The notes under the pieces: generated by a model
What the model was told of the DNA's origin: nothing
The model's database searches: none
The model's input: only the letters and a program-made list of their open reading frames with translations
Shown here: positions 1-64,000 of the stretch, one piece after another
Position numbering within the stretch: the stretch's first letter is position 1
Layout of the letters: every line of letters starts with the position of its first letter
Assembly (NCBI RefSeq): GCF_000332275.1
Contig: NZ_CM001776.1
Location: forward strand, 806,001-870,000
DNA: 64,000 nucleotides
Source of the DNA: Synechococcus sp. PCC 7336
GTDB lineage: Bacteria; Cyanobacteriota; Cyanobacteriia; Thermostichales; PCC-7336
Direction of reading: 5' to 3'
Position numbers and translations under genes: made by a program

Positions 1-195
1 TTTGTCTCGGACTATTCGCCGCAGGGCTTGCCCGCTCAAGCGGTGGGGACTCTGTCGGCACTGCTCTTTTCGTATCTGTCGATTGATTGGTTGCTGAAGT
101 ATTTGCAGAAGAAGAATACCGACGTGTTTGTGGCGTACCGAATTGCGATGGGAACGTTTCTGCTGTTGGGCGCGTTCGCGGGCTTGTTCGAGTAG
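1..195 (+). CDS. uppP: Undecaprenyl-diphosphatase UppP, C-terminal end (partial)
   Basis: The window opens inside this gene. Frame 1 is open from base 1 to the TAG at 193-195 and gives the last 64 residues. The segment is hydrophobic, with a basic loop (KYLQKKN) followed by YRIAMGTFLLLGAF, the usual last transmembrane helix of UppP/BacA proteins. The family dephosphorylates undecaprenyl pyrophosphate at the membrane, recycling the lipid carrier for peptidoglycan and polysaccharide synthesis. The catalytic N-terminal part lies outside the window, so the call rests on the C-terminal pattern only. Confidence 0.75.
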   Translation, partial: FVSDYSPQGLPAQAVGTLSALLFSYLSIDWLLKYLQKKNTDVFVAYRIAMGTFLLLGAFAGLFE

Positions 196-343
196 GTCGA
201 TTTCCAGCTCAGAAGTTACCGGCCAAGCGAGGTCTGTCCTGCAGTCCGCGATCGCGGCTGGCAGGTTGTGAGGGCCATTCGACAGCCTCGACCTTACTGT
301 GTCCGTGCGGTAGGGTGAGTGGAACGTTGTGGTTCGCCGAGAC

Positions 344-1306
344 ATGACCTCACCCCGAGCAGACTTCGATACCCCCTGGAAGGAGATGCTGGAGCTCTAT
401 TTTGAGCCCTGTCTCCGGCTCTTCTTCCCCGCCGCTCAGGCCCAAATCGACTGGTCGCGTCCCTACGAGTTTCTCGACAAAGAGCTCCAGCAGATCGCCC
501 GCGATGCCGAATTGGGCCGTCGTTATGCGGACAAACTGGTGCGGGTTTGGCTGCTGGACGGACGGGACCTGTGGATTCTCATTCATGTGGAAGTGCAGGG
601 CCAGAGAGATGACTCTTTCCCCGAGCGCATGTATATCTACAACACCCGCATTGCCGAGCGCTACGGTCGCCCCGTGGCGAGTTTAGCCATTCTCTGCGAC
701 ACCAGTCCCAACTGGCAGCCCAGCGAGTTTGTGCGCGAGGTCTTGGGCTGTCGTCTGGAATTCCGCTTTCTCACAGCAAAGTTGCTAGGCTACAAGCAGC
801 GCTGGGCCGAATTGGAGGCCAGCAGCAATCCGTTTGCAACCATTGCGATGGCTCACCTGCAGGCACAAGCCACCCGCCGGAACGAGCGCGATCGCCTGCA
901 ATGGAAGCTGCGGTTGATTCGGCGGCTGTACGAGCGGGGCTACGAGCGCGAGGATATCATCCAGCTCTTTCACTTCATCGATTGGGTGATGGCATTGCCG
1001 GAGGAGTTGGAGCAAGAGGTTTGGGAGGAGATTCAAGCTTACGAGCGGGAGCAGAGGATGCCTTACATCAGCAGTGTGGAAAGAATTGGTTTGGCAAAAG
1101 GGCTCGAACAGGGGCGACAGCAAGAAGCGCTCCGCATGTTGCTGCGTTTAATGGAAGGTCGGTTTGGCCCTATTCCGAGTTCACTGCAGGCTCAACTTCA
1201 GGAGCTGACCGTAGTGCAGCTAGAAGAGTTACTCGATTCAGTGCTAACCGCCGCCTCACTCGAACAACTGGCCGAATCCTTGGCCCAAAGGTTCTCCGAA
1301 CGGTAA
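344..1306 (+). CDS. Rpn-family (PD-(D/E)XK nuclease / transposase-like) protein with C-terminal DUF4351
   Basis: This 320-residue protein has the cyanobacterial Rpn pattern: an N-terminal FDTPWKEMLELYFEP stretch, then DKLVRVWLLDGRDLWILIHVEVQGQRD, where the Asp and the Glu/Gln of the HVEVQ strand fit the PD-(D/E)XK core. The last 55 residues (LRLMEGRFGPIPSSLQAQLQ onward) match DUF4351. Relatives of Rpn are recombination-promoting nucleases that are abundant and often redundant in cyanobacteria; substrates are mostly unknown. An open frame begins at 329, but family members start at MTSP, so I chose ATG 344. It lies alone between uppP and menC. The nuclease fold is a family inference; cleavage is not shown by the sequence. 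Confidence 0.8.
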   Translation: MTSPRADFDTPWKEMLELYFEPCLRLFFPAAQAQIDWSRPYEFLDKELQQIARDAELGRRYADKLVRVWLLDGRDLWILIHVEVQGQRDDSFPERMYIYNTRIAERYGRPVASLAILCDTSPNWQPSEFVREVLGCRLEFRFLTAKLLGYKQRWAELEASSNPFATIAMAHLQAQATRRNERDRLQWKLRLIRRLYERGYEREDIIQLFHFIDWVMALPEELEQEVWEEIQAYEREQRMPYISSVERIGLAKGLEQGRQQEALRMLLRLMEGRFGPIPSSLQAQLQELTVVQLEELLDSVLTAASLEQLAESLAQRFSER

Positions 1307-1334
1307 ATTTTGATGGAGAACATGCCTCAGCGGG

Positions 1335-2282
1335 ATGGACGATCGCGCCACGTACCGGTTTGAGTTTCGGCGATATCGACGCCCGTTTCTGCAGCCGTTG
1401 CACACCCACCACGGTCCTTGGGCTGTACGGGAGGGAATTGTGGTGCGGTTGGCTGGGGGCGATCGCCTCGGCTGGGGAGAAATTGCGCCGATTCCCTGGT
1501 TTGGGACCGAGACGGTCGCCGAGGCTGAAAGGTTTTGTCACTCCCTCGGTTCCTCGGTGAGTGGGTTGGAGATTCGGGCCATTCCCTCTCACTTGAGTGC
1601 CTGCCGTTTTGCATTGGAGTCTGCTCGGCTGGAGTTAGAGCAACCAACGACAGAGCTTCCCCACTTCGATCGATGCGGTTTGCTGCCTGCGGGAACAGCG
1701 GCTCTGACAGAATGGCAACCTTTGTGGGAAGCGGGCGATCGCACATTGAAGTGGAAGATTGGCATGGCGGATTGGCGCGTGGAGATTGCGCTGCTCGAAG
1801 GTCTGTTAGACCGCCTCCCTGCAACCGCAACAGTGCGCTTAGATGCTAATGGCGGACTCGATCTCCCCACAGCTCGCGAATGGTTGCGAGCTTGCGATCG
1901 CCTTTCGATCGAATTTCTCGAACAGCCTTTACCCCCCGAGGCTCTCAAAGAGATGATGCGCTTGAGCGATCGCTTTTCCACACCGATCGCTTTAGATGAA
2001 TCTGTGGCCCGCTTGCAGGATTTACAGGACTGTTACGCAGGCGGCTGGCGCGGTATTTTTGTTGTCAAGCCCGCGATCGCCGGTTTCCCCACACAATTGC
2101 AACAGTTTTGCGCGCTGCACCAATTGGATATTGCGATCTCCTCAGCCCTAGAAACCTCGGTCGGGCGGCGATCGGCTCTGCGGGTTGCGGCGCATATCGG
2201 TTCCCATCGTGCTGTTGGGTTCGGCATCGATCGCTGGTTTCCTCCCGAACCGCCCCAATGGCCCCATTGCTTATGGCAATAG
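1335..2282 (+). CDS. menC: o-succinylbenzoate synthase
   Basis: MenC dehydrates SHCHC to o-succinylbenzoate in the phylloquinone/menaquinone pathway. It is an enolase-superfamily protein of 315 residues, the usual length. The catalytic K-x-K is K139-W-K141; the metal ligands are D170 (RLDANGG), E196 (EFLEQP) and D221 (ALDES); the second catalytic lysine is K245 (VVKPAI). All required residues are present, so it should be active. The gene overlaps the start of menE and is followed by menI on the other strand. This clustering supports a dedicated quinone locus; phylloquinone is the photosystem I electron carrier in cyanobacteria. Confidence 0.93.
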   Translation: MDDRATYRFEFRRYRRPFLQPLHTHHGPWAVREGIVVRLAGGDRLGWGEIAPIPWFGTETVAEAERFCHSLGSSVSGLEIRAIPSHLSACRFALESARLELEQPTTELPHFDRCGLLPAGTAALTEWQPLWEAGDRTLKWKIGMADWRVEIALLEGLLDRLPATATVRLDANGGLDLPTAREWLRACDRLSIEFLEQPLPPEALKEMMRLSDRFSTPIALDESVARLQDLQDCYAGGWRGIFVVKPAIAGFPTQLQQFCALHQLDIAISSALETSVGRRSALRVAAHIGSHRAVGFGIDRWFPPEPPQWPHCLWQ

Positions 2283-3649
2283 ATTTGCTCTCGCTACTTC
2301 AGCAGCGATCCGGTGGTGTTTGGCTCGCCAGTGGTGGGGGCGATCGCTTCGAGCAGCTATTTTGGAAGTCTCGCAAGGAACTGCAGACTCGGAGCGGGCA
2401 AGAGGAATCTATCCGAATCGCGCTCGCCGAGCGCGATTCGGATAGATTCCTAGCTCGATTTGCCGCCGCTCATACCTCAAACTGCCAAGTGTTTCTCTGC
2501 AATCCGGGTTGGGGCGATCGCGAATGGAGCCAAATGCAGGAAATCGTGCAACCTCATTGGATTTGGGGGGAATGCCAGCTTGAGGTTGCTATCGAATCTA
2601 GGGCAGTGGGAACCGATCTGCCTGGGAACGCGATCGCGATTCCCACAGGCGGCACCTCGGGCCAGCTCAAATTCGCAATGCATACCTGGTCCGGCTTGAG
2701 CTCGGCTGCAATCGGATTTCAACAGCATTTCGGTGTATCGCAGGTCAACTCGGTTTGTACGCTGCCGCTGTTTCACGTCAGCGGTTTGATGCAGTTCGTC
2801 CGATCGCTCCTCACGGGCGGTCAACTGGCGATCGCCTCCTCCTCAGATTTTCTGGGCGGGAACTGCCTGGATCTGGATCCAGAAGGCTGGTTTATCTCGC
2901 TGGTTCCCACTCAATTGCAGCGATCGCTCTCCCACCCAGACCTCGTTCGCTGGCTCAGCCGCTGTCGAGCCGTCCTCTTGGGCGGAGCCCCTGCTTGGCC
3001 ACAATTGCTCTCCCGCGCCCGCAGCCTCAACCTCCCCCTCGCCCCCACCTACGGCACCACCGAAACCGCCGCCCAAGTCGCCACCCTCAAACCTGCAGAT
3101 TTTCTCGCAGGCCAGCAAGGCTGCGCCCAGATCTTGCCCCACGTTCAACTCAGCATTCTGGATGAGGACGATCGCCCTCTCCCCCCCAATCGCCCCGGAC
3201 GAATCGCGATCGCCTCCCCCTGCCTTGCTTTGGGTTACTATCCCGACCGGTTTCAGCCCGATCGCCTCTGGAGCCCGCAGGACATCGGCTATCTCGATGG
3301 AGACGGTTACCTGCACGTCTTAGGTCGCAGCAGCGATACCATTTTGAGCGGCGGCGAAAATGTCTACCCGCTGGAGGTCGAAGCTGCTCTTCGCGCCACA
3401 GGCCGAGTACGAGATGTCGCAGTTACGGGAGTTGCCGACGCGGAATGGGGAGAGGCGATCGCGGCGATCTGCGTGTTAGCGGATCGAACGGCCGATTGGC
3501 ACAGCCTCAAAATGGCTCTGGACGGTCAACTAGCCCATTACAAACATCCCAGGCGCTGGCTGGCAGTGGCGGAACTGCCTCGCAACAATCGCGGCAAACT
3601 GGATCGCCGCCAACTGCAAGCCCTAGCCCGCAACGCTCGCCCCCTCTAG
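2258..3649 (+). CDS. menE: o-succinylbenzoate-CoA ligase
   Basis: MenE activates o-succinylbenzoate to its CoA thioester by an adenylate intermediate. The protein belongs to the ANL superfamily: the phosphate-binding loop AIPTGGTSGQLKF, the YGTTETAAQ motif, the hinge region GYLDGDGYLHVLGRSSD followed by SGGENVYPLEVEAAL, and the C-terminal catalytic lysine in NNRGKLDRRQL are all visible. The open frame runs back to 2108 inside menC, but the sequence before 2258 does not look like the family. ATG 2258 or ATG 2273 both overlap the menC stop (2280-2282), which implies translational coupling. At roughly 460 residues it has normal length. Confidence 0.9.
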   Translation: MAPLLMAIDLLSLLQQRSGGVWLASGGGDRFEQLFWKSRKELQTRSGQEESIRIALAERDSDRFLARFAAAHTSNCQVFLCNPGWGDREWSQMQEIVQPHWIWGECQLEVAIESRAVGTDLPGNAIAIPTGGTSGQLKFAMHTWSGLSSAAIGFQQHFGVSQVNSVCTLPLFHVSGLMQFVRSLLTGGQLAIASSSDFLGGNCLDLDPEGWFISLVPTQLQRSLSHPDLVRWLSRCRAVLLGGAPAWPQLLSRARSLNLPLAPTYGTTETAAQVATLKPADFLAGQQGCAQILPHVQLSILDEDDRPLPPNRPGRIAIASPCLALGYYPDRFQPDRLWSPQDIGYLDGDGYLHVLGRSSDTILSGGENVYPLEVEAALRATGRVRDVAVTGVADAEWGEAIAAICVLADRTADWHSLKMALDGQLAHYKHPRRWLAVAELPRNNRGKLDRRQLQALARNARPL

Positions 3650-4062
3650 CGATCGCTCCAACTCATCAACCATGCCTGTATCGAATCTGGCAGAGGAACG
3701 CGACTGCGGTTATTAGGGTCGATCGCCATATGCCGGGTCTCAGCCCTCACTGTTACTCGTTCCCAATCCCCCTCGGGATAGAGCTCGTAGGCGATCGCAA
3801 AGCTACTCTCAGACAGCGATTGAGGTCTTAACTGCACTCTATACACTTCGCCGCAATACATCGGCTGAAAGTAATTCGCTTCAGCATGCACGATCGGAAC
3901 TGCAATGCCGCCACGACTGAAATACTGTCGCAGCTCAATGCCTGTTGTGGCTAGCGATGCTTCATATGCTTCATGGCAGATTGACAAGACAGCAGCAAAA
4001 TATACAACTCCAGCGGCGTCCGTATCTCCAAACCGAATGGTGCGACAGTATTCGAATCTCAT
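3646..4062 (-). CDS. menI: 1,4-dihydroxy-2-naphthoyl-CoA thioesterase (hot-dog fold)
   Basis: This 138-residue 4HBT hot-dog thioesterase carries the signature RFGDTDAAGVVYFAAVL near its N terminus, where the Asp of the DTDAAG segment is the expected catalytic residue. The cyanobacterial homologue (Slr0204 type) hydrolyses DHNA-CoA in phylloquinone synthesis. Its position convergent with menC-menE, overlapping the menE stop by 4 bases, supports that specificity over a generic acyl-CoA thioesterase. No terminator fits between the two converging genes, so the transcripts must overlap. Confidence 0.85.
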   Translation of the reverse strand: MRFEYCRTIRFGDTDAAGVVYFAAVLSICHEAYEASLATTGIELRQYFSRGGIAVPIVHAEANYFQPMYCGEVYRVQLRPQSLSESSFAIAYELYPEGDWERVTVRAETRHMAIDPNNRSRVPLPDSIQAWLMSWSDR

Positions 4063-4432
4063 CTTGCCATTGTTACTGGTTTGTGCTCGTTAGAGCTGCC
4101 CATTTGAAATTGACTCTCAGCCTTTCCCCGTAAGGCTTCCATCGCTTGAGATTCCTCGAGTTCGCTCTCGATCCCCATTCTCTCCAAAACGATCCCCGAC
4201 GATCCCCACCCCTTGACCAATTGGAATTGCCTGTGCATTATTGTAGATATCTTAAGCGATCCCGATCGATCCCCTGACGGCGATTGCTGAGAAGGGCGCG
4301 AGCTCTACAAGCTCTTACCCTCGCTAATTTGCAATTTTTTCCATTGGTTTTCATTGCCAACCATTGTTGTTTACTCCTCTTGCAATTGCAATTTTTATCT
4401 CAATGAAGTCCCGCTAAGGTATTTCCCGCACC
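4063..4432. other. Intergenic region between menI and the DUF4912 gene
   Basis: This 370-base stretch lies upstream of two divergent genes and should hold both promoters. It contains two tandem copies of cgatcccc near 4190-4205 and several AT-rich tracts with repeated ttgcaatt near 4325-4400. I see no convincing coding frame, RNA gene or terminator. Confidence 0.4.
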
Positions 4433-5656
4433 ATGAGCACAGAACGTCCCCCATTAGAAGCGATGACACTGCGCGAACTGCGCGTCATCGCCTCCAAATA
4501 CTCCGTCTCTCGCTACAGCCGCATGCGCAAAGAAGAACTGCTGCAAGCCATCCAAGATGCCGAAGCTAAGTTCTCGACCTCTAACAGTCAAGTGGCCGAG
4601 CCTGTCAGCCAAGATACCGTGTCTGCCAGCAAATTTAGCGTTGGTGGTGTGATGGATCCCGTCACTTTATCCGATGTCGATGCCGATCTGGGCGAACTCC
4701 CCGGCGGATACGGCACGAGCCGCATTGTTCTGCTGCCTCGCGATCCTCAATGGGCCTACACCTATTGGGATATCCCCAACGAGCACAAAGAAGACTTGCG
4801 CCGCCAAGGGGGGCAGCAATTGGCGCTGCGCATGTACGATGTCACCGACCTCGACTTCTACAGCCAGGGCTACCATAACTTGCAGGAGTATCCCTGCGAT
4901 GAGCTGGCCCGCGAGTGGTATTTGCCCATTCCCGTCAGCGATCGCTCTTACATCGTAGAAATTGGCTATCGTTGCGCCGACGGTCGCTGGCTGAAGTTGG
5001 CCACCTCTGCTGCCGTAACCATTCCTCCCACCTACCCCTCCGACTGGATCGAAGACATCTTTGTTACCGTGCCGTTTGACATGGACCTCAACGGCAAGAC
5101 CATCTACAAGCTGCGCGAGCCCTACAAGCGCGCTGCCGGTATGGGGGCATTCGGTCCCGACGAGGCCTCTGTGACTGCCGCAACCTTCAAACATGCTGGC
5201 GGTCTCGACAGTCAGCATGTCGCCGGTTCTCTCTTCGGCAGCCGACAGATGGTGCCTGAAGAAACTGTCAGCTCTTTTGTCTTCCCCTCTGGTGCAGGCA
5301 TGGCTGCTGCTGCGCCGTGGATGGCTTCCGGCTCTGGCTTGGGCCTGTTCTCGGGCGCATCCGAATCGCTGCCCCAGCGCTCCCGCAAGTTCTGGTTGGT
5401 GGCTGATGCCGAGCTGATTGTTTACGGTGCTACCGAGCCCGACGCCACTGTGACCGTTGCCGGCCGCAAGATCGAGCTGAATCCCGATGGTACTTTCCGC
5501 TTCCACATGGCTTTCCCGGATGGCAACATCGACTTCCCCATCTTTGCTGTCGCTGCCGATGGCGAGCAAAACCGCGAGATCCACCTGACCTTCGATCGCG
5601 ACACTCTCTCCCGTCGCACCAATACCAAAGCAGAAGCTGTCGAGGAGTTCTTTTAA
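4433..5656 (+). CDS. DUF4912 protein with N-terminal Rho-N/SAP-like domain
   Basis: The 407-residue protein begins with a small helical domain (PLEAMTLRELRVIASKYSVS, then SRMRKEELLQAI), which resembles the Rho N-terminal/SAP nucleic-acid-binding motif. A DUF4912 domain follows at roughly 85-220, with LPRDPQWAYTYWDIP and the WYLPIPVSDRSYIVEIGYR strand. The C-terminal part (from about 310) contains an immunoglobulin-like strand set (VYGATEPDATVTVAGRKIEL). The function is unknown. It is directly upstream of a GH57 enzyme, a neighbour pair I recognise from other cyanobacteria, which hints at a link to glycogen or carbohydrate metabolism; that link is inference. Confidence 0.85.
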   Translation: MSTERPPLEAMTLRELRVIASKYSVSRYSRMRKEELLQAIQDAEAKFSTSNSQVAEPVSQDTVSASKFSVGGVMDPVTLSDVDADLGELPGGYGTSRIVLLPRDPQWAYTYWDIPNEHKEDLRRQGGQQLALRMYDVTDLDFYSQGYHNLQEYPCDELAREWYLPIPVSDRSYIVEIGYRCADGRWLKLATSAAVTIPPTYPSDWIEDIFVTVPFDMDLNGKTIYKLREPYKRAAGMGAFGPDEASVTAATFKHAGGLDSQHVAGSLFGSRQMVPEETVSSFVFPSGAGMAAAAPWMASGSGLGLFSGASESLPQRSRKFWLVADAELIVYGATEPDATVTVAGRKIELNPDGTFRFHMAFPDGNIDFPIFAVAADGEQNREIHLTFDRDTLSRRTNTKAEAVEEFF

Positions 5657-5858
5657 ATCAAGGGAACTGGTTTTGGCAAGGCAGTCAGGATTTCAGGTCA
5701 ATACCGCGAATGTGATTTGAGACTGACTGCACCTGTATCGCACCAGTTGCATTGAGGTGATGAACGATTGGGCAAGCGCTGGCGAGTTCGCGACTCGAAT
5801 AGCGCTTGCTCCTGCGTATTCGAACGTCTTTAGAGATTGAATTGGATTAGAGGTTGTT

Positions 5859-7478
5859 ATGTCCCAAGGCTATTTCGCGCTGGTCCTGCACGCTCACTTA
5901 CCCTTCGTTCGCCATCCCGAACAAGATTTTGTCTTGGAAGAGGATTGGTTATTCGAGGCCATTACGGAAACCTATGCACCCCTACTACTCATGTTTGAGG
6001 GGTTAGAGCGGGATGGGGTTGATTTTCGCCTGACCATGTCGATGACGCCACCCTTAGTGTCAATGCTCCGGGACCCAGTCCTGCAAGACCGCTATGACGA
6101 GTATCTCAGCAAACTAGAAGAACTAGCACAGCTAGAAGCAGAGCGCAATCTCACCAACGGGCATATCAAATATCTGGCAGAGTTTTATGTCGACGAATTT
6201 CATAAAGTTCGCGACCTGTGGGAGCGCTACGATCGCGATCTCATCTCCGCCTTCAAAAAATTCCAAGACGCCGGCAACCTCGAAATCATCACCTGCGGAG
6301 CCACCCACGGCTACCTGCCCCTCATGCAGATGTATCCCGAGGCTGTCTGGGCTCAGTTAGAAGTGGCTTGCCAGAGCTACAACGAGCACTTCGGCTGCTG
6401 GCCCCGAGGCATCTGGCTGCCCGAATGTGCCTACTATCCCGGCCTAGAGCGCATGATCGCCGATGTGGGTCTGCGCTATCTGATTACCGACGGCCACGGT
6501 ATTTTGTATGCTAAACCCCGCCCCAAATTCGGCACCTACGCCCCCATCGTCACCGAGACAGGAGTCGCGGTCTTCGGGCGCGATCACGAATCCTCTCAGC
6601 AGGTGTGGTCGGCTCAGGTGGGCTATCCCGGCGATCCGGTCTACCGAGAGTTCTATAAAGATCTGGGTTTTGAGGCCGATTACGAGTACATCAAGCCTTA
6701 CATCATGCCTAATGGCCAGCGCAAGAATACGGGCATCAAGTATCACAAAATCACCGGTCGCGGCTTGGACCTGGGCGAGAAAGGACTTTACGATCCCTAT
6801 TGGGCGCGGGAAAAGGCGGCAGAACACGCCAGCAACTTTATGTTCAACCGCGAGCGCCAAATCGAGAATTTAGCTGGGGTGATGGGGCGTCCGCCCATTG
6901 TGGTATCTCCCTACGACGCCGAGCTATTCGGTCACTGGTGGTTTGAAGGGCCGTGGTTTATCGACTATTTCATCCGCAAGAGCTACTACGACCAAAATAC
7001 TTTCCGCATGACTCACTTAGCCGAGTATCTGCGGGAGAATCCCACTCAGCAGGTTTGCCGACCAGCCCAATCCAGTTGGGGGGCGCGAGGTTTCCACGAA
7101 TATTGGCTCAATGACACCAATGCGTGGGTGTATCCCCACCTGCACAAGGCTGCCGAGCGCATGATCGAGCTGAGCCATCGCGAACCTGCTGACGAAGTCG
7201 AATGGCGCGCCCTCAACCAAGCGGCCAGGGAGTTACTGCTGGCCCAATCTTCTGACTGGGCCTTCATTATGAAGACGGGCACAATGGTTCCCTATGCCAT
7301 TCGCCGCACGCGATCGCACCTACTGCGATTCAACCGCCTCTACGATTCCCTCAATGCTGGCAAGATTGACGAGCAGTGGTTGGAAGGTGTGGAATATATG
7401 GACAATATTTTCCCCGAAATAAACTACCGTACCTATCGCCCTTTAGGGGCAGCACTGTCAGCCGGCAATGGGGAATGA
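5859..7478 (+). CDS. Glycoside hydrolase family 57, 1,4-alpha-glucan branching-type enzyme
   Basis: This 539-residue protein starts with YFALVLHAHLPFVRHPE, the GH57 first strand. The likely nucleophile is E189 (GIWLPECAYYPG) and the acid/base is D353 (VSPYDAELFGHWWFEGP), both in the contexts found in GH57 branching enzymes. A helical C-terminal region with WAFIMKTGTMVPYA matches the DUF1957 domain that shapes the acceptor site. The family transfers alpha-1,4 glucan segments to make alpha-1,6 branches in glycogen. GAGG lies just upstream of the ATG at a workable spacing. Some cyanobacterial GH57 members have weak branching activity, so the physiological role is not certain. Confidence 0.87.
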   Translation: MSQGYFALVLHAHLPFVRHPEQDFVLEEDWLFEAITETYAPLLLMFEGLERDGVDFRLTMSMTPPLVSMLRDPVLQDRYDEYLSKLEELAQLEAERNLTNGHIKYLAEFYVDEFHKVRDLWERYDRDLISAFKKFQDAGNLEIITCGATHGYLPLMQMYPEAVWAQLEVACQSYNEHFGCWPRGIWLPECAYYPGLERMIADVGLRYLITDGHGILYAKPRPKFGTYAPIVTETGVAVFGRDHESSQQVWSAQVGYPGDPVYREFYKDLGFEADYEYIKPYIMPNGQRKNTGIKYHKITGRGLDLGEKGLYDPYWAREKAAEHASNFMFNRERQIENLAGVMGRPPIVVSPYDAELFGHWWFEGPWFIDYFIRKSYYDQNTFRMTHLAEYLRENPTQQVCRPAQSSWGARGFHEYWLNDTNAWVYPHLHKAAERMIELSHREPADEVEWRALNQAARELLLAQSSDWAFIMKTGTMVPYAIRRTRSHLLRFNRLYDSLNAGKIDEQWLEGVEYMDNIFPEINYRTYRPLGAALSAGNGE

Positions 7479-7565
7479 CCATTCAATCCTGTCAGCATCC
7501 CACTGTTTGAGTAATTGCTGAGCTTGTGGAGGCGTGACTTTGACAATGTGGCTCTCTTCTTGAAG

Positions 7566-8201
7566 CTAGGCGATCGCCAATTCCGTCAAACAGCCGTCAC
7601 TCAACCGCCACTGCACATCTGCAATCCCCCGCATGGATTCGGGATCGTGGGTGACCGCCAAAATGGACCAATTCTTTTTCAGCCGCGCCAACAAATCCAC
7701 AACCTGGCGGGTAACCGACCAGTCTAAGCCCGCTGTCGGTTCGTCTAGCAACAACAGAGCAGGACTGCGAATCAGCTGCACCGCCAGCGCCAAGCGCCGC
7801 TGCTGACCGCCACTCAGGTCGAGAGGCGATCGCTCTAGCGGGAGCTCCTCCAACCCCACCAACTCCAACACCCGCTCCACATCTGCCAGTTGCAGTTCGG
7901 GATGCCCAAATCGCAGTTCCTCCACCACCGTAAACCCGCAAAAATGCCGCTCTGGAAACTGAAAGACCAACCCCGCTAATTTCCGCAACTGAGCCGGTGC
8001 CAGCCCCTTATCCTGCCAGCGAATCTCCCCTTGGGTGGGCCGTGCCAAGCCTGCCAGCATCTCCAATAGCGTACTTTTACCTGCCCCACTCGCTCCCACG
8101 ATCGCCCCTAATTGACGAGGGGGCAACTGCAGCGAAACCTCCCGCAAGATCGGTTCGGGGGCGGCAGCGGGATGATAGGTGAGGCGGTCGATCGCAAACA
8201 T
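7566..8201 (-). CDS. ABC transporter ATPase of the ECF/CbiO type
   Basis: The 211-residue ATPase has the Walker A motif GASGAGKSTLL, Q-loop (VFQFPERHFCGFTV), signature LSGGQQRRLALA, Walker B LLLLDEPTAGLD and the switch histidine in AVTHD. The FPE context after the Q-loop is typical of energy-coupling-factor (cobalt/biotin/vitamin) ATPases. The open frame begins at 8279, but homologous sequence starts at MFAIDRLTY, so ATG 8201 was chosen. No permease or S-component is adjacent; a second ECF-like ATPase lies at 60.5 kb, and the two could form the usual A/A' pair, which is inference. Confidence 0.82.
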   Translation of the reverse strand: MFAIDRLTYHPAAAPEPILREVSLQLPPRQLGAIVGASGAGKSTLLEMLAGLARPTQGEIRWQDKGLAPAQLRKLAGLVFQFPERHFCGFTVVEELRFGHPELQLADVERVLELVGLEELPLERSPLDLSGGQQRRLALAVQLIRSPALLLLDEPTAGLDWSVTRQVVDLLARLKKNWSILAVTHDPESMRGIADVQWRLSDGCLTELAIA

Positions 8202-8506
8202 GTAGCGCGAGTGGAGAATAGCAGTGGGATATCTCCGATACTCTAGCGGAGAACTTCCCGTCGCATCCACTGCCAGCAACCGTAATGATTGTTGACAGTT
8301 CGCGAGGTGCTTCTTGGTAGAAGCATTTGATACAGTTCAAATCAGGGTGAGACCGTCCCATCTGTTATCGATCGAACCCAATGCTCGAATGGGGACACTA
8401 GCCATACAGGAAACTCTCCGAACATAGGCTGCCCCGAGCTGCCTGAATTGCAACAGCACGTTTGCACTCGGCGGCTCAATCTCTTTGTGACCTGCCAGAG
8501 GTGGTA
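8202..8506. other. Divergent intergenic region between the ECF-type ATPase and the TPR protein
   Basis: These 305 bases separate two divergent genes. The stretch probably contains both promoters. I see no coding frame or repeat that I can defend. Confidence 0.35.
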
Positions 8507-9427
8507 ATGCTGAACCTTCGCGATCGCTTCTTTTCCTTTACTCATCCCCATTTAGTGCAGACCTGTGCGATCGCACTGGGGACCGCCCTCCTCCTGCAGG
8601 CTCCTGCCGCTCGGGCCAGCGATCCCTTCCGGGTCGGCAGCGAGGCACGCCCAATGCCTCCAGAAGTTTCCACAGCGATAGACACCTACTTTTGCGAGGG
8701 CAATTACACCCACTTGCCCGCCCAGTTGGATGCGGCAGAGACGGCAGTCCCCAATGAACCGATGGTGTATCTAGCCAGAGCGGCATACGCTTACATTCAA
8801 GAAGACTACGAGGCCATTCCCCCAATGGTGGATAAAACTCTGCAGGTATCCACCGCCCTCGAGGCGAGCGATCCCATCCGCAGCCACATCTACGCTGGGG
8901 TGAGTTACGGCATGAGAGCCGGCCATCGGGTGGTGGAGGACGGCATCGCTCTGGGCTTGCCTCGTGCCCTGCCCGATGTCAACAAAATGTTTGGCGAATT
9001 GCGGGCCGCCCGCCGCATCGACCCCAATGACCCGGAATTGAATCTGGTGAGTGGGTTTATCGATTTGCTGCTGACGCGACACGAGGAGGCGATCGAGCAA
9101 TTCGAGCGGGTGAACTATCCCCCCCATCTGGCCTACCGCGCTCAGGCGCTGGCTTTTCGCGACATGGGCAACGACGAGGAAGCTTTAGAAAGGGTGGATC
9201 TCGCTATCGCCACCGGCTGCGACAACCCCGAGCTGTACTATCTCAAAGCTCAAATTCTGCGCAAATTGCAAGAGCATCAGGCGAGTTTGGATTGGTTCGA
9301 TCGAGCCCTCGCCTATTCCGACCAACTCCCCGAGCCTGTGATCGAGCAAATTCAATACGAACGCGGTCGCACCAACAGACATTTTCAGCGTTTGCAGCAA
9401 CAGGCTGCAGCTTCGAGCGAAACTTAG
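8507..9427 (+). CDS. Exported tetratricopeptide-repeat protein
   Basis: The 306-residue product starts with a basic, then hydrophobic stretch (CAIALGTALLLQAPAARASDP) that reads as a Sec signal peptide with an Ala-x-Ala cleavage site. The rest is helical with TPR-like pairs: EPMVYLARAAYAYIQEDYEAI, DPELNLVSGFIDLLLTRHEEA, HLAYRAQALAFRDMGNDEEAL and NPELYYLKAQILRKLQEHQAS. Such proteins are protein-interaction scaffolds in the periplasm. The partner is unknown. ATG 8507 is preferred over the frame start at 8462 because it puts the signal peptide at the N terminus. Confidence 0.75.
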   Translation: MLNLRDRFFSFTHPHLVQTCAIALGTALLLQAPAARASDPFRVGSEARPMPPEVSTAIDTYFCEGNYTHLPAQLDAAETAVPNEPMVYLARAAYAYIQEDYEAIPPMVDKTLQVSTALEASDPIRSHIYAGVSYGMRAGHRVVEDGIALGLPRALPDVNKMFGELRAARRIDPNDPELNLVSGFIDLLLTRHEEAIEQFERVNYPPHLAYRAQALAFRDMGNDEEALERVDLAIATGCDNPELYYLKAQILRKLQEHQASLDWFDRALAYSDQLPEPVIEQIQYERGRTNRHFQRLQQQAAASSET

Positions 9428-9440
9428 CGACTGAGGGGCT

Positions 9441-9608
9441 TGCATCCCCGGAGATTGGAAGCTGCCTCGAACTGAAGGTCAGTCGGCTACAGGCAAAGTT
9501 CCAATCCTCTCCCGGCCCGAAGGCCGGAAGCTGCAATTCCCATGCATCGCAATCAAGAAAATGCTTGTCTGGTTCAATCCTCTCCCGGCCTTCGGGCCGG
9601 AAGCTGCA
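9441..9608. CRISPR. CRISPR-like array remnant: two good repeats and one degenerate unit
   Basis: Two units at about 9498-9534 and 9572-9608 share a 37-base motif: an AATCCTCTCCCGGCC half, a 4-base loop (cgaa or ttcg), then GGCCGGAAGCTGCA. The CCGGCC/GGCCGG stem is typical of structured CRISPR repeats. The two are separated by a unique 37-base stretch. A decayed third unit ends in GGAAGCTGC at 9457-9465, giving a period of 69 and 73 bases between GGAAGCTGC copies. The spacing and the truncated cas3 nearby favour a dying CRISPR array. With so few units a simple palindromic repeat family remains possible. Confidence 0.5.
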
Positions 9609-9719
9609 TTTGTACTGATGTGATGACTCGATGCGATCGCGAGTCGTACCAACAAGATGGCTTGCAAGGCAAATCAAAAACTTATTCGACCCACATCGAG
9701 TTGCAGGTGGAACTGTCGA

Positions 9720-10052
9720 TCAAATGTCATTAGCAAAGATCGACAGATCTATAGGGGGGCGATCGTCGGAAAACTCGGCGACCAGTCGCAAATGACCGCC
9801 TGCCGCGACGATATACTCTCGTAATGTCGAGATCAGGCATTCGCGCTGTTTGTCCAGTCGCGAGCCACTGTCTTGGTTCATATCTAAGATGGTGTCTATC
9901 TCTGGTTGACTGAGACCTAGGGATTCTCGCAACTGTTGTAACGCCATTTCCCGCGCAATCAGTTCTTCCGTACGTTGCTCGATCCGCGCGCGCCGCTCCT
10001 CCGGTAGTTGCGCCAAGATGTCCTCAAAGGGTGTGGTGATTGGCTCGCCCAT
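9720..10052 (-). CDS. higA: HigA-type antitoxin, XRE-family helix-turn-helix
   Basis: This 110-residue protein has an N-terminal helix rich in Glu and Arg, then an HTH segment (LQQLRESLGLSQPEIDTILDMNQDSGSRLDK) and the tail STLREYIVAAGGHLRLVAEF, the standard ending of HigA-like antitoxins that bind RelE/HigB toxins. The gene starts 2 bases after the upstream toxin gene, the reversed toxin-first order of higBA. The antitoxin should bind both toxin and its own promoter. The DNA-recognition helix (DTILDMNQDSGSR) is somewhat divergent from the SQxxVSRLE consensus. Confidence 0.85.
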   Translation of the reverse strand: MGEPITTPFEDILAQLPEERRARIEQRTEELIAREMALQQLRESLGLSQPEIDTILDMNQDSGSRLDKQRECLISTLREYIVAAGGHLRLVAEFSDDRPPIDLSIFANDI

Positions 10053-10054
10053 TA

Positions 10055-10420
10055 TTAACGATCCCTCCGCAAAGTTGCCAAATACTCGTCAAACCTCACA
10101 TCTGCCGTCGCAATCAACCGTTGGTAAAATCGCTTCTCGCTCGTACCAGATTTATTCCCAGCAACCAAAAGAACGGCTCGTCTCTCAGGGTCGAACGCGA
10201 AGGCAACACGCCACACACCGCCAGCAGCTTTGAAACGCAACTCTTTCATGTTCGAGTGCTTTGAGCCTTTGAGCGTATCGACCCGAGGCCGACCTAGCTG
10301 CGGACCTGCAAACTTTAAGAAACCAACAGACACCAGTATCTCATCCTGAACCCCCTCCGCGAATTCGGCAAATTCAGCTTTGAACACTCTGTGAAAGAGA
10401 ACAGTCCAACCGTTACTCAT
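10055..10420 (-). CDS. higB: HigB/RelE-type toxin (phage Gp49-like)
   Basis: The 121-residue product matches Gp49-like HigB toxins: FKAEFAEFAEGVQDEILVSVGFLK, LGRPRVDTLKGSKHSNMKELRFKAAGGVWRVAFAFDPERRAVLL and GNKSGTSEKRFYQRLIATAD. These toxins cleave mRNA on the ribosome. The conserved basic residues K (LKGSKH), R (ELRF, WRVAF) and the KRFY segment are present, so it should be active. It is the first gene of a two-gene unit with higA and sits between a broken cas3 and a CRISPR-like remnant. Confidence 0.87.
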   Translation of the reverse strand: MSNGWTVLFHRVFKAEFAEFAEGVQDEILVSVGFLKFAGPQLGRPRVDTLKGSKHSNMKELRFKAAGGVWRVAFAFDPERRAVLLVAGNKSGTSEKRFYQRLIATADVRFDEYLATLRRDR

Positions 10421-10454
10421 AGTATGGCTGCAAAAAGATATAGCCTTCGGCTCG

Positions 10455-11762
10455 TCACAGTATTAGCTCTAAAGGATCGTACGCGATAGGGCGATCGCCA
10501 AGCGCAATCCCCTTAAGTTCTCGGTCGTAACCACCCCTCCACAACCACAGCCCCGGCACAATTTCCCCACGGCTATCTTCAGCCTTTTGAAACTCGTATA
10601 GCACGATGACACTACCCACCAGGTTGTGCAGCTTGCGACAGCGGCTTGGCTTGCGCGCAAACAGACTCTCGAAGAGTTGAACTGTCGTCGTCACCACCAG
10701 CGGGGCATCCCAGTTCTGGGTCGCTAGGCGGGCCGCCGCATATTCCCGTCGAGCGTTTTCCTCGTAAGTCTCTTCGCGCAGCGTTCTCGTTGGGGTTCCG
10801 TCGTTGCGTCGCCTTTCCCCTTCAAACTGGGCAGCACTGTGGTGTTCTAAGACAGTGCGACTCCCCAGCGACTCGAAAATCTCGCGGTACACTCCAACCG
10901 TCTGCTCGATGATGCTGGTATAGGGTACGGCTACAATGACGCGATCGAGATGGTGCGCGACCGCATGTCGCACTGCAAACGCCAAGCCGCTGCGAGTTTT
11001 GCCACCCCCCGTCGGCACGCACAGACGAAAGATTCCCGGAGCTTGACCTGCTGCCTCCACACAATTGCGATAAACCTCGGCCCTTACTCGGTTTACCATC
11101 GTGTCTCGATCTTTAACCTCGGCCATCAGTGCCTGCTGCGATCGCTCTAGCAGGGGCCAAAGCCGATCGATGGTCGTGGAATGCTCGCGCAGCTCGGCTT
11201 GCTCCGGATCGAAATGCCGTTCCGTATCGAGAGAATCGGCATCCACCAGACAGGAAAACAGCAAGCGCAGGAACAGTTCCCAGCCCAGAGCATCTTCAGC
11301 CTCTGGCAATCCAGTCTGCAGTAAGTTGTCAGCGACTGCGAGGGGAATACCTTCTGATACGGCATTTTGACAGGCTGCTGCAAACGACGCAGAAAGTTTC
11401 GGATCGTTCAATTGATCTAGCTTAGAAGGTTCAGGCAGTCCGGCATGGTGGCCGTAGATGAGACAGGCCAGTGGCTCGCAAATCTCTGCCGCCAGCATGG
11501 CCCCCTGCACGGCGTGGGGGACTGACTTCGAGGGAGCGCGATCGCCCGATTGGGATGCTCGGTGGCAGCGTTTTAGGTAGCTCTGAAAGTCAGGATTGTA
11601 TTTCCCCAGGTCGTGCCAGAGCCCTGCATAGTATCCCAAACGCGAGCAATTCAACTTTTCCGCATTTGACGAAGCTCTTTGGGCAACACTGATGAGGTGT
11701 TCTTTCAGGCTATGCCATTGACCAATCGTATTGGGGGTATGTGCTGACGCAAAAGGAGTCAA
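10455..11762 (-). pseudogene. cas3: cas3 remnant: HD nuclease plus first helicase half, remainder deleted
   Basis: The reading frame encodes 435 residues where Cas3 proteins usually exceed 700. The N-terminal HD domain is good: WHSLKEHL, GLWHDLGKYNPDFQSYL, HAVQGA and GHHAGLP. The helicase follows with Walker A CVPTGGGKTRSG, motif Ia VIVAVPYTSIIEQT and VVTTTVQLFESLF. At the expected DExH box the text reads GSVIVLYEFQKAED instead of VLDEAQ, and the whole second helicase domain is missing. The tail (IVPGLWLWRGGYDRELKGIA...) resembles a Cas3 C terminus, suggesting an in-frame internal deletion. Target-unwinding activity is therefore unlikely. No cas5, cas7, cas8, cas1 or cas2 is present nearby. 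Confidence 0.72.
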
Positions 11763-11928
11763 TTATTTTGAAACCTGAAGATTAACAGTATATTTTTTCG
11801 TTATAGTTCCTACATGAGAGGACTTATGCAGTTCAACTCGGCTGAGGTGCGAGTGATGTGGAACCGATCGCAGATAAAGAGCGATCGCGCCAACCAGTTA
11901 AGCTCTAAGAAACTGAGTGCATTCCGAC

Positions 11929-12210
11929 ATGACCCCCGAGATCCGAGAAGAATTGGACAGGCTGGAAAGAATCGCCTCACTCAATCTCCAGACGAGCACC
12001 AACAATCTCGAAGCGATCGCCCGACAGAGCGAGCAAATTGCCCAACAGGGCGAGCAAATTGCCCAACAGGGCAGGCAAGTTGCCCAACAGGGCGAGCAAA
12101 TCGGCCAATTACGAGAGGCCCAGCAGCAATCGCAAAGGCAGATTGACGCACTGGCCGAATCAACCGCCCAGCTCAAACAAGCCGTGGATTACCTGCTGAG
12201 TCAGGATTGA
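11929..12210 (+). CDS. Small coiled-coil protein with a 7-residue repeat
   Basis: A 93-residue protein of almost pure heptad character: after an N-terminal helix ([16 protein letters not shown]) comes the repeat EQIAQQG, used twice exactly and then as RQVAQQG and EQIGQLR, followed by another helix. It should form a long parallel coiled coil. Similar small proteins occur in many cyanobacteria beside unrelated genes; I know no function. ATG 11929 (MTPEIREE) is chosen over the ATG at 11917. There is no strong ribosome-binding site. Confidence 0.55.
12031..12093 (+). repeat. 21-bp tandem repeat inside the coiled-coil gene
   Basis: Two identical 21-base units (12031-12051 and 12052-12072) and a third with two or three changes (12073-12093) encode the 7-residue heptad. 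A fourth, decayed unit follows. The in-frame period means repeat number can change without breaking the gene. Confidence 0.85.
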
Positions 12211-12317
12211 GTCGTGGGGCGATCGCTTGCGCTCGAAATGCGGATAACCGCCAGTCCCCTGCCCAGAAGCCTGCTAATCCACTTACACTAAAGAAAAGCC
12301 ACAGAAGCAAACGCCTC

Positions 12318-12917
12318 ATGATCCCCACAGTTATCGAACAGTCGGCTCGCGGCGAACGGGCATTTGACATTTACTCTCGCCTCCTGCGCGAGCGCATCAT
12401 CTTTTTAGGGACTGATGTCTCCGATGCCAGCGCCAACCTGATCGTGGCCCAAATGCTCTACCTCGAATCTGACGACCCCGAAAAAGATATCTTCCTCTAC
12501 ATCAATTCCCCTGGCGGTTCGGTTTATTCGGGCATGGCAATCTACGACACCATGCAGCACATCCAACCCGATGTCTCCACCATTTGCGTCGGTCTGGCTG
12601 CCAGCATGGGAGCCTTTTTGCTCGCCGCTGGAGCCAAAGGCAAGCGTATGGCTTTACCCCACGCCCGCATCATGATTCACCAACCCCTCGGCGGCGCTCA
12701 AGGTCAAGCCACAGACATCGAGATTCAGGCGAAAGAAATTCTCTACATCAAAGAGAATCTCAACGGCCTGCTCGTACACCACACCGGTCAGCCCATCGAA
12801 CGCATCGAGCAAGATACCGATCGCGACTTTTTCATGTCCCCCGAAGAAGCCCGCGAGTACGGCCTGGTCGATCGCGTCGTCACCAAACGCCCCAAACCGG
12901 AACTCACTGCGGTTTAA
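12318..12917 (+). CDS. clpP: ATP-dependent Clp protease proteolytic subunit
   Basis: ClpP forms the barrel-shaped serine protease that works with ClpC or ClpX. The 199-residue product has the catalytic triad S96 ([11 protein letters not shown]), H121 (MIHQPLGG) and D170 (DTDRDFFM), plus the [11 protein letters not shown] oxyanion loop. The frame extends upstream to 12207, but the family starts near [23 protein letters not shown], so ATG 12318 is used. A strong hairpin follows the stop. Its likely partner ATPase clpC starts at 62.2 kb of the same window. Cyanobacteria carry several clpP copies; which paralogue this is cannot be told here. Confidence 0.93.
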
Positions 12918-12954
12918 CCAGCCAAATCTGTCGAAAGTCAGTGCGCACTTCTAT

Positions 12955-13000
12955 AGAGCGCTTGCCGCACTTTATTCCATCGCGGCAAGCGCTCTGTTTT
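12955..13000 (+). terminator. Rho-independent-like terminator after clpP
   Basis: A perfect 14-base stem (AGAGCGCTTGCCGC at 12955-12968 with its complement at 12982-12995) encloses a 13-base loop and is followed by GTTTT. It lies 38 bases after the clpP stop. Confidence 0.75.
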
Positions 13001-13148
13001 CAGTTAGCGATCGAAACGCGGCTTGCAAGTAGCAACCGGTCGCGAAGGCTGCCGGACTTCACGAGATTGTAAATTCATTCGATCTGAAGTAGCTCGGTTC
13101 ATTTTGGAAAGCTAGGGTAGTGTTTATCGCTTTCAGCTCGTCAGCTCT

Positions 13149-14948
13149 ATGGATCGAGTTCTCTCCGTTCAGCCAGTAGAATATTTTACTCAGCGGGTTC
13201 AGCCCCTCGTGGAATTGGTGTATGCAGAGTTAGGGGTAGATGTGGACGCCCTGTGCGATCGCATTTACGACCTCCTCGAACCCCACCTGGCAGCAACAGC
13301 GGTTGAACCTGTGGAACGTTGGAGTCAGGACGATGTGCTGCTGATTACCTATGGGAATAGCATCAGCGATCGCGGGCAGGGAAAACCGTTGCACACCTTG
13401 TATCGATTTTTAAGCGACTACCTGTTGGGGACGGTGACAGGAGTTCACATCTTGCCCTTTTTCCCCTATAGCTCGGATGACGGATTCGCCGTCATCGACT
13501 ACAGGCAAGTCAGTCCCGAGTTAGGCGATTGGGAAGATATTCGCCAGATCGCGGGCCAGTTCGATTTGATGGTGGATCTCGTCATCAATCACGTCTCCAG
13601 CCAAAGTGAGTGGTTCCAGCAATTGACTTGCGGACAAGCTCCAGGGTGCGACTACTTCATCGCCGTTGCCCCCGACACCGATCTGTCGGAAGTGGTGCGC
13701 CCTCGCAACACGCCCCTGCTGCGGCCCGTGGAAACGCCTCAGGGCCAGCAGCACGTCTGGGCGACCTTCAGCCACGACCAGATCGACCTCAACTTTAGCA
13801 ATCCCGACGTATTGCTCGAATGTATCCGCATTCTCATCCATTATTTGAATGCAGGCACCCGCATCCTCCGCCTCGACGCGATCGGTTATCTGTGGAAGGC
13901 GATCGGCACCCCCTGCATCCACCTGCCCAAGACTCACGCCCTGGTCAAGCTCATCCGCGAAATTCTCTATTTATTGCGGCCAGGGGCGGTTCTAGTCACA
14001 GAAACGAACGTCCCCAATCGCGAGAACCTCACCTATTTTGGCAATCGCAACGAAGCCCATTTAATCTATAACTTCAGCTTGCCTCCTCTCGTGGTTAACG
14101 CGCTGCTGCAAGGGAGTTCCAAACATCTCAAAACTTGGATGATGAGCATGCCCCCCGCCCCCTTTGGGTGCGCTTATCTCAATTTCACGGCTTCCCACGA
14201 TGGCATCGGCATGCGTCCCACCGAGGGGCTGCTGGATGAGAGCGAGTACAACACCTTTTTAAGCTGCATGCAGCAGTTTGGAGGCGAAATCAGTATGCGC
14301 ACTCGCCCGGATGGTTCTGAAAGCCCCTACGAAGTCAACATCTCTTTCTTCGATGCCATGAAAGGCACGGCCAAAGGAGAAGATCGCTGGCAGATTCAAC
14401 GCTTTCTCTGTTCGCAAATCATCATGATGTCTCTAGAGGGCATCCCCGCCTTTTACATTCATAGCTTGCTAGCCACCTCCAACGATCGCGAGGCGGTGCA
14501 ACGCACGGGGCGGAAGCGCTCGATCAACCGCCACCAATGGGACTATAGCGAGCTGAAAGCCCAGCTCCAGAGGCCAAACTCCCCCCACGCGATCGTCTTT
14601 CGAGAACTCTCCCGCGCGATCGCCATTCGCCGCCGACAACCGGCCTTCCATCCCAATGCCACCCAGTACACCCTCCACCTGAAACCCTCTCTATTTGCGT
14701 TCTGGCGGCAGAGCATGTCTCGCGATCAGAGCATCTTTTCCATTCACAACTTGACCTCCCGCACCCAAAGGCTAGCGCTGCGGGAGCTGAATCTAATCGG
14801 TACCGAGCCCTGGTTCGATCTGTTGGGAGACCAACAGATCGAGGATAATTATGCAGATTTCGTGCTGAGACCTTACCAATCCGCTTGGATTTCAAACAAA
14901 TCAGGTAGTGAATCGGCCCACAGTTACTGTCAAGTCGTGTGTACCTAA
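13149..14948 (+). CDS. GH13 subfamily 18 sugar phosphorylase (sucrose / glucosylglycerol / glucosylglycerate type)
   Basis: The 599-residue enzyme belongs to the GH13 retaining group that phosphorolyses alpha-glucosides to glucose-1-phosphate. Visible features are LLITYGNSISDRGQGKPL, GVHILPFFPYSSDDGFAVIDY, the nucleophile D243 (ILRLDAIGYLWK), acid/base E285 (VLVTETNVPN) and the transition-state Asp D351 (NFTASHDGIG). The N-terminal 55 residues are an extra helical piece. The exact substrate cannot be read from the sequence. Known members act on sucrose, glucosylglycerol, glucosylglycerate or glucosylglycerol phosphate. The GG genes 7 kb downstream make a glucosylglycerol-related activity an attractive guess, not a proof. 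Confidence 0.8.
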   Translation: MDRVLSVQPVEYFTQRVQPLVELVYAELGVDVDALCDRIYDLLEPHLAATAVEPVERWSQDDVLLITYGNSISDRGQGKPLHTLYRFLSDYLLGTVTGVHILPFFPYSSDDGFAVIDYRQVSPELGDWEDIRQIAGQFDLMVDLVINHVSSQSEWFQQLTCGQAPGCDYFIAVAPDTDLSEVVRPRNTPLLRPVETPQGQQHVWATFSHDQIDLNFSNPDVLLECIRILIHYLNAGTRILRLDAIGYLWKAIGTPCIHLPKTHALVKLIREILYLLRPGAVLVTETNVPNRENLTYFGNRNEAHLIYNFSLPPLVVNALLQGSSKHLKTWMMSMPPAPFGCAYLNFTASHDGIGMRPTEGLLDESEYNTFLSCMQQFGGEISMRTRPDGSESPYEVNISFFDAMKGTAKGEDRWQIQRFLCSQIIMMSLEGIPAFYIHSLLATSNDREAVQRTGRKRSINRHQWDYSELKAQLQRPNSPHAIVFRELSRAIAIRRRQPAFHPNATQYTLHLKPSLFAFWRQSMSRDQSIFSIHNLTSRTQRLALRELNLIGTEPWFDLLGDQQIEDNYADFVLRPYQSAWISNKSGSESAHSYCQVVCT

Positions 14949-14989
14949 AATGTCTGCAGTGTATTCTACAGGACTCAATGGAGCGATCT

Positions 14990-16024
14990 ATGGGCAGCAC
15001 CGTGGAAGACGTTTGGGAACCTCCCAACGCAACGATCGCTCAGCAGGATCTCGCCGACGGTCAGCATCAGCCGCCCGGTTCCGCTGCCTTTCTTACCCTT
15101 TGCATTGCCCTACTCTCCATTTCCTTCGCGCCAATTTTCATTCGCCTGAGCGAAACGGAGTTGGGGGCTAACGGGACGGTATTCAACCGCCTCTTCATTT
15201 TTGTTTTGGTGTTTGGGCTGGGTCGGGCGATCGCTGGAAGGCTTGCGCCTGCGGACGAGTCTGAGTCGTCCGAGCCTCCGACTGGCCAGCAATGGATATT
15301 GTTAGCCAGCGTCGGGGTGATTTCCATTCTCTCGTTGGTGCTGTGGGCAATTTCACTGCAATACACCACGGTGGCCAAGAGCATGTTGTTGAACAATCTC
15401 ACCCCTATTTTCACCAGCTTGGGCAGTTGGACGATTTTTGGCAAACAGTTCGATCGCCGCTTTTTGCTAGGGATGGCAATCGCCTTGTCGGGGGCGATTG
15501 GCTTGGGCTTGGAGGATGTCAATGGTGCCGAGGGGCTGCTGGTTGGAGATATCTTCGCATTGCTTTCGGCGGTGTTTTTGGGTGGCTATTTCCTGATAGT
15601 GGAGCAACTGCGCAGTCGGTTTTCAGCGACGACGATTTTGCTGTGGAGAGGGGCGATTGGCAGCCTGTTGCTGTTGCCCCTGGTGTTAGTTGTCGAGGGA
15701 CAAGTGCTTCCCACCACCGAGGTTGCCATCTTTGCGGTGCTCGGGTTGGGGCTGGTGAGTGAAGGGATGGGCCAGCGTCTTTTGGCCGATTGTATGGACA
15801 AATTCTCCTCCAGCTTTATTTGCTTGTTTTTGCTGTTAGAGCCGATTGTGAGTGCGATTTTGGCCTGGGTGATTTTTGTGGAGCGTCTCAGCCCCACCAC
15901 TTGGATTGGGTTTGCGGTGGTGTTAACCGGGCTATATTTGGCGAAATCTAGCCGTTCGGCCGCGCAAGGCCCAACTGAGGAGCTGGAGTTGGAGGCGATC
16001 GCTGTAGAGTCTGTCGCCGACTGA
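14990..16024 (+). CDS. EamA/DMT-family membrane transporter
   Basis: A 344-residue, ten-helix drug/metabolite transporter made of two EamA repeats. The first repeat begins around FLTLCIALLSISFAPIFIRLSE, an arrangement seen in cyanobacterial EamA permeases, and the second around GLLVGDIFALLSAVFLGGYFLIVEQLR. Substrate unknown; the family exports small metabolites or amino acids. The frame is open from 14939 and overlaps the phosphorylase stop; I chose ATG 14990 because GGAG lies 6 bases upstream, with ATG 14978 as an alternative. Confidence 0.8.
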   Translation: MGSTVEDVWEPPNATIAQQDLADGQHQPPGSAAFLTLCIALLSISFAPIFIRLSETELGANGTVFNRLFIFVLVFGLGRAIAGRLAPADESESSEPPTGQQWILLASVGVISILSLVLWAISLQYTTVAKSMLLNNLTPIFTSLGSWTIFGKQFDRRFLLGMAIALSGAIGLGLEDVNGAEGLLVGDIFALLSAVFLGGYFLIVEQLRSRFSATTILLWRGAIGSLLLLPLVLVVEGQVLPTTEVAIFAVLGLGLVSEGMGQRLLADCMDKFSSSFICLFLLLEPIVSAILAWVIFVERLSPTTWIGFAVVLTGLYLAKSSRSAAQGPTEELELEAIAVESVAD

Positions 16025-16090
16025 GCTGGCAGCGCTATGCTGCAAGCGTAATGACCGATCGGGAGCGCGATCGCCTCAGGAGCCACAGCG

Positions 16091-16552
16091 ATGCAAATTT
16101 GGGTGGATGCAGATGCTTGTCCGAATGCGATTAAAGACATTTTGTTGCGGGCAGCAAAGCGGGTGCAGATTCCAGTGACGTTGGTGGCCAATCAGCCGCT
16201 GCCGCCGATCGCCTCGCCCTTGATTTCAGCCATTCAGGTCCCACCCGGATTGAATGGGGCAGACGATCGCATCGTGGCAGAACTGCAGCCCGGAGACTTG
16301 GTTGTGACTGCAGATATTCCGCTAGCAGCAGAGGCGATCGCAAAGGGCGGTTACGCCCTCAACCCGAGGGGGGAGTTGTATACGAAGAATTCGATCCGGG
16401 AGCGGTTGGCATTGCGCAATTTTATGGACGAGTTGCGCAGTGGTGGCGTGGATACGGGGGGACCAGCGGCCTTCGGCCAGCGCGATCGGCAAGCTTTTGC
16501 CAATCAGTTAGATCGCTTTCTCACCAAACATTATCGGTCAGACCGGCGATAA
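16091..16552 (+). CDS. UPF0178 / DUF188 (YaiI-YqxD) family protein
   Basis: This 153-residue protein shows the family hallmarks: [24 protein letters not shown] at the N terminus, [30 protein letters not shown] in the middle and [29 protein letters not shown]. Its many conserved Asp residues (VDADACP, TADIPLA) recall a PIN-like nuclease fold, but no function is established. Start ATG 16091 fits the usual N terminus exactly. Confidence 0.9.
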
Positions 16553-16750
16553 TGAAACACCCCACGAGATTGACTCAGGTCCTGCGGCGATGGCTGCCGG
16601 TCGTCAGGCAAGATGCCCCTGTTTCGAGCGAACCCTGTCGAAGCCCTGCTGCAAACAAACCTGTTATACATTGATCTGGCGACAACCTAGCGATCGCCGT
16701 TTTCGCCATTCGGCCCGAGCTCGCTCCCAAACTCTTTCCATCGAGCAGTT

Positions 16751-18814
16751 ATGGAAACCCTTCTGAACGAAGTTGCCAGTACCCCGCTGCTGGGCTTTAC
16801 GCTGCTGCTATTGGTAGTGCTCACCCTGCCCCCTCTGTTCGAGCGACTGCGGTTGCCTGGTTTGGTGGGTTTGCTCTTCGCCGGCGTCGTGTTGGGGCCA
16901 GCAGGGCTGCAATTACTCGATCCCGCCTCCGAAACCATCAAACTGCTTTCGGATATCGGCAAGATCTATCTGATGTTTGTGGCCGGTCTGGAAATCGATC
17001 TAGACGACTTTCGCAAGCAAAAATATCAAGCGTTGGGGTTTGGCCTCGCCACCTTTTTGCTGCCGTTGGCGGCAGGAACCCTGGTTGGCTACGGCTTTGG
17101 CTTCGGCTGGAATGCATCGATATTGCTGGGCTCGCTCCTAGCCTCCCACACCTTGCTGGGATATCCTATCGTGCGCCAGCTAGGGGTTGCCAACAGTCCG
17201 GCAGTCACCGCCACCATTGGTGCCACCATCTTTACAGATATTGCCGCTCTGCTGGTGCTGGCGATCTGCATCTCCATCCATAGTGGAGAGTTTACTGCCA
17301 CCACGCTGGTCGTTCAATTGGCGGTCGTGGCGCTCTATGCCGCTCTAGTTCTGTTTGGCTTGGATTGGGCCGGACGCAAATATTTCCAGTTGGTGGGGGA
17401 CGAAGAAAGCAATCAATTCCTGTTTGTTCTGCTCGCAGTCTTTATTGTCTCGGCTGGCGCACAGGTGATTAATGTCGACAAAATTGTGGGTGCCTTTCTA
17501 GCCGGGTTGGCCATTAACGATGTGGTGGGTCGCAGTCCTGTAGAAGACAAGGTGGTTTTTGTGGGCAGCACCCTGTTCATTCCCTTCTTTTTTGTGGGGA
17601 TGGGCCTGATTATCGATCTCGACCAATTTATTGCGGCATTTGCCTCCGATTTGGGCTTAATCGCAGCCATTTTAGCGGCATTGTTTGGCGGAAAATTTTT
17701 AGCGGCGGTGACAGCACGGCTGCTCTACAGATATGGCTGGAACGAGACCGCGACAATGTGGTCCCTGTCGCTACCGCAGGTGGCTGCGACATTGGCGGCA
17801 GCCTTGGCAGGCTTTAATGCCGGCTTGCTACCGCAGGCCATATTTAACGCAGTGATTGTGCTGATGTTAGTGACAGCCGTTGCCGGTCCGATCTTGACCG
17901 CTAAGTTTGCGCCACATATCTCTGCTGCGACACTGCCAGAGGATGGCGGTGCGACCTCGTCCGCCGAGGCGGATACTTTCCTCAATGCCCCCCTAGGCAA
18001 ACCCTTTACGGTGATGGTGCCGGTGGCCAACCCCAAAACTGAGCGGAACTTAATTGAGTTGGGTGCTCTATTGGTCAAGCACGAAACTGGGCGATTGCTT
18101 CCGCTCGCGATCGCCAAAGGCCACGTCCGTATGGATGCCCCCGAACTGGACGAAGGCTTGCAACAAGCACAAGCACTGTTACGGCAAGCTGTGGAGGTGG
18201 GCCACGAATTCGGGGTCGAAGCTAAGCCGTGGATTCGTATCAGTGACGATATTGCTAGGGGAATTAGCCGTTCGGCTAAGGAAGCCAAAGCGGATTTACT
18301 CTTGCTGGGGTGGAGTAGCAGCACCCGCTTGACAGAGCGGTTGGCGGGCAGTGTGGTGGATAGCGTGTTTTGGGCGGCCCACTGTCCGGTAGCAGTGGTG
18401 CGATTGGTGCAAGAGCCCGTCGAGATCGATCGCATTCTCGTGCCCGTGCGCGATCTCTCCTCCAACTCCCAACACGCGATCGAGTTCGCTCTGTTATTTG
18501 CCGACACCCACAACGCTAAAGTGAAGCTATTCCACGTCTCCAAATATGCCACGCGCGAGGAAATGGAGGCGTTTGAAAGCGAAATGCTGGCAATCGCCGA
18601 GCGCACGCAATTACCCGTACCGGTCATTGCTAAAGTGATTCGCTACGACAATGTGGCCCGCGCGATCGTAAAAACTGCCAAGCGCTATGACATGGTGATG
18701 TTGCGTTCCATTCGCCGCAGAACCAGTGGCGGTTTGGCCATCAGCGATCTTTCTACGCAAGTGTTAGAGCGCTTGTCCTGTTCTGTTGTTTTGTTGGGGG
18801 AGCCGCAGGCTTGA
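16751..18814 (+). CDS. CPA2-type cation:proton antiporter with C-terminal UspA domains
   Basis: The 687-residue membrane protein has about 12 hydrophobic segments in the first 390 residues, with the antiporter features LPPLFERLRLPGLVGLLFAGVVLGP and FVAGLEIDLDDFRK. The acidic pair of the ion path is not certain from reading. Residues from about 415 form two UspA-like domains (PFTVMVPVANPKTERNLIELGALLV and RILVPVRDLSSNSQHAIEFALLFA), with KEAKADLLLLGWSSSTRLTERLAGSVVDSV. Universal stress domains may bind ATP and regulate the transporter. Salt tolerance is a sensible role given the GG genes nearby, but ion selectivity (Na+ or K+) cannot be stated. Confidence 0.85.
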   Translation: METLLNEVASTPLLGFTLLLLVVLTLPPLFERLRLPGLVGLLFAGVVLGPAGLQLLDPASETIKLLSDIGKIYLMFVAGLEIDLDDFRKQKYQALGFGLATFLLPLAAGTLVGYGFGFGWNASILLGSLLASHTLLGYPIVRQLGVANSPAVTATIGATIFTDIAALLVLAICISIHSGEFTATTLVVQLAVVALYAALVLFGLDWAGRKYFQLVGDEESNQFLFVLLAVFIVSAGAQVINVDKIVGAFLAGLAINDVVGRSPVEDKVVFVGSTLFIPFFFVGMGLIIDLDQFIAAFASDLGLIAAILAALFGGKFLAAVTARLLYRYGWNETATMWSLSLPQVAATLAAALAGFNAGLLPQAIFNAVIVLMLVTAVAGPILTAKFAPHISAATLPEDGGATSSAEADTFLNAPLGKPFTVMVPVANPKTERNLIELGALLVKHETGRLLPLAIAKGHVRMDAPELDEGLQQAQALLRQAVEVGHEFGVEAKPWIRISDDIARGISRSAKEAKADLLLLGWSSSTRLTERLAGSVVDSVFWAAHCPVAVVRLVQEPVEIDRILVPVRDLSSNSQHAIEFALLFADTHNAKVKLFHVSKYATREEMEAFESEMLAIAERTQLPVPVIAKVIRYDNVARAIVKTAKRYDMVMLRSIRRRTSGGLAISDLSTQVLERLSCSVVLLGEPQA

Positions 18815-18841
18815 GCGCGAAATGCAGGCGGCAGCCCTCCA

Positions 18842-20356
18842 TCAACCCAAAAACCGCCGCACGGTATCTTTCACAAATGGCTCCAACCACTTCTCTCGCT
18901 CTGCCCGCTGCACCTGTTGTTCCACGATTGTCTCAATCCCCTCAGCCCCCCAACTGCCATCGCGCTTGAAATATTCGATAAAACTGCGCCCCGCGATCCG
19001 CGTCAAATAGCCCGCACTCGCCGCCTGGATCGGAGCGGTGACTAAAAAACCGATTGGCGTAACCTCGGCGATCGCCGCCATCACTCCCGTCATCAACTGA
19101 ATGCTGCCTTCAATCAACCCCATGCCCGCCAACGTTTTTGCCAGCGAATAGGCCAACTCTTTCCCCCGCGCGAGATTGAGTTTGCAGCCGTATACCCCGC
19201 CAATTTCCACCACCATCTGGGCGTTAATGGCAGCCGCCGCCAGCAGATCCACCACCGGCAAAGGATTGGCAAACACCGCCGCCGTGACAATCCACTGAAA
19301 CCGCTCCACCACTTTCTCCGCTTCCTTTTCCATCTGCTGGCCCAGAATCCGGCGGGCCTCGGCACTCAACTGCTCCGATTGCAGCAAAGCATTGTCCAGC
19401 ACCAGCGATCGCCCCTCCGCCAACAACACCTGATGAATCCGCTGCTTGAGCTCTTTTAGCTTGGGTTCCACCGCATAGCTCTGCCCTGCCACCACAATTG
19501 GCTGAGGATGTGCCGCCGCCAAAATGACGTCTTCGAAGGCAATTGTTCCTTGCACCCGTTCGCGCAACTGGGCCAGCAACTGCGCCTGCTCGGATTCGGT
19601 GTAGCGATCGGCTTTGTTGAGCACGAGTAGCGATCGCTTGCCCAACTCTGCTAGGGCCATCAGGGGTTCGTATTCCGATTGGGTCAGATCGCCATCGACG
19701 ATGAATAACAGCAGGTCGGCAGCCGCAGCCTGAGCTTTCGCTTCCCCTTCGCGATCGAGCCCTGCCGCGCCAATTTCTAAAATGCCGGGGCTATCGAGGA
19801 TGTCGATGGGGTCGGCAATCCCCGGCAGTTGCCAGCGGTGTAGGGCGGAAGCAGTGGTGGTGCCCAACTCGGCTCCGACTGTCCCCACCGTCTTGCCCAG
19901 CAAGGCATTGAGAACGGAGGTTTTACCTGCCGAGCCCGTGCCGAAGATCGCGAGTTTGAGTCGCTGGTTGGCGAGGTTGCGATCGATGGCGGCGGCTTTA
20001 GCGGCGATCGCCTCTCGGGCCACTTCGTCTTCGATTTGGTGGAGTTGTTGCTGCACGGCAGCGAGACGATCTCGGGTGGCGGCCTGCTTTTCGCTGGCCG
20101 ATTCGGGGAGTTTCTTTTGGCTGGGGGATGACTGGGCGGATTGCGGCGATCGGGTGAGCACGATGAGGAAATATCCGGCGGCTGCGAGGCAGCCTAGCAG
20201 GATAGCAGCCAAGATCCCAACTAAGATATAGGTCAGCCAAGGGGTGAAGCGAACGGCATAAATCAGATCGAGAAAGGTGCGGATCAGCCAGACCAAGAGG
20301 CCCACGAAGATGCCGAAGAGGGCGAGATAGATGGCCAGTTTGAGCGATGGCGACAT
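18842..20356 (-). CDS. Membrane-anchored GTPase with DUF697 domain
   Basis: The 504-residue protein starts with two hydrophobic helices (about 5-30 and 42-68), then a coiled-coil linker, then a Ras-like GTPase domain: G1 GTGSAGKTS at 139-147, G3 ILDSPG near 187 and G4 LNKAD near 247. A second hydrophobic region (from about 360, IVTAAVFANPLPVVDLLAAAAINAQMVVEIGGVYG) is the DUF697 domain, found in cyanobacterial and plastid membrane GTPases. Function unknown; membrane remodelling or stress response has been proposed for relatives. It is convergent with the antiporter, 27 bases apart. Confidence 0.83.
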   Translation of the reverse strand: MSPSLKLAIYLALFGIFVGLLVWLIRTFLDLIYAVRFTPWLTYILVGILAAILLGCLAAAGYFLIVLTRSPQSAQSSPSQKKLPESASEKQAATRDRLAAVQQQLHQIEDEVAREAIAAKAAAIDRNLANQRLKLAIFGTGSAGKTSVLNALLGKTVGTVGAELGTTTASALHRWQLPGIADPIDILDSPGILEIGAAGLDREGEAKAQAAAADLLLFIVDGDLTQSEYEPLMALAELGKRSLLVLNKADRYTESEQAQLLAQLRERVQGTIAFEDVILAAAHPQPIVVAGQSYAVEPKLKELKQRIHQVLLAEGRSLVLDNALLQSEQLSAEARRILGQQMEKEAEKVVERFQWIVTAAVFANPLPVVDLLAAAAINAQMVVEIGGVYGCKLNLARGKELAYSLAKTLAGMGLIEGSIQLMTGVMAAIAEVTPIGFLVTAPIQAASAGYLTRIAGRSFIEYFKRDGSWGAEGIETIVEQQVQRAEREKWLEPFVKDTVRRFLG

Positions 20357-20590
20357 GGCAGAACTCCACAGAGGGGGCGCGCATACCCCTTGTTTCCCTC
20401 TAACACATTGTGGCAGGGGGCGGTTCGATGCTTAGATCGCAATTCTGGGGGCTGGAGAAAGGGCTATTGGATGTTCGGAGTGGGGAAAATCTGGATATTT
20501 AGTGGGATGAATCCGATGCGTAAAATGGCTTAGGGTTGTGCTGAATGCGCAATTCGCCTGCGACCCCGTGTCCTCACTCATGTCAATTCT

Positions 20591-21880
20591 ATGTCTGCCA
20601 AGCTGCATCCCCTCCTCAACGATCCCCCGCTCTCCCTCAACACCCACAAACTGGCCCATCTACTGGGCAGTACCCCCAATGTGCTGATTGTCCAAGACCT
20701 CGATGGGGTCTGTATGGAATTGGTCAAAGATCCCCTCGATCGCCAGATCGACCCTACTTATGTGGTGGCCACCCAGCAATTCGATCGCCATTTTTACGTG
20801 CTCACCAACGGCGAGCATGTGGGAACGCGGGGGATGAATGTCATTGTGGAACGGGCCTTCGGCGATCGCGATCGGGTTCGATCGGAAGGGCTGTACTTGC
20901 CCGGTTTGGCGGCCGGTGGCGTGCAGTGGCAAGACCGCTTTGGCAACCTCGATTGTCCTGGGGTCAGCTCGGCAGAACTGTCCTTTTTGGCTGCTGTGCC
21001 GGGGCGCATTCAGAGGTGTTTGCGGCAATTTATCGAGCAGCATCCCGAGGCATTACCTTCGCAGGAAGCCGATCGCTGCATTCAGTCCTCCCTGTTGGAT
21101 AACATGGCCTCCCCCACCGCGAACCTAAACACCTTTCACGCGGCATTGGGCGATCGCACCGACCTCTACATCGAGTTGCAACGGCGGGTGTTGGATTTGA
21201 TGCAAACACTCTTGGCAGAAGCGGCGACGGGAGGGCTAAATGATTCTTTCTTCTTACACTTGGCTCCCAATTTAGGGCGAGATGAGATAGGCAACGAGCG
21301 CATTCGCTGGGCGAGCGATACCGATTCGGGCACAACGGATTTTCAATTGATGTTGCGGGGGGCGGTGAAAGAGGCTGGGGTTTTGGCGCTGCTCAATCGC
21401 TATTACCGCCAGCGCACGGGGGAGTTTCCGTTGGGAGAAAACTTTAGTGCCCGCCAAGCACCGAAAGAACACAGTGCTTTGTTGGAATTGGTGTTGGAAA
21501 ATTTCGACCCTGCGGCAATGCCGGCGATCGTGGGGGTGGGGGATACGGTCAATAGCTCTGTGGTGCAGGCGCAGGAACGGCTAGAGGTGCGGCGGGGGGG
21601 TAGCGATCGCAATTTTCTGCAGCTCGTTCAAGATATTGGTCGCACGTTTAATGTGGGCAATGTGGTGGCTTATATCGACAGCAGCGGTGGAGAGGTGAAA
21701 AATCGCAAGCCCGTCAGGGTGGATCGCAATAATCCCGAGAAACCAGTGGCGATCGAGGGGCCGGGAGACCCATTGGATGAGGCGGAACCGCTGACGTTGG
21801 ATCTGGTGTTTGCGGGGGGGCATCGAGAATATATTTCAGTGTTTCGAGCGGCGGCGCAGCAGCGAGCAGAGAATTTTTGA
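20591..21880 (+). CDS. ggpP: Glucosylglycerol-phosphate phosphatase
   Basis: GgpP (StpA) removes phosphate from glucosylglycerol-phosphate, the second and last step of GG synthesis. The 429-residue protein closely follows the StpA family as I know it: NVLIVQDLDGVCMELVKDPL (HAD motif I, DxDG), FYVLTNGEHVGTRG, GLYLPGLAAGGVQWQDRFG, SVLDN-like SLLDNMASPTANLNTF, SGTTDFQLMLRGAVKEAGVLALLNRYY and FSARQAPKEH, ending with VGVGDTVNS (HAD motif IV) and YIDSSGGEVKNRKPV. The partner ggpS lies 6.6 kb downstream. The first ATG at 20591 fits family length. Nothing suggests damage. Confidence 0.93.
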   Translation: MSAKLHPLLNDPPLSLNTHKLAHLLGSTPNVLIVQDLDGVCMELVKDPLDRQIDPTYVVATQQFDRHFYVLTNGEHVGTRGMNVIVERAFGDRDRVRSEGLYLPGLAAGGVQWQDRFGNLDCPGVSSAELSFLAAVPGRIQRCLRQFIEQHPEALPSQEADRCIQSSLLDNMASPTANLNTFHAALGDRTDLYIELQRRVLDLMQTLLAEAATGGLNDSFFLHLAPNLGRDEIGNERIRWASDTDSGTTDFQLMLRGAVKEAGVLALLNRYYRQRTGEFPLGENFSARQAPKEHSALLELVLENFDPAAMPAIVGVGDTVNSSVVQAQERLEVRRGGSDRNFLQLVQDIGRTFNVGNVVAYIDSSGGEVKNRKPVRVDRNNPEKPVAIEGPGDPLDEAEPLTLDLVFAGGHREYISVFRAAAQQRAENF

Positions 21881-21974
21881 AGGGTATTCCCTCCGAGCTG
21901 GGTTCGGTGAATTAGGGGGCGAGGGGCGCGCGCTCTTGGTAGATCGTTGGGGGCGATCGCCGCTAGCCAGAGCA

Positions 21975-22223
21975 CTAGCTAACGTCCGCAAACGGACGAA
22001 CCGTCAAAATTTCGTCTGGACGTAGAGTCTCCACAGCAGAGACAGGAACGGCGATCGTCTTAATTGACTCGCCCACAGCATTAAAGACCTCCAGAACGCA
22101 GCCCTCTTCGCCTCCAGAAGGATGTGGGACAAAATCGACCAATACTGCAATATCCCCCGCTTTGAGATCGTGCTCGGGCAGATCTCGGCTTAAAGCGACT
22201 TCTCTGTATAGTTCTAGAGTCAC
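21975..22223 (-). CDS. DUF4926-like small protein
   Basis: This 82-residue protein (from GTG 22223) has the pattern LYREVALSRDLPEHDLKAGDIAVLVDFVPHP, then EEGCVLEVFNAVGESIKTIAVP, typical of DUF4926, a small beta-barrel family. The GTG start is supported by the strong ribosome-binding site AAGGAAGGG, 5 bases upstream. The gene overlaps the stop of the DUF6883 gene by 4 bases (GTGA), so the two are coupled. DUF4926 genes often follow DUF6883 genes; the pair could be a toxin-antitoxin-like unit, but this is inference. Confidence 0.75.
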   Translation of the reverse strand: MTLELYREVALSRDLPEHDLKAGDIAVLVDFVPHPSGGEEGCVLEVFNAVGESIKTIAVPVSAVETLRPDEILTVRPFADVS

Positions 22224-22555
22224 GATCGCCCTTCCTTCAAAGGTTTGAGAGTCACGAACTTGAATGTGCCATCGGCCTGCTGTTGTAGCCAAATTGTAAC
22301 CACAGGAAGGGTTACACCATTGATGCCAGCCAACTCTCCGGCAACCTGATAAAAGACGCCATACTCGTTTCTTCTTGCTTCAACTGCTTCACCAGATCGG
22401 GCAATGGACCGGATAGCTAACTTCAGTGCTGCGGGATTATCGGGTGTAAACCCTGCCCTTGCCAGGAATTTTGATTTATCGTTCCTGGTTTTCCGAACGA
22501 GTAAGTACTGGGTTATCTTCTCGTTGGATATGACGGCAATGTCTGGAATCTTCAC
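22220..22555 (-). CDS. DUF6883 protein
   Basis: The 111-residue protein reads MKIPDIAVISNEKITQYLLV, then DKSKFLARAGFTPDNPAALKLAIRS, followed by EYGVFYQVAGELAGINGVTLPVVTIWLQQQADGTFKFVTLKP. This is the DUF6883 pattern, a BECR-like small domain found beside DUF4926 or at the end of polymorphic toxins. The LKLAIRS and VTIW...FVTL elements are the conserved core. It is coupled to the downstream DUF4926 gene by a 4-base overlap and sits between ggpP and glpK, which suggests later insertion into the GG region. Confidence 0.75.
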   Translation of the reverse strand: MKIPDIAVISNEKITQYLLVRKTRNDKSKFLARAGFTPDNPAALKLAIRSIARSGEAVEARRNEYGVFYQVAGELAGINGVTLPVVTIWLQQQADGTFKFVTLKPLKEGRS

Positions 22556-23084
22556 AAAATCGCTCTGGCTTGGCTATTTCGATTGCTCGGGTTAGCTCCG
22601 TCAGTACTGGGCAAACTGCATCGGTAAGTTTAGCACTTCGTTAAACTTCGTTAACGACCCCATCAGGGCCGTACCCTTGCTACAAGCACCCTAAAGCGAT
22701 CGCACACAACCCAACCCAATTCCCCCACGCACCAAAGCCATTTTCAGCAACCCCAAAGCCTCAGCAGAATAGCCCCCAACCTTTCCATCGGCTATCCCTC
22801 CCCTCTCCCTGATGCTGCTGGCGAAATTCATATTCCGAAACATTGGCCATTTGTCTAGATGCCTATGGCCCCCTTCCCCTAACCCCTACCCCCAACTTTG
22901 GGGGCAGGGGAACAAGGCCCCGTAAGGATTTTCGGCTGTTTCTCCCCTCTCCCAAGTTTGGGAGAGGGGCCGGGGGGTGAGGGCCATGCAGAGGACTTGC
23001 ACCATGCCAATATTTCTAAATGTTAAATTGGTCAGCAGTATCCTCCCTGGGGTGAGGGCCGGGGGAGAGGGCCATGCAAAGCCC
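22556..23084. other. Intergenic region with GC-rich palindromic repeats downstream of glpK
   Basis: This 529-base region lies upstream of the DUF6883 gene and downstream of glpK. It holds several pyrimidine/purine palindromes: about 22878-22912 (CCCCCAACTTTGGGGG), 22934-22991 (see the repeat entry) and a partial copy near 23048-23076. I see no gene. The stems may act as a transcription end for glpK. Confidence 0.5.
22934..22991 (+). repeat. Dispersed palindromic repeat, copy 1
   Basis: The unit begins with GGCTGTTTCTCCCCTCTCCC and contains the stem CTCTCCCAA / TTGGGAGAG, followed by GGGGCCGGGGGG and TGAGGGCCATGCAG. A second copy with the same order of blocks is at 50010-50062. The two copies are 27 kb apart. 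Confidence 0.75.
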
Positions 23085-24587
23085 TCAAACCGCCCAATGC
23101 TTCGCCCGCTTCACCGCCTCCTTCCACAAGCCAAAATTCTGCTGCGCCTGCTGCGCCCCCTCCCCCGGCACAAACACGCGATCGATCTGCCGCTGCGCCA
23201 CCATCTCGGCATAGCTGGGGTAAAACCCCACCGCCAAACCCGCCGCAAACGCCGCCCCCTGTGCCGTCGCATCGGCGATCGCCGGACGTTCCACTTCAAT
23301 CCCGGCAACATCCGCCTGAAACTGCATCAAGAAATTATTTTGACAGGCCCCCCCGTCCACCTTCAGCCGCCGGATAGGGGTACCGAGGTCGAGATTGACG
23401 CACTCCACAATCTCGCACACCTGATAGGCGATCGCCTCCAACACCGCCCGCACCATATGCTCTCGCTGTACGCCGCCGGTAATGCCCAAAAATGCGCCGC
23501 GCGCGCTCATATCCCAATGGGGAGCCCCCAAACCGCTGAGGGCAGGGACAAAAAAGACGCCGTCGCTGTCGGGGACCGAGCGGGCAATCTCCTCCGTCTC
23601 CGCAGAAGACTGAATGATTTTCAAACCATCCCGCAGCCATTGAATGCAGGCACCCCCCGTAAACATGCTGCCTTCTAGGGCATAACCCGCCTTGAATCCG
23701 CTCCCGTTCGTTTGTTCTGTCCAGGCCACCGTTGTGAGCAATTGATTCTGCGATCGCGCCATCTCTGCCCCCGTATGGGAGACCAGGAAGCAGCCGGTGC
23801 CGTAGGTGCATTTCATCAATCCGGGGCGATCGCAGCCGTGGGCAAACAGGGCCGCCTGTTGATCCCCCAAAATGGCGGTAATGGGCAGTTCTGCATCGCA
23901 AATAGAGGGTTCGAACCGGCCAAATTCCCCCAGGCTCGGCTTAATCTCCGGCAGTAGTTGGCGAGGAATGCCGAACAGATCGAGCAGCGTATCGTCCCAA
24001 TCGCCCGAGTCGAGGTTGAACAGCATCGTGCGGCTGGCGTTGCTGTGGTCGGTGGCGTGAACTTGCCTGCCCGTTAGATTCCACAAGATCCAAGTGTCAA
24101 TAGTCCCCGCCAAGACATTATTCAGGTCCAGATCCGGCTGAGCTTGCTTGACTTCGTTCAACAGCCAACTCAACTTGGTGGCCGAGAAATAAGCGTCCAG
24201 CACCAATCCCGTGCGTTCTGCAATCGTTTGGGCATGTCCCTCGTCCCGCAGGCGATCGCAGTTGGCCGCCGTGCGGCGATCCTGCCACACAATCGCTCTG
24301 TGCAAAGGCACTCCAGTGGCTTTATCCCAGAGCAAGCAGGTTTCCCGCTGCACCGTCAGCCCCACCGACTTGACGGCAGTAGGCGCAATGCCGGAACCGG
24401 CAAACACCTCCCGAATCACCGCTTGGGTATCCCGCCAAATTTCGCTAGCGTCGTGCTCCAGCCAGCCCGGTTGGGGATAGTACTGGGTGAATTCTTTGTA
24501 TGCTTGAGCGATCGCTTGGCCGCTAGCGTCAAATAAGATGGCGCGATTGCCTGTGGTGCCGAGATCGAGGGCCAGAATATAACTCAC
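23085..24587 (-). CDS. glpK: Glycerol kinase
   Basis: GlpK phosphorylates glycerol to glycerol-3-phosphate. The 500-residue protein has the FGGY-kinase N terminus LALDLGTTGNRAILFD, the catalytic segment AIVWQDRRTAANCD, TIDTWILWNLTG, and the ATP-site region GDQQAALFAHGCDRPG with KCTYGTGCF. The C-terminal signature RRLKVDGGACQNNFLMQFQADVAG is intact. It sits 25 bases after gghA on the same strand, so glycerol released from glucosylglycerol can be recycled. In Synechocystis glpK lies near the GG hydrolase gene too, which supports the assignment. Confidence 0.95.
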   Translation of the reverse strand: MSYILALDLGTTGNRAILFDASGQAIAQAYKEFTQYYPQPGWLEHDASEIWRDTQAVIREVFAGSGIAPTAVKSVGLTVQRETCLLWDKATGVPLHRAIVWQDRRTAANCDRLRDEGHAQTIAERTGLVLDAYFSATKLSWLLNEVKQAQPDLDLNNVLAGTIDTWILWNLTGRQVHATDHSNASRTMLFNLDSGDWDDTLLDLFGIPRQLLPEIKPSLGEFGRFEPSICDAELPITAILGDQQAALFAHGCDRPGLMKCTYGTGCFLVSHTGAEMARSQNQLLTTVAWTEQTNGSGFKAGYALEGSMFTGGACIQWLRDGLKIIQSSAETEEIARSVPDSDGVFFVPALSGLGAPHWDMSARGAFLGITGGVQREHMVRAVLEAIAYQVCEIVECVNLDLGTPIRRLKVDGGACQNNFLMQFQADVAGIEVERPAIADATAQGAAFAAGLAVGFYPSYAEMVAQRQIDRVFVPGEGAQQAQQNFGLWKEAVKRAKHWAV

Positions 24588-24612
24588 GCAAAAACCTCTT
24601 TTTAAACGACTT

Positions 24613-27270
24613 TTATGTGACGCCCCCTTCTCCCAGTGCCTCTGCCCGCCCTTGCCGCATCAATAGAATCGCCTGAGAGTCTTTGAGTTCGAAGGGACCC
24701 ACTTGCTCGCAGTTACCGCTTAACCCCAGACCGGGAGAGGCGATCGCCACCTTCCATTCCGCAGGCGAAATCTGCAGTAGGCGATCGAGGGAAATCTCGA
24801 CGGGGTTACCCCCCATATGGGCCACAATTGCCACTTGCTCCGGCAGGCGATCGGTTTGAACGAGTTCCCGAGGTTCAGTCCGCATACCGTAGAATACCGT
24901 CGATTCTGCATTCCCCAAACACTCGAATATATCCTCTTTGGTGCGCAGATTGCGTCGCAGCCAACGGTGATGGCGGCGAAACTGGCGCACGGCTCGATTG
25001 TAAGCAGTTTGGATCGGGTCTAGGGCCAACTGGTGCAAAGACACATTGCAAATGTCGTAGCAATCTTCCATAAAGGCCCGCGCAAACCGCTGCAGCCGCT
25101 CCACATTCAGGCTGGAGAGCCCCTTCGATTTCCCCGGCTTATTGAGCTGGCTGAGGGCGCGGGCATAGGTGGCACAACTGGAGGCATAGTCCTGAATTTC
25201 GCCATCGTCCCAAGTGGAAAAGTCTACATCATCCGCCAAACAGCTCTGGCAAATGCGGGTCACCCCCTCCAAATTGAACTCCATCACGCTGATGGCTTCG
25301 TGCAGTCCTCGGATAAATGCCTTGAGCTCGTCATAGTCCGTAAAGCCGAAATGCTTCAGCCGTTCGAAATTTCCTTCAGCGGCATACATCTCCGGTGGCA
25401 CCTGCCATTCTAGAAAGCCCCCCTCCTCTGCCACCACCTTGACGCCGTAATAATCATCTGTGTTGCGAACAAATCCCCAGGGCGATCGAGCGGTGGCGTT
25501 GATAAAGTCCATCGGCAGACCAGGCATAAACCCATAAGTCAGCAACGTTGTAGCGGGATTGTCGTAGGCGTTTTTCAACACCTCCTGGAGACTGTCACCC
25601 AAGTTCCAATTAATCAATCCGTCGGGATCGATCTGGGTGCCGCGACGGACGGTGTCGTGGTTGCCGCAACCCGTAATCCAATGAGATCCGTGGTAGATAG
25701 TCTCTTGCACTCGACCCCACTTATCCTCCCAAAAACCAATCAGGGCAGGCGTATTGTGGGCAAAAATGAGCGGTCCCCACTGATAGCAGTCGGGCATGAT
25801 CCGAATCAGATCTAAATAGGTGGACGATTCTTCCCAACCTTCTTCCGGCCAAGGACGGCCATCTTCAAAAATGCAGAATAGCTTGCGACAGCGACCGCCA
25901 ATATTCTGCTTGAGGTCCGCCATCGCCTGTAAGTAGACGTCGTCGTATTCCACTCTCCCAGAGAGAGGATTGAAAAATTTGAAATCTTGGGCGCCGTCAA
26001 TCCGCAGGCCATCCACACCGGTATTCATCTTGCGCCGCTGCATCTCCAATAACATGGCCCGCACAGTGGGGTTTTGATGGTTGACATCCTGACCGTACAT
26101 ATTCGGGCCTTTGAGATAGCGCCCGTTCAAGAGATCGAGCACCTGGTTGTCGGCGTGACCGTAAACAATGTCATAAATCAGTTGAATGGGACCCGAGGGA
26201 AAGGTGTGCAGCGTTTCAATAAAGTCCACCAGTTCGTCGGGTCGCTGCGTTTCCAAGAGAGCGGGGTTGGTGGCAGCCATGCCGGAGAGCACAATATCGT
26301 ATCCCCAGTTTTGGGTATTGGGTTTGTAGAGCACGACATCCACCTGGCTCATGCCGGGGTCGTCGTTCAGGGGCTGCCAAAATTGATGCCCTTCGCCGCG
26401 ATATTCCACAGTGGGTTCCACCGGCATCAGTTGTAAGGCATCGTATTCCACATAGTTTTCTTCAGCGGGGGTAAGGGGCTCGCCAGCAGAAATTTTGGCA
26501 GCAAGATTGCGATAGACCTGGGTCAAGCCCGCGATCGAGCCTTGTTTTGAGGCCGTACCCACATGCAACTGCAGAATATTGGTGGGGGTGGGCACCCGCA
26601 CGGCGGCAGAGGGGTCCATCTGCACGGGGCCAAAATGTTCTAGGTCTGCCCGCCCCCGTTGCAAGCGATTGAAATCGTATACCTCCGCTGGGGCAAATAT
26701 CCCAAACGGTAAAGAGGTGGCCAGAACATCGTGAATCACCGTTCGCACGGAGAGACCCACTTCGTTGGGGTCTAAGCTTTCGCTCAAATAGCGCAGCCAA
26801 TAGAGAGAGCCGAGCTGGTGGCGATCGCCAATGGTTAACCCTCGCAACACCCCCCAGACATATTCCCCCCGCTGCTCCAGTTGAATGTAGTCTCGCTGAA
26901 AGCGCACCGTTTGGCTGGGTTGGGGAAAATCCACCGGTTCTAGGGGGGTGAATACCTCCAAATAAACGTCTTTTAGCAGAATGGTGCCGGGGGCTAGTTC
27001 CGGGGCCCAGAAGCCGATGGAGACGCTGCCGTCGGGACGACAGTGCATGCCGAGCCGCGTTGCCAGTATTTGGGCTTTGCGCAACAGGGTTTCGTTGGAG
27101 GATTCAATTTCATTCGCCCAATCCAACATCTCTTGAGTGGCCTCGCGATCGAGGCGGACTGCAATGTTGGAGGCTGGCGAGATCGCCCCATCGCGAAGCT
27201 CGGACTGCCCCGCATTAGCCTGCATTCTTTGCAGGGGGTCGTCTGCATGTGCCGTGCTTACCTGGTTCAA
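24613..27270 (-). CDS. gghA: Glucosylglycerol hydrolase
   Basis: GghA hydrolyses GG to glucose and glycerol, lowering the compatible-solute pool after a salt downshift. The 885-residue protein is a GH13-like enzyme with the size of the Slr1670 family. Visible elements: LIYDIVYGHADNQ, GVDGLRIDGAQDFKFFNP (nucleophile Asp in RIDGAQ), a catalytic Glu in LFCIFEDGRPW, and ITGCGNHDTVRRGTQ for the third acidic residue. The N-terminal 230 residues form a beta-rich domain and the C-terminal part a helical domain ending in a strand set. Its place directly upstream of glpK in one transcription unit, in a GG region, supports this over other GH13 roles. Confidence 0.88.
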   Translation of the reverse strand: MNQVSTAHADDPLQRMQANAGQSELRDGAISPASNIAVRLDREATQEMLDWANEIESSNETLLRKAQILATRLGMHCRPDGSVSIGFWAPELAPGTILLKDVYLEVFTPLEPVDFPQPSQTVRFQRDYIQLEQRGEYVWGVLRGLTIGDRHQLGSLYWLRYLSESLDPNEVGLSVRTVIHDVLATSLPFGIFAPAEVYDFNRLQRGRADLEHFGPVQMDPSAAVRVPTPTNILQLHVGTASKQGSIAGLTQVYRNLAAKISAGEPLTPAEENYVEYDALQLMPVEPTVEYRGEGHQFWQPLNDDPGMSQVDVVLYKPNTQNWGYDIVLSGMAATNPALLETQRPDELVDFIETLHTFPSGPIQLIYDIVYGHADNQVLDLLNGRYLKGPNMYGQDVNHQNPTVRAMLLEMQRRKMNTGVDGLRIDGAQDFKFFNPLSGRVEYDDVYLQAMADLKQNIGGRCRKLFCIFEDGRPWPEEGWEESSTYLDLIRIMPDCYQWGPLIFAHNTPALIGFWEDKWGRVQETIYHGSHWITGCGNHDTVRRGTQIDPDGLINWNLGDSLQEVLKNAYDNPATTLLTYGFMPGLPMDFINATARSPWGFVRNTDDYYGVKVVAEEGGFLEWQVPPEMYAAEGNFERLKHFGFTDYDELKAFIRGLHEAISVMEFNLEGVTRICQSCLADDVDFSTWDDGEIQDYASSCATYARALSQLNKPGKSKGLSSLNVERLQRFARAFMEDCYDICNVSLHQLALDPIQTAYNRAVRQFRRHHRWLRRNLRTKEDIFECLGNAESTVFYGMRTEPRELVQTDRLPEQVAIVAHMGGNPVEISLDRLLQISPAEWKVAIASPGLGLSGNCEQVGPFELKDSQAILLMRQGRAEALGEGGVT

Positions 27271-28454
27271 AACGGTTCCATCCCTATGGTTGTGAATATT
27301 TGAAATCGCAAAGTCATAGCTTAGCTTCGATAAACATTCCCAATCGCGATTCCTTCACCGTATCGACTTCTGTGAATGTAATGCAAAAGCTGCAGAACCA
27401 GAAGCAATTTTTTAATATCGTACATTTTAAAGCGTTCTTCATTGAGTAGATGACCTTCTAGGGATTTCAGGGAGAATCGCAATAAAATACCTAAATCCCC
27501 GGCCGGGAAAGACTCTTGGCGTTTCAGGTCGCGATCTCTCGGGACTCGTGTATGGCATGGAATTCAACTCTTTTCCCCTACCCAGTTCCCCAAAACCCCG
27601 CTTTAGACTGATTCTTTTTTCGCTTCCACAAGTCTTATCCCAGCAATAAGCAGCTAACAAACTTAGAGCCTCGAGACTACGATCGCCTATCAACGTATCG
27701 GGCATTACAGAAGTTAACACGATGTCAATGATATTTATTGTGTTAACATGACATGGTTGTAAGGCTTGCAAAAGCCACCGTGGAATCACCTGGATCTGCT
27801 TATCTATAAAGCGTTTCAGGTTTTTTGCAGGGGTCAAATGCCGCCGTTTGGGGAGACATCTACTTTGCTTTTTCAGGTTATTCTCACAAAAATGATGTAA
27901 ATTGCAAGAGAGATATCCTCAGTTTGAGGCTAGGCAGACTCACGCCCACCGCATGTTTTTAGTATCAATTCCATCCCTTTGGTACCAACCACACCGATAT
28001 TTGCTGAGCTTTATCGGGTTTGCAAGCTCTTCCGACCAGTTCGAGGATGGATTGGCTGTGAAAGGTATAACATCATGTATCCCTCAATGTTCTAGAGCTC
28101 GTCCGACTGCTAAGGAGCTGAGCGTGGGGGGGATTGCAAGGTCTCTTGCGGGTGCGAGTTAAGCTGCCACCCCTCATACGGATTGTTTGTTGTATAGAAG
28201 CGCTAACGAGCGCGAGAGGATGAGTTCTAAACGCTCCCCCTACTGCTTCAATCTATCGAGACAGTCTGCAGCATTGCGGCAATTGGCAGCATCGGCAACA
28301 GTTTCGAGCACGAGTAAGCAGCATTGCGGGCGATCGCGTCGGTCCGTATTGGTAACACCCCAGACTGGTCTCGGCCTCCATTCCAGCGCGATCGCTTTGG
28401 GGCCGACGAGGGATAGTTTGCAGTCATTCAGAGTAACGTTGAGGGATTTGTAGC
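27271..28454. other. Long intergenic region upstream of gghA and ggpS (divergent)
   Basis: These 1184 bases lie between the divergent gghA and ggpS genes and should carry both salt-responsive promoters. The sequence is AT-rich near 27370-27430 and holds an inverted repeat at 27713-27747. Synechocystis has a small regulator gene, ggpR, overlapping the ggpS promoter. Here an 88-codon open frame (28187-28453) ends one base before ggpS, but it is of odd composition and I cannot tie it to GgpR. No RNA gene is recognised. Confidence 0.5.
27713..27747. promoter_or_regulatory. Inverted repeat GTTAACAC-N19-GTGTTAAC, possible operator
   Basis: Two perfect 8-base arms at 27713-27720 and 27740-27747 enclose 19 bases. 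The position, 440 bases before gghA and 710 before ggpS, is distant for a simple operator, but the perfect arms stand out from the surroundings. A binding site for a dimeric regulator is one reading; a small hairpin is another. Confidence 0.35.
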
Positions 28455-29969
28455 ATGCGTGAGAAATCTTCTTTAGTCATCCTGTATCATCGCGAACCTT
28501 ACGACGAGGTGCGCAAAGACGGGAAAGTTTTCTATCAAGAAAAGAAAAAGCCCAACGGCATTGTGCCCACGCTGAAAAGCTTTTTCTTGAATGCGGACCA
28601 GAGCACTTGGATCGCCTGGAAGCAAGTCACTACCCGCCAGCGGGAGACGTTTCAGGAAACCGTCTCGGTGGGCGAGGGCGAAAATTGCATCGTCCGTCGC
28701 ATTCCCCTCAGCTCCCAAGAGGTGCGCGACTTTTACCACATCACCTCAAAAGAAGCCTTCTGGCCCATTTTGCACTCCTTCCCCAGCCAGTTCACTTACG
28801 ACACGGCTAACTGGGAGAATTTCAAGTACATCAACCAGTTATTTGCAGATGCCGCCTGCAAAGAAGCTGCTGACGATGCCCTAATTTGGGTTCACGACTA
28901 CAACCTCTGGTTGGCCCCTGCCTTCATCCGGGAGAAGAAACCCAACGTACGGATTGCCTTCTTCCACCACACCCCCTTCCCCTCCGCCGATATTTTTGGC
29001 ATTTTGCCCTGGCGTCAGGCGATTGTAGATAGTTTGCTCTGCTGCGACCTGTTAGGCTTCCACATTCCCCGCTACGTGGAAAACTTTGTCTCGGCAGCCG
29101 GTAGCGTGCGCCATTTAGAGGTCCTCGAACGCGGCGAAGTGGATGATGCATTCACCAAGCTCGGTCCGGCACTGGCCCAGCGGGAAATGACCACCAAGGT
29201 GCAATACGGCGATCGCACCATTCGTCTCGACGCTTTCCCCGTCGGCACCAATCCCAAACTGATCGACAGCATCCTGGAAAAGCCGGAAACCAGCCAGCGA
29301 ATTGCCAAAATTCGCGAGGAAATTGGCGATTGCAAGCTCATCCTTTCCGCCGGTCGCGTGGACTACGTCAAGGGCACCCGCGAACTGCTGCTGTCTTACG
29401 AGCGCCTGCTGGAACGACGCCCCGAACTGCATAGCAAAGTGATTTTGCTCAATGTCTCTGTAGCAGCTGCCGAAGGCATGCGAGTCTACCGAGAATACCG
29501 CCAAGAGATCGAGCAACTCGCCGGCAAGATTAACGGTCGCTTCGCCACCCTCAACTGGGTTCCCATTCGCCTGTTCACCAAGCCCTTTCCCTTCGAAGAG
29601 ATCGTTGCCTATTACCGAGCTGCCGATGTCGCCTTTATTCCGCCATTGCGGGACGGTCTCAACCTGGTGGCCAAAGAATATATTGCCGCCAAACAGGGCA
29701 CTGGCGGCGCTTTGATCTTGTCGGAATTTACCGGTTCTGCAGTGGAATTACCAGATGCAATTCTGGCGAACCCCCATTCCTTTATGTCCTTGAATAACAG
29801 TCTCGACGAGGCGCTGGATATGCCTCTGGAAGAGCAACAGCGGCGCATGCAAAAGCTGTACAAGGCCGTTACCCGCTATGATGTCAACCAGTGGGCCAAT
29901 CACCTATTCAGAGAGGCGATGGCGATCGACAACTCGGGGGCAGAGAAGTTCTTAGCCACAATTACCTAA
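28455..29969 (+). CDS. ggpS: Glucosylglycerol-phosphate synthase
   Basis: GgpS transfers glucose from ADP-glucose to glycerol-3-phosphate, the committed step of GG synthesis in the cytoplasm. It is a GT20 protein related to trehalose-phosphate synthase, 504 residues long (Synechocystis GgpS is about 500). Motifs: LIWVHDYNLWLAPAFIRE, FFHHTPFPSADIFGILPW, LLGFHIPRYVENF, LSAGRVDYVKGTRELL and the nucleotide-sugar site FIPPLRDGLNLVAKEYIAAK. The N-terminal KSSLVILYHREPYDE is the GgpS version and lacks the UDP-glucose type loop of OtsA. It is followed by glpD on the same strand, as in Synechocystis. Confidence 0.95.
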   Translation: MREKSSLVILYHREPYDEVRKDGKVFYQEKKKPNGIVPTLKSFFLNADQSTWIAWKQVTTRQRETFQETVSVGEGENCIVRRIPLSSQEVRDFYHITSKEAFWPILHSFPSQFTYDTANWENFKYINQLFADAACKEAADDALIWVHDYNLWLAPAFIREKKPNVRIAFFHHTPFPSADIFGILPWRQAIVDSLLCCDLLGFHIPRYVENFVSAAGSVRHLEVLERGEVDDAFTKLGPALAQREMTTKVQYGDRTIRLDAFPVGTNPKLIDSILEKPETSQRIAKIREEIGDCKLILSAGRVDYVKGTRELLLSYERLLERRPELHSKVILLNVSVAAAEGMRVYREYRQEIEQLAGKINGRFATLNWVPIRLFTKPFPFEEIVAYYRAADVAFIPPLRDGLNLVAKEYIAAKQGTGGALILSEFTGSAVELPDAILANPHSFMSLNNSLDEALDMPLEEQQRRMQKLYKAVTRYDVNQWANHLFREAMAIDNSGAEKFLATIT

Positions 29970-30149
29970 CCGAGTAATCGTCCTGCAACTCCTCTGGCCG
30001 AGCGAAGTCAAAGCCAGATTGCCCGACCGCGAGCCCCTTTCTCCCTTGGAGACACTTTGCGAAGACTCCGCTCGGAGACGCTTACCATCCGAGCCAGCTT
30101 AGGGCGATCGCCCATCTCTGGCAAGGGTTTGCTGAATTCAAATAGAAAC

Positions 30150-31853
30150 ATGCACGACTTGCAAGCCATTCAATCTGCCCACTACGATCTGATTGTCATT
30201 GGAGGTGGCATCAATGGGGCGGGAGTCGTGCGAGATGCAGCCATGCGGGGATTGCAAGCCATCCTCATCGAGAAAGGAGATTTCGGTGGCGGCACCACCA
30301 GTTGGTCCACCCGACTGATCCACGGCGGTTTGCGGTATTTGGAGTACCTGGAGTTTCCCCTCGTGCGGGAATCACTTCGGGAACGGGAAATCTTGCTCCG
30401 CAACGCCCCCCACTTAGTCAAACCCATCCAGCTCACGTTGCCCTTCTACCGCAACCAGTCCCACAAAAGCTGGACCATTCAAGCGGGGATGTTGCTCTAC
30501 GACATACTCAGTTACGACAAGTCGCTCCCCAACCACCGCATCTTAGGAACTGCCCAGTGCAAGCACCTCTTCCCCTCGCTTGCCCCCACCGATTTGCTGG
30601 GAGCAGCTCAATATTATGACGCTCAGGCGGAGTATGCCGAGCGCTTGTGCTTGGAAGTGATTCAGTCGGCGGCTGAAGTGGGGGCCACCGTTTTGAACTA
30701 CACCGAAGTGACGGACGTGCAGCAGCAGAACGGCTGCATCGATCGAGTGATGTGCCGCGACGTGCTGACGGGGGTAGAGTTCGGCATCTCAGTTGGCCCC
30801 AATACGGTGGTAGTCAACACCGCCGGTCCTTGGTTAGATCGCGTCTGTCAGCTCGGAACTCGATCGGGTCAACCGCAGCCTTTGTGCGATCGCCGCTTGC
30901 TGAGTGGCACCAAAGGCAGCCACATTTTTGTCGATCCCTTCCCTGGAGCCCCCAGCACTGCCCTGTACGCAGAAGCGGCCCAAGACGGACGCCCCTATTT
31001 CATCGTTCCTTGGTTGGGGGGCTTCTTAATCGGCACCACTGATTTTCGCTACGAAGGAGATCTCGATCGCGTCAAAGCAGATAACGACGAAATCGATTAC
31101 TTGATTGCAGCCACCAACGCCATGCTGCCCGCTGCCCAACTGACGCGAGAAAGCGTGCGCTTCACCTACTCGGGGGTGCGTCCCCTGCCCTATCGCGAAA
31201 GCAAAAAAGCGGGAGCTATCACCCGCAAGCACATCATTCTCGACCATGCCAAAGAGGGGGGGATCGGCAATCTGCTCTCCCTGATTGGCGGCAAACTCAC
31301 CACCCACCGCAGCAGCAGCCAGGAAATGGTGGATGAGGTCTACACTAAATTGGGCAAAGCAACTCCCCCCTGCAACACGGCAGAAACCCCACTGCCCGGT
31401 GCCATCGACGCCAGCGATCCAGCGATCGCGGAGAGTTTGCAGCGCTACGGCGATCGCCTCTCTCCCCTCGCCATCTACCACTTGTTCGATCTGTATGGCA
31501 GTCAGGCCCCTGCAGTTCTGGCCTTGGGGGATAGTACCCCCGAATTATTCGAACCCATTGTCAAAGGCTTGCTCGACATTAAAGCGCAAGCAGTCTATGC
31601 CGTTCAGTGCGAATATGCCCGCACCCTGACCGATATTGCCAACCGCCGTACCGCTTTGTCGGTACTAGACCGTTACGGTTGTGAAGCGGTGAAGGCGATC
31701 GCCGATGTCTTAGTGCGCCACTGCAGTTGGGATCCCCAAACCTGCGACGCACAAATTGCCCAGCACTACACCTATATGGAGGAAAATTGCATTCCCGACT
31801 ACGCCGAAGACATTCTCCCCGAGGCTTCTCGTTCTCTGCAGCCCGCTGGCTAG
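30150..31853 (+). CDS. glpD: FAD-dependent glycerol-3-phosphate dehydrogenase
   Basis: GlpD oxidises glycerol-3-phosphate to dihydroxyacetone phosphate at the membrane, passing electrons to quinone. The 567-residue protein has the FAD-binding dinucleotide fold DLIVIGGGINGAGVVRDAAMRG, FGGGTTSWSTRLIHGGLRYLEYLEF (family signature), and the substrate region with WLGGFLIGTTDFRYEGD and TYSGVRPLPYRE. The C-terminal domain contains LSLIGGKLTTHRSSSQEM. An upstream extension from 30057 looks untranslated; ATG 30150 begins the conserved part. It lies 180 bases after ggpS and may consume excess glycerol-3-phosphate or recycle that from GlpK. Confidence 0.93.
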   Translation: MHDLQAIQSAHYDLIVIGGGINGAGVVRDAAMRGLQAILIEKGDFGGGTTSWSTRLIHGGLRYLEYLEFPLVRESLREREILLRNAPHLVKPIQLTLPFYRNQSHKSWTIQAGMLLYDILSYDKSLPNHRILGTAQCKHLFPSLAPTDLLGAAQYYDAQAEYAERLCLEVIQSAAEVGATVLNYTEVTDVQQQNGCIDRVMCRDVLTGVEFGISVGPNTVVVNTAGPWLDRVCQLGTRSGQPQPLCDRRLLSGTKGSHIFVDPFPGAPSTALYAEAAQDGRPYFIVPWLGGFLIGTTDFRYEGDLDRVKADNDEIDYLIAATNAMLPAAQLTRESVRFTYSGVRPLPYRESKKAGAITRKHIILDHAKEGGIGNLLSLIGGKLTTHRSSSQEMVDEVYTKLGKATPPCNTAETPLPGAIDASDPAIAESLQRYGDRLSPLAIYHLFDLYGSQAPAVLALGDSTPELFEPIVKGLLDIKAQAVYAVQCEYARTLTDIANRRTALSVLDRYGCEAVKAIADVLVRHCSWDPQTCDAQIAQHYTYMEENCIPDYAEDILPEASRSLQPAG

Positions 31854-31956
31854 CGAGCGTCAGACAGTGGGTCTAGAGTCCCAGCTTCCGAAGCACTCAC
31901 TGTCGCTATCTCGGACACTGACAACTCGAGCAGAGCTTTATCGGACTGTACAAATT

Positions 31957-33504
31957 ATGCAGAATAACTTCTTTAGCGATTCCTTAGACAAAAGAAGCCT
32001 CAAACAACGCATCCGTCAATTAAGCAGAGCAAAAATTGGTTTCTATAGCATTGGGCTATATCCAGCCTCCCTGGCTTACAATTCGGCAATGCAGAAAAGT
32101 GAGAAATCTTTATTGCTTGCTCCCCGTCCGGGAAGAGAGCTGCTTGGGGCATTTTCAGAAGAAGAAATTCACGGCATGGATCCTAAGCATGTGGCCAAAA
32201 TGATCCGCATGGCCCATCACAAAGAAGAAGGTCAATCTGTTCCAAACAGTTTGGAATATTTGATTCTTAGGTGCGATCTGGTGCTGTTGAGTGCGAACAG
32301 TAAATATATCGAACAAGATCTAGCTGAAGCTCAAGCCATCAAAGAAAAATTACAACGACCCAATGTCGTTTTAACCTGCTTGGCAGGCTCCTTCAACCAC
32401 GATGAAGCCAAAGATGATTCATATGTATTGTGTGAGAAAAATACTAATTTAGCATTTTTCTCTGGTTTCCACAGGCATGGGGCCTTGCGCGATCCAGTTG
32501 ATAGCTTTACGGCTAATTTTTGCCATCCTAATGCACTTACAGCTTTGTTAGGCGCGCACATGCTCAATAGGCTTTCTCCAAACATTCAGGTGTCCCCTGG
32601 AATTCATAATGTTGAAGCACAATATATTAAAGCTGCAAAAAACATGTCGTCCATTTTTGCGGGCTTTGGATATGAGTTCCACCAGCAAAATCCTGGTATG
32701 TTGCCAACGTTGCTGACGTTGCTTCTCAATCAGTGCCTCGATCAAGCGGCAACTGTTTCCATGTCTCGGAAAGACCGCCACAAACTTTACAATCGTCAAA
32801 CGATCGCTTTGACTGAATTGGGATATGCCGTTCCGCGAATTGAAGCAACTCTAGATAAAGGTGGTTTCACCGAGAGAGCCCGCGATCATACTTTTTCTCA
32901 GCTAACAGCCATAGTAGCTGATGTACGAGGCAGTATGATGCTGCCCGTTCGAGGTCAACCCACGAGGAATTTTCAAGCTGGTCAGGCACTAGCCCGAGGA
33001 ATGACAGCAAATAATCGCTGTCCTGTCAATGTTGAAGAATTCGAACAATGGTGCGAGCAGCGAGGACTCAATAAAGGTGCTTTAGAGGGGTTAAAGGCTT
33101 TAAGATATTGGCCTCAAATCGAAGAAAAATATGCCATCCCCAATCACGATGCTTCAATGGTCAATCTTTTGTACAAGGGAATATATGGCCGCGAAGAAGA
33201 AAAAGATTTTGCTTTTGAAGTCATGACTGAAAGTCGAGAATTATCGAATTATTGTCAGGAGTCAGTGCGACATACGCATAGCCGCAAATATGCCGAAGCT
33301 TTAAACAATATAGGGCGACCCGAAGCTCTGGAGCTAATTGCTAACACTATCATTGCGGACAATGCCAGAAAGGCTATTTTAAATAACGATTGCGCGATCG
33401 AAGAAAGAGAAGTTCAGCCGGACGATCCGGCATACTTACGAGTCATGGACTATATCGAACAAAGTGTGCGTAAGTCATTTGAAACTATTGGCTGCCATTC
33501 GTGA
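31957..33504 (+). CDS. Divergent GpsA-like dehydrogenase in the glucosylglycerol region (function unassigned)
   Basis: The 515-residue protein is not one I can name. Near its N terminus a Rossmann-like strand-turn-helix (AKIGFYSIGLYPASLAYN) lacks a clean GxGxxG. Then CDLVLLSANSKYIEQDLAEAQ and NVVLTCLAGSF resemble the GpsA dinucleotide fold. At 218-229, NVEAQYIKAAKNM places K228 where GpsA has its catalytic lysine (ALKN). The protein is longer than GpsA (about 330) because of an extra C-terminal part. Translation probably begins at ATG 31957; the longer frame from 31756 overlaps glpD. Base composition is lower in GC than the neighbours. Its place after ggpS-glpD suggests a glycerol-3-phosphate role, which is inference. 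Confidence 0.6.
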   Translation: MQNNFFSDSLDKRSLKQRIRQLSRAKIGFYSIGLYPASLAYNSAMQKSEKSLLLAPRPGRELLGAFSEEEIHGMDPKHVAKMIRMAHHKEEGQSVPNSLEYLILRCDLVLLSANSKYIEQDLAEAQAIKEKLQRPNVVLTCLAGSFNHDEAKDDSYVLCEKNTNLAFFSGFHRHGALRDPVDSFTANFCHPNALTALLGAHMLNRLSPNIQVSPGIHNVEAQYIKAAKNMSSIFAGFGYEFHQQNPGMLPTLLTLLLNQCLDQAATVSMSRKDRHKLYNRQTIALTELGYAVPRIEATLDKGGFTERARDHTFSQLTAIVADVRGSMMLPVRGQPTRNFQAGQALARGMTANNRCPVNVEEFEQWCEQRGLNKGALEGLKALRYWPQIEEKYAIPNHDASMVNLLYKGIYGREEEKDFAFEVMTESRELSNYCQESVRHTHSRKYAEALNNIGRPEALELIANTIIADNARKAILNNDCAIEEREVQPDDPAYLRVMDYIEQSVRKSFETIGCHS

Positions 33505-34243
33505 ATTTTCCTTCGATTGTGGCTGTGGTCGATACGATGGTATCGCCAATTTGGATGCGATCGACCCAAGCCATGCTGTCTTCCTCGACATAGCCAAATA
33601 CTGCATAGCGGCCATCCAGTTGAGGTTGATCGGAGAGGGTGAAGTAAAACTGTGACGAGGCGCTATTGGGTGCTCTCGATCGCGCCATAGCTATAGCTCC
33701 GCGAATGTGGGAAAGGGCTGGAAGTTTAGAAATGTCTGCCCTGTCAAAGAACTTGTTGTAATAGGTTTTGTATTGGGGAATGCCGTCTTTGCTGGAAAGT
33801 TTGACTGAAATCTCCAACGGGATCTGGCGGGTGCGTAGCGTCTCGGGATCGACAAACCCACCTGTGCCGTCACCTTTTGGATCGCCCCCCTGCACCACAA
33901 AAGGATCGGGCCGCGCGACCACCCGATGGAAGGTCAATCCGTGATAAAATCCGCGCTCCACCAAATCGATAAAATTGCCTGCCGTCAGAGGAGCCGCATC
34001 CCCATTCAACACAATTGCAATCGTACCCCGTCCCGCAGCAGCCGTATCCACCACCATGTCGATCTCGGCGGTTCCCTCCAGGTGGGGGCGATCGGCATAT
34101 TGGGCCGCGATCGCCTCATTAGCCAGATCGACATCTGAAGTAGGCGGACCGCAGGCCGTTAAGAACGAGAAGAGCAGGACAGCCCCGCAAAGCAGCTTAA
34201 AGCCTTGGCGAATCTGACATGGCAGCGATCGCAATACTGACAT
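33485..34243 (-). CDS. Cyclophilin-type peptidyl-prolyl isomerase, lipoprotein
   Basis: This 252-residue protein has a lipoprotein signal (LLCGAVLLFSFLTACGPP, lipobox LTAC) so it should be anchored on the outer face of the cytoplasmic membrane. The cyclophilin domain covers about 60-245, with GNFIDLVERGFYHGLTFHRVV, FVVQGGDPKGDGTGG, and SSQFYFTLSDQPQLDGRYAVFGYV. The catalytic Arg in FHRV is present, and Phe and Gln of FVVQGGDP are kept. An insertion near LEISVKLSSKDGIPQYKTYYN is typical of cyanobacterial members. Its 3' end overlaps the end of the GpsA-like gene by 20 bases on the opposite strand. Confidence 0.88.
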   Translation of the reverse strand: MSVLRSLPCQIRQGFKLLCGAVLLFSFLTACGPPTSDVDLANEAIAAQYADRPHLEGTAEIDMVVDTAAAGRGTIAIVLNGDAAPLTAGNFIDLVERGFYHGLTFHRVVARPDPFVVQGGDPKGDGTGGFVDPETLRTRQIPLEISVKLSSKDGIPQYKTYYNKFFDRADISKLPALSHIRGAIAMARSRAPNSASSQFYFTLSDQPQLDGRYAVFGYVEEDSMAWVDRIQIGDTIVSTTATIEGKFTNGSQ

Positions 34244-34480
34244 CCCTAGCCTCTAACACAACTCCACCATTGTCCCCAGCTTCACTCAGCTAGACAACCT
34301 ACCATCAGAACGTAAATATTTGTTATGAGATATAGGATCTCAACAAGGCCGATGAAATTTTGCATAATGCAGTTTGACTGCATCAAAAATTTGTGACTGA
34401 TAGTGTGAGGGATGTTTTTTGATAACTTGTTTGAAAGTATGAGATCGTATAGATAATCGTACGAAGTAGCTCGATTCGCA

Positions 34481-35893
34481 ATGCAACCGGAGTCAACTCT
34501 CAACCAGCTCAAAGCAGCGCAACCAGATGGCCAGCTCCCCTCCAGCTATGGCGTCTATTACAAAAGCACACTGGTGGCTCTGTGTCATGCCTTAGAAGAC
34601 CAAATCCTGCAGAATGCTGCCGATGTGCCCGAGCGAGCTCCACTCGTTTTAGTCGCGTTTCAGCGGGGCAAGTGGTATCTGCAAGAAGCGGACCGGTATT
34701 TTGAGATTGCCCAATGCTCTCGGCACGTGGCGATCGCCGCTGTTCCCGACAGTGGGTTTGCCAGCCATAAAACCAGCCAACTGGATAGTGTTTCTCTGAT
34801 TCATCTCGACAGTACTGACAGTTTGATCGAAGAGTGGAACCTGGTTATTCTGGCCCCCGACTATGCTGCTATGGTTCTGTGCCACGAACTGTCTCCAGAA
34901 GACTATCGAGAGGACAGTCAGCCCGAGCGGGATATGGAGCGCAAGTTTTACGGCTTGTGGACCTTCGATCGCCAGTTGGTCGATAAAACAGCAGAAATTA
35001 CGATCGATCGCATGCGACCCTACAATGCTTCACTGGCAAGCGATCTGACCCAACACCGGCAGGAGATCGGCACATCGTTAAGTGCCACACCCGCCGACCT
35101 CAGTGATGTCGTAGCCCGAATCGTCACCTATTTGCAGAGCAGTCAAGAACAATTAGTCGCAGTCAGTCGTCAAACCCGCGAACTGTGGGAATTGGAAGGA
35201 CAAGCTCAACGGCTCAATCGCAATTTCACAGCCAATAAGCTACAAGCATTTTTGCGCATGGCCCAACAAGTCGACGAAAAAGATCGCGACAATCCCGTTG
35301 CGTCTCTGCAGGTGTCTGCCCTAGCCGAAGTGTTAGGACAGATTTTGGATCTACCCACCCTGCGATTGAGGCGTTTGCGGCTCGCTGGATTGCTCTTCCG
35401 CATCGGGCTGGCAAAAGCCCCTGCCGAAGTTTTCAGCCAAACCGATCGCCAGCTCGACGAAATCAGTCCGACGTTTTGGCGCGATCGCTCCTCCATCGGC
35501 GCTCAGCTCCTTTCATCCATGCCAGAGTTGGCATCCGTCACCCAAATCGTCTTGCATCAGCTAGAACGATGGGACGGCAGCGGTCGGCCCAATGGCCAAC
35601 AAGGGGAGGAGATTCCGCTTGAATCGCGCATCTTGGGATTAGTGGCATATTTTCAGGAATTGACTCAGCCCAGAGGCGATCGGGCGGCCTTCAGTCCGGC
35701 AGAGGCACTCGAACACTGCGAAGCAGCTAGAGGCACTCGCTTCGATCCGGCTTTGGTAGAGTCGCTCGGTTCGGTCATCCGTTTAGTTGAATTGGGCCTC
35801 ATGCAGTTACCAGACCGTCCCAGTCAAATTCCTACCGTCTGGTTGGAAGAAACTGCAGAGACCAGTTCCGCTCGACCGGGAGTTGCACCATGA
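34481..35893 (+). CDS. DICT sensory domain protein with degenerate HD-GYP domain
   Basis: The 470-residue protein has an N-terminal DICT sensory domain (about 20-190; YKSTLVALCHALEDQIL, and RHVAIAAVPDSGF), a linker helix, and a C-terminal HD-GYP-like domain (about 260-420). The metal-binding HD pair is missing: the family LHDIGK position reads LLFRIGLAK. The segment LHQLERWDGSGRPNGQQGEEIP keeps WDGSG but has GRP instead of GYP. It is therefore unlikely to hydrolyse cyclic di-GMP and may be a receptor or scaffold. It overlaps the following pentapeptide gene by 4 bases (ATGA), so the two are translationally coupled. Confidence 0.75.
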   Translation: MQPESTLNQLKAAQPDGQLPSSYGVYYKSTLVALCHALEDQILQNAADVPERAPLVLVAFQRGKWYLQEADRYFEIAQCSRHVAIAAVPDSGFASHKTSQLDSVSLIHLDSTDSLIEEWNLVILAPDYAAMVLCHELSPEDYREDSQPERDMERKFYGLWTFDRQLVDKTAEITIDRMRPYNASLASDLTQHRQEIGTSLSATPADLSDVVARIVTYLQSSQEQLVAVSRQTRELWELEGQAQRLNRNFTANKLQAFLRMAQQVDEKDRDNPVASLQVSALAEVLGQILDLPTLRLRRLRLAGLLFRIGLAKAPAEVFSQTDRQLDEISPTFWRDRSSIGAQLLSSMPELASVTQIVLHQLERWDGSGRPNGQQGEEIPLESRILGLVAYFQELTQPRGDRAAFSPAEALEHCEAARGTRFDPALVESLGSVIRLVELGLMQLPDRPSQIPTVWLEETAETSSARPGVAP

Positions 35894-36522
35894 GCGATGT
35901 GATGTCTTTCGATCTGACAGCAATTCGGAGCGGCAAAGTGAAAGTGCTGGCCAGTGCCAACTTGGCAGGGGTCGATTTAACTGGAGCGCAGTTGTCGGAT
36001 TGCGATTTTTCCCAAGCGACCTTAACCGGGGCCAACCTAGCCGGTGCGAATCTGGTGCGGGCGGTTTTGCGGGCGAATCTGCGCGGTGTAGATTTAAGCG
36101 GGGCTAACCTTGCCGGAGCAGATTGTCGCAATGCCGATTTGAGAGGGGCGCTCTTGTCAGACATTGAGTGCCATCAAATCAGCTTTGCTGGAGCATTTTT
36201 GGCTGGGGCCAACTTTGGCAACCTCGATCTCACTGCTGCCGACTTTCGAGGCGCAGATTTGCGAGGTGTCAATTTAGAGGGAGCGATTTTGCGGCAAGTG
36301 GACTTCAGCAATGCCAATTTGTCTGGGGCAAATCTATCGCAAGTGGATTTAGAAGAAGCAAACCTGTCTGGTGCGGTGCTGCGCGGTGCAAATCTAAGTC
36401 GGGCAAATCTTCTGTGCGCTCGGGTGGAGCAAGCGGTCTGGACTGGCGCTCTTCTGCAAGGGGCTTGTCTAGAAGGCACCTCTCTAACGGCAATCCAGCA
36501 CGATACAAAAACTGGCGACTGA
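35890..36522 (+). CDS. Pentapeptide-repeat protein
   Basis: The 210-residue product is made of A(N/D)LxG-type pentapeptides from about residue 20 to the end, e.g. LTGAQLSDCDFSQATLTGANLAG, which fold into a right-handed quadrilateral beta-helix. There is no signal peptide. The short N terminus (MSDVMSFDLTAIRSGKVKVLAS) may be a linker. The ATG overlaps the stop of the DICT/HD gene, implying an operon and perhaps a stable complex. Pentapeptide proteins are abundant in cyanobacteria and mostly have no known function. Confidence 0.88.
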   Translation: MSDVMSFDLTAIRSGKVKVLASANLAGVDLTGAQLSDCDFSQATLTGANLAGANLVRAVLRANLRGVDLSGANLAGADCRNADLRGALLSDIECHQISFAGAFLAGANFGNLDLTAADFRGADLRGVNLEGAILRQVDFSNANLSGANLSQVDLEEANLSGAVLRGANLSRANLLCARVEQAVWTGALLQGACLEGTSLTAIQHDTKTGD

Positions 36523-36572
36523 GAGTGACACTTCACTTGAGGAGTTCTGCGAACAACTCTGCAGTGGAGGCT

Positions 36573-39500
36573 TTAAAGCTCGGTTCTGTGCTTGGCGATC
36601 GAGACCGGTTCATTCGCAAATCGATCGGAGCCTTGCGAAGCGACTCCATCCACAGGATGTTGCTGTTGAGCTGGAAGGGGAGTGATATCTTGCCAAAGTC
36701 GCATTAGCGCAGGCACAACCGTAGGAGTCAACAGTGTGGAAAGGGCTAGCCCCCCCGTAAGAGCAATTCCCAGTCCTCGATAGAGTTCTGCCCCCTGCCC
36801 CGGTAAGAGTGCCAGAGGCAGCATTCCGAGCACACTCGTTCCGGCAGACATAAAGATTGGCCGGAGGCGATCGCGAACTGCCCGTTCTAGTGAGGCGTCC
36901 AAACTGTACCCTTCTTCCCGCTGCAACTGGAGTGCGCGATCGACCAAGAGAATGGCATTGTTAACCACGACACCGGTCAGAATCACAAATCCCAAGCCGG
37001 TAATCATGTCTAGAGGAACGACCTCACCCGGCATAGCATTGGCGATCGCTAAACTCACGACCGCGCCCGTCATTCCCACGGGCACTGTCACCATGATGAT
37101 TAAGGGATAGCTGAAGGAGCGATAGAGGGCTACAAGTAACAAATACGTGACTGCGAGCGAAAGTGCAAATGCCGAGGCCAACTGCGAGAGCGTTTCGGCC
37201 AGAACGTCAGCAGAACCGGCTAGTTCGGCTCGAAAACCGGAGGGGAGCGTTCCTCGTAGGGGTTCGAGGATTCGTTCTTCTGCGGTCTCTAGTAAAGCGC
37301 CAAGGGGAGCCTCCCGCGCAACCCGCACCGTTAGAGTCACAGCCCTTTCGATCCCGACATGATTGATAGTGTCGGGTCCCGTGGTTTCCAGCACTTCCGC
37401 AACGTCAGCCAACTGTACCTGACGCCCCTCGCCTGTATAGATCGCTAGCTGACGCAACTCCTCGGGGGTACTGACAGCGGTATCCTTCAGCTCGACGGTG
37501 ACATCCAACTCTCGTCTGCCATCCACAAACTCCGAGGCTTGCAATCCCCCCAAGGCCGATTCCACGACAGCGCCGAGTTCTGCCTCGGAGAGTCCGACTT
37601 CCGCAAGGCGCGTTCGATTTGGAATCACTTGTAGTTCGGGCGCTCCCAAAACGAAGTCAGAGCGCACATTCTGCACCCCGGGCAGCGCGCGCAGCTCCTG
37701 GCCCACTTGTTGCTGAAGTCGATCCAGGCGATCCAAATCTTGGCCGATGAGTTGCACTTCAAATTCTTTACCGGGATCCTGAAAGATGGAAACGCGAATC
37801 GGGACCATGAACCGATAGCCGGGAAAGTTGGAACTGGCCTCCCGCAGGCGATCGACCAGGGCATTGAGATTTTTGCTAGTGGACTGCTCGGGATCTAGGA
37901 AAGCACCAATCGCTCGCAACCCAGGACGAAGGACAAAGATGGTGCGAATAATGCCTGGCTGTTCGCTGACGAGCCGACTGGGTTCTTCTGCCAGCCGCAA
38001 GGCTTCAGGAATACTGGTACCGGGCAAGGGCTCTGCAAGCCAGAGAACTAGATTCCGATTCCCCTCGGGCAAATAATCAGCGGCGGGGAGCAGGGGGAAA
38101 CTCGCCAAAAGCAGAGTCAGAGGGATGGCCAGTACGGCCAAGCGTCGGCCAGCACGGCGGGGTCCCAAAGACCAGCGAACCGTTGCCAGCAAAAAGCGCT
38201 CCAGTTGTCCTTGCAGCCAGCAGAAGGCGATCGAAGCTCGAGAAATCCCCCTCTCCAGCGGATTGCCCCCCCGATAGACATTTCCTTGAAGCATTTGCTG
38301 CGCTTCGGCCCGGTGCAAAAATAGCCCGGAAAGCATGGGTACCAGCGTAAGGGCAGCAAACAAGGAAAACAGAACCGCCGCCGATAAGGCAATGCCAATG
38401 TCAAAGAACAGTTGTCCGGCTTCCCCCTTGACGAGCACGATCGGTGCAAAAACTGCCACTGTCGTCAGAGTGGACGCCAGCATGGCCGATCCAACTTCCT
38501 GAGTGCCATCAATGGCGGCGCGAACAGGCGATTTGCCCCGCTGCATGTGGGAAAAGATATTTTCTAGGACCACGATCGCGTTGTCCACAACCATTCCCAC
38601 GGCAAAAGCCAATCCGGCGAGGCTAATCGTGTTGAGGGAGCGCCCCAGAGCCGCGAAGACAATAAATACCGAGATCGTGGTGGCGGGAATGGTCAGGGCA
38701 ATGACTGCAACGGTGCGGATGGAACCCAAGAACAAGAGCAACACCAGGGATGCCAGCATGGCCCCTATCATTAAGTTCCCCTGGACAAAGGAGATAGCGA
38801 GGTGGATGTAGTCATTCTCGTCATAGGGAATGTCAAAGCGCACTCCCTCGCCCTCCCGGTCGAAGCGCTCTTCCAATTCGGCGATCGCCTCTCGAATGCC
38901 CCTAGAGATTTCAGGGACGTTCCCCCCCACCTGGCGAATGATGCCAACAGCCACGGCAGGTTCTCCATCCCGCACGAGAGCGCGATCTTGTATTTCTCGC
39001 CCCATCTGTGCCGTAGCCACATCTGAGAGATAAACTGTCCCGGCAGCATCTCGGCGCAGCACCAACCCCTCCAACTGCTTGACATCGGTGGCGCGGCTGA
39101 CGGTCCGCACCCGATATTCCCGCCGCCCCAGCACGAGGGGTCCCCCTCGGATATCTCGATTGTTCTGACGCAAGGTTTGAACCACATCGGCGATGGTCAG
39201 ATTCCGATCGGCTAGCGCCTGGGGATCGACGATGACCTCTACTTCTCGCTCTCGGCCCCCCGAGACAAATAACTGACCGACCCCTTCAACCTGGCGATAG
39301 CGGGGAATCACCACATCATCGACCAAGTCTCGGTAGCGATAATCATCTGCCGCAAATCCTTCCTTGGGAACCAAAATAGTCCACATCATGGGGCGACTGC
39401 TGCCGCTGACAATCTCGACATCGGACTCATCTGCTTCTACCGGCAACGATTCCACCTGTTGCAGCTTGTTGAGCACGTCAACAAAGCGTTCGTCAATGTC

Positions 39501-39797
39501 GGTGCCCCAACGAAACTCTAGATTGATGCTGCTCCGTCCTGTCTGACTGGTGCTGGTCATTTCCTGCACCCCTTGAACTTCTTCTAGCAGGTCTTCAATG
39601 GGGCGGGTGACCAGGTTCTCCACTTCTGCGGGGCTGGCCCCTGGATAGGGCGTTGTGATGGAGATCTCGGGGCGATCGCCGCCGGGTTGCAGTTCCAAGG
39701 GGAGATTCAGCAGGGAGAGAACCCCAAACAGAGCCAGCAAGCAAAACAAAACAAACGTTCCGTGCCGCCAGCGAACGGCGGTTTCGATGAGTCTCAT
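36573..39797 (-). CDS. RND-family efflux permease
   Basis: The 1074-residue protein is an inner-membrane RND pump of the HAE1-like group. It starts with WRHGTFVLFCLLALFGVLSLLNLPLELQPGG, has ISITTPYPGASPAEVENLVTRPIED, and a central TM4 with FAVGMVVDNAIVVLENIF containing the proton-relay Asp (the second Asp is Asn here). The repeat TM10 region has GFVILTGVVVNNAILLVDRALQLQREEG. It pumps hydrophobic compounds using the proton gradient; substrate unknown. The adaptor gene lies immediately upstream in the same operon. No outer-membrane factor is adjacent. Confidence 0.9.
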   Translation of the reverse strand: MRLIETAVRWRHGTFVLFCLLALFGVLSLLNLPLELQPGGDRPEISITTPYPGASPAEVENLVTRPIEDLLEEVQGVQEMTSTSQTGRSSINLEFRWGTDIDERFVDVLNKLQQVESLPVEADESDVEIVSGSSRPMMWTILVPKEGFAADDYRYRDLVDDVVIPRYRQVEGVGQLFVSGGREREVEVIVDPQALADRNLTIADVVQTLRQNNRDIRGGPLVLGRREYRVRTVSRATDVKQLEGLVLRRDAAGTVYLSDVATAQMGREIQDRALVRDGEPAVAVGIIRQVGGNVPEISRGIREAIAELEERFDREGEGVRFDIPYDENDYIHLAISFVQGNLMIGAMLASLVLLLFLGSIRTVAVIALTIPATTISVFIVFAALGRSLNTISLAGLAFAVGMVVDNAIVVLENIFSHMQRGKSPVRAAIDGTQEVGSAMLASTLTTVAVFAPIVLVKGEAGQLFFDIGIALSAAVLFSLFAALTLVPMLSGLFLHRAEAQQMLQGNVYRGGNPLERGISRASIAFCWLQGQLERFLLATVRWSLGPRRAGRRLAVLAIPLTLLLASFPLLPAADYLPEGNRNLVLWLAEPLPGTSIPEALRLAEEPSRLVSEQPGIIRTIFVLRPGLRAIGAFLDPEQSTSKNLNALVDRLREASSNFPGYRFMVPIRVSIFQDPGKEFEVQLIGQDLDRLDRLQQQVGQELRALPGVQNVRSDFVLGAPELQVIPNRTRLAEVGLSEAELGAVVESALGGLQASEFVDGRRELDVTVELKDTAVSTPEELRQLAIYTGEGRQVQLADVAEVLETTGPDTINHVGIERAVTLTVRVAREAPLGALLETAEERILEPLRGTLPSGFRAELAGSADVLAETLSQLASAFALSLAVTYLLLVALYRSFSYPLIIMVTVPVGMTGAVVSLAIANAMPGEVVPLDMITGLGFVILTGVVVNNAILLVDRALQLQREEGYSLDASLERAVRDRLRPIFMSAGTSVLGMLPLALLPGQGAELYRGLGIALTGGLALSTLLTPTVVPALMRLWQDITPLPAQQQHPVDGVASQGSDRFANEPVSIAKHRTEL

Positions 39798-39814
39798 GGC
39801 ATATCTCTCGAGGG

Positions 39815-41191
39815 CTATTGGGCGAGGCTGACGGCATCAACTTGCCGAGGGATGACTTTCACTGGAGCACCATTTTGCAGGCCGTCTCCCCCCTGAACCA
39901 CAAGGGTTTGGCCGGTCTGAAGTTCGGGATGAGCGATCGCCATCTGCTCGCCCATGTCGGCGAGGGGGCTGACCTCGAGCTCTCGGGCAGTGCCATCATC
40001 GTTAACCGTAAAGACAACCCAACGGGTTCCCTGGCGGGTCAGGGCATCTCGGGGAACCACAAAGCCTTCCGTTTGCACGGGGAGCGCAATTTCCCCTCGG
40101 ACTGCCATACCGGGTACCAGATCTGCTGAGGGAGTATCGAGTTGAATCCGGACTTCCTGTCGGCGGGAGGTTGAATCTGCAGTCGGAATGATGGCGTCGA
40201 TCGGAACTTGTAGCTGCCAGTTTGGTAGAGCGCGGCTAGAGAGGGAAACCTGCATCCCCACTTCGACCTGGTGACTTAGCTCTTCCGAAACTTCTAAGAA
40301 AATATCCAAGGTATTGCTGTCCACAATGGTCAAGATAGGATCTCCGGCTTCCAGATAATCTCCGTTGCTGGCCGAGCGGGACTGAACAACCCCTGCCGTG
40401 GCCGCCCGTATCTCGGTTCTCTCCAACACCAACTGAGCTTGCTCGACGGCGATCTGATTTGCCGCGACGATAGCCCTTTGGGCCGCAATTTCCTCCAATC
40501 TGGGTCCGGCGGTGGCTTCAGCAAGAGCAGCCTCAGCTTCTAAGCGAGCGCCCATCGCGGCATCGGCCTGGGTTTGCGTTTCAATCAGCAAGCGCCGCGA
40601 GAGAGCTCCCTCTGCTACGAGGGCTTGCGTGCGTGCGTAATTGTCAAGAGCTTCTAACTCTCTAGCTCTGGCGGACTGAAGGGCAGCTTGACGTTGGGCA
40701 ATCGTTTCTTGACGGGTGCCCGCCTCCAAGCGAGCCAGTTCGCTTTCTGCCTCTGCCAGACGGGCTCGAGCTTGGGATAGGGCCAGTTGCTGATCTAAAT
40801 TGTCCAAAACCGCCAGGAGAGTTCCTGCCTGCACTCTGTCGCCGGGCTGCACGAGGATCTCCTGGACGGTTCCCTCTGTCCGAGGACGAATCACAGCACT
40901 ACTACGGGGTTCCACCTGCCCAATCAGCCTCACCTGCCGGACACCGTTGCCTCGGGTAAGAGCAATGGTTTCAACAGCGCGAGCTGGGGGACCTTGCTCG
41001 GTCGCTGCTGCAAGGCTGGATTGGTTTTGTGACACTGGCAAGGAGCGTCCAACTAAGATCCCGCCCCCCAACAGAATGACTGCCAGAAGATATCCCGTCC
41101 AGCGGGGCCGACCGGAGACCATTTGAGGAAGGGAGCTGGGGTCAACTGAAGCTCGGTCTAGAAGAGCTGGCTGATTTTCACGGGCAGACAT
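39815..41191 (-). CDS. RND efflux periplasmic adaptor (membrane fusion protein)
   Basis: The adaptor links the RND pump to an outer-membrane channel. The 458-residue protein has one N-terminal membrane helix (GYLLAVILLGGGILVGRSLP), a lipoyl-like half (VRLIGQVEPRSSAVIRPRTEGTVQEILVQPGDRVQAGTLLAVLDN), a long alpha-hairpin (LSQARARLAEAESELARLEAG and so on), then beta-barrel and membrane-proximal domains. ATG 41191 is preferred: it follows GGAG at a 6-base spacing, whereas the longer frame would need TTG at 41251. It ends 17 bases before the permease start. Confidence 0.88.
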   Translation of the reverse strand: MSARENQPALLDRASVDPSSLPQMVSGRPRWTGYLLAVILLGGGILVGRSLPVSQNQSSLAAATEQGPPARAVETIALTRGNGVRQVRLIGQVEPRSSAVIRPRTEGTVQEILVQPGDRVQAGTLLAVLDNLDQQLALSQARARLAEAESELARLEAGTRQETIAQRQAALQSARARELEALDNYARTQALVAEGALSRRLLIETQTQADAAMGARLEAEAALAEATAGPRLEEIAAQRAIVAANQIAVEQAQLVLERTEIRAATAGVVQSRSASNGDYLEAGDPILTIVDSNTLDIFLEVSEELSHQVEVGMQVSLSSRALPNWQLQVPIDAIIPTADSTSRRQEVRIQLDTPSADLVPGMAVRGEIALPVQTEGFVVPRDALTRQGTRWVVFTVNDDGTARELEVSPLADMGEQMAIAHPELQTGQTLVVQGGDGLQNGAPVKVIPRQVDAVSLAQ

Positions 41192-41343
41192 CGGAAACTC
41201 CGCCGGACTATGCCGATTAGGTAGCAGTCTTAGCAGCGATCGCTCGGGCAAATGCTGCTCTTTGTATTGTTTAGTAAACTTATGTGCCCTACTTTAACAA
41301 TGAAATATGACAGAAAAATGATAGGAAAATGACAGGAAAAACT

Positions 41344-41496
41344 TACAAACCGCGCGATCGCCCAGAACTACAGGGCAATTCGATGAGAAAAACCGTTCCG
41401 GCGTCCAGCCCCGCCACCTGAGCATCGAGTCGTGTCTTTGGCGGTCAGCATCGAGATGGGGGCAGTTTTCCCGAGGGCGAGAAACTCTTGGCAGAG
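41344..41496 (-). pseudogene. Possible histidine-kinase C-terminal fragment
   Basis: On the minus strand LCQEFLALGK in one frame and AQVAGLDAGTVFLIELP in another, ending at TAA (41344-41346), look like the end of a sensor kinase (G2 region) broken by a frameshift. It precedes the RND adaptor on the same strand, a common place for a regulator. The fragment is short, and the upstream part is missing where the mobile element begins at 41521, so the call is weak. Confidence 0.3.
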
Positions 41497-41520
41497 GGTA
41501 ATTGTGATGGAGATTGAAAC

Positions 41521-41668
41521 CTGATTGACTGATAAAACATGACTGACAAAGCCCTGAAGCCCCTTCCTGGCAAGCCTTCTAGGCTGCCAACAGGCACTCT
41601 ACCTTTGTTGTAAGCTTAAAGCCTTTTATCATATAGCTTTCAGCGGCGTCGGGACAAACTATTGTCAG
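41521..41668 (+). repeat. 148-bp inverted repeat, left copy
   Basis: This stretch equals the reverse complement of 46701-46848 at roughly 94 percent by eye, with equal length (148 bases). It begins exactly at the putative left end of the mobile element, next to the 9-bp direct repeat, and is non-coding. It probably represents the 3' end of the IS4-like element. Confidence 0.85.
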
Positions 41669-42198
41669 TCAACCAGGTCGCCGTAGGTGGAGAGCCCCGT
41701 ACATTGAAAGTGTGGCAACCGCTAGAGGGACTTACCCCAACAGGCTTCGGCATTGTCAATAGATTGCTGTCACAACAAAGCCCCCATATCGAAAGCGTCA
41801 AGACACCTCATATCATCCAATAAGCAAATAGAGAGTACAGTGCGCCATTGATTAGCATAAAGATATGCAAAGCTTGAACAGGCAAAGCAATGTTTTGTTT
41901 CGAAATCTAACTTTCTTCCCTTTAAGTCGAACTGTCGCTATAGGAAACAGCTATGCTCAGCGAGAAGGTCGCTAAATATAGAGTGTTTGTCTGGCTAAAA
42001 CTGAGCCTGTAAATTAGCCTATCTAGCTGTTCGTTATCTGTTAGAGTGGTCTGTTAAAAGCACCTGTCTGTCAGGTACTGCACTCTTATTATGTAGACTC
42101 TACTCTGAAGCTATGCATAGATTCAGAGTAGGAATTCAAGGGAGAGAAGTTAAAATTCCTAGAACTATGACGTAACTAGCCATCTTCTGGAGCCGTTG
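41669..42198. other. Leader region of the HEPN-ATPase module
   Basis: These 530 bases are AT-rich, free of HIP1 sites and non-coding as far as I can see. The last 100 bases hold two overlapping inverted repeats (separate entry). A promoter for the module should be here, but I cannot point to one -10/-35 pair with confidence. Confidence 0.4.
42100..42161 (+). promoter_or_regulatory. Two overlapping hairpins upstream of the HEPN gene
   Basis: Arms CTACTCTGAA (42100-42109) and TTCAGAGTAG (42122-42131) form a perfect 10-base stem. Arms TAGGAATT (42129-42136) and AATTCCTA (42154-42161) form a second 8-base stem sharing bases 42129-42131 with the first, so only one can close fully. The pair sits 38 bases before the HEPN start codon and could be an operator or an attenuator. 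Confidence 0.45.
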
Positions 42199-42699
42199 AT
42201 GGGCCTGAAATCGCCGCATCTGTTACTTGCATCTTCAAATCCTAATCGGATGCTTGCCAACCTTTCCCATATTCTAGATGCTTCAGCATGTAATGTCATC
42301 AGAAGTGAAATCGATAAAAATGTAAAACTACTGTTTGATCTTGGAGAATCACATTACCTTTTTGCAAAACAATTAGCAAAAAGTCATTGGCGGCAAAGGA
42401 TTTCCAGGCTTTATTATGGCGCTTATAATGCTAGGCGCGCTATAAATCTTCATGAGGATGGTTCTTTTGGAACAGATGTAGACGATCATAAAAAGACTGG
42501 ACTCCCAGATAAACTAAACAATTCTAGTACCTATACAAATCAGCTTCGAGTTTTACGAGAGGATAGAAATCTATCAGATTACGATCACACCGCCTCTGAG
42601 GCTGACCTGGTTCTTACACAAGATGAAGCAGAACGATTTGTCACAGACTTTCTGAAGGATGCGCGGTTGTACTTAGTTAGTAGAGGAATAGCTTTATGA
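42199..42699 (+). CDS. HEPN-domain protein (candidate ribonuclease/toxin)
   Basis: The 166-residue protein has the HEPN helical pattern: WRQRISRLYYGAYNARRAINLHEDG at 64-88 and QLRVLREDRNLSDYDHTASEAD at 116-136. The second contains R123-N-L-S-D-Y-D-H130, which fits the catalytic RX4-6H motif of HEPN ribonucleases (compare RNKADYDP in minimal HEPN proteins). A second R-x4-H (R80-H85) exists in the first helix. ATG 42199 follows GGAG at 6 bases. The ATPase starts inside its stop codon (ATGA), so the two are coupled. Low GC and absence of HIP1 mark it as foreign. RNase activity is inferred from the family. Confidence 0.7.
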   Translation: MGLKSPHLLLASSNPNRMLANLSHILDASACNVIRSEIDKNVKLLFDLGESHYLFAKQLAKSHWRQRISRLYYGAYNARRAINLHEDGSFGTDVDDHKKTGLPDKLNNSSTYTNQLRVLREDRNLSDYDHTASEADLVLTQDEAERFVTDFLKDARLYLVSRGIAL

Positions 42700-44249
42700 G
42701 TACAGGTTCAACAATAACGGTAGACCAGGACAAATATTTAGAAGAAGTAATAAGCCAATTCAAGCAAACAACCCGACTGACTCAGGTTGCATATGATACA
42801 AAAGAACGATCTGAAGGCAACTATCTGATTATCTACCTACACAATCCAACTGATCGCTTCTTTAAGTTACTTGAGCAAGGTTTAGACACCTTACCCGAAG
42901 AAAACCCCTATAAGAAAAGAACGACAATCAAGAAAAGGGTATCAAAATCTAGCAATCGACTTCAATTGCCAGAAACGCAATTTTTGAGAACGGTTCTATC
43001 TGAGAGTCTTACTGTAACTGAACACAGCTTTGCCGATGATTTTTTTACAAGATATATTAGGTCGGTGTCTGGAGATGAGGAACAAATTATAAGTCAAGGA
43101 AATCATATTGTTTATGGACGAAGAGGGGCGGGAAAATCAAGCCTTCTAGCCTACTTGATGCATAGGCTACGTCAATTGCCTTCTCCTTATGCCTGGGTAA
43201 CAATACAAACTTACAGTGGACGAAAGGATATATCGACTATATCTGAAGTGCTGATTGATATCATAGATCAATTGAAGAGATATGCTTCCGATAAAAGTGG
43301 GTTTGACGCATTATTAATTAATCTTGAAGAGATTCTTGACAAAAACGATGATGAGTTGATTGAGCAACTTAACCGATTGATTCCTCGGATAAGGAGAGCT
43401 TTTGGTAAAATTGTCTCAGAGAGCGGAATATTTGTTTTTCTGGATGATATACATGTTATTTCAGAAGTACTTCAGCCTATCTTGTTAGATAAACTATATT
43501 CTATCTGTCGAGGGAACCGAGTCTTCTTGAAAATTTCTGGTATTGAGCAGTTTGTTAAATTACGAGACCCCGCTTCACGCCAAGGACTTGAGACGCCAGG
43601 TGACATTCAAGTAATTCGGCTAGATTACAATCTAACGATGCCAGATAAATCCAAGAATCATATTCAGGAAATCTTAAATTCACATGCAACTTATTGTGGC
43701 CTTCAAAGTGTAGATTATATTTGTGGAAAGGGTGTAATAGATCGTTTGGTCTGGGTGGCAGCAGGGGTTCCACGCGATGCGCTCTATTTGTTCGCTAGGG
43801 CAATTAGTGAGTCTAGTGTAAAAGGCAATAAAAAGGTTTCTGTTACTAGTGTGAATGTCGCTGCGTCTGAAATGACCGAAGAGAAACTCCGAGATATTAA
43901 GATTGATGCTTCCGGTAAATATGAGGAGGTCAATCAGCTCCTAGAGTCAATTCGAAACTTCTGTGTTACCGAGAAACGTAAAAATGTCTTCCTGGTAGAG
44001 ATTCAAAATGAAAGTCCAGCTTTTCATAAAATTGAGGAGTTGATAGCTCTACGTCTCCTTCATATTTTATCTTCTGGCTTTACGCCGAAAGAGGTTGGCA
44101 GACGTTATATGGCTCTTATGCTAGATTACGGATTTTACGTAGGCCTACGTACTGCAAAGAGTATAGACCTATTTGCAAAAGAGCCTAAGCCCTTACAAGC
44201 TCAAGAGCTACGAAAATTCCCTAGATTTAAACTGCCTACGGCTGGTTGA
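42696..44249 (+). CDS. P-loop ATPase coupled to the HEPN protein
   Basis: This 517-residue protein has Walker A GRRGAGKSS at 141-149 and Walker B IFVFLDD at 245-251, with an arginine-rich helix (IPRIRRAFGK) before it. The layout, P-loop followed by WVTIQTYS, FLDDIHVIS, and IKISG-like LKISGIEQFVKLRD, is that of STAND/AAA ATPases used as molecular switches. The N-terminal 120 residues (DQDKYLEEVISQFKQTTRL and LIIYLHNPTDRFFKLLEQG) and the C-terminal 150 residues match nothing I know. The C-terminal part has a winged-helix look (VEIQNESPAFHKIEELIALRLLHIL). It probably senses a signal and controls the HEPN partner. Confidence 0.72.
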   Translation: MSTGSTITVDQDKYLEEVISQFKQTTRLTQVAYDTKERSEGNYLIIYLHNPTDRFFKLLEQGLDTLPEENPYKKRTTIKKRVSKSSNRLQLPETQFLRTVLSESLTVTEHSFADDFFTRYIRSVSGDEEQIISQGNHIVYGRRGAGKSSLLAYLMHRLRQLPSPYAWVTIQTYSGRKDISTISEVLIDIIDQLKRYASDKSGFDALLINLEEILDKNDDELIEQLNRLIPRIRRAFGKIVSESGIFVFLDDIHVISEVLQPILLDKLYSICRGNRVFLKISGIEQFVKLRDPASRQGLETPGDIQVIRLDYNLTMPDKSKNHIQEILNSHATYCGLQSVDYICGKGVIDRLVWVAAGVPRDALYLFARAISESSVKGNKKVSVTSVNVAASEMTEEKLRDIKIDASGKYEEVNQLLESIRNFCVTEKRKNVFLVEIQNESPAFHKIEELIALRLLHILSSGFTPKEVGRRYMALMLDYGFYVGLRTAKSIDLFAKEPKPLQAQELRKFPRFKLPTAG

Positions 44250-45215
44250 CTTGTATCTTGGGGTTAGCTGAAGCAGAGAGTAGCACTGAGACTCTGCGAC
44301 AGCTTACAAGGGAAGGAAAGGATGGATGAGACTGGTGGTTGACTGAGGCCGACGAGCCTGGTTGTCAGATAAGCGTCCATCCCTTCGCCATCAGCCAGTT
44401 CACCGAAACTGGACAGCATCTGAGGAAGATGAGCTTGGATACACAAGAATAGTTCGGAAACTGGTTTGTCTCAAGAGTCGTTGATTAGCGAGGTTCAGCC
44501 ATGTCTGAGACTGTACTTGGAATCGATGTTAGCAAAGCGAAGTTGCAGGTTTGCTTGCTCACACCGGATAGCAAGGTTTATTCCCATAGCTTTGACAACA
44601 CTATTTCCGGTCACCAGACTTTGCTTGACTGGCTGGAGCAAGCAGATGCTGGTAAAGTACATGCTTGTCTGGAATCCACAGGGAATTATGGCAAAGCGAT
44701 CGCCCACACTTTGTGGGAACGCGACCATCGGATCAGTATCGTTAACCCCAATCGCATCAAGGGTTTTGGAGCGAGCCTCATGCAGCGCACCAAAACCGAT
44801 GCGATGGATGCTCTGACCATTGCCCGCTTTTGCGCCACTCTCAAGCCAGAGTTGTGGGCTCCCCCAACTGCTGAAATCGAACAGTTGCAGGAATTGATGC
44901 GGCGACTGAGTGCTGTAGAGGCCATGCAACAGCAGGAGAGCAACCGACTGGTGCAGTCGGTAACGTTGTGGTCCAGCAATCTATCCAGCGCAATATCGAC
45001 CATTTGGAGGCCGAAATCGAGCATCTGAAAACGACGATTCGCAACCATATCGACCAATATCCGCATCTACGCGAGCAGCAAGAGCTGCTCACCTCGATTC
45101 CAGGCATCGGCGAGAAAACAGCGGCTCAATTGTTAGCAGAACTAGGAGAGATTGAAGCGTTTGAGAGCGCCAGACAACTTGCGGCCTATTGTGGATTGAC
45201 TCCTCGCGATGGGAA

Positions 45216-46333
45216 ACACAGCCTTGGTCTTAATCACCTTGCGCAGAGAGCGGTTGAGGGATTCGATGGCATTGGTGGTGTAGATGACTTTGCGAATGGC
45301 CATAGGGTAGTCAAATATCGGAATAATATTCTCCCAATGGCGAATCCAGATTTGGCTAATGGCTGGGTACTTCTCATCCCATTTGGCAGCAAAGGCATCG
45401 AGGGCGGCTTCGGCCTCTTCTAAAGTGGCCGCTTGGTAGATGGGTTTGAGGTCCGCGACCACGGCTTTACTCTCCTTCCAAGGCACGTAGCGCAGGCAAT
45501 TGCGCAGCAGATGGACAATGCACAGCTGCACCTGGGTGTGGGGATAAACTGCCCCGATCGCCTGGGGGAACCCCGTCAAGCCATCGCAGCAAGCAATCAG
45601 GATATCCTTGAGCCCCCGATTTTTGAGGTCGGTGAGCACTTTGAGCCAGAACTTTGCCCCCTCGGCTTCAGCCTCTCCTACCCATAAGCCCAGTAGCTCC
45701 TTGTGGCCGTCAAGGTTAACCCCCAGCACGACGTACACGGCTCGCTTGCTCACCCGCCCTGACACCTTGACGTTGACGTAGAGAGCGTCGAGGTAAACGA
45801 TCGCATAGAGCGGCTCTAACGGGCGGCTCTGCCAAGCTTTGACCTCGTCGAGCACCGCATCGGTCACTTCGCTGATGAGGGCGGCTGAGACCTTCGCTCC
45901 ATAGAGCTCTTCTAGCTGGGCACTGATGTCTCTCACGCTCAGCCCACGGGCGTACATCGCGAGGATCTTTTCATCTAATCCCGCCAGTCGTCTCTGGTGC
46001 TTGGGCACCAGGATGGGCTCGAACGCACCCTGGCGATCGCGAGGGATCGACAGCTCCATTTCCCCTTGTTCGCTATGGATGGTTTTCTTCGAGAAGCCAT
46101 TGCGGCTATTGCGTTGTGAGGGGTGGACTGGGTCCTGTTCGCTGCTCTGCTGGGCCTCTTCTGTTTTGAGATGGTGGCTCAGCTCCCCCACTAAGGCTCG
46201 TTCGAATAGCCGCTTGCTCAGTTGTTTGAGCAAACCTAACTCCCCGAGGATGTCCTCCGGGGTTCGATACTTCCACTAGCAGCTCGTCGAGCAGTTCATC
46301 CACTCGTTTGCTGGCTTGCTTTCGTAAGATCAT
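45216..46333 (-). pseudogene. IS256/Mutator-family transposase, frameshifted and 3'-truncated
   Basis: The start MILRKQASKRVDELLDELLVE at 46333 runs into a frameshift near 46265; the main frame then continues from LLKQLSKRLFERALVGELSHHL. The DDE core is recognisable: IVYLDALYVNVKVSG (first Asp), LIACCDGLTGFPQAI (second Asp) and WDEKYPAISQIWIRHWENI (Glu region), followed by YTTNAIESLNRSLRK. The C terminus is lost after KAVFP. It lies within IS110. Confidence 0.85.
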
Positions 46334-46390
46334 CCTGCGGTCTCCTTGGTTGTTCGGATTCTAGACCGCTTACACAAAATTCTGAACTGT
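45216..46390 (-). mobile_element. IS256-type element, left end missing
   Basis: The right terminus is around 46386 (near TTACACAAAATTCTGAAC). The transposase coding sequence stops abruptly at KTKAVFP near 45226, inside IS110 sequence, so the left end of the element and about 30-50 codons are gone. The flanks are two halves of the IS110 transposase gene, so this element inserted into IS110 and was then trimmed. Confidence 0.7.
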
Positions 46391-46700
46391 CTCCGGCAGT
46401 CGGGGACTTCGGTGCACAAGCGACCCTGTCTGTCGCGCGTCGGCAATGCTCGCTTACGCAAGGCATTGTACATGCCAGCCATATGCGCCAGTCGCTATAA
46501 CCCTGTATTGCGAGAGTTCTACCAACGCTTACTAGAGCGGGGCAAGAGCAAGATGGCTGCAGTGGGAGCGGTCATGCGCAAGCTCTTACATATCGTTTAT
46601 GGCGCGCTCAAGCACAACCGTCCGTTTGACCCAAACTACTCGGCTCATTCTCAATGCAGTTAGACACAAGTTCAACTTGTCTTGCCAAACAAGACAGCAT

Positions 46701-46848
46701 CTGACAATAGTTTGTCCCGAAGCCGCTGAAAGCTATATGACAAAAGGCTTTCAGCTTATAACAAAGGTAGAGTGCCTGTTAGCAGCCTAGAAGGCTTGCC
46801 AGGAAGGGGTCTCAGGGCTTTGTCAGTCATGTTTTATCAGTCAATCAG
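46701..46848 (-). repeat. 148-bp inverted repeat, right copy
   Basis: This is the inverted counterpart of 41521-41668. It directly abuts the truncated IS4-type transposase, whose frame ends inside its first bases (TGA at 46841-46843). With the left copy it brackets the HEPN-ATPase genes and the IS110/IS256 elements, so 41521-46848 resembles a unit with its own terminal repeats. Confidence 0.85.
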
Positions 46849-47101
46849 CTTCTCTCCACTCAGCCAACGCTGCTCGAAACAGTGGCTTGTAGAGTCGATG
46901 GATGTTGATGCGAGAGTTATTGAGCCAGCGGCTGATGCGTCTCTGTTTGCTTTGAGCGTATCGACCTTGGCAGGGGAAGTAGGGCAGCCAGCGAGTAAGA
47001 TTGACTTCACCTGTTTGAAGCAGCGACATGACCACCCACAGGCAAGTGGTCAGATGGGCTTGGTGCATCCACGGGCAGGCTTGCCCCAACCAAGTCTTCA
47101 A
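46841..47101 (-). pseudogene. IS4-family transposase, N-terminal fragment
   Basis: The 86-residue frame (MKTWLGQACPWMHQAHLTTC, then LWVVMSLLQTGEVNLTRWLP, RYAQSKQRRISRWLNN and INIHRLYKPLFRAALAEW) matches the start of cyanobacterial IS4-like transposases, which normally have over 300 residues. It stops at the junction with the 148-bp repeat, and the DDE catalytic part is missing. The upstream region to 47257 contains the IS end. Confidence 0.75.
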
Positions 47102-47328
47102 TGCATTGTAGAGAGAAGAGTTTTTTTCACAGTACTCTTCAGTCTTGAGTGGTTTCTTGTCTGAGCGTGCTGGCTCCCCTTCCTTTCGTCAACCTCTCCA
47201 ACCGCCCAGCCACCAACGCTTACGCTTACTGAAACTCAACTTTTGTCAGTCCACTAGGATTGAAACACACTCAACTTCTCAGCAGCGGAAGTAGCCGGGT
47301 CGTAGTGGAGGCTGCCAAGTAGACATCA

Positions 47329-49110
47329 TTAGATTTGGGCGAGTGACGCACCGGGTATTGCCGAAATCAAGCTGCGGGTGTAGTCGTTTTGAGGGTTGGT
47401 GTAGAGATCGTCGGCAGTCGCAATTTCTTCGATGCGACCGCGATTCATCACCATAATGCGATCGCTAATAAACTTGACCACACTCAAATCGTGGGAAATA
47501 AACAGGTAGCTGAGCTCGAACTCCGCTTGCAAATCTTTGAGGAGATTGAGCACCTGCGCCTGCACCGAAACATCTAGCGCCGACACCGACTCGTCACAGA
47601 TAATTAACTGAGGAGACGAAGCCAGAGCGCGGGCAATACATACGCGCTGCCGCTGTCCGCCCGAAAACTCGTGGGGCATGCGGCGCAACACCGAACCGTC
47701 TAGACCCACTTTCTCCAATAGTTCGGCGGCCTTTTGGCGACGTTCGGCGCGATTGCGGCCAATGCCGTGCAAATCCATCGGCTCCATCACCGACGCCCCC
47801 ACCGACATGCGGGGATCGAGGGAGCTAAAGGGATCTTGGAAAATAATTTGCAGGTGTTTGCGCAGCGATCGCAGGCGGCGATCGGAGAGGGTCGCGAGGT
47901 CATCGCCGTCGTAGATGACTTCTCCCGCCGTGGGCCGAATCAACTGCAGAATCGATCGCCCCAAGGTGGATTTGCCGCAGCCAGATTCCCCCACCAAGCC
48001 CAACGTTTCCCCCGGATACAAATCGAAACTGACATCGTCAACGGCTTTGACAACGCCGGTTTGGCGACCGAACACCCCTTGCCGCACGGGGAAATAGGTT
48101 TTGAGGTGGCGCACCTGCAGCAGAGGCTTTTGGGTTCGCAAACGAGCCAGTCGCACCTCCAGTTCGCTGCGGCTCATTTCGGCATCCAGGAGCGCCTGAC
48201 GCACCGAACCGGCCCGTTTCTCCACAATGTCGAGGGTCCCGTCGGACCGTTCTTTTACCTCCATGAAATCGGCGGTGGTGGGCAGCACTTTCATGCGCCG
48301 ATCGAGGGAGGGGCGGCAGGTGAGTAATCCTTTGGTGTAGGGACTTTGGGGATTGTGAAAGATGTTGGAGACCGTGCCCCGTTCCACCCGCTGACCGCGA
48401 TACATCACCACCACCGAGTCGGCAATATCGGCAATCACACCCAAATCGTGGGTGATAAATAAAATCGCCATATTGCGTCGCTGCTGTAGTGCCTCTAGCA
48501 GTCGCAGGATCTCCGCTTGCACGGTAACATCCAGGGCGGTGGTGGGCTCGTCGGCTATGAGGATTTCGGGATTGCACGAGAGGGCGATCGCAATGGTGAC
48601 CCGCTGCATTTGTCCCCCCGACAGTTGGTGGGGATAGCGATTTAAGATGCGCTCGGGGTCGGGGAGTTGGACTTCGCGAAACAGGTCGAGGGTGCGCTGT
48701 CGAGCCTCGGCCTGACTGACGTTTTCATTGGCAACAATGGTTTCGATGACTTGAAAGCCGCAGGTGTAGACGGGGTTGAGGGCGCTCGTGGGTTCTTGAA
48801 ACACCATGGCAATGCGATCGCCTCGGTAGGCGCGCATCTGTTCGGAGCTGAGTTCTAACAGATTGACCCTCGCATCGCTGTCGGGGCGATCGCGCAAGTA
48901 AGCTGCACCAGAAATTTGCGTGGTGGCAGGGGGCAACAGACCCATAATGGCCAGCGATGTCACTGTTTTGCCCGAGCCCGATTCTCCCACGATGCCTAAG
49001 GTCTGACCGGAGGCTAGGTCGAAATCCAGTTGGTTGACGGCTGTTGTGAGGCGATCGTGCGATCGAAATGCAATCTTTAAATCGCGCACGCTCAAGATTG
49101 GCTCTTTCAT
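47329..49110 (-). CDS. Double ABC ATPase for peptide/nickel-type uptake (DppD-DppF fusion type)
   Basis: The 593-residue protein contains two complete ABC ATPase domains of the peptide/opine/nickel group. Domain 1: [48 protein letters not shown]. Domain 2: [48 protein letters not shown]. The second Walker B has Ser in place of Pro (DESVSALD), a common variant. Such fused ATPases power oligopeptide or glutathione-type importers; the permeases and binding protein are not adjacent. The frame starts at 49158, but [15 protein letters not shown] (ATG 49110) begins the conserved part. Confidence 0.88.
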
Positions 49111-49293
49111 AAATACTTCGCAGCCATCAGCACAAGGATTGCAACCAGGGTACCCCAACTGACCGATCGCTGTAGACGGCTCCGAGGGGTCAGCAGATGA
49201 CTTTGCTGCAGACAGAGCTTTTTTTTAAACAGTTCCGCGATCGCCTTTCCATCCAGCAGGCACAACAACAGCCTTAGAGGCACATTTGCAGAC

Positions 49294-49321
49294 TGCGACC
49301 GCCCCTCAGAGCACAGATGAC
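49294..49321 (+). repeat. Direct repeat A flanking the Uma2 gene
   Basis: This 28-base sequence matches 50110-50137 at 27 of 28 positions. The second copy covers the last codons and stop of trmH. The two copies enclose the Uma2 gene and a dispersed palindrome, so the intervening 790 bases look like an insertion with duplicated trmH end. Confidence 0.75.
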
Positions 49322-49400
49322 ACCTTCGGTTGACATATCCTAAACTTTACAATAAATCTAAGACCCTGTTACCGCCCGCCCTCATGCTTCTCAGGCAACT

Positions 49401-49937
49401 ATGCAATCTCCTACCGCAACTAGCCCCTTAGAAGCTTTTCTTCAGCAACCCAACATTGAAGCGTCTCCTGCATGGGAGTTCTTTCACGGACGCGCCCAAC
49501 AGAAGCCCATACCAACGCTTTTTCACTCCCGCCTCCAACACAACCTCGTTAACGCGATTAACAATCAAACCAAAGCCTACGAAGCTATCCAAGAACTCCG
49601 CTGCATCGTCCCACCCTTCTCTCCCGTACCTGACATTGCGGTTGTTAAGATCGATCGTCTCTCACAGGAGGATGGTCCGTTGCAAGGCCCACCGGACTGG
49701 CTGATTGAAATTCGCTCCCCCGAGCAAAGCACATTGGATCTACAGAGTAAAGTTCTGCACTGTTTGAGCAACGGGACTGAGCTCGTCTGGCTCATCGATA
49801 TTCAGCGCCAGCAAATTTGGGTTTGGCAGGATCGAGAGCTACCCATGATTTATTCCGGTACTGACGTACTTCCCACCCTCGGCAGCATTTCAAACTTGAC
49901 TGTGGCAACTGCGATCGCAATGACCCAGCAGCAATGA
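49401..49937 (+). CDS. Uma2-family endonuclease-like protein
   Basis: The 178-residue protein matches the Uma2 (DUF820) family, abundant in cyanobacteria. The PD-(D/E)XK-like core reads PVPDIAVVKIDRL, then GPPDWLIEIRSPEQSTLDLQSKVLHCLSNG, with a conserved Asp, Glu and Lys in order. The N-terminal region (EASPAWEFFHGRAQQKPIPT) varies in the family. Function unknown, perhaps linked to transposition. It lies between two 28-base direct repeats. Confidence 0.85.
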   Translation: MQSPTATSPLEAFLQQPNIEASPAWEFFHGRAQQKPIPTLFHSRLQHNLVNAINNQTKAYEAIQELRCIVPPFSPVPDIAVVKIDRLSQEDGPLQGPPDWLIEIRSPEQSTLDLQSKVLHCLSNGTELVWLIDIQRQQIWVWQDRELPMIYSGTDVLPTLGSISNLTVATAIAMTQQQ

Positions 49938-50009
49938 ACCCATTATGAGGAGCGGGGAAGTGCCCCCAGCATTGGAGGAAGAGAACCGAACGCCAGATTG
50001 AGGATTTGA

Positions 50010-50062
50010 GGCTGTTTCTCCCCTCTCCCGAGGGAGAGGGGCCGGGGGTGAGGGCAATGCAG
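50010..50062 (+). repeat. Dispersed palindromic repeat, copy 2
   Basis: The same blocks as at 22934-22991: GGCTGTTTCTCCCCTCTCCC, a shorter stem (CTCTCCC / GGGAGAG), GGGGCCGGGGG and TGAGGGCAATGCAG. The loop is shorter than in copy 1. Confidence 0.75.
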
Positions 50063-50109
50063 CGCCATCGAACTCAGATATTGACAGACTGCGATCGCTC
50101 CTCAAAGAT

Positions 50110-50137
50110 TGCGATCGCCCCTCAGAGCACAGATGAC
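50110..50137 (+). repeat. Direct repeat B (trmH 3' end)
   Basis: This copy of the 28-base repeat spans the TGA of trmH and its last codons. A third, weaker partial copy lies at 50085-50107. Copy A is at 49294-49321. Confidence 0.75.
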
Positions 50138-50862
50138 TCTCCTCGCCCAAACTGGCGAGAGGAGCTAGGGGTGGGGACCTTTAAAAACTGCTCCTGCAAA
50201 CGCTCCGCATGCTTCACCAACCGCTTGTACCAGCGCAACTTAATCTCCTTCACCTCGCGATCGCTCAACCGCCAATCCACCCCAGAAGCCCGCAACTTGC
50301 AGGTCAAATCGTACAGACAAATCGCCGCACTCACCGACAAATTAAAACTCTCCGTAAACCCATACATCGGAATCGCCAAACGGCGATCGGCATACTGCAG
50401 AGCATACTCGCTCGCCCCCTCCAACTCATTGCCAAACAGCAATGCCACCTTTCCCCCCACCCCCACCTCCGGCAACTGCATACTGTCCCCATGAGGTGTA
50501 GTCGCATAAATCGTATATCCCCGCTCCTTCAACCAGCCAAAACAAGTCTCCGTGTTATTCACCTCCGGCTGCCGATAGCGAATCACATCCACCCACTTCG
50601 ACGCCCCCCGCGACACCGACGGATTGACATCGTACTCGTAGCGATTCTCCACCACGTGAAAATCCTGCACCCCAAAACAATCGCAACTGCGCACCACTGC
50701 ACTGGCATTGTGGGGTTTTAGAATATCCTCCACCACCACCGCAATGTGGCGGGTGCGCTGGGCCAACACCTCCTCCATCCGCGATCGCTTGTGCTCCGTC
50801 ACAAACTGCGCAAAATAATCAATCAGAGCCTCTAACGTGCGATCGTCCATTGACATCCCCAT
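50122..50862 (-). CDS. trmH: tRNA (guanosine-18-2'-O)-methyltransferase TrmH
   Basis: TrmH methylates the ribose of G18 in the tRNA D-loop, using S-adenosylmethionine. The 246-residue protein has the SPOUT motifs: NASAVVRSCDCFGVQDFHVVENR (motif 1), ALLFGNELEGASEYAL (motif 2) and GFTESFNLSVSAAICLYDL (motif 3), plus a basic C-terminal extension. The catalytic Arg in AVVRSCD is present. The frame opens at 50922, but MGMSMDDRTLEALIDYF at 50862 fits the family. Its last codons are duplicated at 49294-49321. Confidence 0.9.
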   Translation of the reverse strand: MGMSMDDRTLEALIDYFAQFVTEHKRSRMEEVLAQRTRHIAVVVEDILKPHNASAVVRSCDCFGVQDFHVVENRYEYDVNPSVSRGASKWVDVIRYRQPEVNNTETCFGWLKERGYTIYATTPHGDSMQLPEVGVGGKVALLFGNELEGASEYALQYADRRLAIPMYGFTESFNLSVSAAICLYDLTCKLRASGVDWRLSDREVKEIKLRWYKRLVKHAERLQEQFLKVPTPSSSRQFGRGESSVL

Positions 50863-51199
50863 GCGTTTCCCCAGCCTAAGCCAGAATACCTGCATCTCTC
50901 GCAAGCCTACAGGCTCAATCAACTAGAATCCCTGTCCTGTAAGGAGTTGACGCCTGTTAATAGGAGCCTTGAAACGTGACAGGCTGCTGCTTGTGGAAAA
51001 GCTCTAGAACCAAGTCTTTGTAAGGCTTTAAGACACCGTTCAAAAATGGCAATGGGCAATTCGGGGTAAACTCGCAGGGGCAGCTAGGTTGATTTAAAAT
51101 TATTGAAGAATTAGTATATTTACCGACAGTGGATGGCGAGCTTTACAGCAAGTTACGCACATTAATATTTGAGCAAACGTAATTCCTCAAGGTTGATTT
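50863..51199. other. Intergenic region upstream of the PhyH gene
   Basis: This 337-base region separates trmH from the low-GC island and becomes increasingly AT-rich toward 51200. A ribosome-binding AAGG lies 8 bases before the PhyH ATG. No gene or repeat is evident. Confidence 0.4.
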
Positions 51200-52081
51200 A
51201 TGCTGACACTAACCGAAAAGTACGAGCGCGATGGCTTCATTGGTCCCATTCAAGCATTTAGCCCCGATCGCATGAGCCAGTTGCTTGACGAACTTGAAAG
51301 GGATGTATTTGCTAAGAAAGGAATTGCTTTCAGTCGAAATAGACATTTGGATCTCAGTTCAGTCGATCTACTTTGTCAATCATCAGTTATTTATGAAAGT
51401 ATCGAGCAAATTCTTGGCAAAGATCTGACGTTGTGGAGATCCAATTTTTTTGCCATGAAACAAGGCATGGGACTAGGCTGGCATCAAGACCAATATAATA
51501 CCTTAATAGAAGATACAGCCAAACAGGTTTCGGTTCACTTGGGGATTACACAATCTTTTCCCGATAACTGCCTGTCAGTCATACCGGGTTCGCACAAATG
51601 GCCATCATCTGAATTGAAGCAGAAAGGATTCACATTAATACCGGGCACTGAAAAAGATTCCTATGGAACGCCTCATTTCGAGAGAGAGCCACAGATAGAA
51701 ATTAATAAGGTTCCTATTTTGCTACAACCTGGAGAGTTCATTGTTTTTCATCCCCAACTCATGCATGGATCGATCGATCGTAAGGCATCTAATCATTCTC
51801 ATGAAATGAGTCAGAGGTTTAAGAAAACATCTCCAATCTCCAAAGCTTTGCACAAGCTTAGTCGGGCCATGGAATCTTGGAACGATCGGCCTCATAGCGA
51901 AAAAAAGAACCCCTCGACAGTCCGTTTGGCCTTGGGAATGCGGGTCACAACGCCAGAGGTTGAAGTATATCCAAAGGCATTCCAACAGACTCTACCAAGA
52001 GTTGATAAATGTGTCCCCCTCACAGGAGAAACCAAGAAGTACGAAGATGAAATCAAAAATTACATGACAACAGAGGTGTGA
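51200..52081 (+). CDS. Phytanoyl-CoA dioxygenase (PhyH)-like Fe(II)/2-oxoglutarate oxygenase
   Basis: This 293-residue protein has the PhyH fold: LTEKYERDGFIGPIQAFSPD at the start, the iron site H-x-D in GLGWHQDQYN, the distal His in VFHPQLMHGSIDR, and a 2-oxoglutarate Arg candidate in TVRLALGMRV. Such enzymes hydroxylate or halogenate small metabolites, lipids or bound intermediates. The gene starts a low-GC cluster with an SDR, a glycosyltransferase and a sulfotransferase. The cluster suggests tailoring of a secreted or surface compound, but no scaffold gene is seen, so the product is unknown. Confidence 0.82.
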   Translation: MLTLTEKYERDGFIGPIQAFSPDRMSQLLDELERDVFAKKGIAFSRNRHLDLSSVDLLCQSSVIYESIEQILGKDLTLWRSNFFAMKQGMGLGWHQDQYNTLIEDTAKQVSVHLGITQSFPDNCLSVIPGSHKWPSSELKQKGFTLIPGTEKDSYGTPHFEREPQIEINKVPILLQPGEFIVFHPQLMHGSIDRKASNHSHEMSQRFKKTSPISKALHKLSRAMESWNDRPHSEKKNPSTVRLALGMRVTTPEVEVYPKAFQQTLPRVDKCVPLTGETKKYEDEIKNYMTTEV

Positions 52082-52086
52082 AGGCA

Positions 52087-52857
52087 ATGGAATCATCTTT
52101 GAGTCAAAAAGTCATCGTTTTGACCGGTGCAAGTCGTGGCATCGGTAGAGCAGTAGCGATTGGTTTGAGCAAAGACGAGGCAAAACTAGTATTAATTGCA
52201 CGCTCTGAAGCCGCTCTTCAGGAAACCATTGCGCTTTGTCATGGAGAACATGACTATATCGTGGGTGATGTCCGATCGGAATCTAATGTGAAGGAACTAT
52301 TCGATTTGGTGAAATCAAAACATGACAGACTCGACATGCTAATCAACAATGCTGGAGTCCATCCAAATCAGGAATTCTTAAAGATGGAGCACGATGATTG
52401 GCTCAACACGATTGGGATTAATTTATTTGGGGTAGCGCTATGTACTCGTCATGCATTAATGCAGCATATAATCCCTCAAGAGCGCGGCAAAATAGTCAAT
52501 ATTGTTTCTCGACAGGCGATGGCCCCTGTTAAGGGAAGTTCCGCTTACTCTGTCTCGAAAATGGGAGTCAGCATTCTCACTAAAGCCCTAGCCGTCGAAT
52601 TAGAACCTCATCACTACAGCAATATTTCTATATGCGATTTTATCCCTGGGCCAACGAAGACAAGTATGTGTCCTGGAGGCCAACCTCCCGAGAATGTCTA
52701 TCCAATGCTGAGAAATATTTTAGCGATGCCAGCATCGAGAACCCATGGGAAAATATTTCTGAGAGATAAACTATACAATTATTGCGATTCTTCAAGCAGC
52801 ACCGAGACTTGGAAAGATGGCATCCTGAAAATCCTCAACTTTATTCGTGGAAGATAG
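52087..52857 (+). CDS. Short-chain dehydrogenase/reductase
   Basis: The 256-residue enzyme has the classical SDR motifs: TGASRGIG for the dinucleotide, LINNAGVH, the catalytic Ser in NIVSRQAM and YSVSK for Tyr and Lys. The substrate is unknown. The frame could start at GTG 52078, overlapping the PhyH stop, but the family N terminus fits MESSLSQKVIVLTG at ATG 52087. It is the second gene of the low-GC cluster and may act after the PhyH-like oxygenase. Confidence 0.88.
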   Translation: MESSLSQKVIVLTGASRGIGRAVAIGLSKDEAKLVLIARSEAALQETIALCHGEHDYIVGDVRSESNVKELFDLVKSKHDRLDMLINNAGVHPNQEFLKMEHDDWLNTIGINLFGVALCTRHALMQHIIPQERGKIVNIVSRQAMAPVKGSSAYSVSKMGVSILTKALAVELEPHHYSNISICDFIPGPTKTSMCPGGQPPENVYPMLRNILAMPASRTHGKIFLRDKLYNYCDSSSSTETWKDGILKILNFIRGR

Positions 52858-52911
52858 TTGTAATTCTATGATGTGTAAAAGCTATTCATTTATGTATGCA
52901 TTGGATGTAAA

Positions 52912-53886
52912 GTGACTTCTTCCTTACAAAGACCAGTAGTCTCTGCGATCGTTCCCGCCTACAATGCCAGTCAATATATTGAGGAATGTATTCAGTCGGT
53001 ACTCGATCAAACTGAGGATAATCTTGAAATAGTTATTGTTGATGATGCATCAAGTGACAATACAGTTAGCGTCATACAGCAGTTTAAGGATGAGCGCATC
53101 CGTCTCTTCTGTTTGGAACGCAACCGCGGTGTCTCAGCAGCACGAAACTTTGCGATAGCACAAGCGCGAGGGGAATGGGTTGCTTTATTGGATGCTGATG
53201 ACTTCTGGAAACCTTCTAGAATCCAAGAGCTATTGATTCAAGCCCAAAAGTCGGATGTTGATGCGATCGCAGATAACATTATCCTATACGGTAGAAAATT
53301 ATCGAGAAACAACTTTAAGGCCCATAAACTTCTCTTTTCTGATAGCTTTTTTGAGGCCGAGCCCTACTTTCTGACAGCCAAAGAATTTATCATAGGCAAT
53401 ATGCCCGGTCCTGGCAATCCAATGATGGGTCTCATCAAGCCCATCTTTAAAAAAGAGTTCCTAGCCGAAAATAATATCACCTTTAACGAAGAGATCGCTT
53501 ATTGCGAAGATACACTATTTTATTTTGAGGCTTTGATGAATGGTGCAAAGCTACAAGTTGTACCTCAAGCTTACTATTTTTATCGCAGACACGAATCGAG
53601 CACAACCCGTTCAAGAGAAGCAATGTTAGGGTTGCGGCAAAGAATATCGTCTAGTTTATATCTTAAGAAGAAATATAGAGACAGTACTATTATTTCAGCC
53701 ATCGATCGAAGACATCGAGCTTTAATGCGTATCTATGCCTATCATGCAGTCAAAGAAAATACTCGCAATCGTCGATTGACAGAGATCGTTAGAGATTTTA
53801 GAGGCGATCCAATTCAATTTTTCCTTTATTTTTTACATACTTTAAACTTGCTTTCTTATCGATGGAAGAAGAGATTTTTTTTATAA
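52912..53886 (+). CDS. Family 2 glycosyltransferase
   Basis: The 324-residue protein is a GT-A transferase: VSAIVPAYNASQYIEECIQSVLDQ, EIVIVDDASSDNTVSVI, and the metal-binding D-x-D in ALLDADDFWKPSR. Later EIAYCEDTLFYFEALM is the base-containing ED motif. It begins with GTG 52912. It probably adds a sugar to a glycan or lipid. The C-terminal basic helix (FLHTLNLLSYRWKKRFFL) may touch the membrane. Low GC matches its neighbours. Confidence 0.87.
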   Translation: MTSSLQRPVVSAIVPAYNASQYIEECIQSVLDQTEDNLEIVIVDDASSDNTVSVIQQFKDERIRLFCLERNRGVSAARNFAIAQARGEWVALLDADDFWKPSRIQELLIQAQKSDVDAIADNIILYGRKLSRNNFKAHKLLFSDSFFEAEPYFLTAKEFIIGNMPGPGNPMMGLIKPIFKKEFLAENNITFNEEIAYCEDTLFYFEALMNGAKLQVVPQAYYFYRRHESSTTRSREAMLGLRQRISSSLYLKKKYRDSTIISAIDRRHRALMRIYAYHAVKENTRNRRLTEIVRDFRGDPIQFFLYFLHTLNLLSYRWKKRFFL

Positions 53887-53902
53887 ACTAAAAATCTCTT
53901 CT
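53867..53902 (+). terminator. Hairpin overlapping the end of the glycosyltransferase gene
   Basis: Arms AGAAGAGATTTTT and AAAAATCTCTTCT form a perfect 13-base stem with a 10-base loop across the stop codon. A T-run is part of the stem instead of following it, so it may act as a terminator, an mRNA stabiliser or neither. Confidence 0.35.
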
Positions 53903-53994
53903 AGAAATGAGTAAAATTAATTATTTGACTATATGATTGTTTTTCTTAGAGCCTGTGTTTGCTAATCTCTATCTTGCCGTTTTGGAGTATTAAT

Positions 53995-54987
53995 ATGGAA
54001 GTTTTTGATAATACACCATTTTTCATAGTTGGCTCCGATCGCTCGGGCACAACCATGCTCAGATTAATGCTGAACATGCATTCTCGTTTACGCATTCCTA
54101 GAGAATCCTGGTTCATTCCTGAGCTAATGGATAGTTTTTCTATCGATCGACCTCTCACACCCCAAGAAGTCAAAGATGCCTTTCAACTAATTGCCAATCA
54201 TCGTCGATGGCAAGAATGGGAGATTTCCAATGATGAATTGATGGCTGTGTTAACAAATTTAAATCAACCCACATTGTCTGAGTTGATTGATGCAATCTTC
54301 CGCCACTGTAGTAACCCACTAGGCAAACCTCGCTGGGGAGACAAGACACCTAAGTACGTTCATGAAGTGCTTCGCTTGCACGAGCTGTTCCCGAACGCCA
54401 AGTTTATACATGTCATCCGCGATGGCCGCGATGTCTGTCTTTCTTTAGGAGGAGTTGGTTGGTACGGCCACTCAATTGAGGATATCGCAAATTATTGGAG
54501 TCATTCGGTAACGTCGGGCATATCTGCGGGGAACGAGCTCGGCGGCAAGTATTATTTGCAGATAAACTATGAAGATTTAGTTCTCAAAACGGAAGCAATG
54601 CTTAAAAATATCTGTCATTTTTTGGGCGAACATTACGAGCCAGAATTAAATCACTTCTACCTCAAGTCAAGTGGCGAGATATCGCCTTGGGAAAAAGAGA
54701 ACTCTATACATTCTAAGGTTAGTCGTCCCCCCAGTCCTTCAGATATTAATCGTTGGAAAACAGCGATGAGTAAAGTTCATTTGGCAATCTTTGAGGCTTA
54801 CGCAGGTTCTGCCATGGATACGGTAGGTCAGAAAAGATACTTCTCTGGCCTATTGCGCCCTCTACCGTTAATTGCCAGAACGGTGCGAGGATCTACTTTG
54901 ATTCAAAAAGATCTGAAATCAGTTCTTCCTCTTTCCATTAGAGATAACCTTAGAAAGACTATAAAATCATTTTCTCAAATTAAATGA
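53995..54987 (+). CDS. Sulfotransferase-family protein
   Basis: The 330-residue protein has the PAPS 5'-phosphosulfate loop FFIVGSDRSGTTMLRLML and the 3'-phosphate region NAKFIHVIRDGRDVCLSLG, both typical of the Sulfotransfer_1/3 families. W (PRWGDKTPKYV) and the catalytic His candidates are present. It likely sulfates a sugar or hydroxylated compound made by the preceding genes. ATG 53995 (MEVFDNTP) is preferred over 53959. Its 3' end overlaps the converging GST-like gene by 21 bases. Confidence 0.85.
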   Translation: MEVFDNTPFFIVGSDRSGTTMLRLMLNMHSRLRIPRESWFIPELMDSFSIDRPLTPQEVKDAFQLIANHRRWQEWEISNDELMAVLTNLNQPTLSELIDAIFRHCSNPLGKPRWGDKTPKYVHEVLRLHELFPNAKFIHVIRDGRDVCLSLGGVGWYGHSIEDIANYWSHSVTSGISAGNELGGKYYLQINYEDLVLKTEAMLKNICHFLGEHYEPELNHFYLKSSGEISPWEKENSIHSKVSRPPSPSDINRWKTAMSKVHLAIFEAYAGSAMDTVGQKRYFSGLLRPLPLIARTVRGSTLIQKDLKSVLPLSIRDNLRKTIKSFSQIK

Positions 54988-56025
54988 AGACATAGACGGC
55001 ATTGCATCCCGACCGTGGGGTTGAAGTAAATCGTCCAACGCGGGACCGATAGGGATGATTCCGCCTGGATTTAACGGAAATAGGGCACCGTAATAGTCTC
55101 GATTGAAAGCCTCAAAATCGCAGGTTTCTGCAATGCCCGGTAACTGATAGAGTTCGCGGACATATCCCCACAGATGAAGATAATCTCGAATGCGCTTGCG
55201 ATTGCATTTGAACAGACCGTGGTACACCACATCGAAGCGGATCGAGGTCGTGAACAAGCGCACGTCAGCCAAGGTGAGGCGATCGCCGCATAAGTATCGC
55301 TGCTTGGAGAGGGCGAGCTCGATCGCCTCCAAAGTCTCAAATAATTCGCTGCAGGCAGTGTCGTAAGCCGCTTGAGTTTGGGCAAACCCGCAGCGATATA
55401 CGCCGTTATTGACTGTGTCATAAATGCGCTCGTTCCAGCGATCGCAATCCTCTCTTAACGCTTCGGGATAGAGATCCAAATCGGGGCGATCGGCAAAGTC
55501 ATTAAAGGCTGCATTCAAGATCTCGATAATCTCCGAGCTCTCGTTATTGACGATCGCCTTTTGCTCGCAATCCCACAACACCGGCACCGTGCAGCGTCCG
55601 CTATAGCCCCGTTCCGCCAACTGATACAGCTCTGCCAGCGACCGGCATCCCTCGGGATCGTCAGACAAGGCCCATCCTCCTCGGCTGGCATCGGCAGCGG
55701 CGATTGTCACCGCAATCGTGTCCTCTAAGCCTTTCAGCGCCCTGACCAATAAGGTTCGGTGCGCCCAAGGACAACTGGAGCCGACGTAAAGGCGATATCG
55801 ACCGGCGGCTGGAGGAAAGGGATGACCTGCTGAGTTCTCGATAACAGCGCGAAATTGGCTGGGGGCTCGTACAAATGCGCCCTTGCGATCGGAGGGGGCC
55901 AAGCTCGACATCATGGTTTTCCACATCGCGGTCCACACGAACTTGCCGAGACCGATGATGGCGTTAGGGGGTAAGGATTTGCCCTTCTTCTGGCGGTGCG
56001 GGCGGGAATGTTGGGTTTGATTCAT
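54967..56025 (-). CDS. Glutathionyl-hydroquinone reductase (ECM4/YqjG, Xi-class GST)
   Basis: The 352-residue enzyme reduces glutathionyl-hydroquinones. The active-site cysteine is C85 in LYVGSSCPWAHRTLLVRALKG, characteristic of the Xi class. The second conserved motif, VPVLWDCEQKAIVNNESSEIIEILN, fits the glutathione site, and the helical C-terminal domain includes YLCGDRLTLADVRLFTTSIRFD. This places it well apart from ordinary GSTs. Its job in a cyanobacterium may be quinone or phenol recycling. It is convergent with the sulfotransferase. Confidence 0.88.
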   Translation of the reverse strand: MNQTQHSRPHRQKKGKSLPPNAIIGLGKFVWTAMWKTMMSSLAPSDRKGAFVRAPSQFRAVIENSAGHPFPPAAGRYRLYVGSSCPWAHRTLLVRALKGLEDTIAVTIAAADASRGGWALSDDPEGCRSLAELYQLAERGYSGRCTVPVLWDCEQKAIVNNESSEIIEILNAAFNDFADRPDLDLYPEALREDCDRWNERIYDTVNNGVYRCGFAQTQAAYDTACSELFETLEAIELALSKQRYLCGDRLTLADVRLFTTSIRFDVVYHGLFKCNRKRIRDYLHLWGYVRELYQLPGIAETCDFEAFNRDYYGALFPLNPGGIIPIGPALDDLLQPHGRDAMPSMSSFNLRK

Positions 56026-56145
56026 GGCGTTGGTGTATGAGGTAGAGAACCGGCGGCTTTACGATTTAGATACATTGCTGACTGACAGTCCGCTGTCATT
56101 GAAGGGCAGTTCGCAATCTTCAGTGGTAGGACAAGTAAGTGGGTT

Positions 56146-56469
56146 TCAATCCGCGAATAGTTCTGCCAACTTTGCCAGAACTGCCTCCTGCTCTGCGAGG
56201 CTAATGCTGCCCTGACAGCGGATTAATCGTGACCGATCGACCGTGCGGATTTGGTCCAAAACAATAAAACCGTTTTTCCCGTTGAACTGGCAGGGAATGC
56301 GAGTGGGATAGGTCTTACCGCCAGTGGTCATGGGAGCTACAATTGCCGTTCGAAGGTGGCGATTGGCCTCATTGGGAGAGATGGCCAGACAGGGGCGCGT
56401 TTTCCGAATTTCGCTGCCAACAGTGGGGTCGAGATTGACTAGATACACCTCAAATCGTTTGACTACCAT
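56146..56469 (-). CDS. mazF: MazF/PemK-type mRNA interferase toxin
   Basis: The 107-residue toxin has the PemK/MazF fold: VKRFEVYLVNLDPTVGSEIRKTRPCLAIS, IVAPMTTGGKTYPTRIPCQFNGKNGFIVLDQIRTVDRSRL. The catalytic Arg (KTRPC) and Thr (PMTTG) are present. MazF cleaves mRNA at short sequences. Translation can start at 56475 or 56469; both overlap the antitoxin stop, the usual coupling. With mazE upstream it forms a complete module. Confidence 0.9.
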   Translation of the reverse strand: MVVKRFEVYLVNLDPTVGSEIRKTRPCLAISPNEANRHLRTAIVAPMTTGGKTYPTRIPCQFNGKNGFIVLDQIRTVDRSRLIRCQGSISLAEQEAVLAKLAELFAD

Positions 56470-56729
56470 TCCCATTCCGTTTCATCCCAGTCCGACAGAC
56501 TGCCATCGTGACTATCGAGTAACCGATCGTCGCCGTTGGCTGCCATCAAGGCAAAGGCTTCATCCCATCCTTCGCGGGCCTTGCGTGCAGACTGAATTAC
56601 GATGCGCCCATCTCGAACGCCAATCTCTACATCCCCAGCAATCCCCGCCTGCTCTAGCAATGGCTTAGGGACTCGGAACCCTTGGGAGTTACCAATGGAG
56701 ATCAGGCGCGATCGGATGCTGGCAACCAT
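56463..56729 (-). CDS. mazE: MazE-type antitoxin (AbrB/SpoVT fold)
   Basis: The 88-residue antitoxin starts at MVASIRSRLISIGNSQGFRVPKPLLEQAGI, the swapped-hairpin AbrB DNA-binding domain, followed by EIGVRDGRIVIQSARKAREGWDEAFALM and an acidic tail (DGSLSDWDETEWEW) that wraps the toxin. ATG 56729 is used; the open frame starts at 56744. Two TAGTTAC direct repeats lie upstream. Autoregulation by MazE-MazF is expected. Confidence 0.9.
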   Translation of the reverse strand: MVASIRSRLISIGNSQGFRVPKPLLEQAGIAGDVEIGVRDGRIVIQSARKAREGWDEAFALMAANGDDRLLDSHDGSLSDWDETEWEW

Positions 56730-56759
56730 AATTTTGCTTCCCACTTTCGGGCAGAATAG

Positions 56760-56777
56760 TAGTTACATTGTAGTTAC
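56760..56777. promoter_or_regulatory. TAGTTAC direct repeats upstream of mazE
   Basis: TAGTTAC occurs at 56760-56766 and again at 56771-56777, an 11-base period close to one DNA turn, 31-48 bases upstream of the mazE start. The site is well placed for a MazE operator at the promoter. Confidence 0.45.
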
Positions 56778-56899
56778 TATATGCGAAGTTTTAAAGACGA
56801 GTGCTCCAAAGCTTGTCCCCACTCTACCCATCAGAATTCGAGCTGCCAGTCCCACAGGACAATCCGCTACCGATGGCACCGTCCGATAGGATTGGAGTT

Positions 56900-58276
56900 A
56901 TGACAGATTCAGCCACCATCGATCCCACATGGGCCCAAGGCACCACTGCCCCTCTGACCATTACCGCCCTGACCAATCGCGGTGACGGCATCGGCCATCT
57001 CGATGGTCGCGCCGTCTTCGTCCCCAACACCGTACCGGGAGATAAAATTCTCGTGCGCCTGGTGCGGGTCAAGCCCTCTCACGCCTTCGGCACCGTTCGC
57101 CAAATCCTGCAGAACTCTCCCCAACGCATTCGGCCCACCTGTATCGTGGCCGATAAATGTGGCGGCTGTCAGTGGCAACCGGTAGACTATGGAGCGCAAT
57201 TAGAGGCAAAAGAGCAATTTGTCCGAGACGCGATCGTCCGCATCGGCCACCTAGACCTACCCGAAATCGTCCCCATCCTACCTGCCCCCTCCCCCTTCCG
57301 CTATCGCAACAAAGTTACCTATCCCATCACCTCCGGCACCACTTCTCCCCTCAAAGTTGGCTACTACCGGCGAGGCAGCCACCGACTAGTCAACCTCAAT
57401 CAATGCCCCGTCCAAGACGAGCGCCTCGACGCAGTTCTACAAAGGGTTAAAGCAGATTTACAAGCCACCGGATGGCAGCCTTACAACGAACGCACCCATC
57501 GCGGCAAACTGCGTCACCTCAGCCTGCGCATCGGTCGCCGTACTGGCCAAATCCTATTGACCCTCGTCTCTACAACCGACAAACTCCCTGATTTACAAAA
57601 CCTAGCCACCATCTGGCTCGATCACATTCCCCAGATGGCAGGGATCTGCCTCAACCTCAACCCCAAACGCACTAATGCCATCTTCGGTTCCAACACCACT
57701 TGCATTGCCGGTCGAGCAGAAATCCAAGACCAATTTGCCGGTCTGACATTGGCGATCGACAGCACATCCTTCTTTCAGGTTTACGCCGAACAAGCCGAAC
57801 GGCTTTTAACCTGGATCGTCGAACAACTCGATCTACAGGGAAATGAAACCCTCGTAGACGCCTATTGCGGCATTGGCACCTTCACATTACCGCTGGCACA
57901 ACGGGTCAAACAGGCAATCGGTATTGAGGTTGCACCCACTGCCGTGCGGTTGGCCCGAACCAATGCACAGCTCAATGCGATCGCTAACGTCGAGTTCCTC
58001 GAAGGTACCGTCGAGTCTCTCTTATCTACCCTGCCCCTCGCCGATCTAGTCTTGCTCGATCCCCCTCGCAAAGGCTGCGATCGCCGCGCCATTGAAGCTC
58101 TGCTGTACCGACCCCCTCAACGAATTGTTTATGTAAGCTGCAACCCCGCCACCCTAGCCCGGGATCTCGATCTACTGGTCGAGCGCGGTTCTTACACCCT
58201 CAGCTGCCTGCGAGCCGCGGATTTCTTTCCCCAAACATCCCATGTGGAAACCGTAGCCTTTCTCACCCATTCGTGA
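56900..58276 (+). CDS. rlmD: 23S rRNA (uracil-5-)-methyltransferase of the RlmD/RumA type
   Basis: The 458-residue enzyme methylates uracil in 23S rRNA or tRNA. It has a TRAM domain (about 15-75), then C81-x5-C87-x2-C90 (CIVADKCGGC) for a 4Fe-4S cluster, with a further cysteine in NQCPVQDE. The SAM site is TLVDAYCGIGTFTLPLA, and the nucleophilic cysteine is in IVYVSCNPATLARDL. ATG 56900 follows AGGATTGGAG; the longer frame from 56801 runs over the mazE promoter region. Exact target (U747, U1939 or T54) is not readable. Confidence 0.9.
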   Translation: MTDSATIDPTWAQGTTAPLTITALTNRGDGIGHLDGRAVFVPNTVPGDKILVRLVRVKPSHAFGTVRQILQNSPQRIRPTCIVADKCGGCQWQPVDYGAQLEAKEQFVRDAIVRIGHLDLPEIVPILPAPSPFRYRNKVTYPITSGTTSPLKVGYYRRGSHRLVNLNQCPVQDERLDAVLQRVKADLQATGWQPYNERTHRGKLRHLSLRIGRRTGQILLTLVSTTDKLPDLQNLATIWLDHIPQMAGICLNLNPKRTNAIFGSNTTCIAGRAEIQDQFAGLTLAIDSTSFFQVYAEQAERLLTWIVEQLDLQGNETLVDAYCGIGTFTLPLAQRVKQAIGIEVAPTAVRLARTNAQLNAIANVEFLEGTVESLLSTLPLADLVLLDPPRKGCDRRAIEALLYRPPQRIVYVSCNPATLARDLDLLVERGSYTLSCLRAADFFPQTSHVETVAFLTHS

Positions 58277-58344
58277 CGGTCAGCCCTGCCCAGCCGGATA
58301 GAGTAGATATCGAGGCGAATATATGCTGCTGTTGAGGATGCCCG

Positions 58345-58857
58345 ATGAACTGGACGCCTAGTGGTCCTCCTAAGACTGTCATTCCGCAGAAAGGGGTAGG
58401 TACGGCCTACGGACTGTGGTGCTTGAGCTTTTTTGGCTTATGCGGCATCCACCGCATCTATGCCGGTAAATATGTGACGGGGATCGTTTGGCTTCTCACC
58501 CTCGGCTTGTTCGGCCTCGGCCAATTCATCGACCTCTTTCTCATCCCAGATATGGTAAACGATTTCAACTTGCGACAGCGGGGCCTATATGCCAGTCTGC
58601 AACCTTCTAACCTACAACCTCCTGCACCCAAGCCAGTTCCGTTGAAGGGAGAAGCCTTGATGCGGCGCATCCTACAGCTCGCCGCAAAACGGCAGGGAGT
58701 GTTAACGGTCACTGAGGCGATCGCGGCACTCGAAGAAGCAGAATTTGACGATATTGAAGCCGCCTTTCTCGAACTAGAGCTGCGGGGCTATGCTGCGAGC
58801 GAGAATGATTTTGATACGGGAGTCGTTCTTTACCGCTTTACACAGCTAGACCGCTAA
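58345..58857 (+). CDS. TM2-domain membrane protein
   Basis: This 170-residue protein has the TM2 pattern of two helices: GTAYGLWCLSFFGLCGIHRIYAGKYVTGIVWLLTLGLFGLGQFIDLFLIP, with the conserved G-hydrophobic-GxHRxY loop. A soluble C-terminal region (about 100-170; EALMRRILQLAAKRQGVLTVTEAIAALEEAEFDDIEAAFLELELRGY) is helical, with a winged-helix look. Function unknown. It follows the methyltransferase by 68 bases. Confidence 0.85.
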   Translation: MNWTPSGPPKTVIPQKGVGTAYGLWCLSFFGLCGIHRIYAGKYVTGIVWLLTLGLFGLGQFIDLFLIPDMVNDFNLRQRGLYASLQPSNLQPPAPKPVPLKGEALMRRILQLAAKRQGVLTVTEAIAALEEAEFDDIEAAFLELELRGYAASENDFDTGVVLYRFTQLDR

Positions 58858-58912
58858 GCCAGTCCTGCCGAGCCTTTGCTCTCAGCTAGTTGTTTGAAGA
58901 AGCAAACAAAAA

Positions 58913-58946
58913 ACAGCGACTTCGATAATAGGGTCGAAGTCGCTGT
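58913..58946 (-). terminator. Rho-independent terminator after sigF
   Basis: A perfect 13-base stem (ACAGCGACTTCGA with TCGAAGTCGCTGT) and an 8-base loop, followed on the minus strand by TTTTTTGTT. It lies 60 bases after the sigF stop and also 56 bases after the TM2 stop, so it may separate the converging genes. Confidence 0.85.
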
Positions 58947-59005
58947 CTGAAAACTGAGTTGTAGAAATCAATCTGAGCTAAAGTGCAAGTCAGCCTTACC
59001 TTAAC

Positions 59006-59866
59006 TTAACTCGCGTCCTCATCTTGCCCGAGCAACTGAGCCAGTTGGCTTAATCCTTTCTTGACTTGGCGAGACACCGTTACAGCACTGATATTCAACC
59101 GCACGGCTGTCTCTTTCTGAGTGAGATCGTAGAGGAAGACAAACTCTAAAATTTTGCAGGTTCGCTCTTCCAACTGCGACATGGCTTGACGCAAGCGAAG
59201 CTGATCCTCCTGGGCCAATTGGAAGCTCTGGTAGCGGGCATCGGGAACAATATCTCCGAGCGAGCTGCCCTCGCTGTCAGATTGACGCACGGGGGCATCG
59301 AGACTGAGGGTAGACTGATTTTGCTTCGCCACTTGGAACTGCTGCCATTCATCGGGGGTCAGTTCCATCGCTTCCCGCACTTCCGACTCGAATGGAGACC
59401 GACCGAGCTCCTGACGCAATTGAGCCACCACTTTCTTACTGCGGTGCAGCAGTGCCGACCAACGGCGGGGAATGCGCACTGTGGGGCTCTTGTCGCGCAA
59501 GTAGTGTTGAATCTCGCCGCGAATATAGGGCATTGCAAAGGAGCTAAAGGCCAAGCCCCGAGACAGGTCAAACCGTTCGATCGCCTGAATCAAGCCAATA
59601 CAGCCAATCTGCATCAGATCGTCATAATTCTCTTGGCACTGATGTTTCCAGTGATGGGCCTCTTTGCGAACTAGACCCAGATTCATTTCCACCAGGCGAT
59701 TGCGAACAGTCGCAGAGCGGGTCTTATTGTATTGCTGCAAAAGCTCGATCGTTTTCGCCTTCAGCTCGCTATCGCGGGAGCTCACCCTGCCTCTTGCTTT
59801 GCGCTTTGGCAAGCTACTCACTTGTCCGGGGGCACCGGATACCAGATTTGCAGGGGCATTTACCAT
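59006..59866 (-). CDS. sigF: RNA polymerase group 3 sigma factor, SigF type
   Basis: The 286-residue sigma factor has region 2 (NLGLVRKEAHHWKHQCQENYDDLMQIGCIGLIQAIERFDLSRGLAFSSFAMPYIRGEI), region 3 (IPRRWSALLHRSKKVVAQLRQELGR) and region 4 (RTCKILEFVFLYDLTQKETAVRLNISAVTVSRQVKKGL). The region 2 text follows cyanobacterial SigF. It directs genes for type IV pili, motility and stress in Synechocystis. A short basic N-terminal extension is present. A perfect terminator follows. Confidence 0.9.
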   Translation of the reverse strand: MVNAPANLVSGAPGQVSSLPKRKARGRVSSRDSELKAKTIELLQQYNKTRSATVRNRLVEMNLGLVRKEAHHWKHQCQENYDDLMQIGCIGLIQAIERFDLSRGLAFSSFAMPYIRGEIQHYLRDKSPTVRIPRRWSALLHRSKKVVAQLRQELGRSPFESEVREAMELTPDEWQQFQVAKQNQSTLSLDAPVRQSDSEGSSLGDIVPDARYQSFQLAQEDQLRLRQAMSQLEERTCKILEFVFLYDLTQKETAVRLNISAVTVSRQVKKGLSQLAQLLGQDEDAS

Positions 59867-60526
59867 TAGATTTCATCCTTCGCGGAACGGTAGTTTGAGG
59901 GCGAGGCCGCAAGGCAAATGACATCCCCGGACCCGTGTGTAGCACCTGTATATCTAAGTCATGACGTCTTCATGGCAAACCCAACAACCTACCTTCATCA
60001 GTTGCCGTACAAACTTCCAAACAGGAAGCTATACGCGAGATTACCGACGGCGGAACTCGGTTCAATGCAGCCCCATTGCGGGTAGTTCAAAAGACCCGTT
60101 AAAGCCCGAGAACTCAGCAATGGCTGCTAGACTTCGATGTCGCGTTAAGTTAGCCCGGTCGCTACCGACTCAGAACCAACTGGATTAAATATTCATTTGC
60201 AAATGCTAAGTGAATGCAAATAATATAATCAGCTATCCAAGATGCGTATATCAGTGAATCCACGGAGATACCACCTGCAAGTTGGAGGATTTCAGGATAT
60301 TTCCCGATCCTCCCTCCCCCGCCCCCTAGAGAGAGAGTCCGAAACCTTACAGACATAGACATAGGAGTTAGGAATCAATCAGCTCCTCTAAAAATATAGA
60401 GTGACATCTAAATGTGAACTTTTCGTTAAGGCATCAAAATTCCACATCAACATCCATTGCCAGTTAAATTGTTTTTGTTTGTCGCACCTGAAACATTGCC
60501 TATGTAGCCTCTTAGTATGTATCGGA
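59867..60526. other. Intergenic region upstream of sigF
   Basis: The 660 bases lie between sigF and an ATPase gene on the same strand. The stretch contains a palindromic CATTTGCAAATG near 60193-60204 and AT-rich tracts near 60180-60240. Two short open frames (59961-60188 and others) have no plausible protein. A non-coding RNA cannot be excluded, but I cannot demonstrate one. Confidence 0.4.
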
Positions 60527-61231
60527 TTATGCAGACAGAAGTTGAGACAAATGGTCCTTCAAAACAGTCGGTCGTCCCCGTTCGGCGATCGCGCCATTGG
60601 CCAGCAGGATGGCACCATCAGCCCAATCCAGTTCCTCCAAACGATGGGTAATCCACAAAGCAGAGAGACCCTGCGTATCCACGAGCTGGCGAACCTGGCG
60701 AATGAGGTCGCGCTGACTGTCGGGATCGAGTAAAGCGGTCGGCTCGTCGAGCAGGAGCAAGCGGCTGCGGCGGGCTAGCGCCCCCGCGATCGCCACCCGG
60801 TGTTTTTGCCCTCCGCTGAGGGCATAAATGGGTCGACGCATCAAATGGAGCAAGCCCACACTATCGAGTGCGGCCCCCACCCGCTGACGAATGGCAATCT
60901 GTGAAAGGGCTTCCCCCGCCAAGCCAAACGCCACATCGGCTCCTACGGTTGGCATGACCAACTGTCGATCGGGGTTTTGAAACACGTAGCCGAGTGGGCG
61001 ATCGAGCTGAATCGAGCTACCCTCGGGAATCTCCAATAGTCCGCTCATCAACTGCAATAGCGTAGACTTACCGCTGCCATTGGCTCCTAACAGCATCCAG
61101 AGCTCGCCGCGCGGCACCTGCAGGCAAAGGTTCTTCAATATAGGGTCGTGCTGGGGCCAAGCGTAAGTCAGATCGACAATATCAATGGCATAGGGGCGAG
61201 TGGGTGACTCGGGCAGGCATGATGCATCCAT
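60527..61231 (-). CDS. ABC transporter ATPase of the CbiO/ECF type
   Basis: The 234-residue ATPase has LGANGSGKSTLLQLMSGLL (Walker A), FQNPDRQLVMPTVGADVAFG (Q-loop, typical of ECF/CbiO proteins), LSGGQKHRVAIAGAL and LLLLDEPTALLDPDSQ, with the switch His in ITHRLEEL. The open frame begins at 61366, but conserved sequence starts later; ATG 61231 gives a 15-residue leader. No permease gene is adjacent. It may pair with the similar ATPase at 7.6 kb. Confidence 0.82.
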   Translation of the reverse strand: MDASCLPESPTRPYAIDIVDLTYAWPQHDPILKNLCLQVPRGELWMLLGANGSGKSTLLQLMSGLLEIPEGSSIQLDRPLGYVFQNPDRQLVMPTVGADVAFGLAGEALSQIAIRQRVGAALDSVGLLHLMRRPIYALSGGQKHRVAIAGALARRSRLLLLDEPTALLDPDSQRDLIRQVRQLVDTQGLSALWITHRLEELDWADGAILLANGAIAERGRPTVLKDHLSQLLSA

Positions 61232-61424
61232 AAGCAGTTGGCGATCGATCGCTAAAGCGGGGAATGAAGCGTTACTAGCCCAATCAGATTGGCAGATCGA
61301 GTGGGCCGGTTTCAGTTTGGCAGAAACCGCCTGCCTGCTGCCCGACGCAGAGAGGCTGCAGTCCACCTAACCCAGCAAGGCATGAGATGGAGCTGCAATA
61401 CTCGGAACTGGCGGAATCCTTGGT

Positions 61425-61697
61425 TTATTTATCTTCGAGCTGTGCGAAGAATCCGGCGCGGCTGCCGGTCGCCCCCGTTTTGGACGTTTTCGGCGTTAGT
61501 TGTACGGCAGCTATCTGCTCTATTAAAACAGTCGCCTTCTTCTCAGTGCGCTCGCAGCTCAATTCTAAGATTCCCGATTTTCCCTGCGCGATCGCATCGA
61601 CCACCTGACGATAGACCTTCTCGGCGTCCTGCTCCTCTTTGCGCTGCACTGCCAGAATGGCCGAGCTGCCTTTGATCGTGAGTTCGATGGTATACAT
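61425..61697 (-). CDS. UPF0367 family protein
   Basis: The 90-residue product (ATG 61697) reads MYTIELTIKGSSAILAVQRKEEQDAEKVYRQVVDAIAQGKSGILELSCER, the pattern of the cyanobacterial UPF0367 family. The following EKKATVLIEQIAAVQL is also conserved. No function is known. The longer frame from 61925 is not supported by homologous sequence. Confidence 0.85.
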   Translation of the reverse strand: MYTIELTIKGSSAILAVQRKEEQDAEKVYRQVVDAIAQGKSGILELSCERTEKKATVLIEQIAAVQLTPKTSKTGATGSRAGFFAQLEDK

Positions 61698-62028
61698 AGA
61701 GTCCGCAAAAAAACTGTAATGACCTGCTTTTCCAGTATTGCAGGTTGCCCTCTCAGTTGAATGGCGATCGCACTGGCTTGCTGCCGTTGAGCGATCCCCG
61801 CTTTGCTGTTGGGAGAATCCACTCCAGTCCCGTCTAGATAAAGCCTTGAGATATTTTTCTCTATGCCAAAACGGGTGTGTTACAATACGATTCGCTCGCT
61901 CCTCGAAGGGTGAGTTCTCTGCCAAAATCTTCCCTTAAAATAAGGTTGTTCTCGAAAAACACCATTCTGCGGCAAGATTTGGAAGGCCCCTTCAATTCCC
62001 ATCCTTTGGGTGGAGTTGCCTATAGCGA
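61698..62028. other. Intergenic region upstream of the UPF0367 gene and the tRNA
   Basis: The 331 bases separate the divergent UPF0367 gene and tRNA-Arg. The region should contain both promoters. I see no further gene. Confidence 0.35.
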
Positions 62029-62102
62029 GCGCCTGTAGCTCAGTGGACTAGAGCACGTGGCTACGGACCACGGTGTCGGAGGTTCGAATCCTTCCAGGCG
62101 CG
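62029..62102 (+). tRNA. tRNA-Arg (anticodon ACG)
   Basis: The 74-nt cloverleaf closes well: acceptor GCGCCTG with CAGGCGC and discriminator G, D-loop AGCTCAGTGGACTAGAGC, anticodon stem CGTGG/CCACG around loop CTACGGA (anticodon ACG), and T-arm GGAGGTTCGAATCCTTCC. CCA is not encoded. A34 is expected to be converted to inosine to read CGU, CGC and CGA. Confidence 0.96.
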
Positions 62103-62127
62103 TTAAACCCTCAGCATCTGTCGAGCT

Positions 62128-62147
62128 GAGGACGGTTAACCGTCCTC
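62128..62147. promoter_or_regulatory. 20-bp perfect palindrome between tRNA-Arg and clpC
   Basis: GAGGACGGTTAACCGTCCTC is a perfect palindrome starting 26 bases after the tRNA and 67 bases before clpC. It may be a dimer operator for clpC or a tRNA transcript end; no T-run follows. Confidence 0.45.
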
Positions 62148-62213
62148 GGTTTGGCTGGAAAGCTGTGTTACGATCGACTTTACCAGCCGCTTGCAGGTAA
62201 GGGGATCGCGAGT

Positions 62214-64000
62214 ATGTTCGAACGCTTTACAGAGAAAGCTATTAAGGTCATCATGTTGGCCCAGGAAGAAGCTCGGCGACTCGGGCATAACTTTGTCGGA
62301 ACCGAGCAGATCTTATTGGGCTTGATTGGCGAAGGCACGGGGGTTGCCGCCAAAGTCCTGAAATCGATGGGTGTCAATTTAAAAGATGCCCGCATTGAGG
62401 TGGAGAAAATTATTGGGCGCGGCTCTGGATTTGTCGCGGTCGAAATTCCATTCACGCCTCGGGCCAAGCGGGTTTTAGAGCTATCGCTGGAAGAGGCCCG
62501 TCAGCTAGGCCACAACTATATCGGCACCGAACATCTCCTGTTGGGGCTGATTCGCGAAGGAGAGGGTGTGGCCGCCCGCGTCTTGGAGAACTTGGGCGTC
62601 GATCTGTCTAAAGTTCGCACCCAAGTGATTCGGATGTTGGGCGAGACTGCCGAGGTCTCGTCTACGGGATCGTCAGGGCGCACCAAGACCCCAACCCTGG
62701 ATGAATTTGGCACGAATCTGACGCAACTGGCGAATGATGGCAAGCTCGACCCCGTGGTGGGTCGCCAAAAAGAAATCGAGCGAGTGATTCAGATTCTCGG
62801 TCGCCGCACCAAAAATAATCCGGTCTTGATTGGAGAGCCCGGTGTCGGCAAAACCGCGATCGCCGAAGGCTTGGCCCAACGGGTGATTCAAGGGGATATT
62901 CCAGATATTCTCGGCGAAAAGCGGGTTGTCACCCTCGATATCGGTCTGTTGGTGGCCGGCACGAAGTATCGGGGGGAGTTTGAAGAGCGGCTCAAGAAGA
63001 TCATGGATGAGATTCGCTCTGCCGGAAACATCATTCTGGTGATTGACGAAGTCCATACCCTGATTGGGGCGGGGGCGGCTGAAGGGGCGATCGATGCTGC
63101 CAATATCCTCAAGCCCGCTCTGGCTCGCGGCGAGTTGCAGTGCATCGGTGCCACCACATTGGACGAGTACCGCAAGCACATCGAGCGGGATGCCGCTTTA
63201 GAACGCCGCTTCCAACCGGTGTTGGTGGGCGAACCGTCGGTATCGGAAACCATCGAAATTCTGTTTGGGCTGCGGGAGCGTTACGAAGAGCACCACAAGC
63301 TCAAAATCACCGATAACGCCTTGGATGCTGCTGCCAAGCTATCCGATCGCTACATTTCCGATCGCTTCTTGCCCGACAAGGCGATCGACCTGATTGACGA
63401 AGCTTCCTCCCGCGTGCGCCTGATCAATTCCCAATTGCCTCCGGCGGCCAGGGAATTGGATGAAGAATTGCGGCAACTGCTCAAAGATAAAGATGATGCA
63501 GTTCGGGGGCAGGACTTCGATAAAGCGGGCGAACTGCGCGATCGCGAGATGGAAATCAAGCAGGAGATCCGCGCGATCGCTGCTGCCAAGCGGGCTGAAA
63601 TGGCCGATCGGGAAGAAATTCCCAATGTGGATGAAGAGGATATTGCCCATGTGGTCAGTTCCTGGACGGGGGTACCGGTTTCTAAGCTGACCGAGACCGA
63701 GTCCAAGCGCCTCTTGGAAATGGAAGGCACCCTCCACAACCGCATCATCGGTCAGGACGAAGCGGTGCGCGCGATTTCTCGGGCCATCCGCCGCGCTCGC
63801 GTCGGCCTCAAAGACCCCAATCGTCCCATTGCCAGCTTTATCTTCTCCGGTCCCACGGGTGTCGGTAAAACCGAGCTGACTAAGGCATTAGCCGCTTACT
63901 TCTTCGGCTCCGAAGATGCCATGATCCGTCTAGACATGTCGGAGTTTATGGAGCGCCACACTGCCTCCAAGCTGATTGGCTCTCCTCCTGGCTATGTGGG
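62214..64000 (+). CDS. clpC: Clp protease ATP-binding subunit ClpC (partial at window end)
   Basis: ClpC is a hexameric AAA+ unfoldase that feeds ClpP. From ATG 62214 the frame is open to the window edge (595 codons). The N domain (1-140) has the double repeat [15 protein letters not shown] and [15 protein letters not shown]. The first AAA domain has GEPGVGKT at 207-214 and [12 protein letters not shown]; the middle domain with a UVR-like coiled coil ([19 protein letters not shown]) follows at about 430; the second Walker A (GPTGVGKTE) is near 550. AAGGGG precedes the ATG. The C-terminal part with the ClpP-binding loop is outside the window. Confidence 0.95.

Follow-up and report, generated by a model that had tools for sequence, protein, structure and literature searches.

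What does the protein encoded directly downstream of the glucosylglycerol genes of Synechococcus sp. PCC 7336 do, and is it a source of glycerol-3-phosphate (G3P), which cells require for their membrane glycerolipids? The window analysed here is a stretch of 64,000 nucleotides from this genome, which is a single contig of 5.07 Mb. It holds a gene for a glycerol-3-phosphate dehydrogenase (GPDH)-like protein that reads through without an internal stop (Table 1). A preliminary description had called the protein GpsA-like and placed it beside ggpS and glpD. That position was confirmed, with ggpS, the glpD-like gene and the GPDH-like gene following one another on the same strand. In the window, ggpS, glpD, glpK, the gghA-like gene and ggpP all lie within 13 kb and, therefore, the region amounts to a whole glucosylglycerol (GG) region. 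A canonical gpsA is also present in this genome, about 3.5 Mb from the GPDH-like gene.

Table 1. Genes of the glucosylglycerol region and sites within the GPDH-like gene (window positions)
Feature	Position	Strand	Basis and remarks
ggpP, glucosylglycerol 3-phosphatase	20591..21880	+	TIGR02399, above cut-off
glpK, glycerol kinase	23085..24587	-	TIGR01311, above cut-off
GHL5-family hydrolase, gghA-like	24613..27270	-	PF14872; gghA name from position beside ggpS and glpK (PMC6753628)
ggpS, glucosylglycerol-phosphate synthase	28455..29969	+	TIGR02398, E 8e-228, above cut-off
glpD-like, FAD-dependent G3P dehydrogenase	30150..31853	+	PF01266 and PF16901; ATG start at 30150, frame opens with TTG at 30057
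Divergent GPDH-like protein, 515 aa	31957..33504	+	Translation, model and fold search, family alignment
Degenerate dinucleotide-binding loop GFYSIGLYP, codons 28-36	32038..32064	+	Column counts, 63 sequences
K120 site, A/V/S, codon 143; S/T-K-G becomes L-A-G	32383..32385	+	Alignment columns against GpsA motifs, by hand
K225-A-A-K228-N229, codons 225-229	32629..32643	+	K225, K228 and N229 invariant in 63/63
D322 and S326, codons 322-326, proposed D260/T264 equivalents	32920..32934	+	Invariant; hand alignment from T-F anchor
R337-N338, phosphate-binding pair, codons 337-338, equivalent of R269-N270	32965..32970	+	Invariant; inside the PF07479-matched stretch
Last 14 codons and stop, missing from homologues	33460..33504	+	Alignment; overlaps the open reading frame 33485-34243

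Composition and origin of the window copy

The GPDH-like gene has a GC content of 0.439 and a GC3 of 0.399 compared to 0.54-0.59 and 0.56-0.70 for the surrounding genes, so it does differ in composition from its neighbours, as had been claimed. The open reading frame did not arise by chance, since full-length homologues with 46-84% identity were found in genomes whose copies range in GC3 from 0.23 to 0.88. The gene is thus real and strongly conserved. Its closest relatives are Xenococcaceae and Pleurocapsaceae proteins at 83% identity, and the window copy is nested among these (SH-aLRT 99) in a tree of which the Cyanobiaceae part is poorly resolved and the root is arbitrary. The Xenococcaceae and Pleurocapsaceae copies agree in composition with their own low-GC surroundings. 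The window copy probably came from Pleurocapsales-like donors, and the simplest reading is a recent horizontal acquisition into the site downstream of glpD, which explains the odd composition. The C-terminal tail extends beyond every homologue, into the antisense of the 3' end of the next gene. An origin from a phage or plasmid was rejected, as the phage, plasmid and viral collections held no homologue.

Two other low-GC segments of the window were observed on the plus strand. At 42196-44249, a pair of open reading frames (GC 0.39) that overlap by four bases encodes a 167-aa protein of no assigned family together with an ORC-CDC6-like AAA ATPase (PF24389); it looks like a foreign insert. At 51200-54987, an island of four genes encodes a PhyH dioxygenase, a short-chain dehydrogenase, a family 2 glycosyltransferase and a sulfotransferase, and was probably acquired.

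Predicted fold and conserved residues

An AlphaFold2 model built from a diverse set of 63 homologues reached a pLDDT of 83.7 and a pTM of 0.82; an earlier model from 16 close sequences (pLDDT 56.5) was too poor for use. The model shows a Rossmann domain and a helical C-terminal domain, which is the layout of the GPDH fold. When it was compared with the PDB by Foldseek, the 20 top matches were all GPDHs, from organisms that include human, Leishmania, Archaeoglobus, Coxiella and Dunaliella, with a best E of 1.6e-9 and a TM of up to 0.71 by target length (Coxiella GpsA). The next family followed at E 1.5e-5 and TM 0.44, and ketopantoate and pyrroline-5-carboxylate reductases ranked well behind. 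Since GPDHs occupy all 20 leading ranks, with a clear gap to other reductases, the predicted fold is specifically that of a GPDH and not an unrelated one, and the GpsA-like label of the preliminary description held up.

Kinship to GpsA could not be proven from sequence alone by any of the sequence or profile methods tried. The protein is 12-14% identical to GpsA/GPD1, a sequence search of the PDB returned no match, and the profile comparison with GpsA was not significant (hhalign probability 1.3%). The Pfam domain NAD_Gly3P_dh_C (PF07479) matched residues 324-415 of the window protein at E 0.14. It was the sole recurring Pfam match in the family (8 of 63 sequences), and its best E of 0.003 was below the 25-bit cut-off; no NCBIfam model matched. 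About 100 residues follow the matched C-terminal domain, in agreement with the long extra region described previously, and the model predicts them as helical to about residue 475 and with low confidence thereafter.

The side chains K120, K204, N205, D260, T264, R269, N270 and Q295 are conserved in GPDHs (PMC12874384). Correspondence to these was drawn from sequence alignment rather than from coordinates, by hand for K120 and for D322/S326, and conservation was counted by column in the alignment of the 63 homologues. Six of the eight residues were matched, the last two by hand alignment: K228-N229, R337-N338 and D322/S326. The pair K228-N229, which the preliminary description had pointed out, corresponds to K204-N205 and is invariant in all 63 sequences, and K225 is an additional invariant lysine about one helical turn ahead of K228. 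R337-N338 paired with the S-R-N of GpsA in the hhalign alignment, and the invariant E377-G378 (63/63) matches the E-G of GpsA. D322 and S326 have the right spacing from each other, yet lie four residues farther from R-N than in GpsA. An ungapped alignment from the R-N side, which places D260 at S326, was set aside for the D322/S326 alignment because in the latter both the T-F anchor and the hydroxyl at D+4 fit. Judging from the aligned residues, D322 and S326 could substitute for D260 and T264.

The remaining differences from GPDHs are considerable. The lysine of the K120 column is lost, with A (42), V (12) or S (9) in its place. The kcat of the human enzyme falls about 300-fold when either K120 or K204 is lost (PMC12874384) and, thus, the loss of K120 is serious but in principle not fatal. 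The dinucleotide-binding N terminus is degenerate, as had been noticed: the loop reads SxGxxP (S-I-G-L-Y-P) where GPDHs have GxGxxG. Its S31 and G33 do not vary among the 63 sequences. R57 and R60, after strand 2, are also invariant, and together with this loop they could suit NADP(H). Other invariant residues are special to the family, among them H172, R173, T185, N187 and H217. The protein was not filed as GpsA (PF01210 and PF07479, EC 1.1.1.94/1.1.1.8) because it lacks K120 and GxGxxG and falls below every family cut-off tested.

Distribution with ggpP, ggpS and gpsA

The first survey covered 386 cyanobacterial genomes. Here and in the further surveys below, absences were called from profile searches of six-frame translations; many Cyanobiaceae genomes are incomplete, and genera were read as Prochlorococcus or marine Synechococcus, and the large family as Cyanobiaceae, by gene content and named tree relatives. 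The GPDH-like protein was found in 50 genomes: the window genome, one Pleurocapsales genome and 48 Cyanobiaceae. Every carrier has ggpP. The two genes stand head-to-head within 5 kb in 46 carriers and within 500 bp in 31; in one genome (G370) they lie on different contigs. By contrast, ggpS is present in 25 carriers and absent in 25, and another 27 genomes have ggpS without the GPDH-like gene. The 24 genomes with ggpP and without the GPDH-like gene all have ggpS. Three loci outside the window (L014, L048 and L054) likewise place the GPDH-like gene near ggpS, glpK and glpD. The link to GgpS drawn in the preliminary description therefore stands in part: the window gene sits within a complete GG region and is associated with ggpS over the 386 genomes (odds ratio 11, p 7e-12), but half of the carriers do without ggpS. 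The GPDH-like gene is not rare, nor is its presence tied to ggpS; its distribution follows ggpP and, within the Cyanobiaceae, complements that of canonical gpsA.

Among 300 Cyanobiaceae genomes, the GPDH-like gene was found in 159 and ggpP in 165, of which about 157 are common to both (hand count). Two near-complete Cyanobiaceae genomes carry only one of the pair and keep canonical gpsA: G445 has the GPDH-like gene (C1:136614-138122) without ggpP, and G459 has ggpP (C1:1972233-1973396) without the GPDH-like protein.

A PF07479 search of 15 complete genomes of Prochlorococcus and marine Synechococcus found gpsA in none, and all 15 carry the GPDH-like gene; other Cyanobiaceae genera and outgroups possess gpsA by the same search. 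With a full-length GpsA model, 151 Cyanobiaceae genomes divided into about 48 with gpsA alone, 16 with both, 59 with the GPDH-like gene alone and 28, mostly incomplete, with neither, where the GPDH-like column assumes that the 151 open the same draw as the 300, and good-quality totals then agree exactly. Among the 95 good genomes, 54 have gpsA, 39 have the GPDH-like gene without gpsA and two have neither (hand count), so 93 have one or the other. Of the two exceptions, G393 has a contig that stops 109 bases past ggpP, where the GPDH-like gene would start, and G438 (94% complete) apparently has neither gene.

Other routes to G3P were also sought. Profile searches detected both glpD and glpK in the genera g44 and g61 of marine Synechococcus and in g67, and found neither in g33, g36, g43, g51, g75 and g45; weak partial GlpD matches in such genera, with E above 1e-6 and mostly confined to 35-60 residues of the FAD-binding end, were disregarded. 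Nine complete genomes on which every search was run were without gpsA, glpD, glpK and ggpS, and all carry the GPDH-like gene. Thus, with gpsA, glpD and glpK sought, most Prochlorococcus-like genera tested showed no other known G3P-forming enzyme. GlpD/GlpA also interconverts G3P and dihydroxyacetone phosphate (DHAP), and glpD is the direct neighbour in the window, but it has an unrelated FAD fold and normally oxidises G3P.

Photoautotrophs make glycerolipids de novo and require G3P and, therefore, some GPDH must exist in Prochlorococcus. The GPDH-like protein is the only candidate found for these genomes. Prochlorococcus and marine Synechococcus dominate ocean photosynthesis, and the absence of an annotated standard G3P enzyme has been noted without a solution. 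A 2012 survey reported EC 1.1.1.94 as unannotated in Prochlorococcus and Synechococcus WH7803 (PMC3369817), and a passage of another paper assigns gpsA to freshwater strains, FAD-dependent glpA to marine picocyanobacteria and both to brackish strains (PMC9361551). The passages of these two papers on the gap do not name the GPDH-like protein. A figure legend of a review places a gpsA near ggpS/gghA in some cyanobacteria (PMC6753628), which may or may not be the GPDH-like gene.

Candidate function and alternatives

The GPDH-like protein is quite likely a strongly diverged NAD(P)H-dependent sn-glycerol-3-phosphate dehydrogenase that converts DHAP to G3P. We infer the reaction, the direction in which it runs, its cofactor and what each residue does. 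The N-terminal Rossmann domain would bind the dinucleotide, and R337-N338 would hold the phosphate of DHAP. K228, in the oxyanion hole and positioned by N229 and S326, would take part in the reduction of the carbonyl to give G3P; the task of the missing K120 lysine may fall to K225 or to another conserved residue. Where gpsA is kept, as in the window organism and in other salt-tolerant cyanobacteria, the protein may serve as an additional source of G3P alongside the synthesis of glucosylglycerol. No gpsA turned up in marine Synechococcus and Prochlorococcus, and there the protein would be the main or sole supplier of G3P for all glycerolipids. The best reading is that it is the only identified G3P source in most Prochlorococcus, and it is the best candidate there for making the backbone of all membrane lipids. 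If it is a true GPDH, one gene closes the G3P gap in metabolic models, marks a step separating marine from freshwater picocyanobacteria and provides G3P beside the salt-protectant pathway. The lost K120, the degenerate GxGxxG, the poor hhalign score and the G438 genome all speak against this reading, and a plain GPDH does not account for the tight linkage to ggpP in genomes that have no ggpS.

One alternative is a GPDH-fold dehydrogenase whose substrate is a different phosphorylated compound connected with GgpP, such as acyl-DHAP or a glycosylated or sugar phosphate. The altered active site, with its family-special invariant residues, and the constant company of ggpP in the first survey, half of the time in genomes lacking ggpS, would suit such an enzyme. 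We consider it unlikely, as the phosphate-binding R-N and the catalytic K-N are retained and DHAP reduction is the very function missing from these genomes.

Full-length ggpP (TIGR02399, 490-720 bits) was observed in Prochlorococcus-like genomes without ggpS, for example at L059:6706-7914 (-) and L064:7487-8728 (-). Prochlorococcus GgpP retains the HAD segments D-x-D-G and GVGDT and, thus, probably still works as a phosphatase, with G3P itself or some other compound as its substrate. It is conceivable, though quite improbable, that in ggpS-less Prochlorococcus the GPDH-like protein and GgpP form a two-step module from DHAP through G3P to free glycerol or another phosphate-free glyceride. Such a module would give these cells an unrecognised small-molecule pathway in addition to a new GPDH family, and would be a functional parallel to the algal GPDH-phosphatase fusion. 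That fusion, the osmoregulatory DsGPDH of Dunaliella (PDB 6iuy), resembles the present case in its GPDH fold match and in joining a GPDH to a phosphatase in the salt response. It differs in that its fused activities make glycerol, whereas here the phosphatase is a separate gene product, GgpP, with glucosylglycerol phosphate as its known substrate.

The preliminary description had also raised a non-catalytic role, in which a GpsA-derived protein regulates or partners GgpP or G3P metabolism. The degenerate loop, the missing K120 lysine and the bond to ggpP would fit, but R-N, K-N and other catalytic-type residues are invariant over deep divergence, and most Prochlorococcus tested would be left without an identified G3P source, making this idea very unlikely. 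Finally, a GPDH dedicated solely to supplying GgpS with G3P for glucosylglycerol is suggested by the GG loci and by the association with ggpS, but it was rejected as a general role and is very improbable because half of the carriers lack ggpS, ggpS genomes without the gene exist, the gene tracks ggpP and, within the Cyanobiaceae, occurs in place of gpsA, and lipid synthesis in the marine Synechococcus tested could not draw on a gpsA, since none was found there.

Two further genes recur around the GPDH-like gene and ggpP. In most Cyanobiaceae loci, ggpP has as its same-strand neighbour a radical SAM gene of the arsS type (TIGR04167, arsenosugar biosynthesis), as at L059:5681-6613 (-) and in the same position in 14 others; this gene is absent from the window and from the loci of one genus (g56). 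In ten Cyanobiaceae loci, the GPDH-like gene is followed on its own strand by a gene for a kinase-like protein with a weak homoserine kinase/CotS match (cluster C9; for example L059:9838-10992 (+)).
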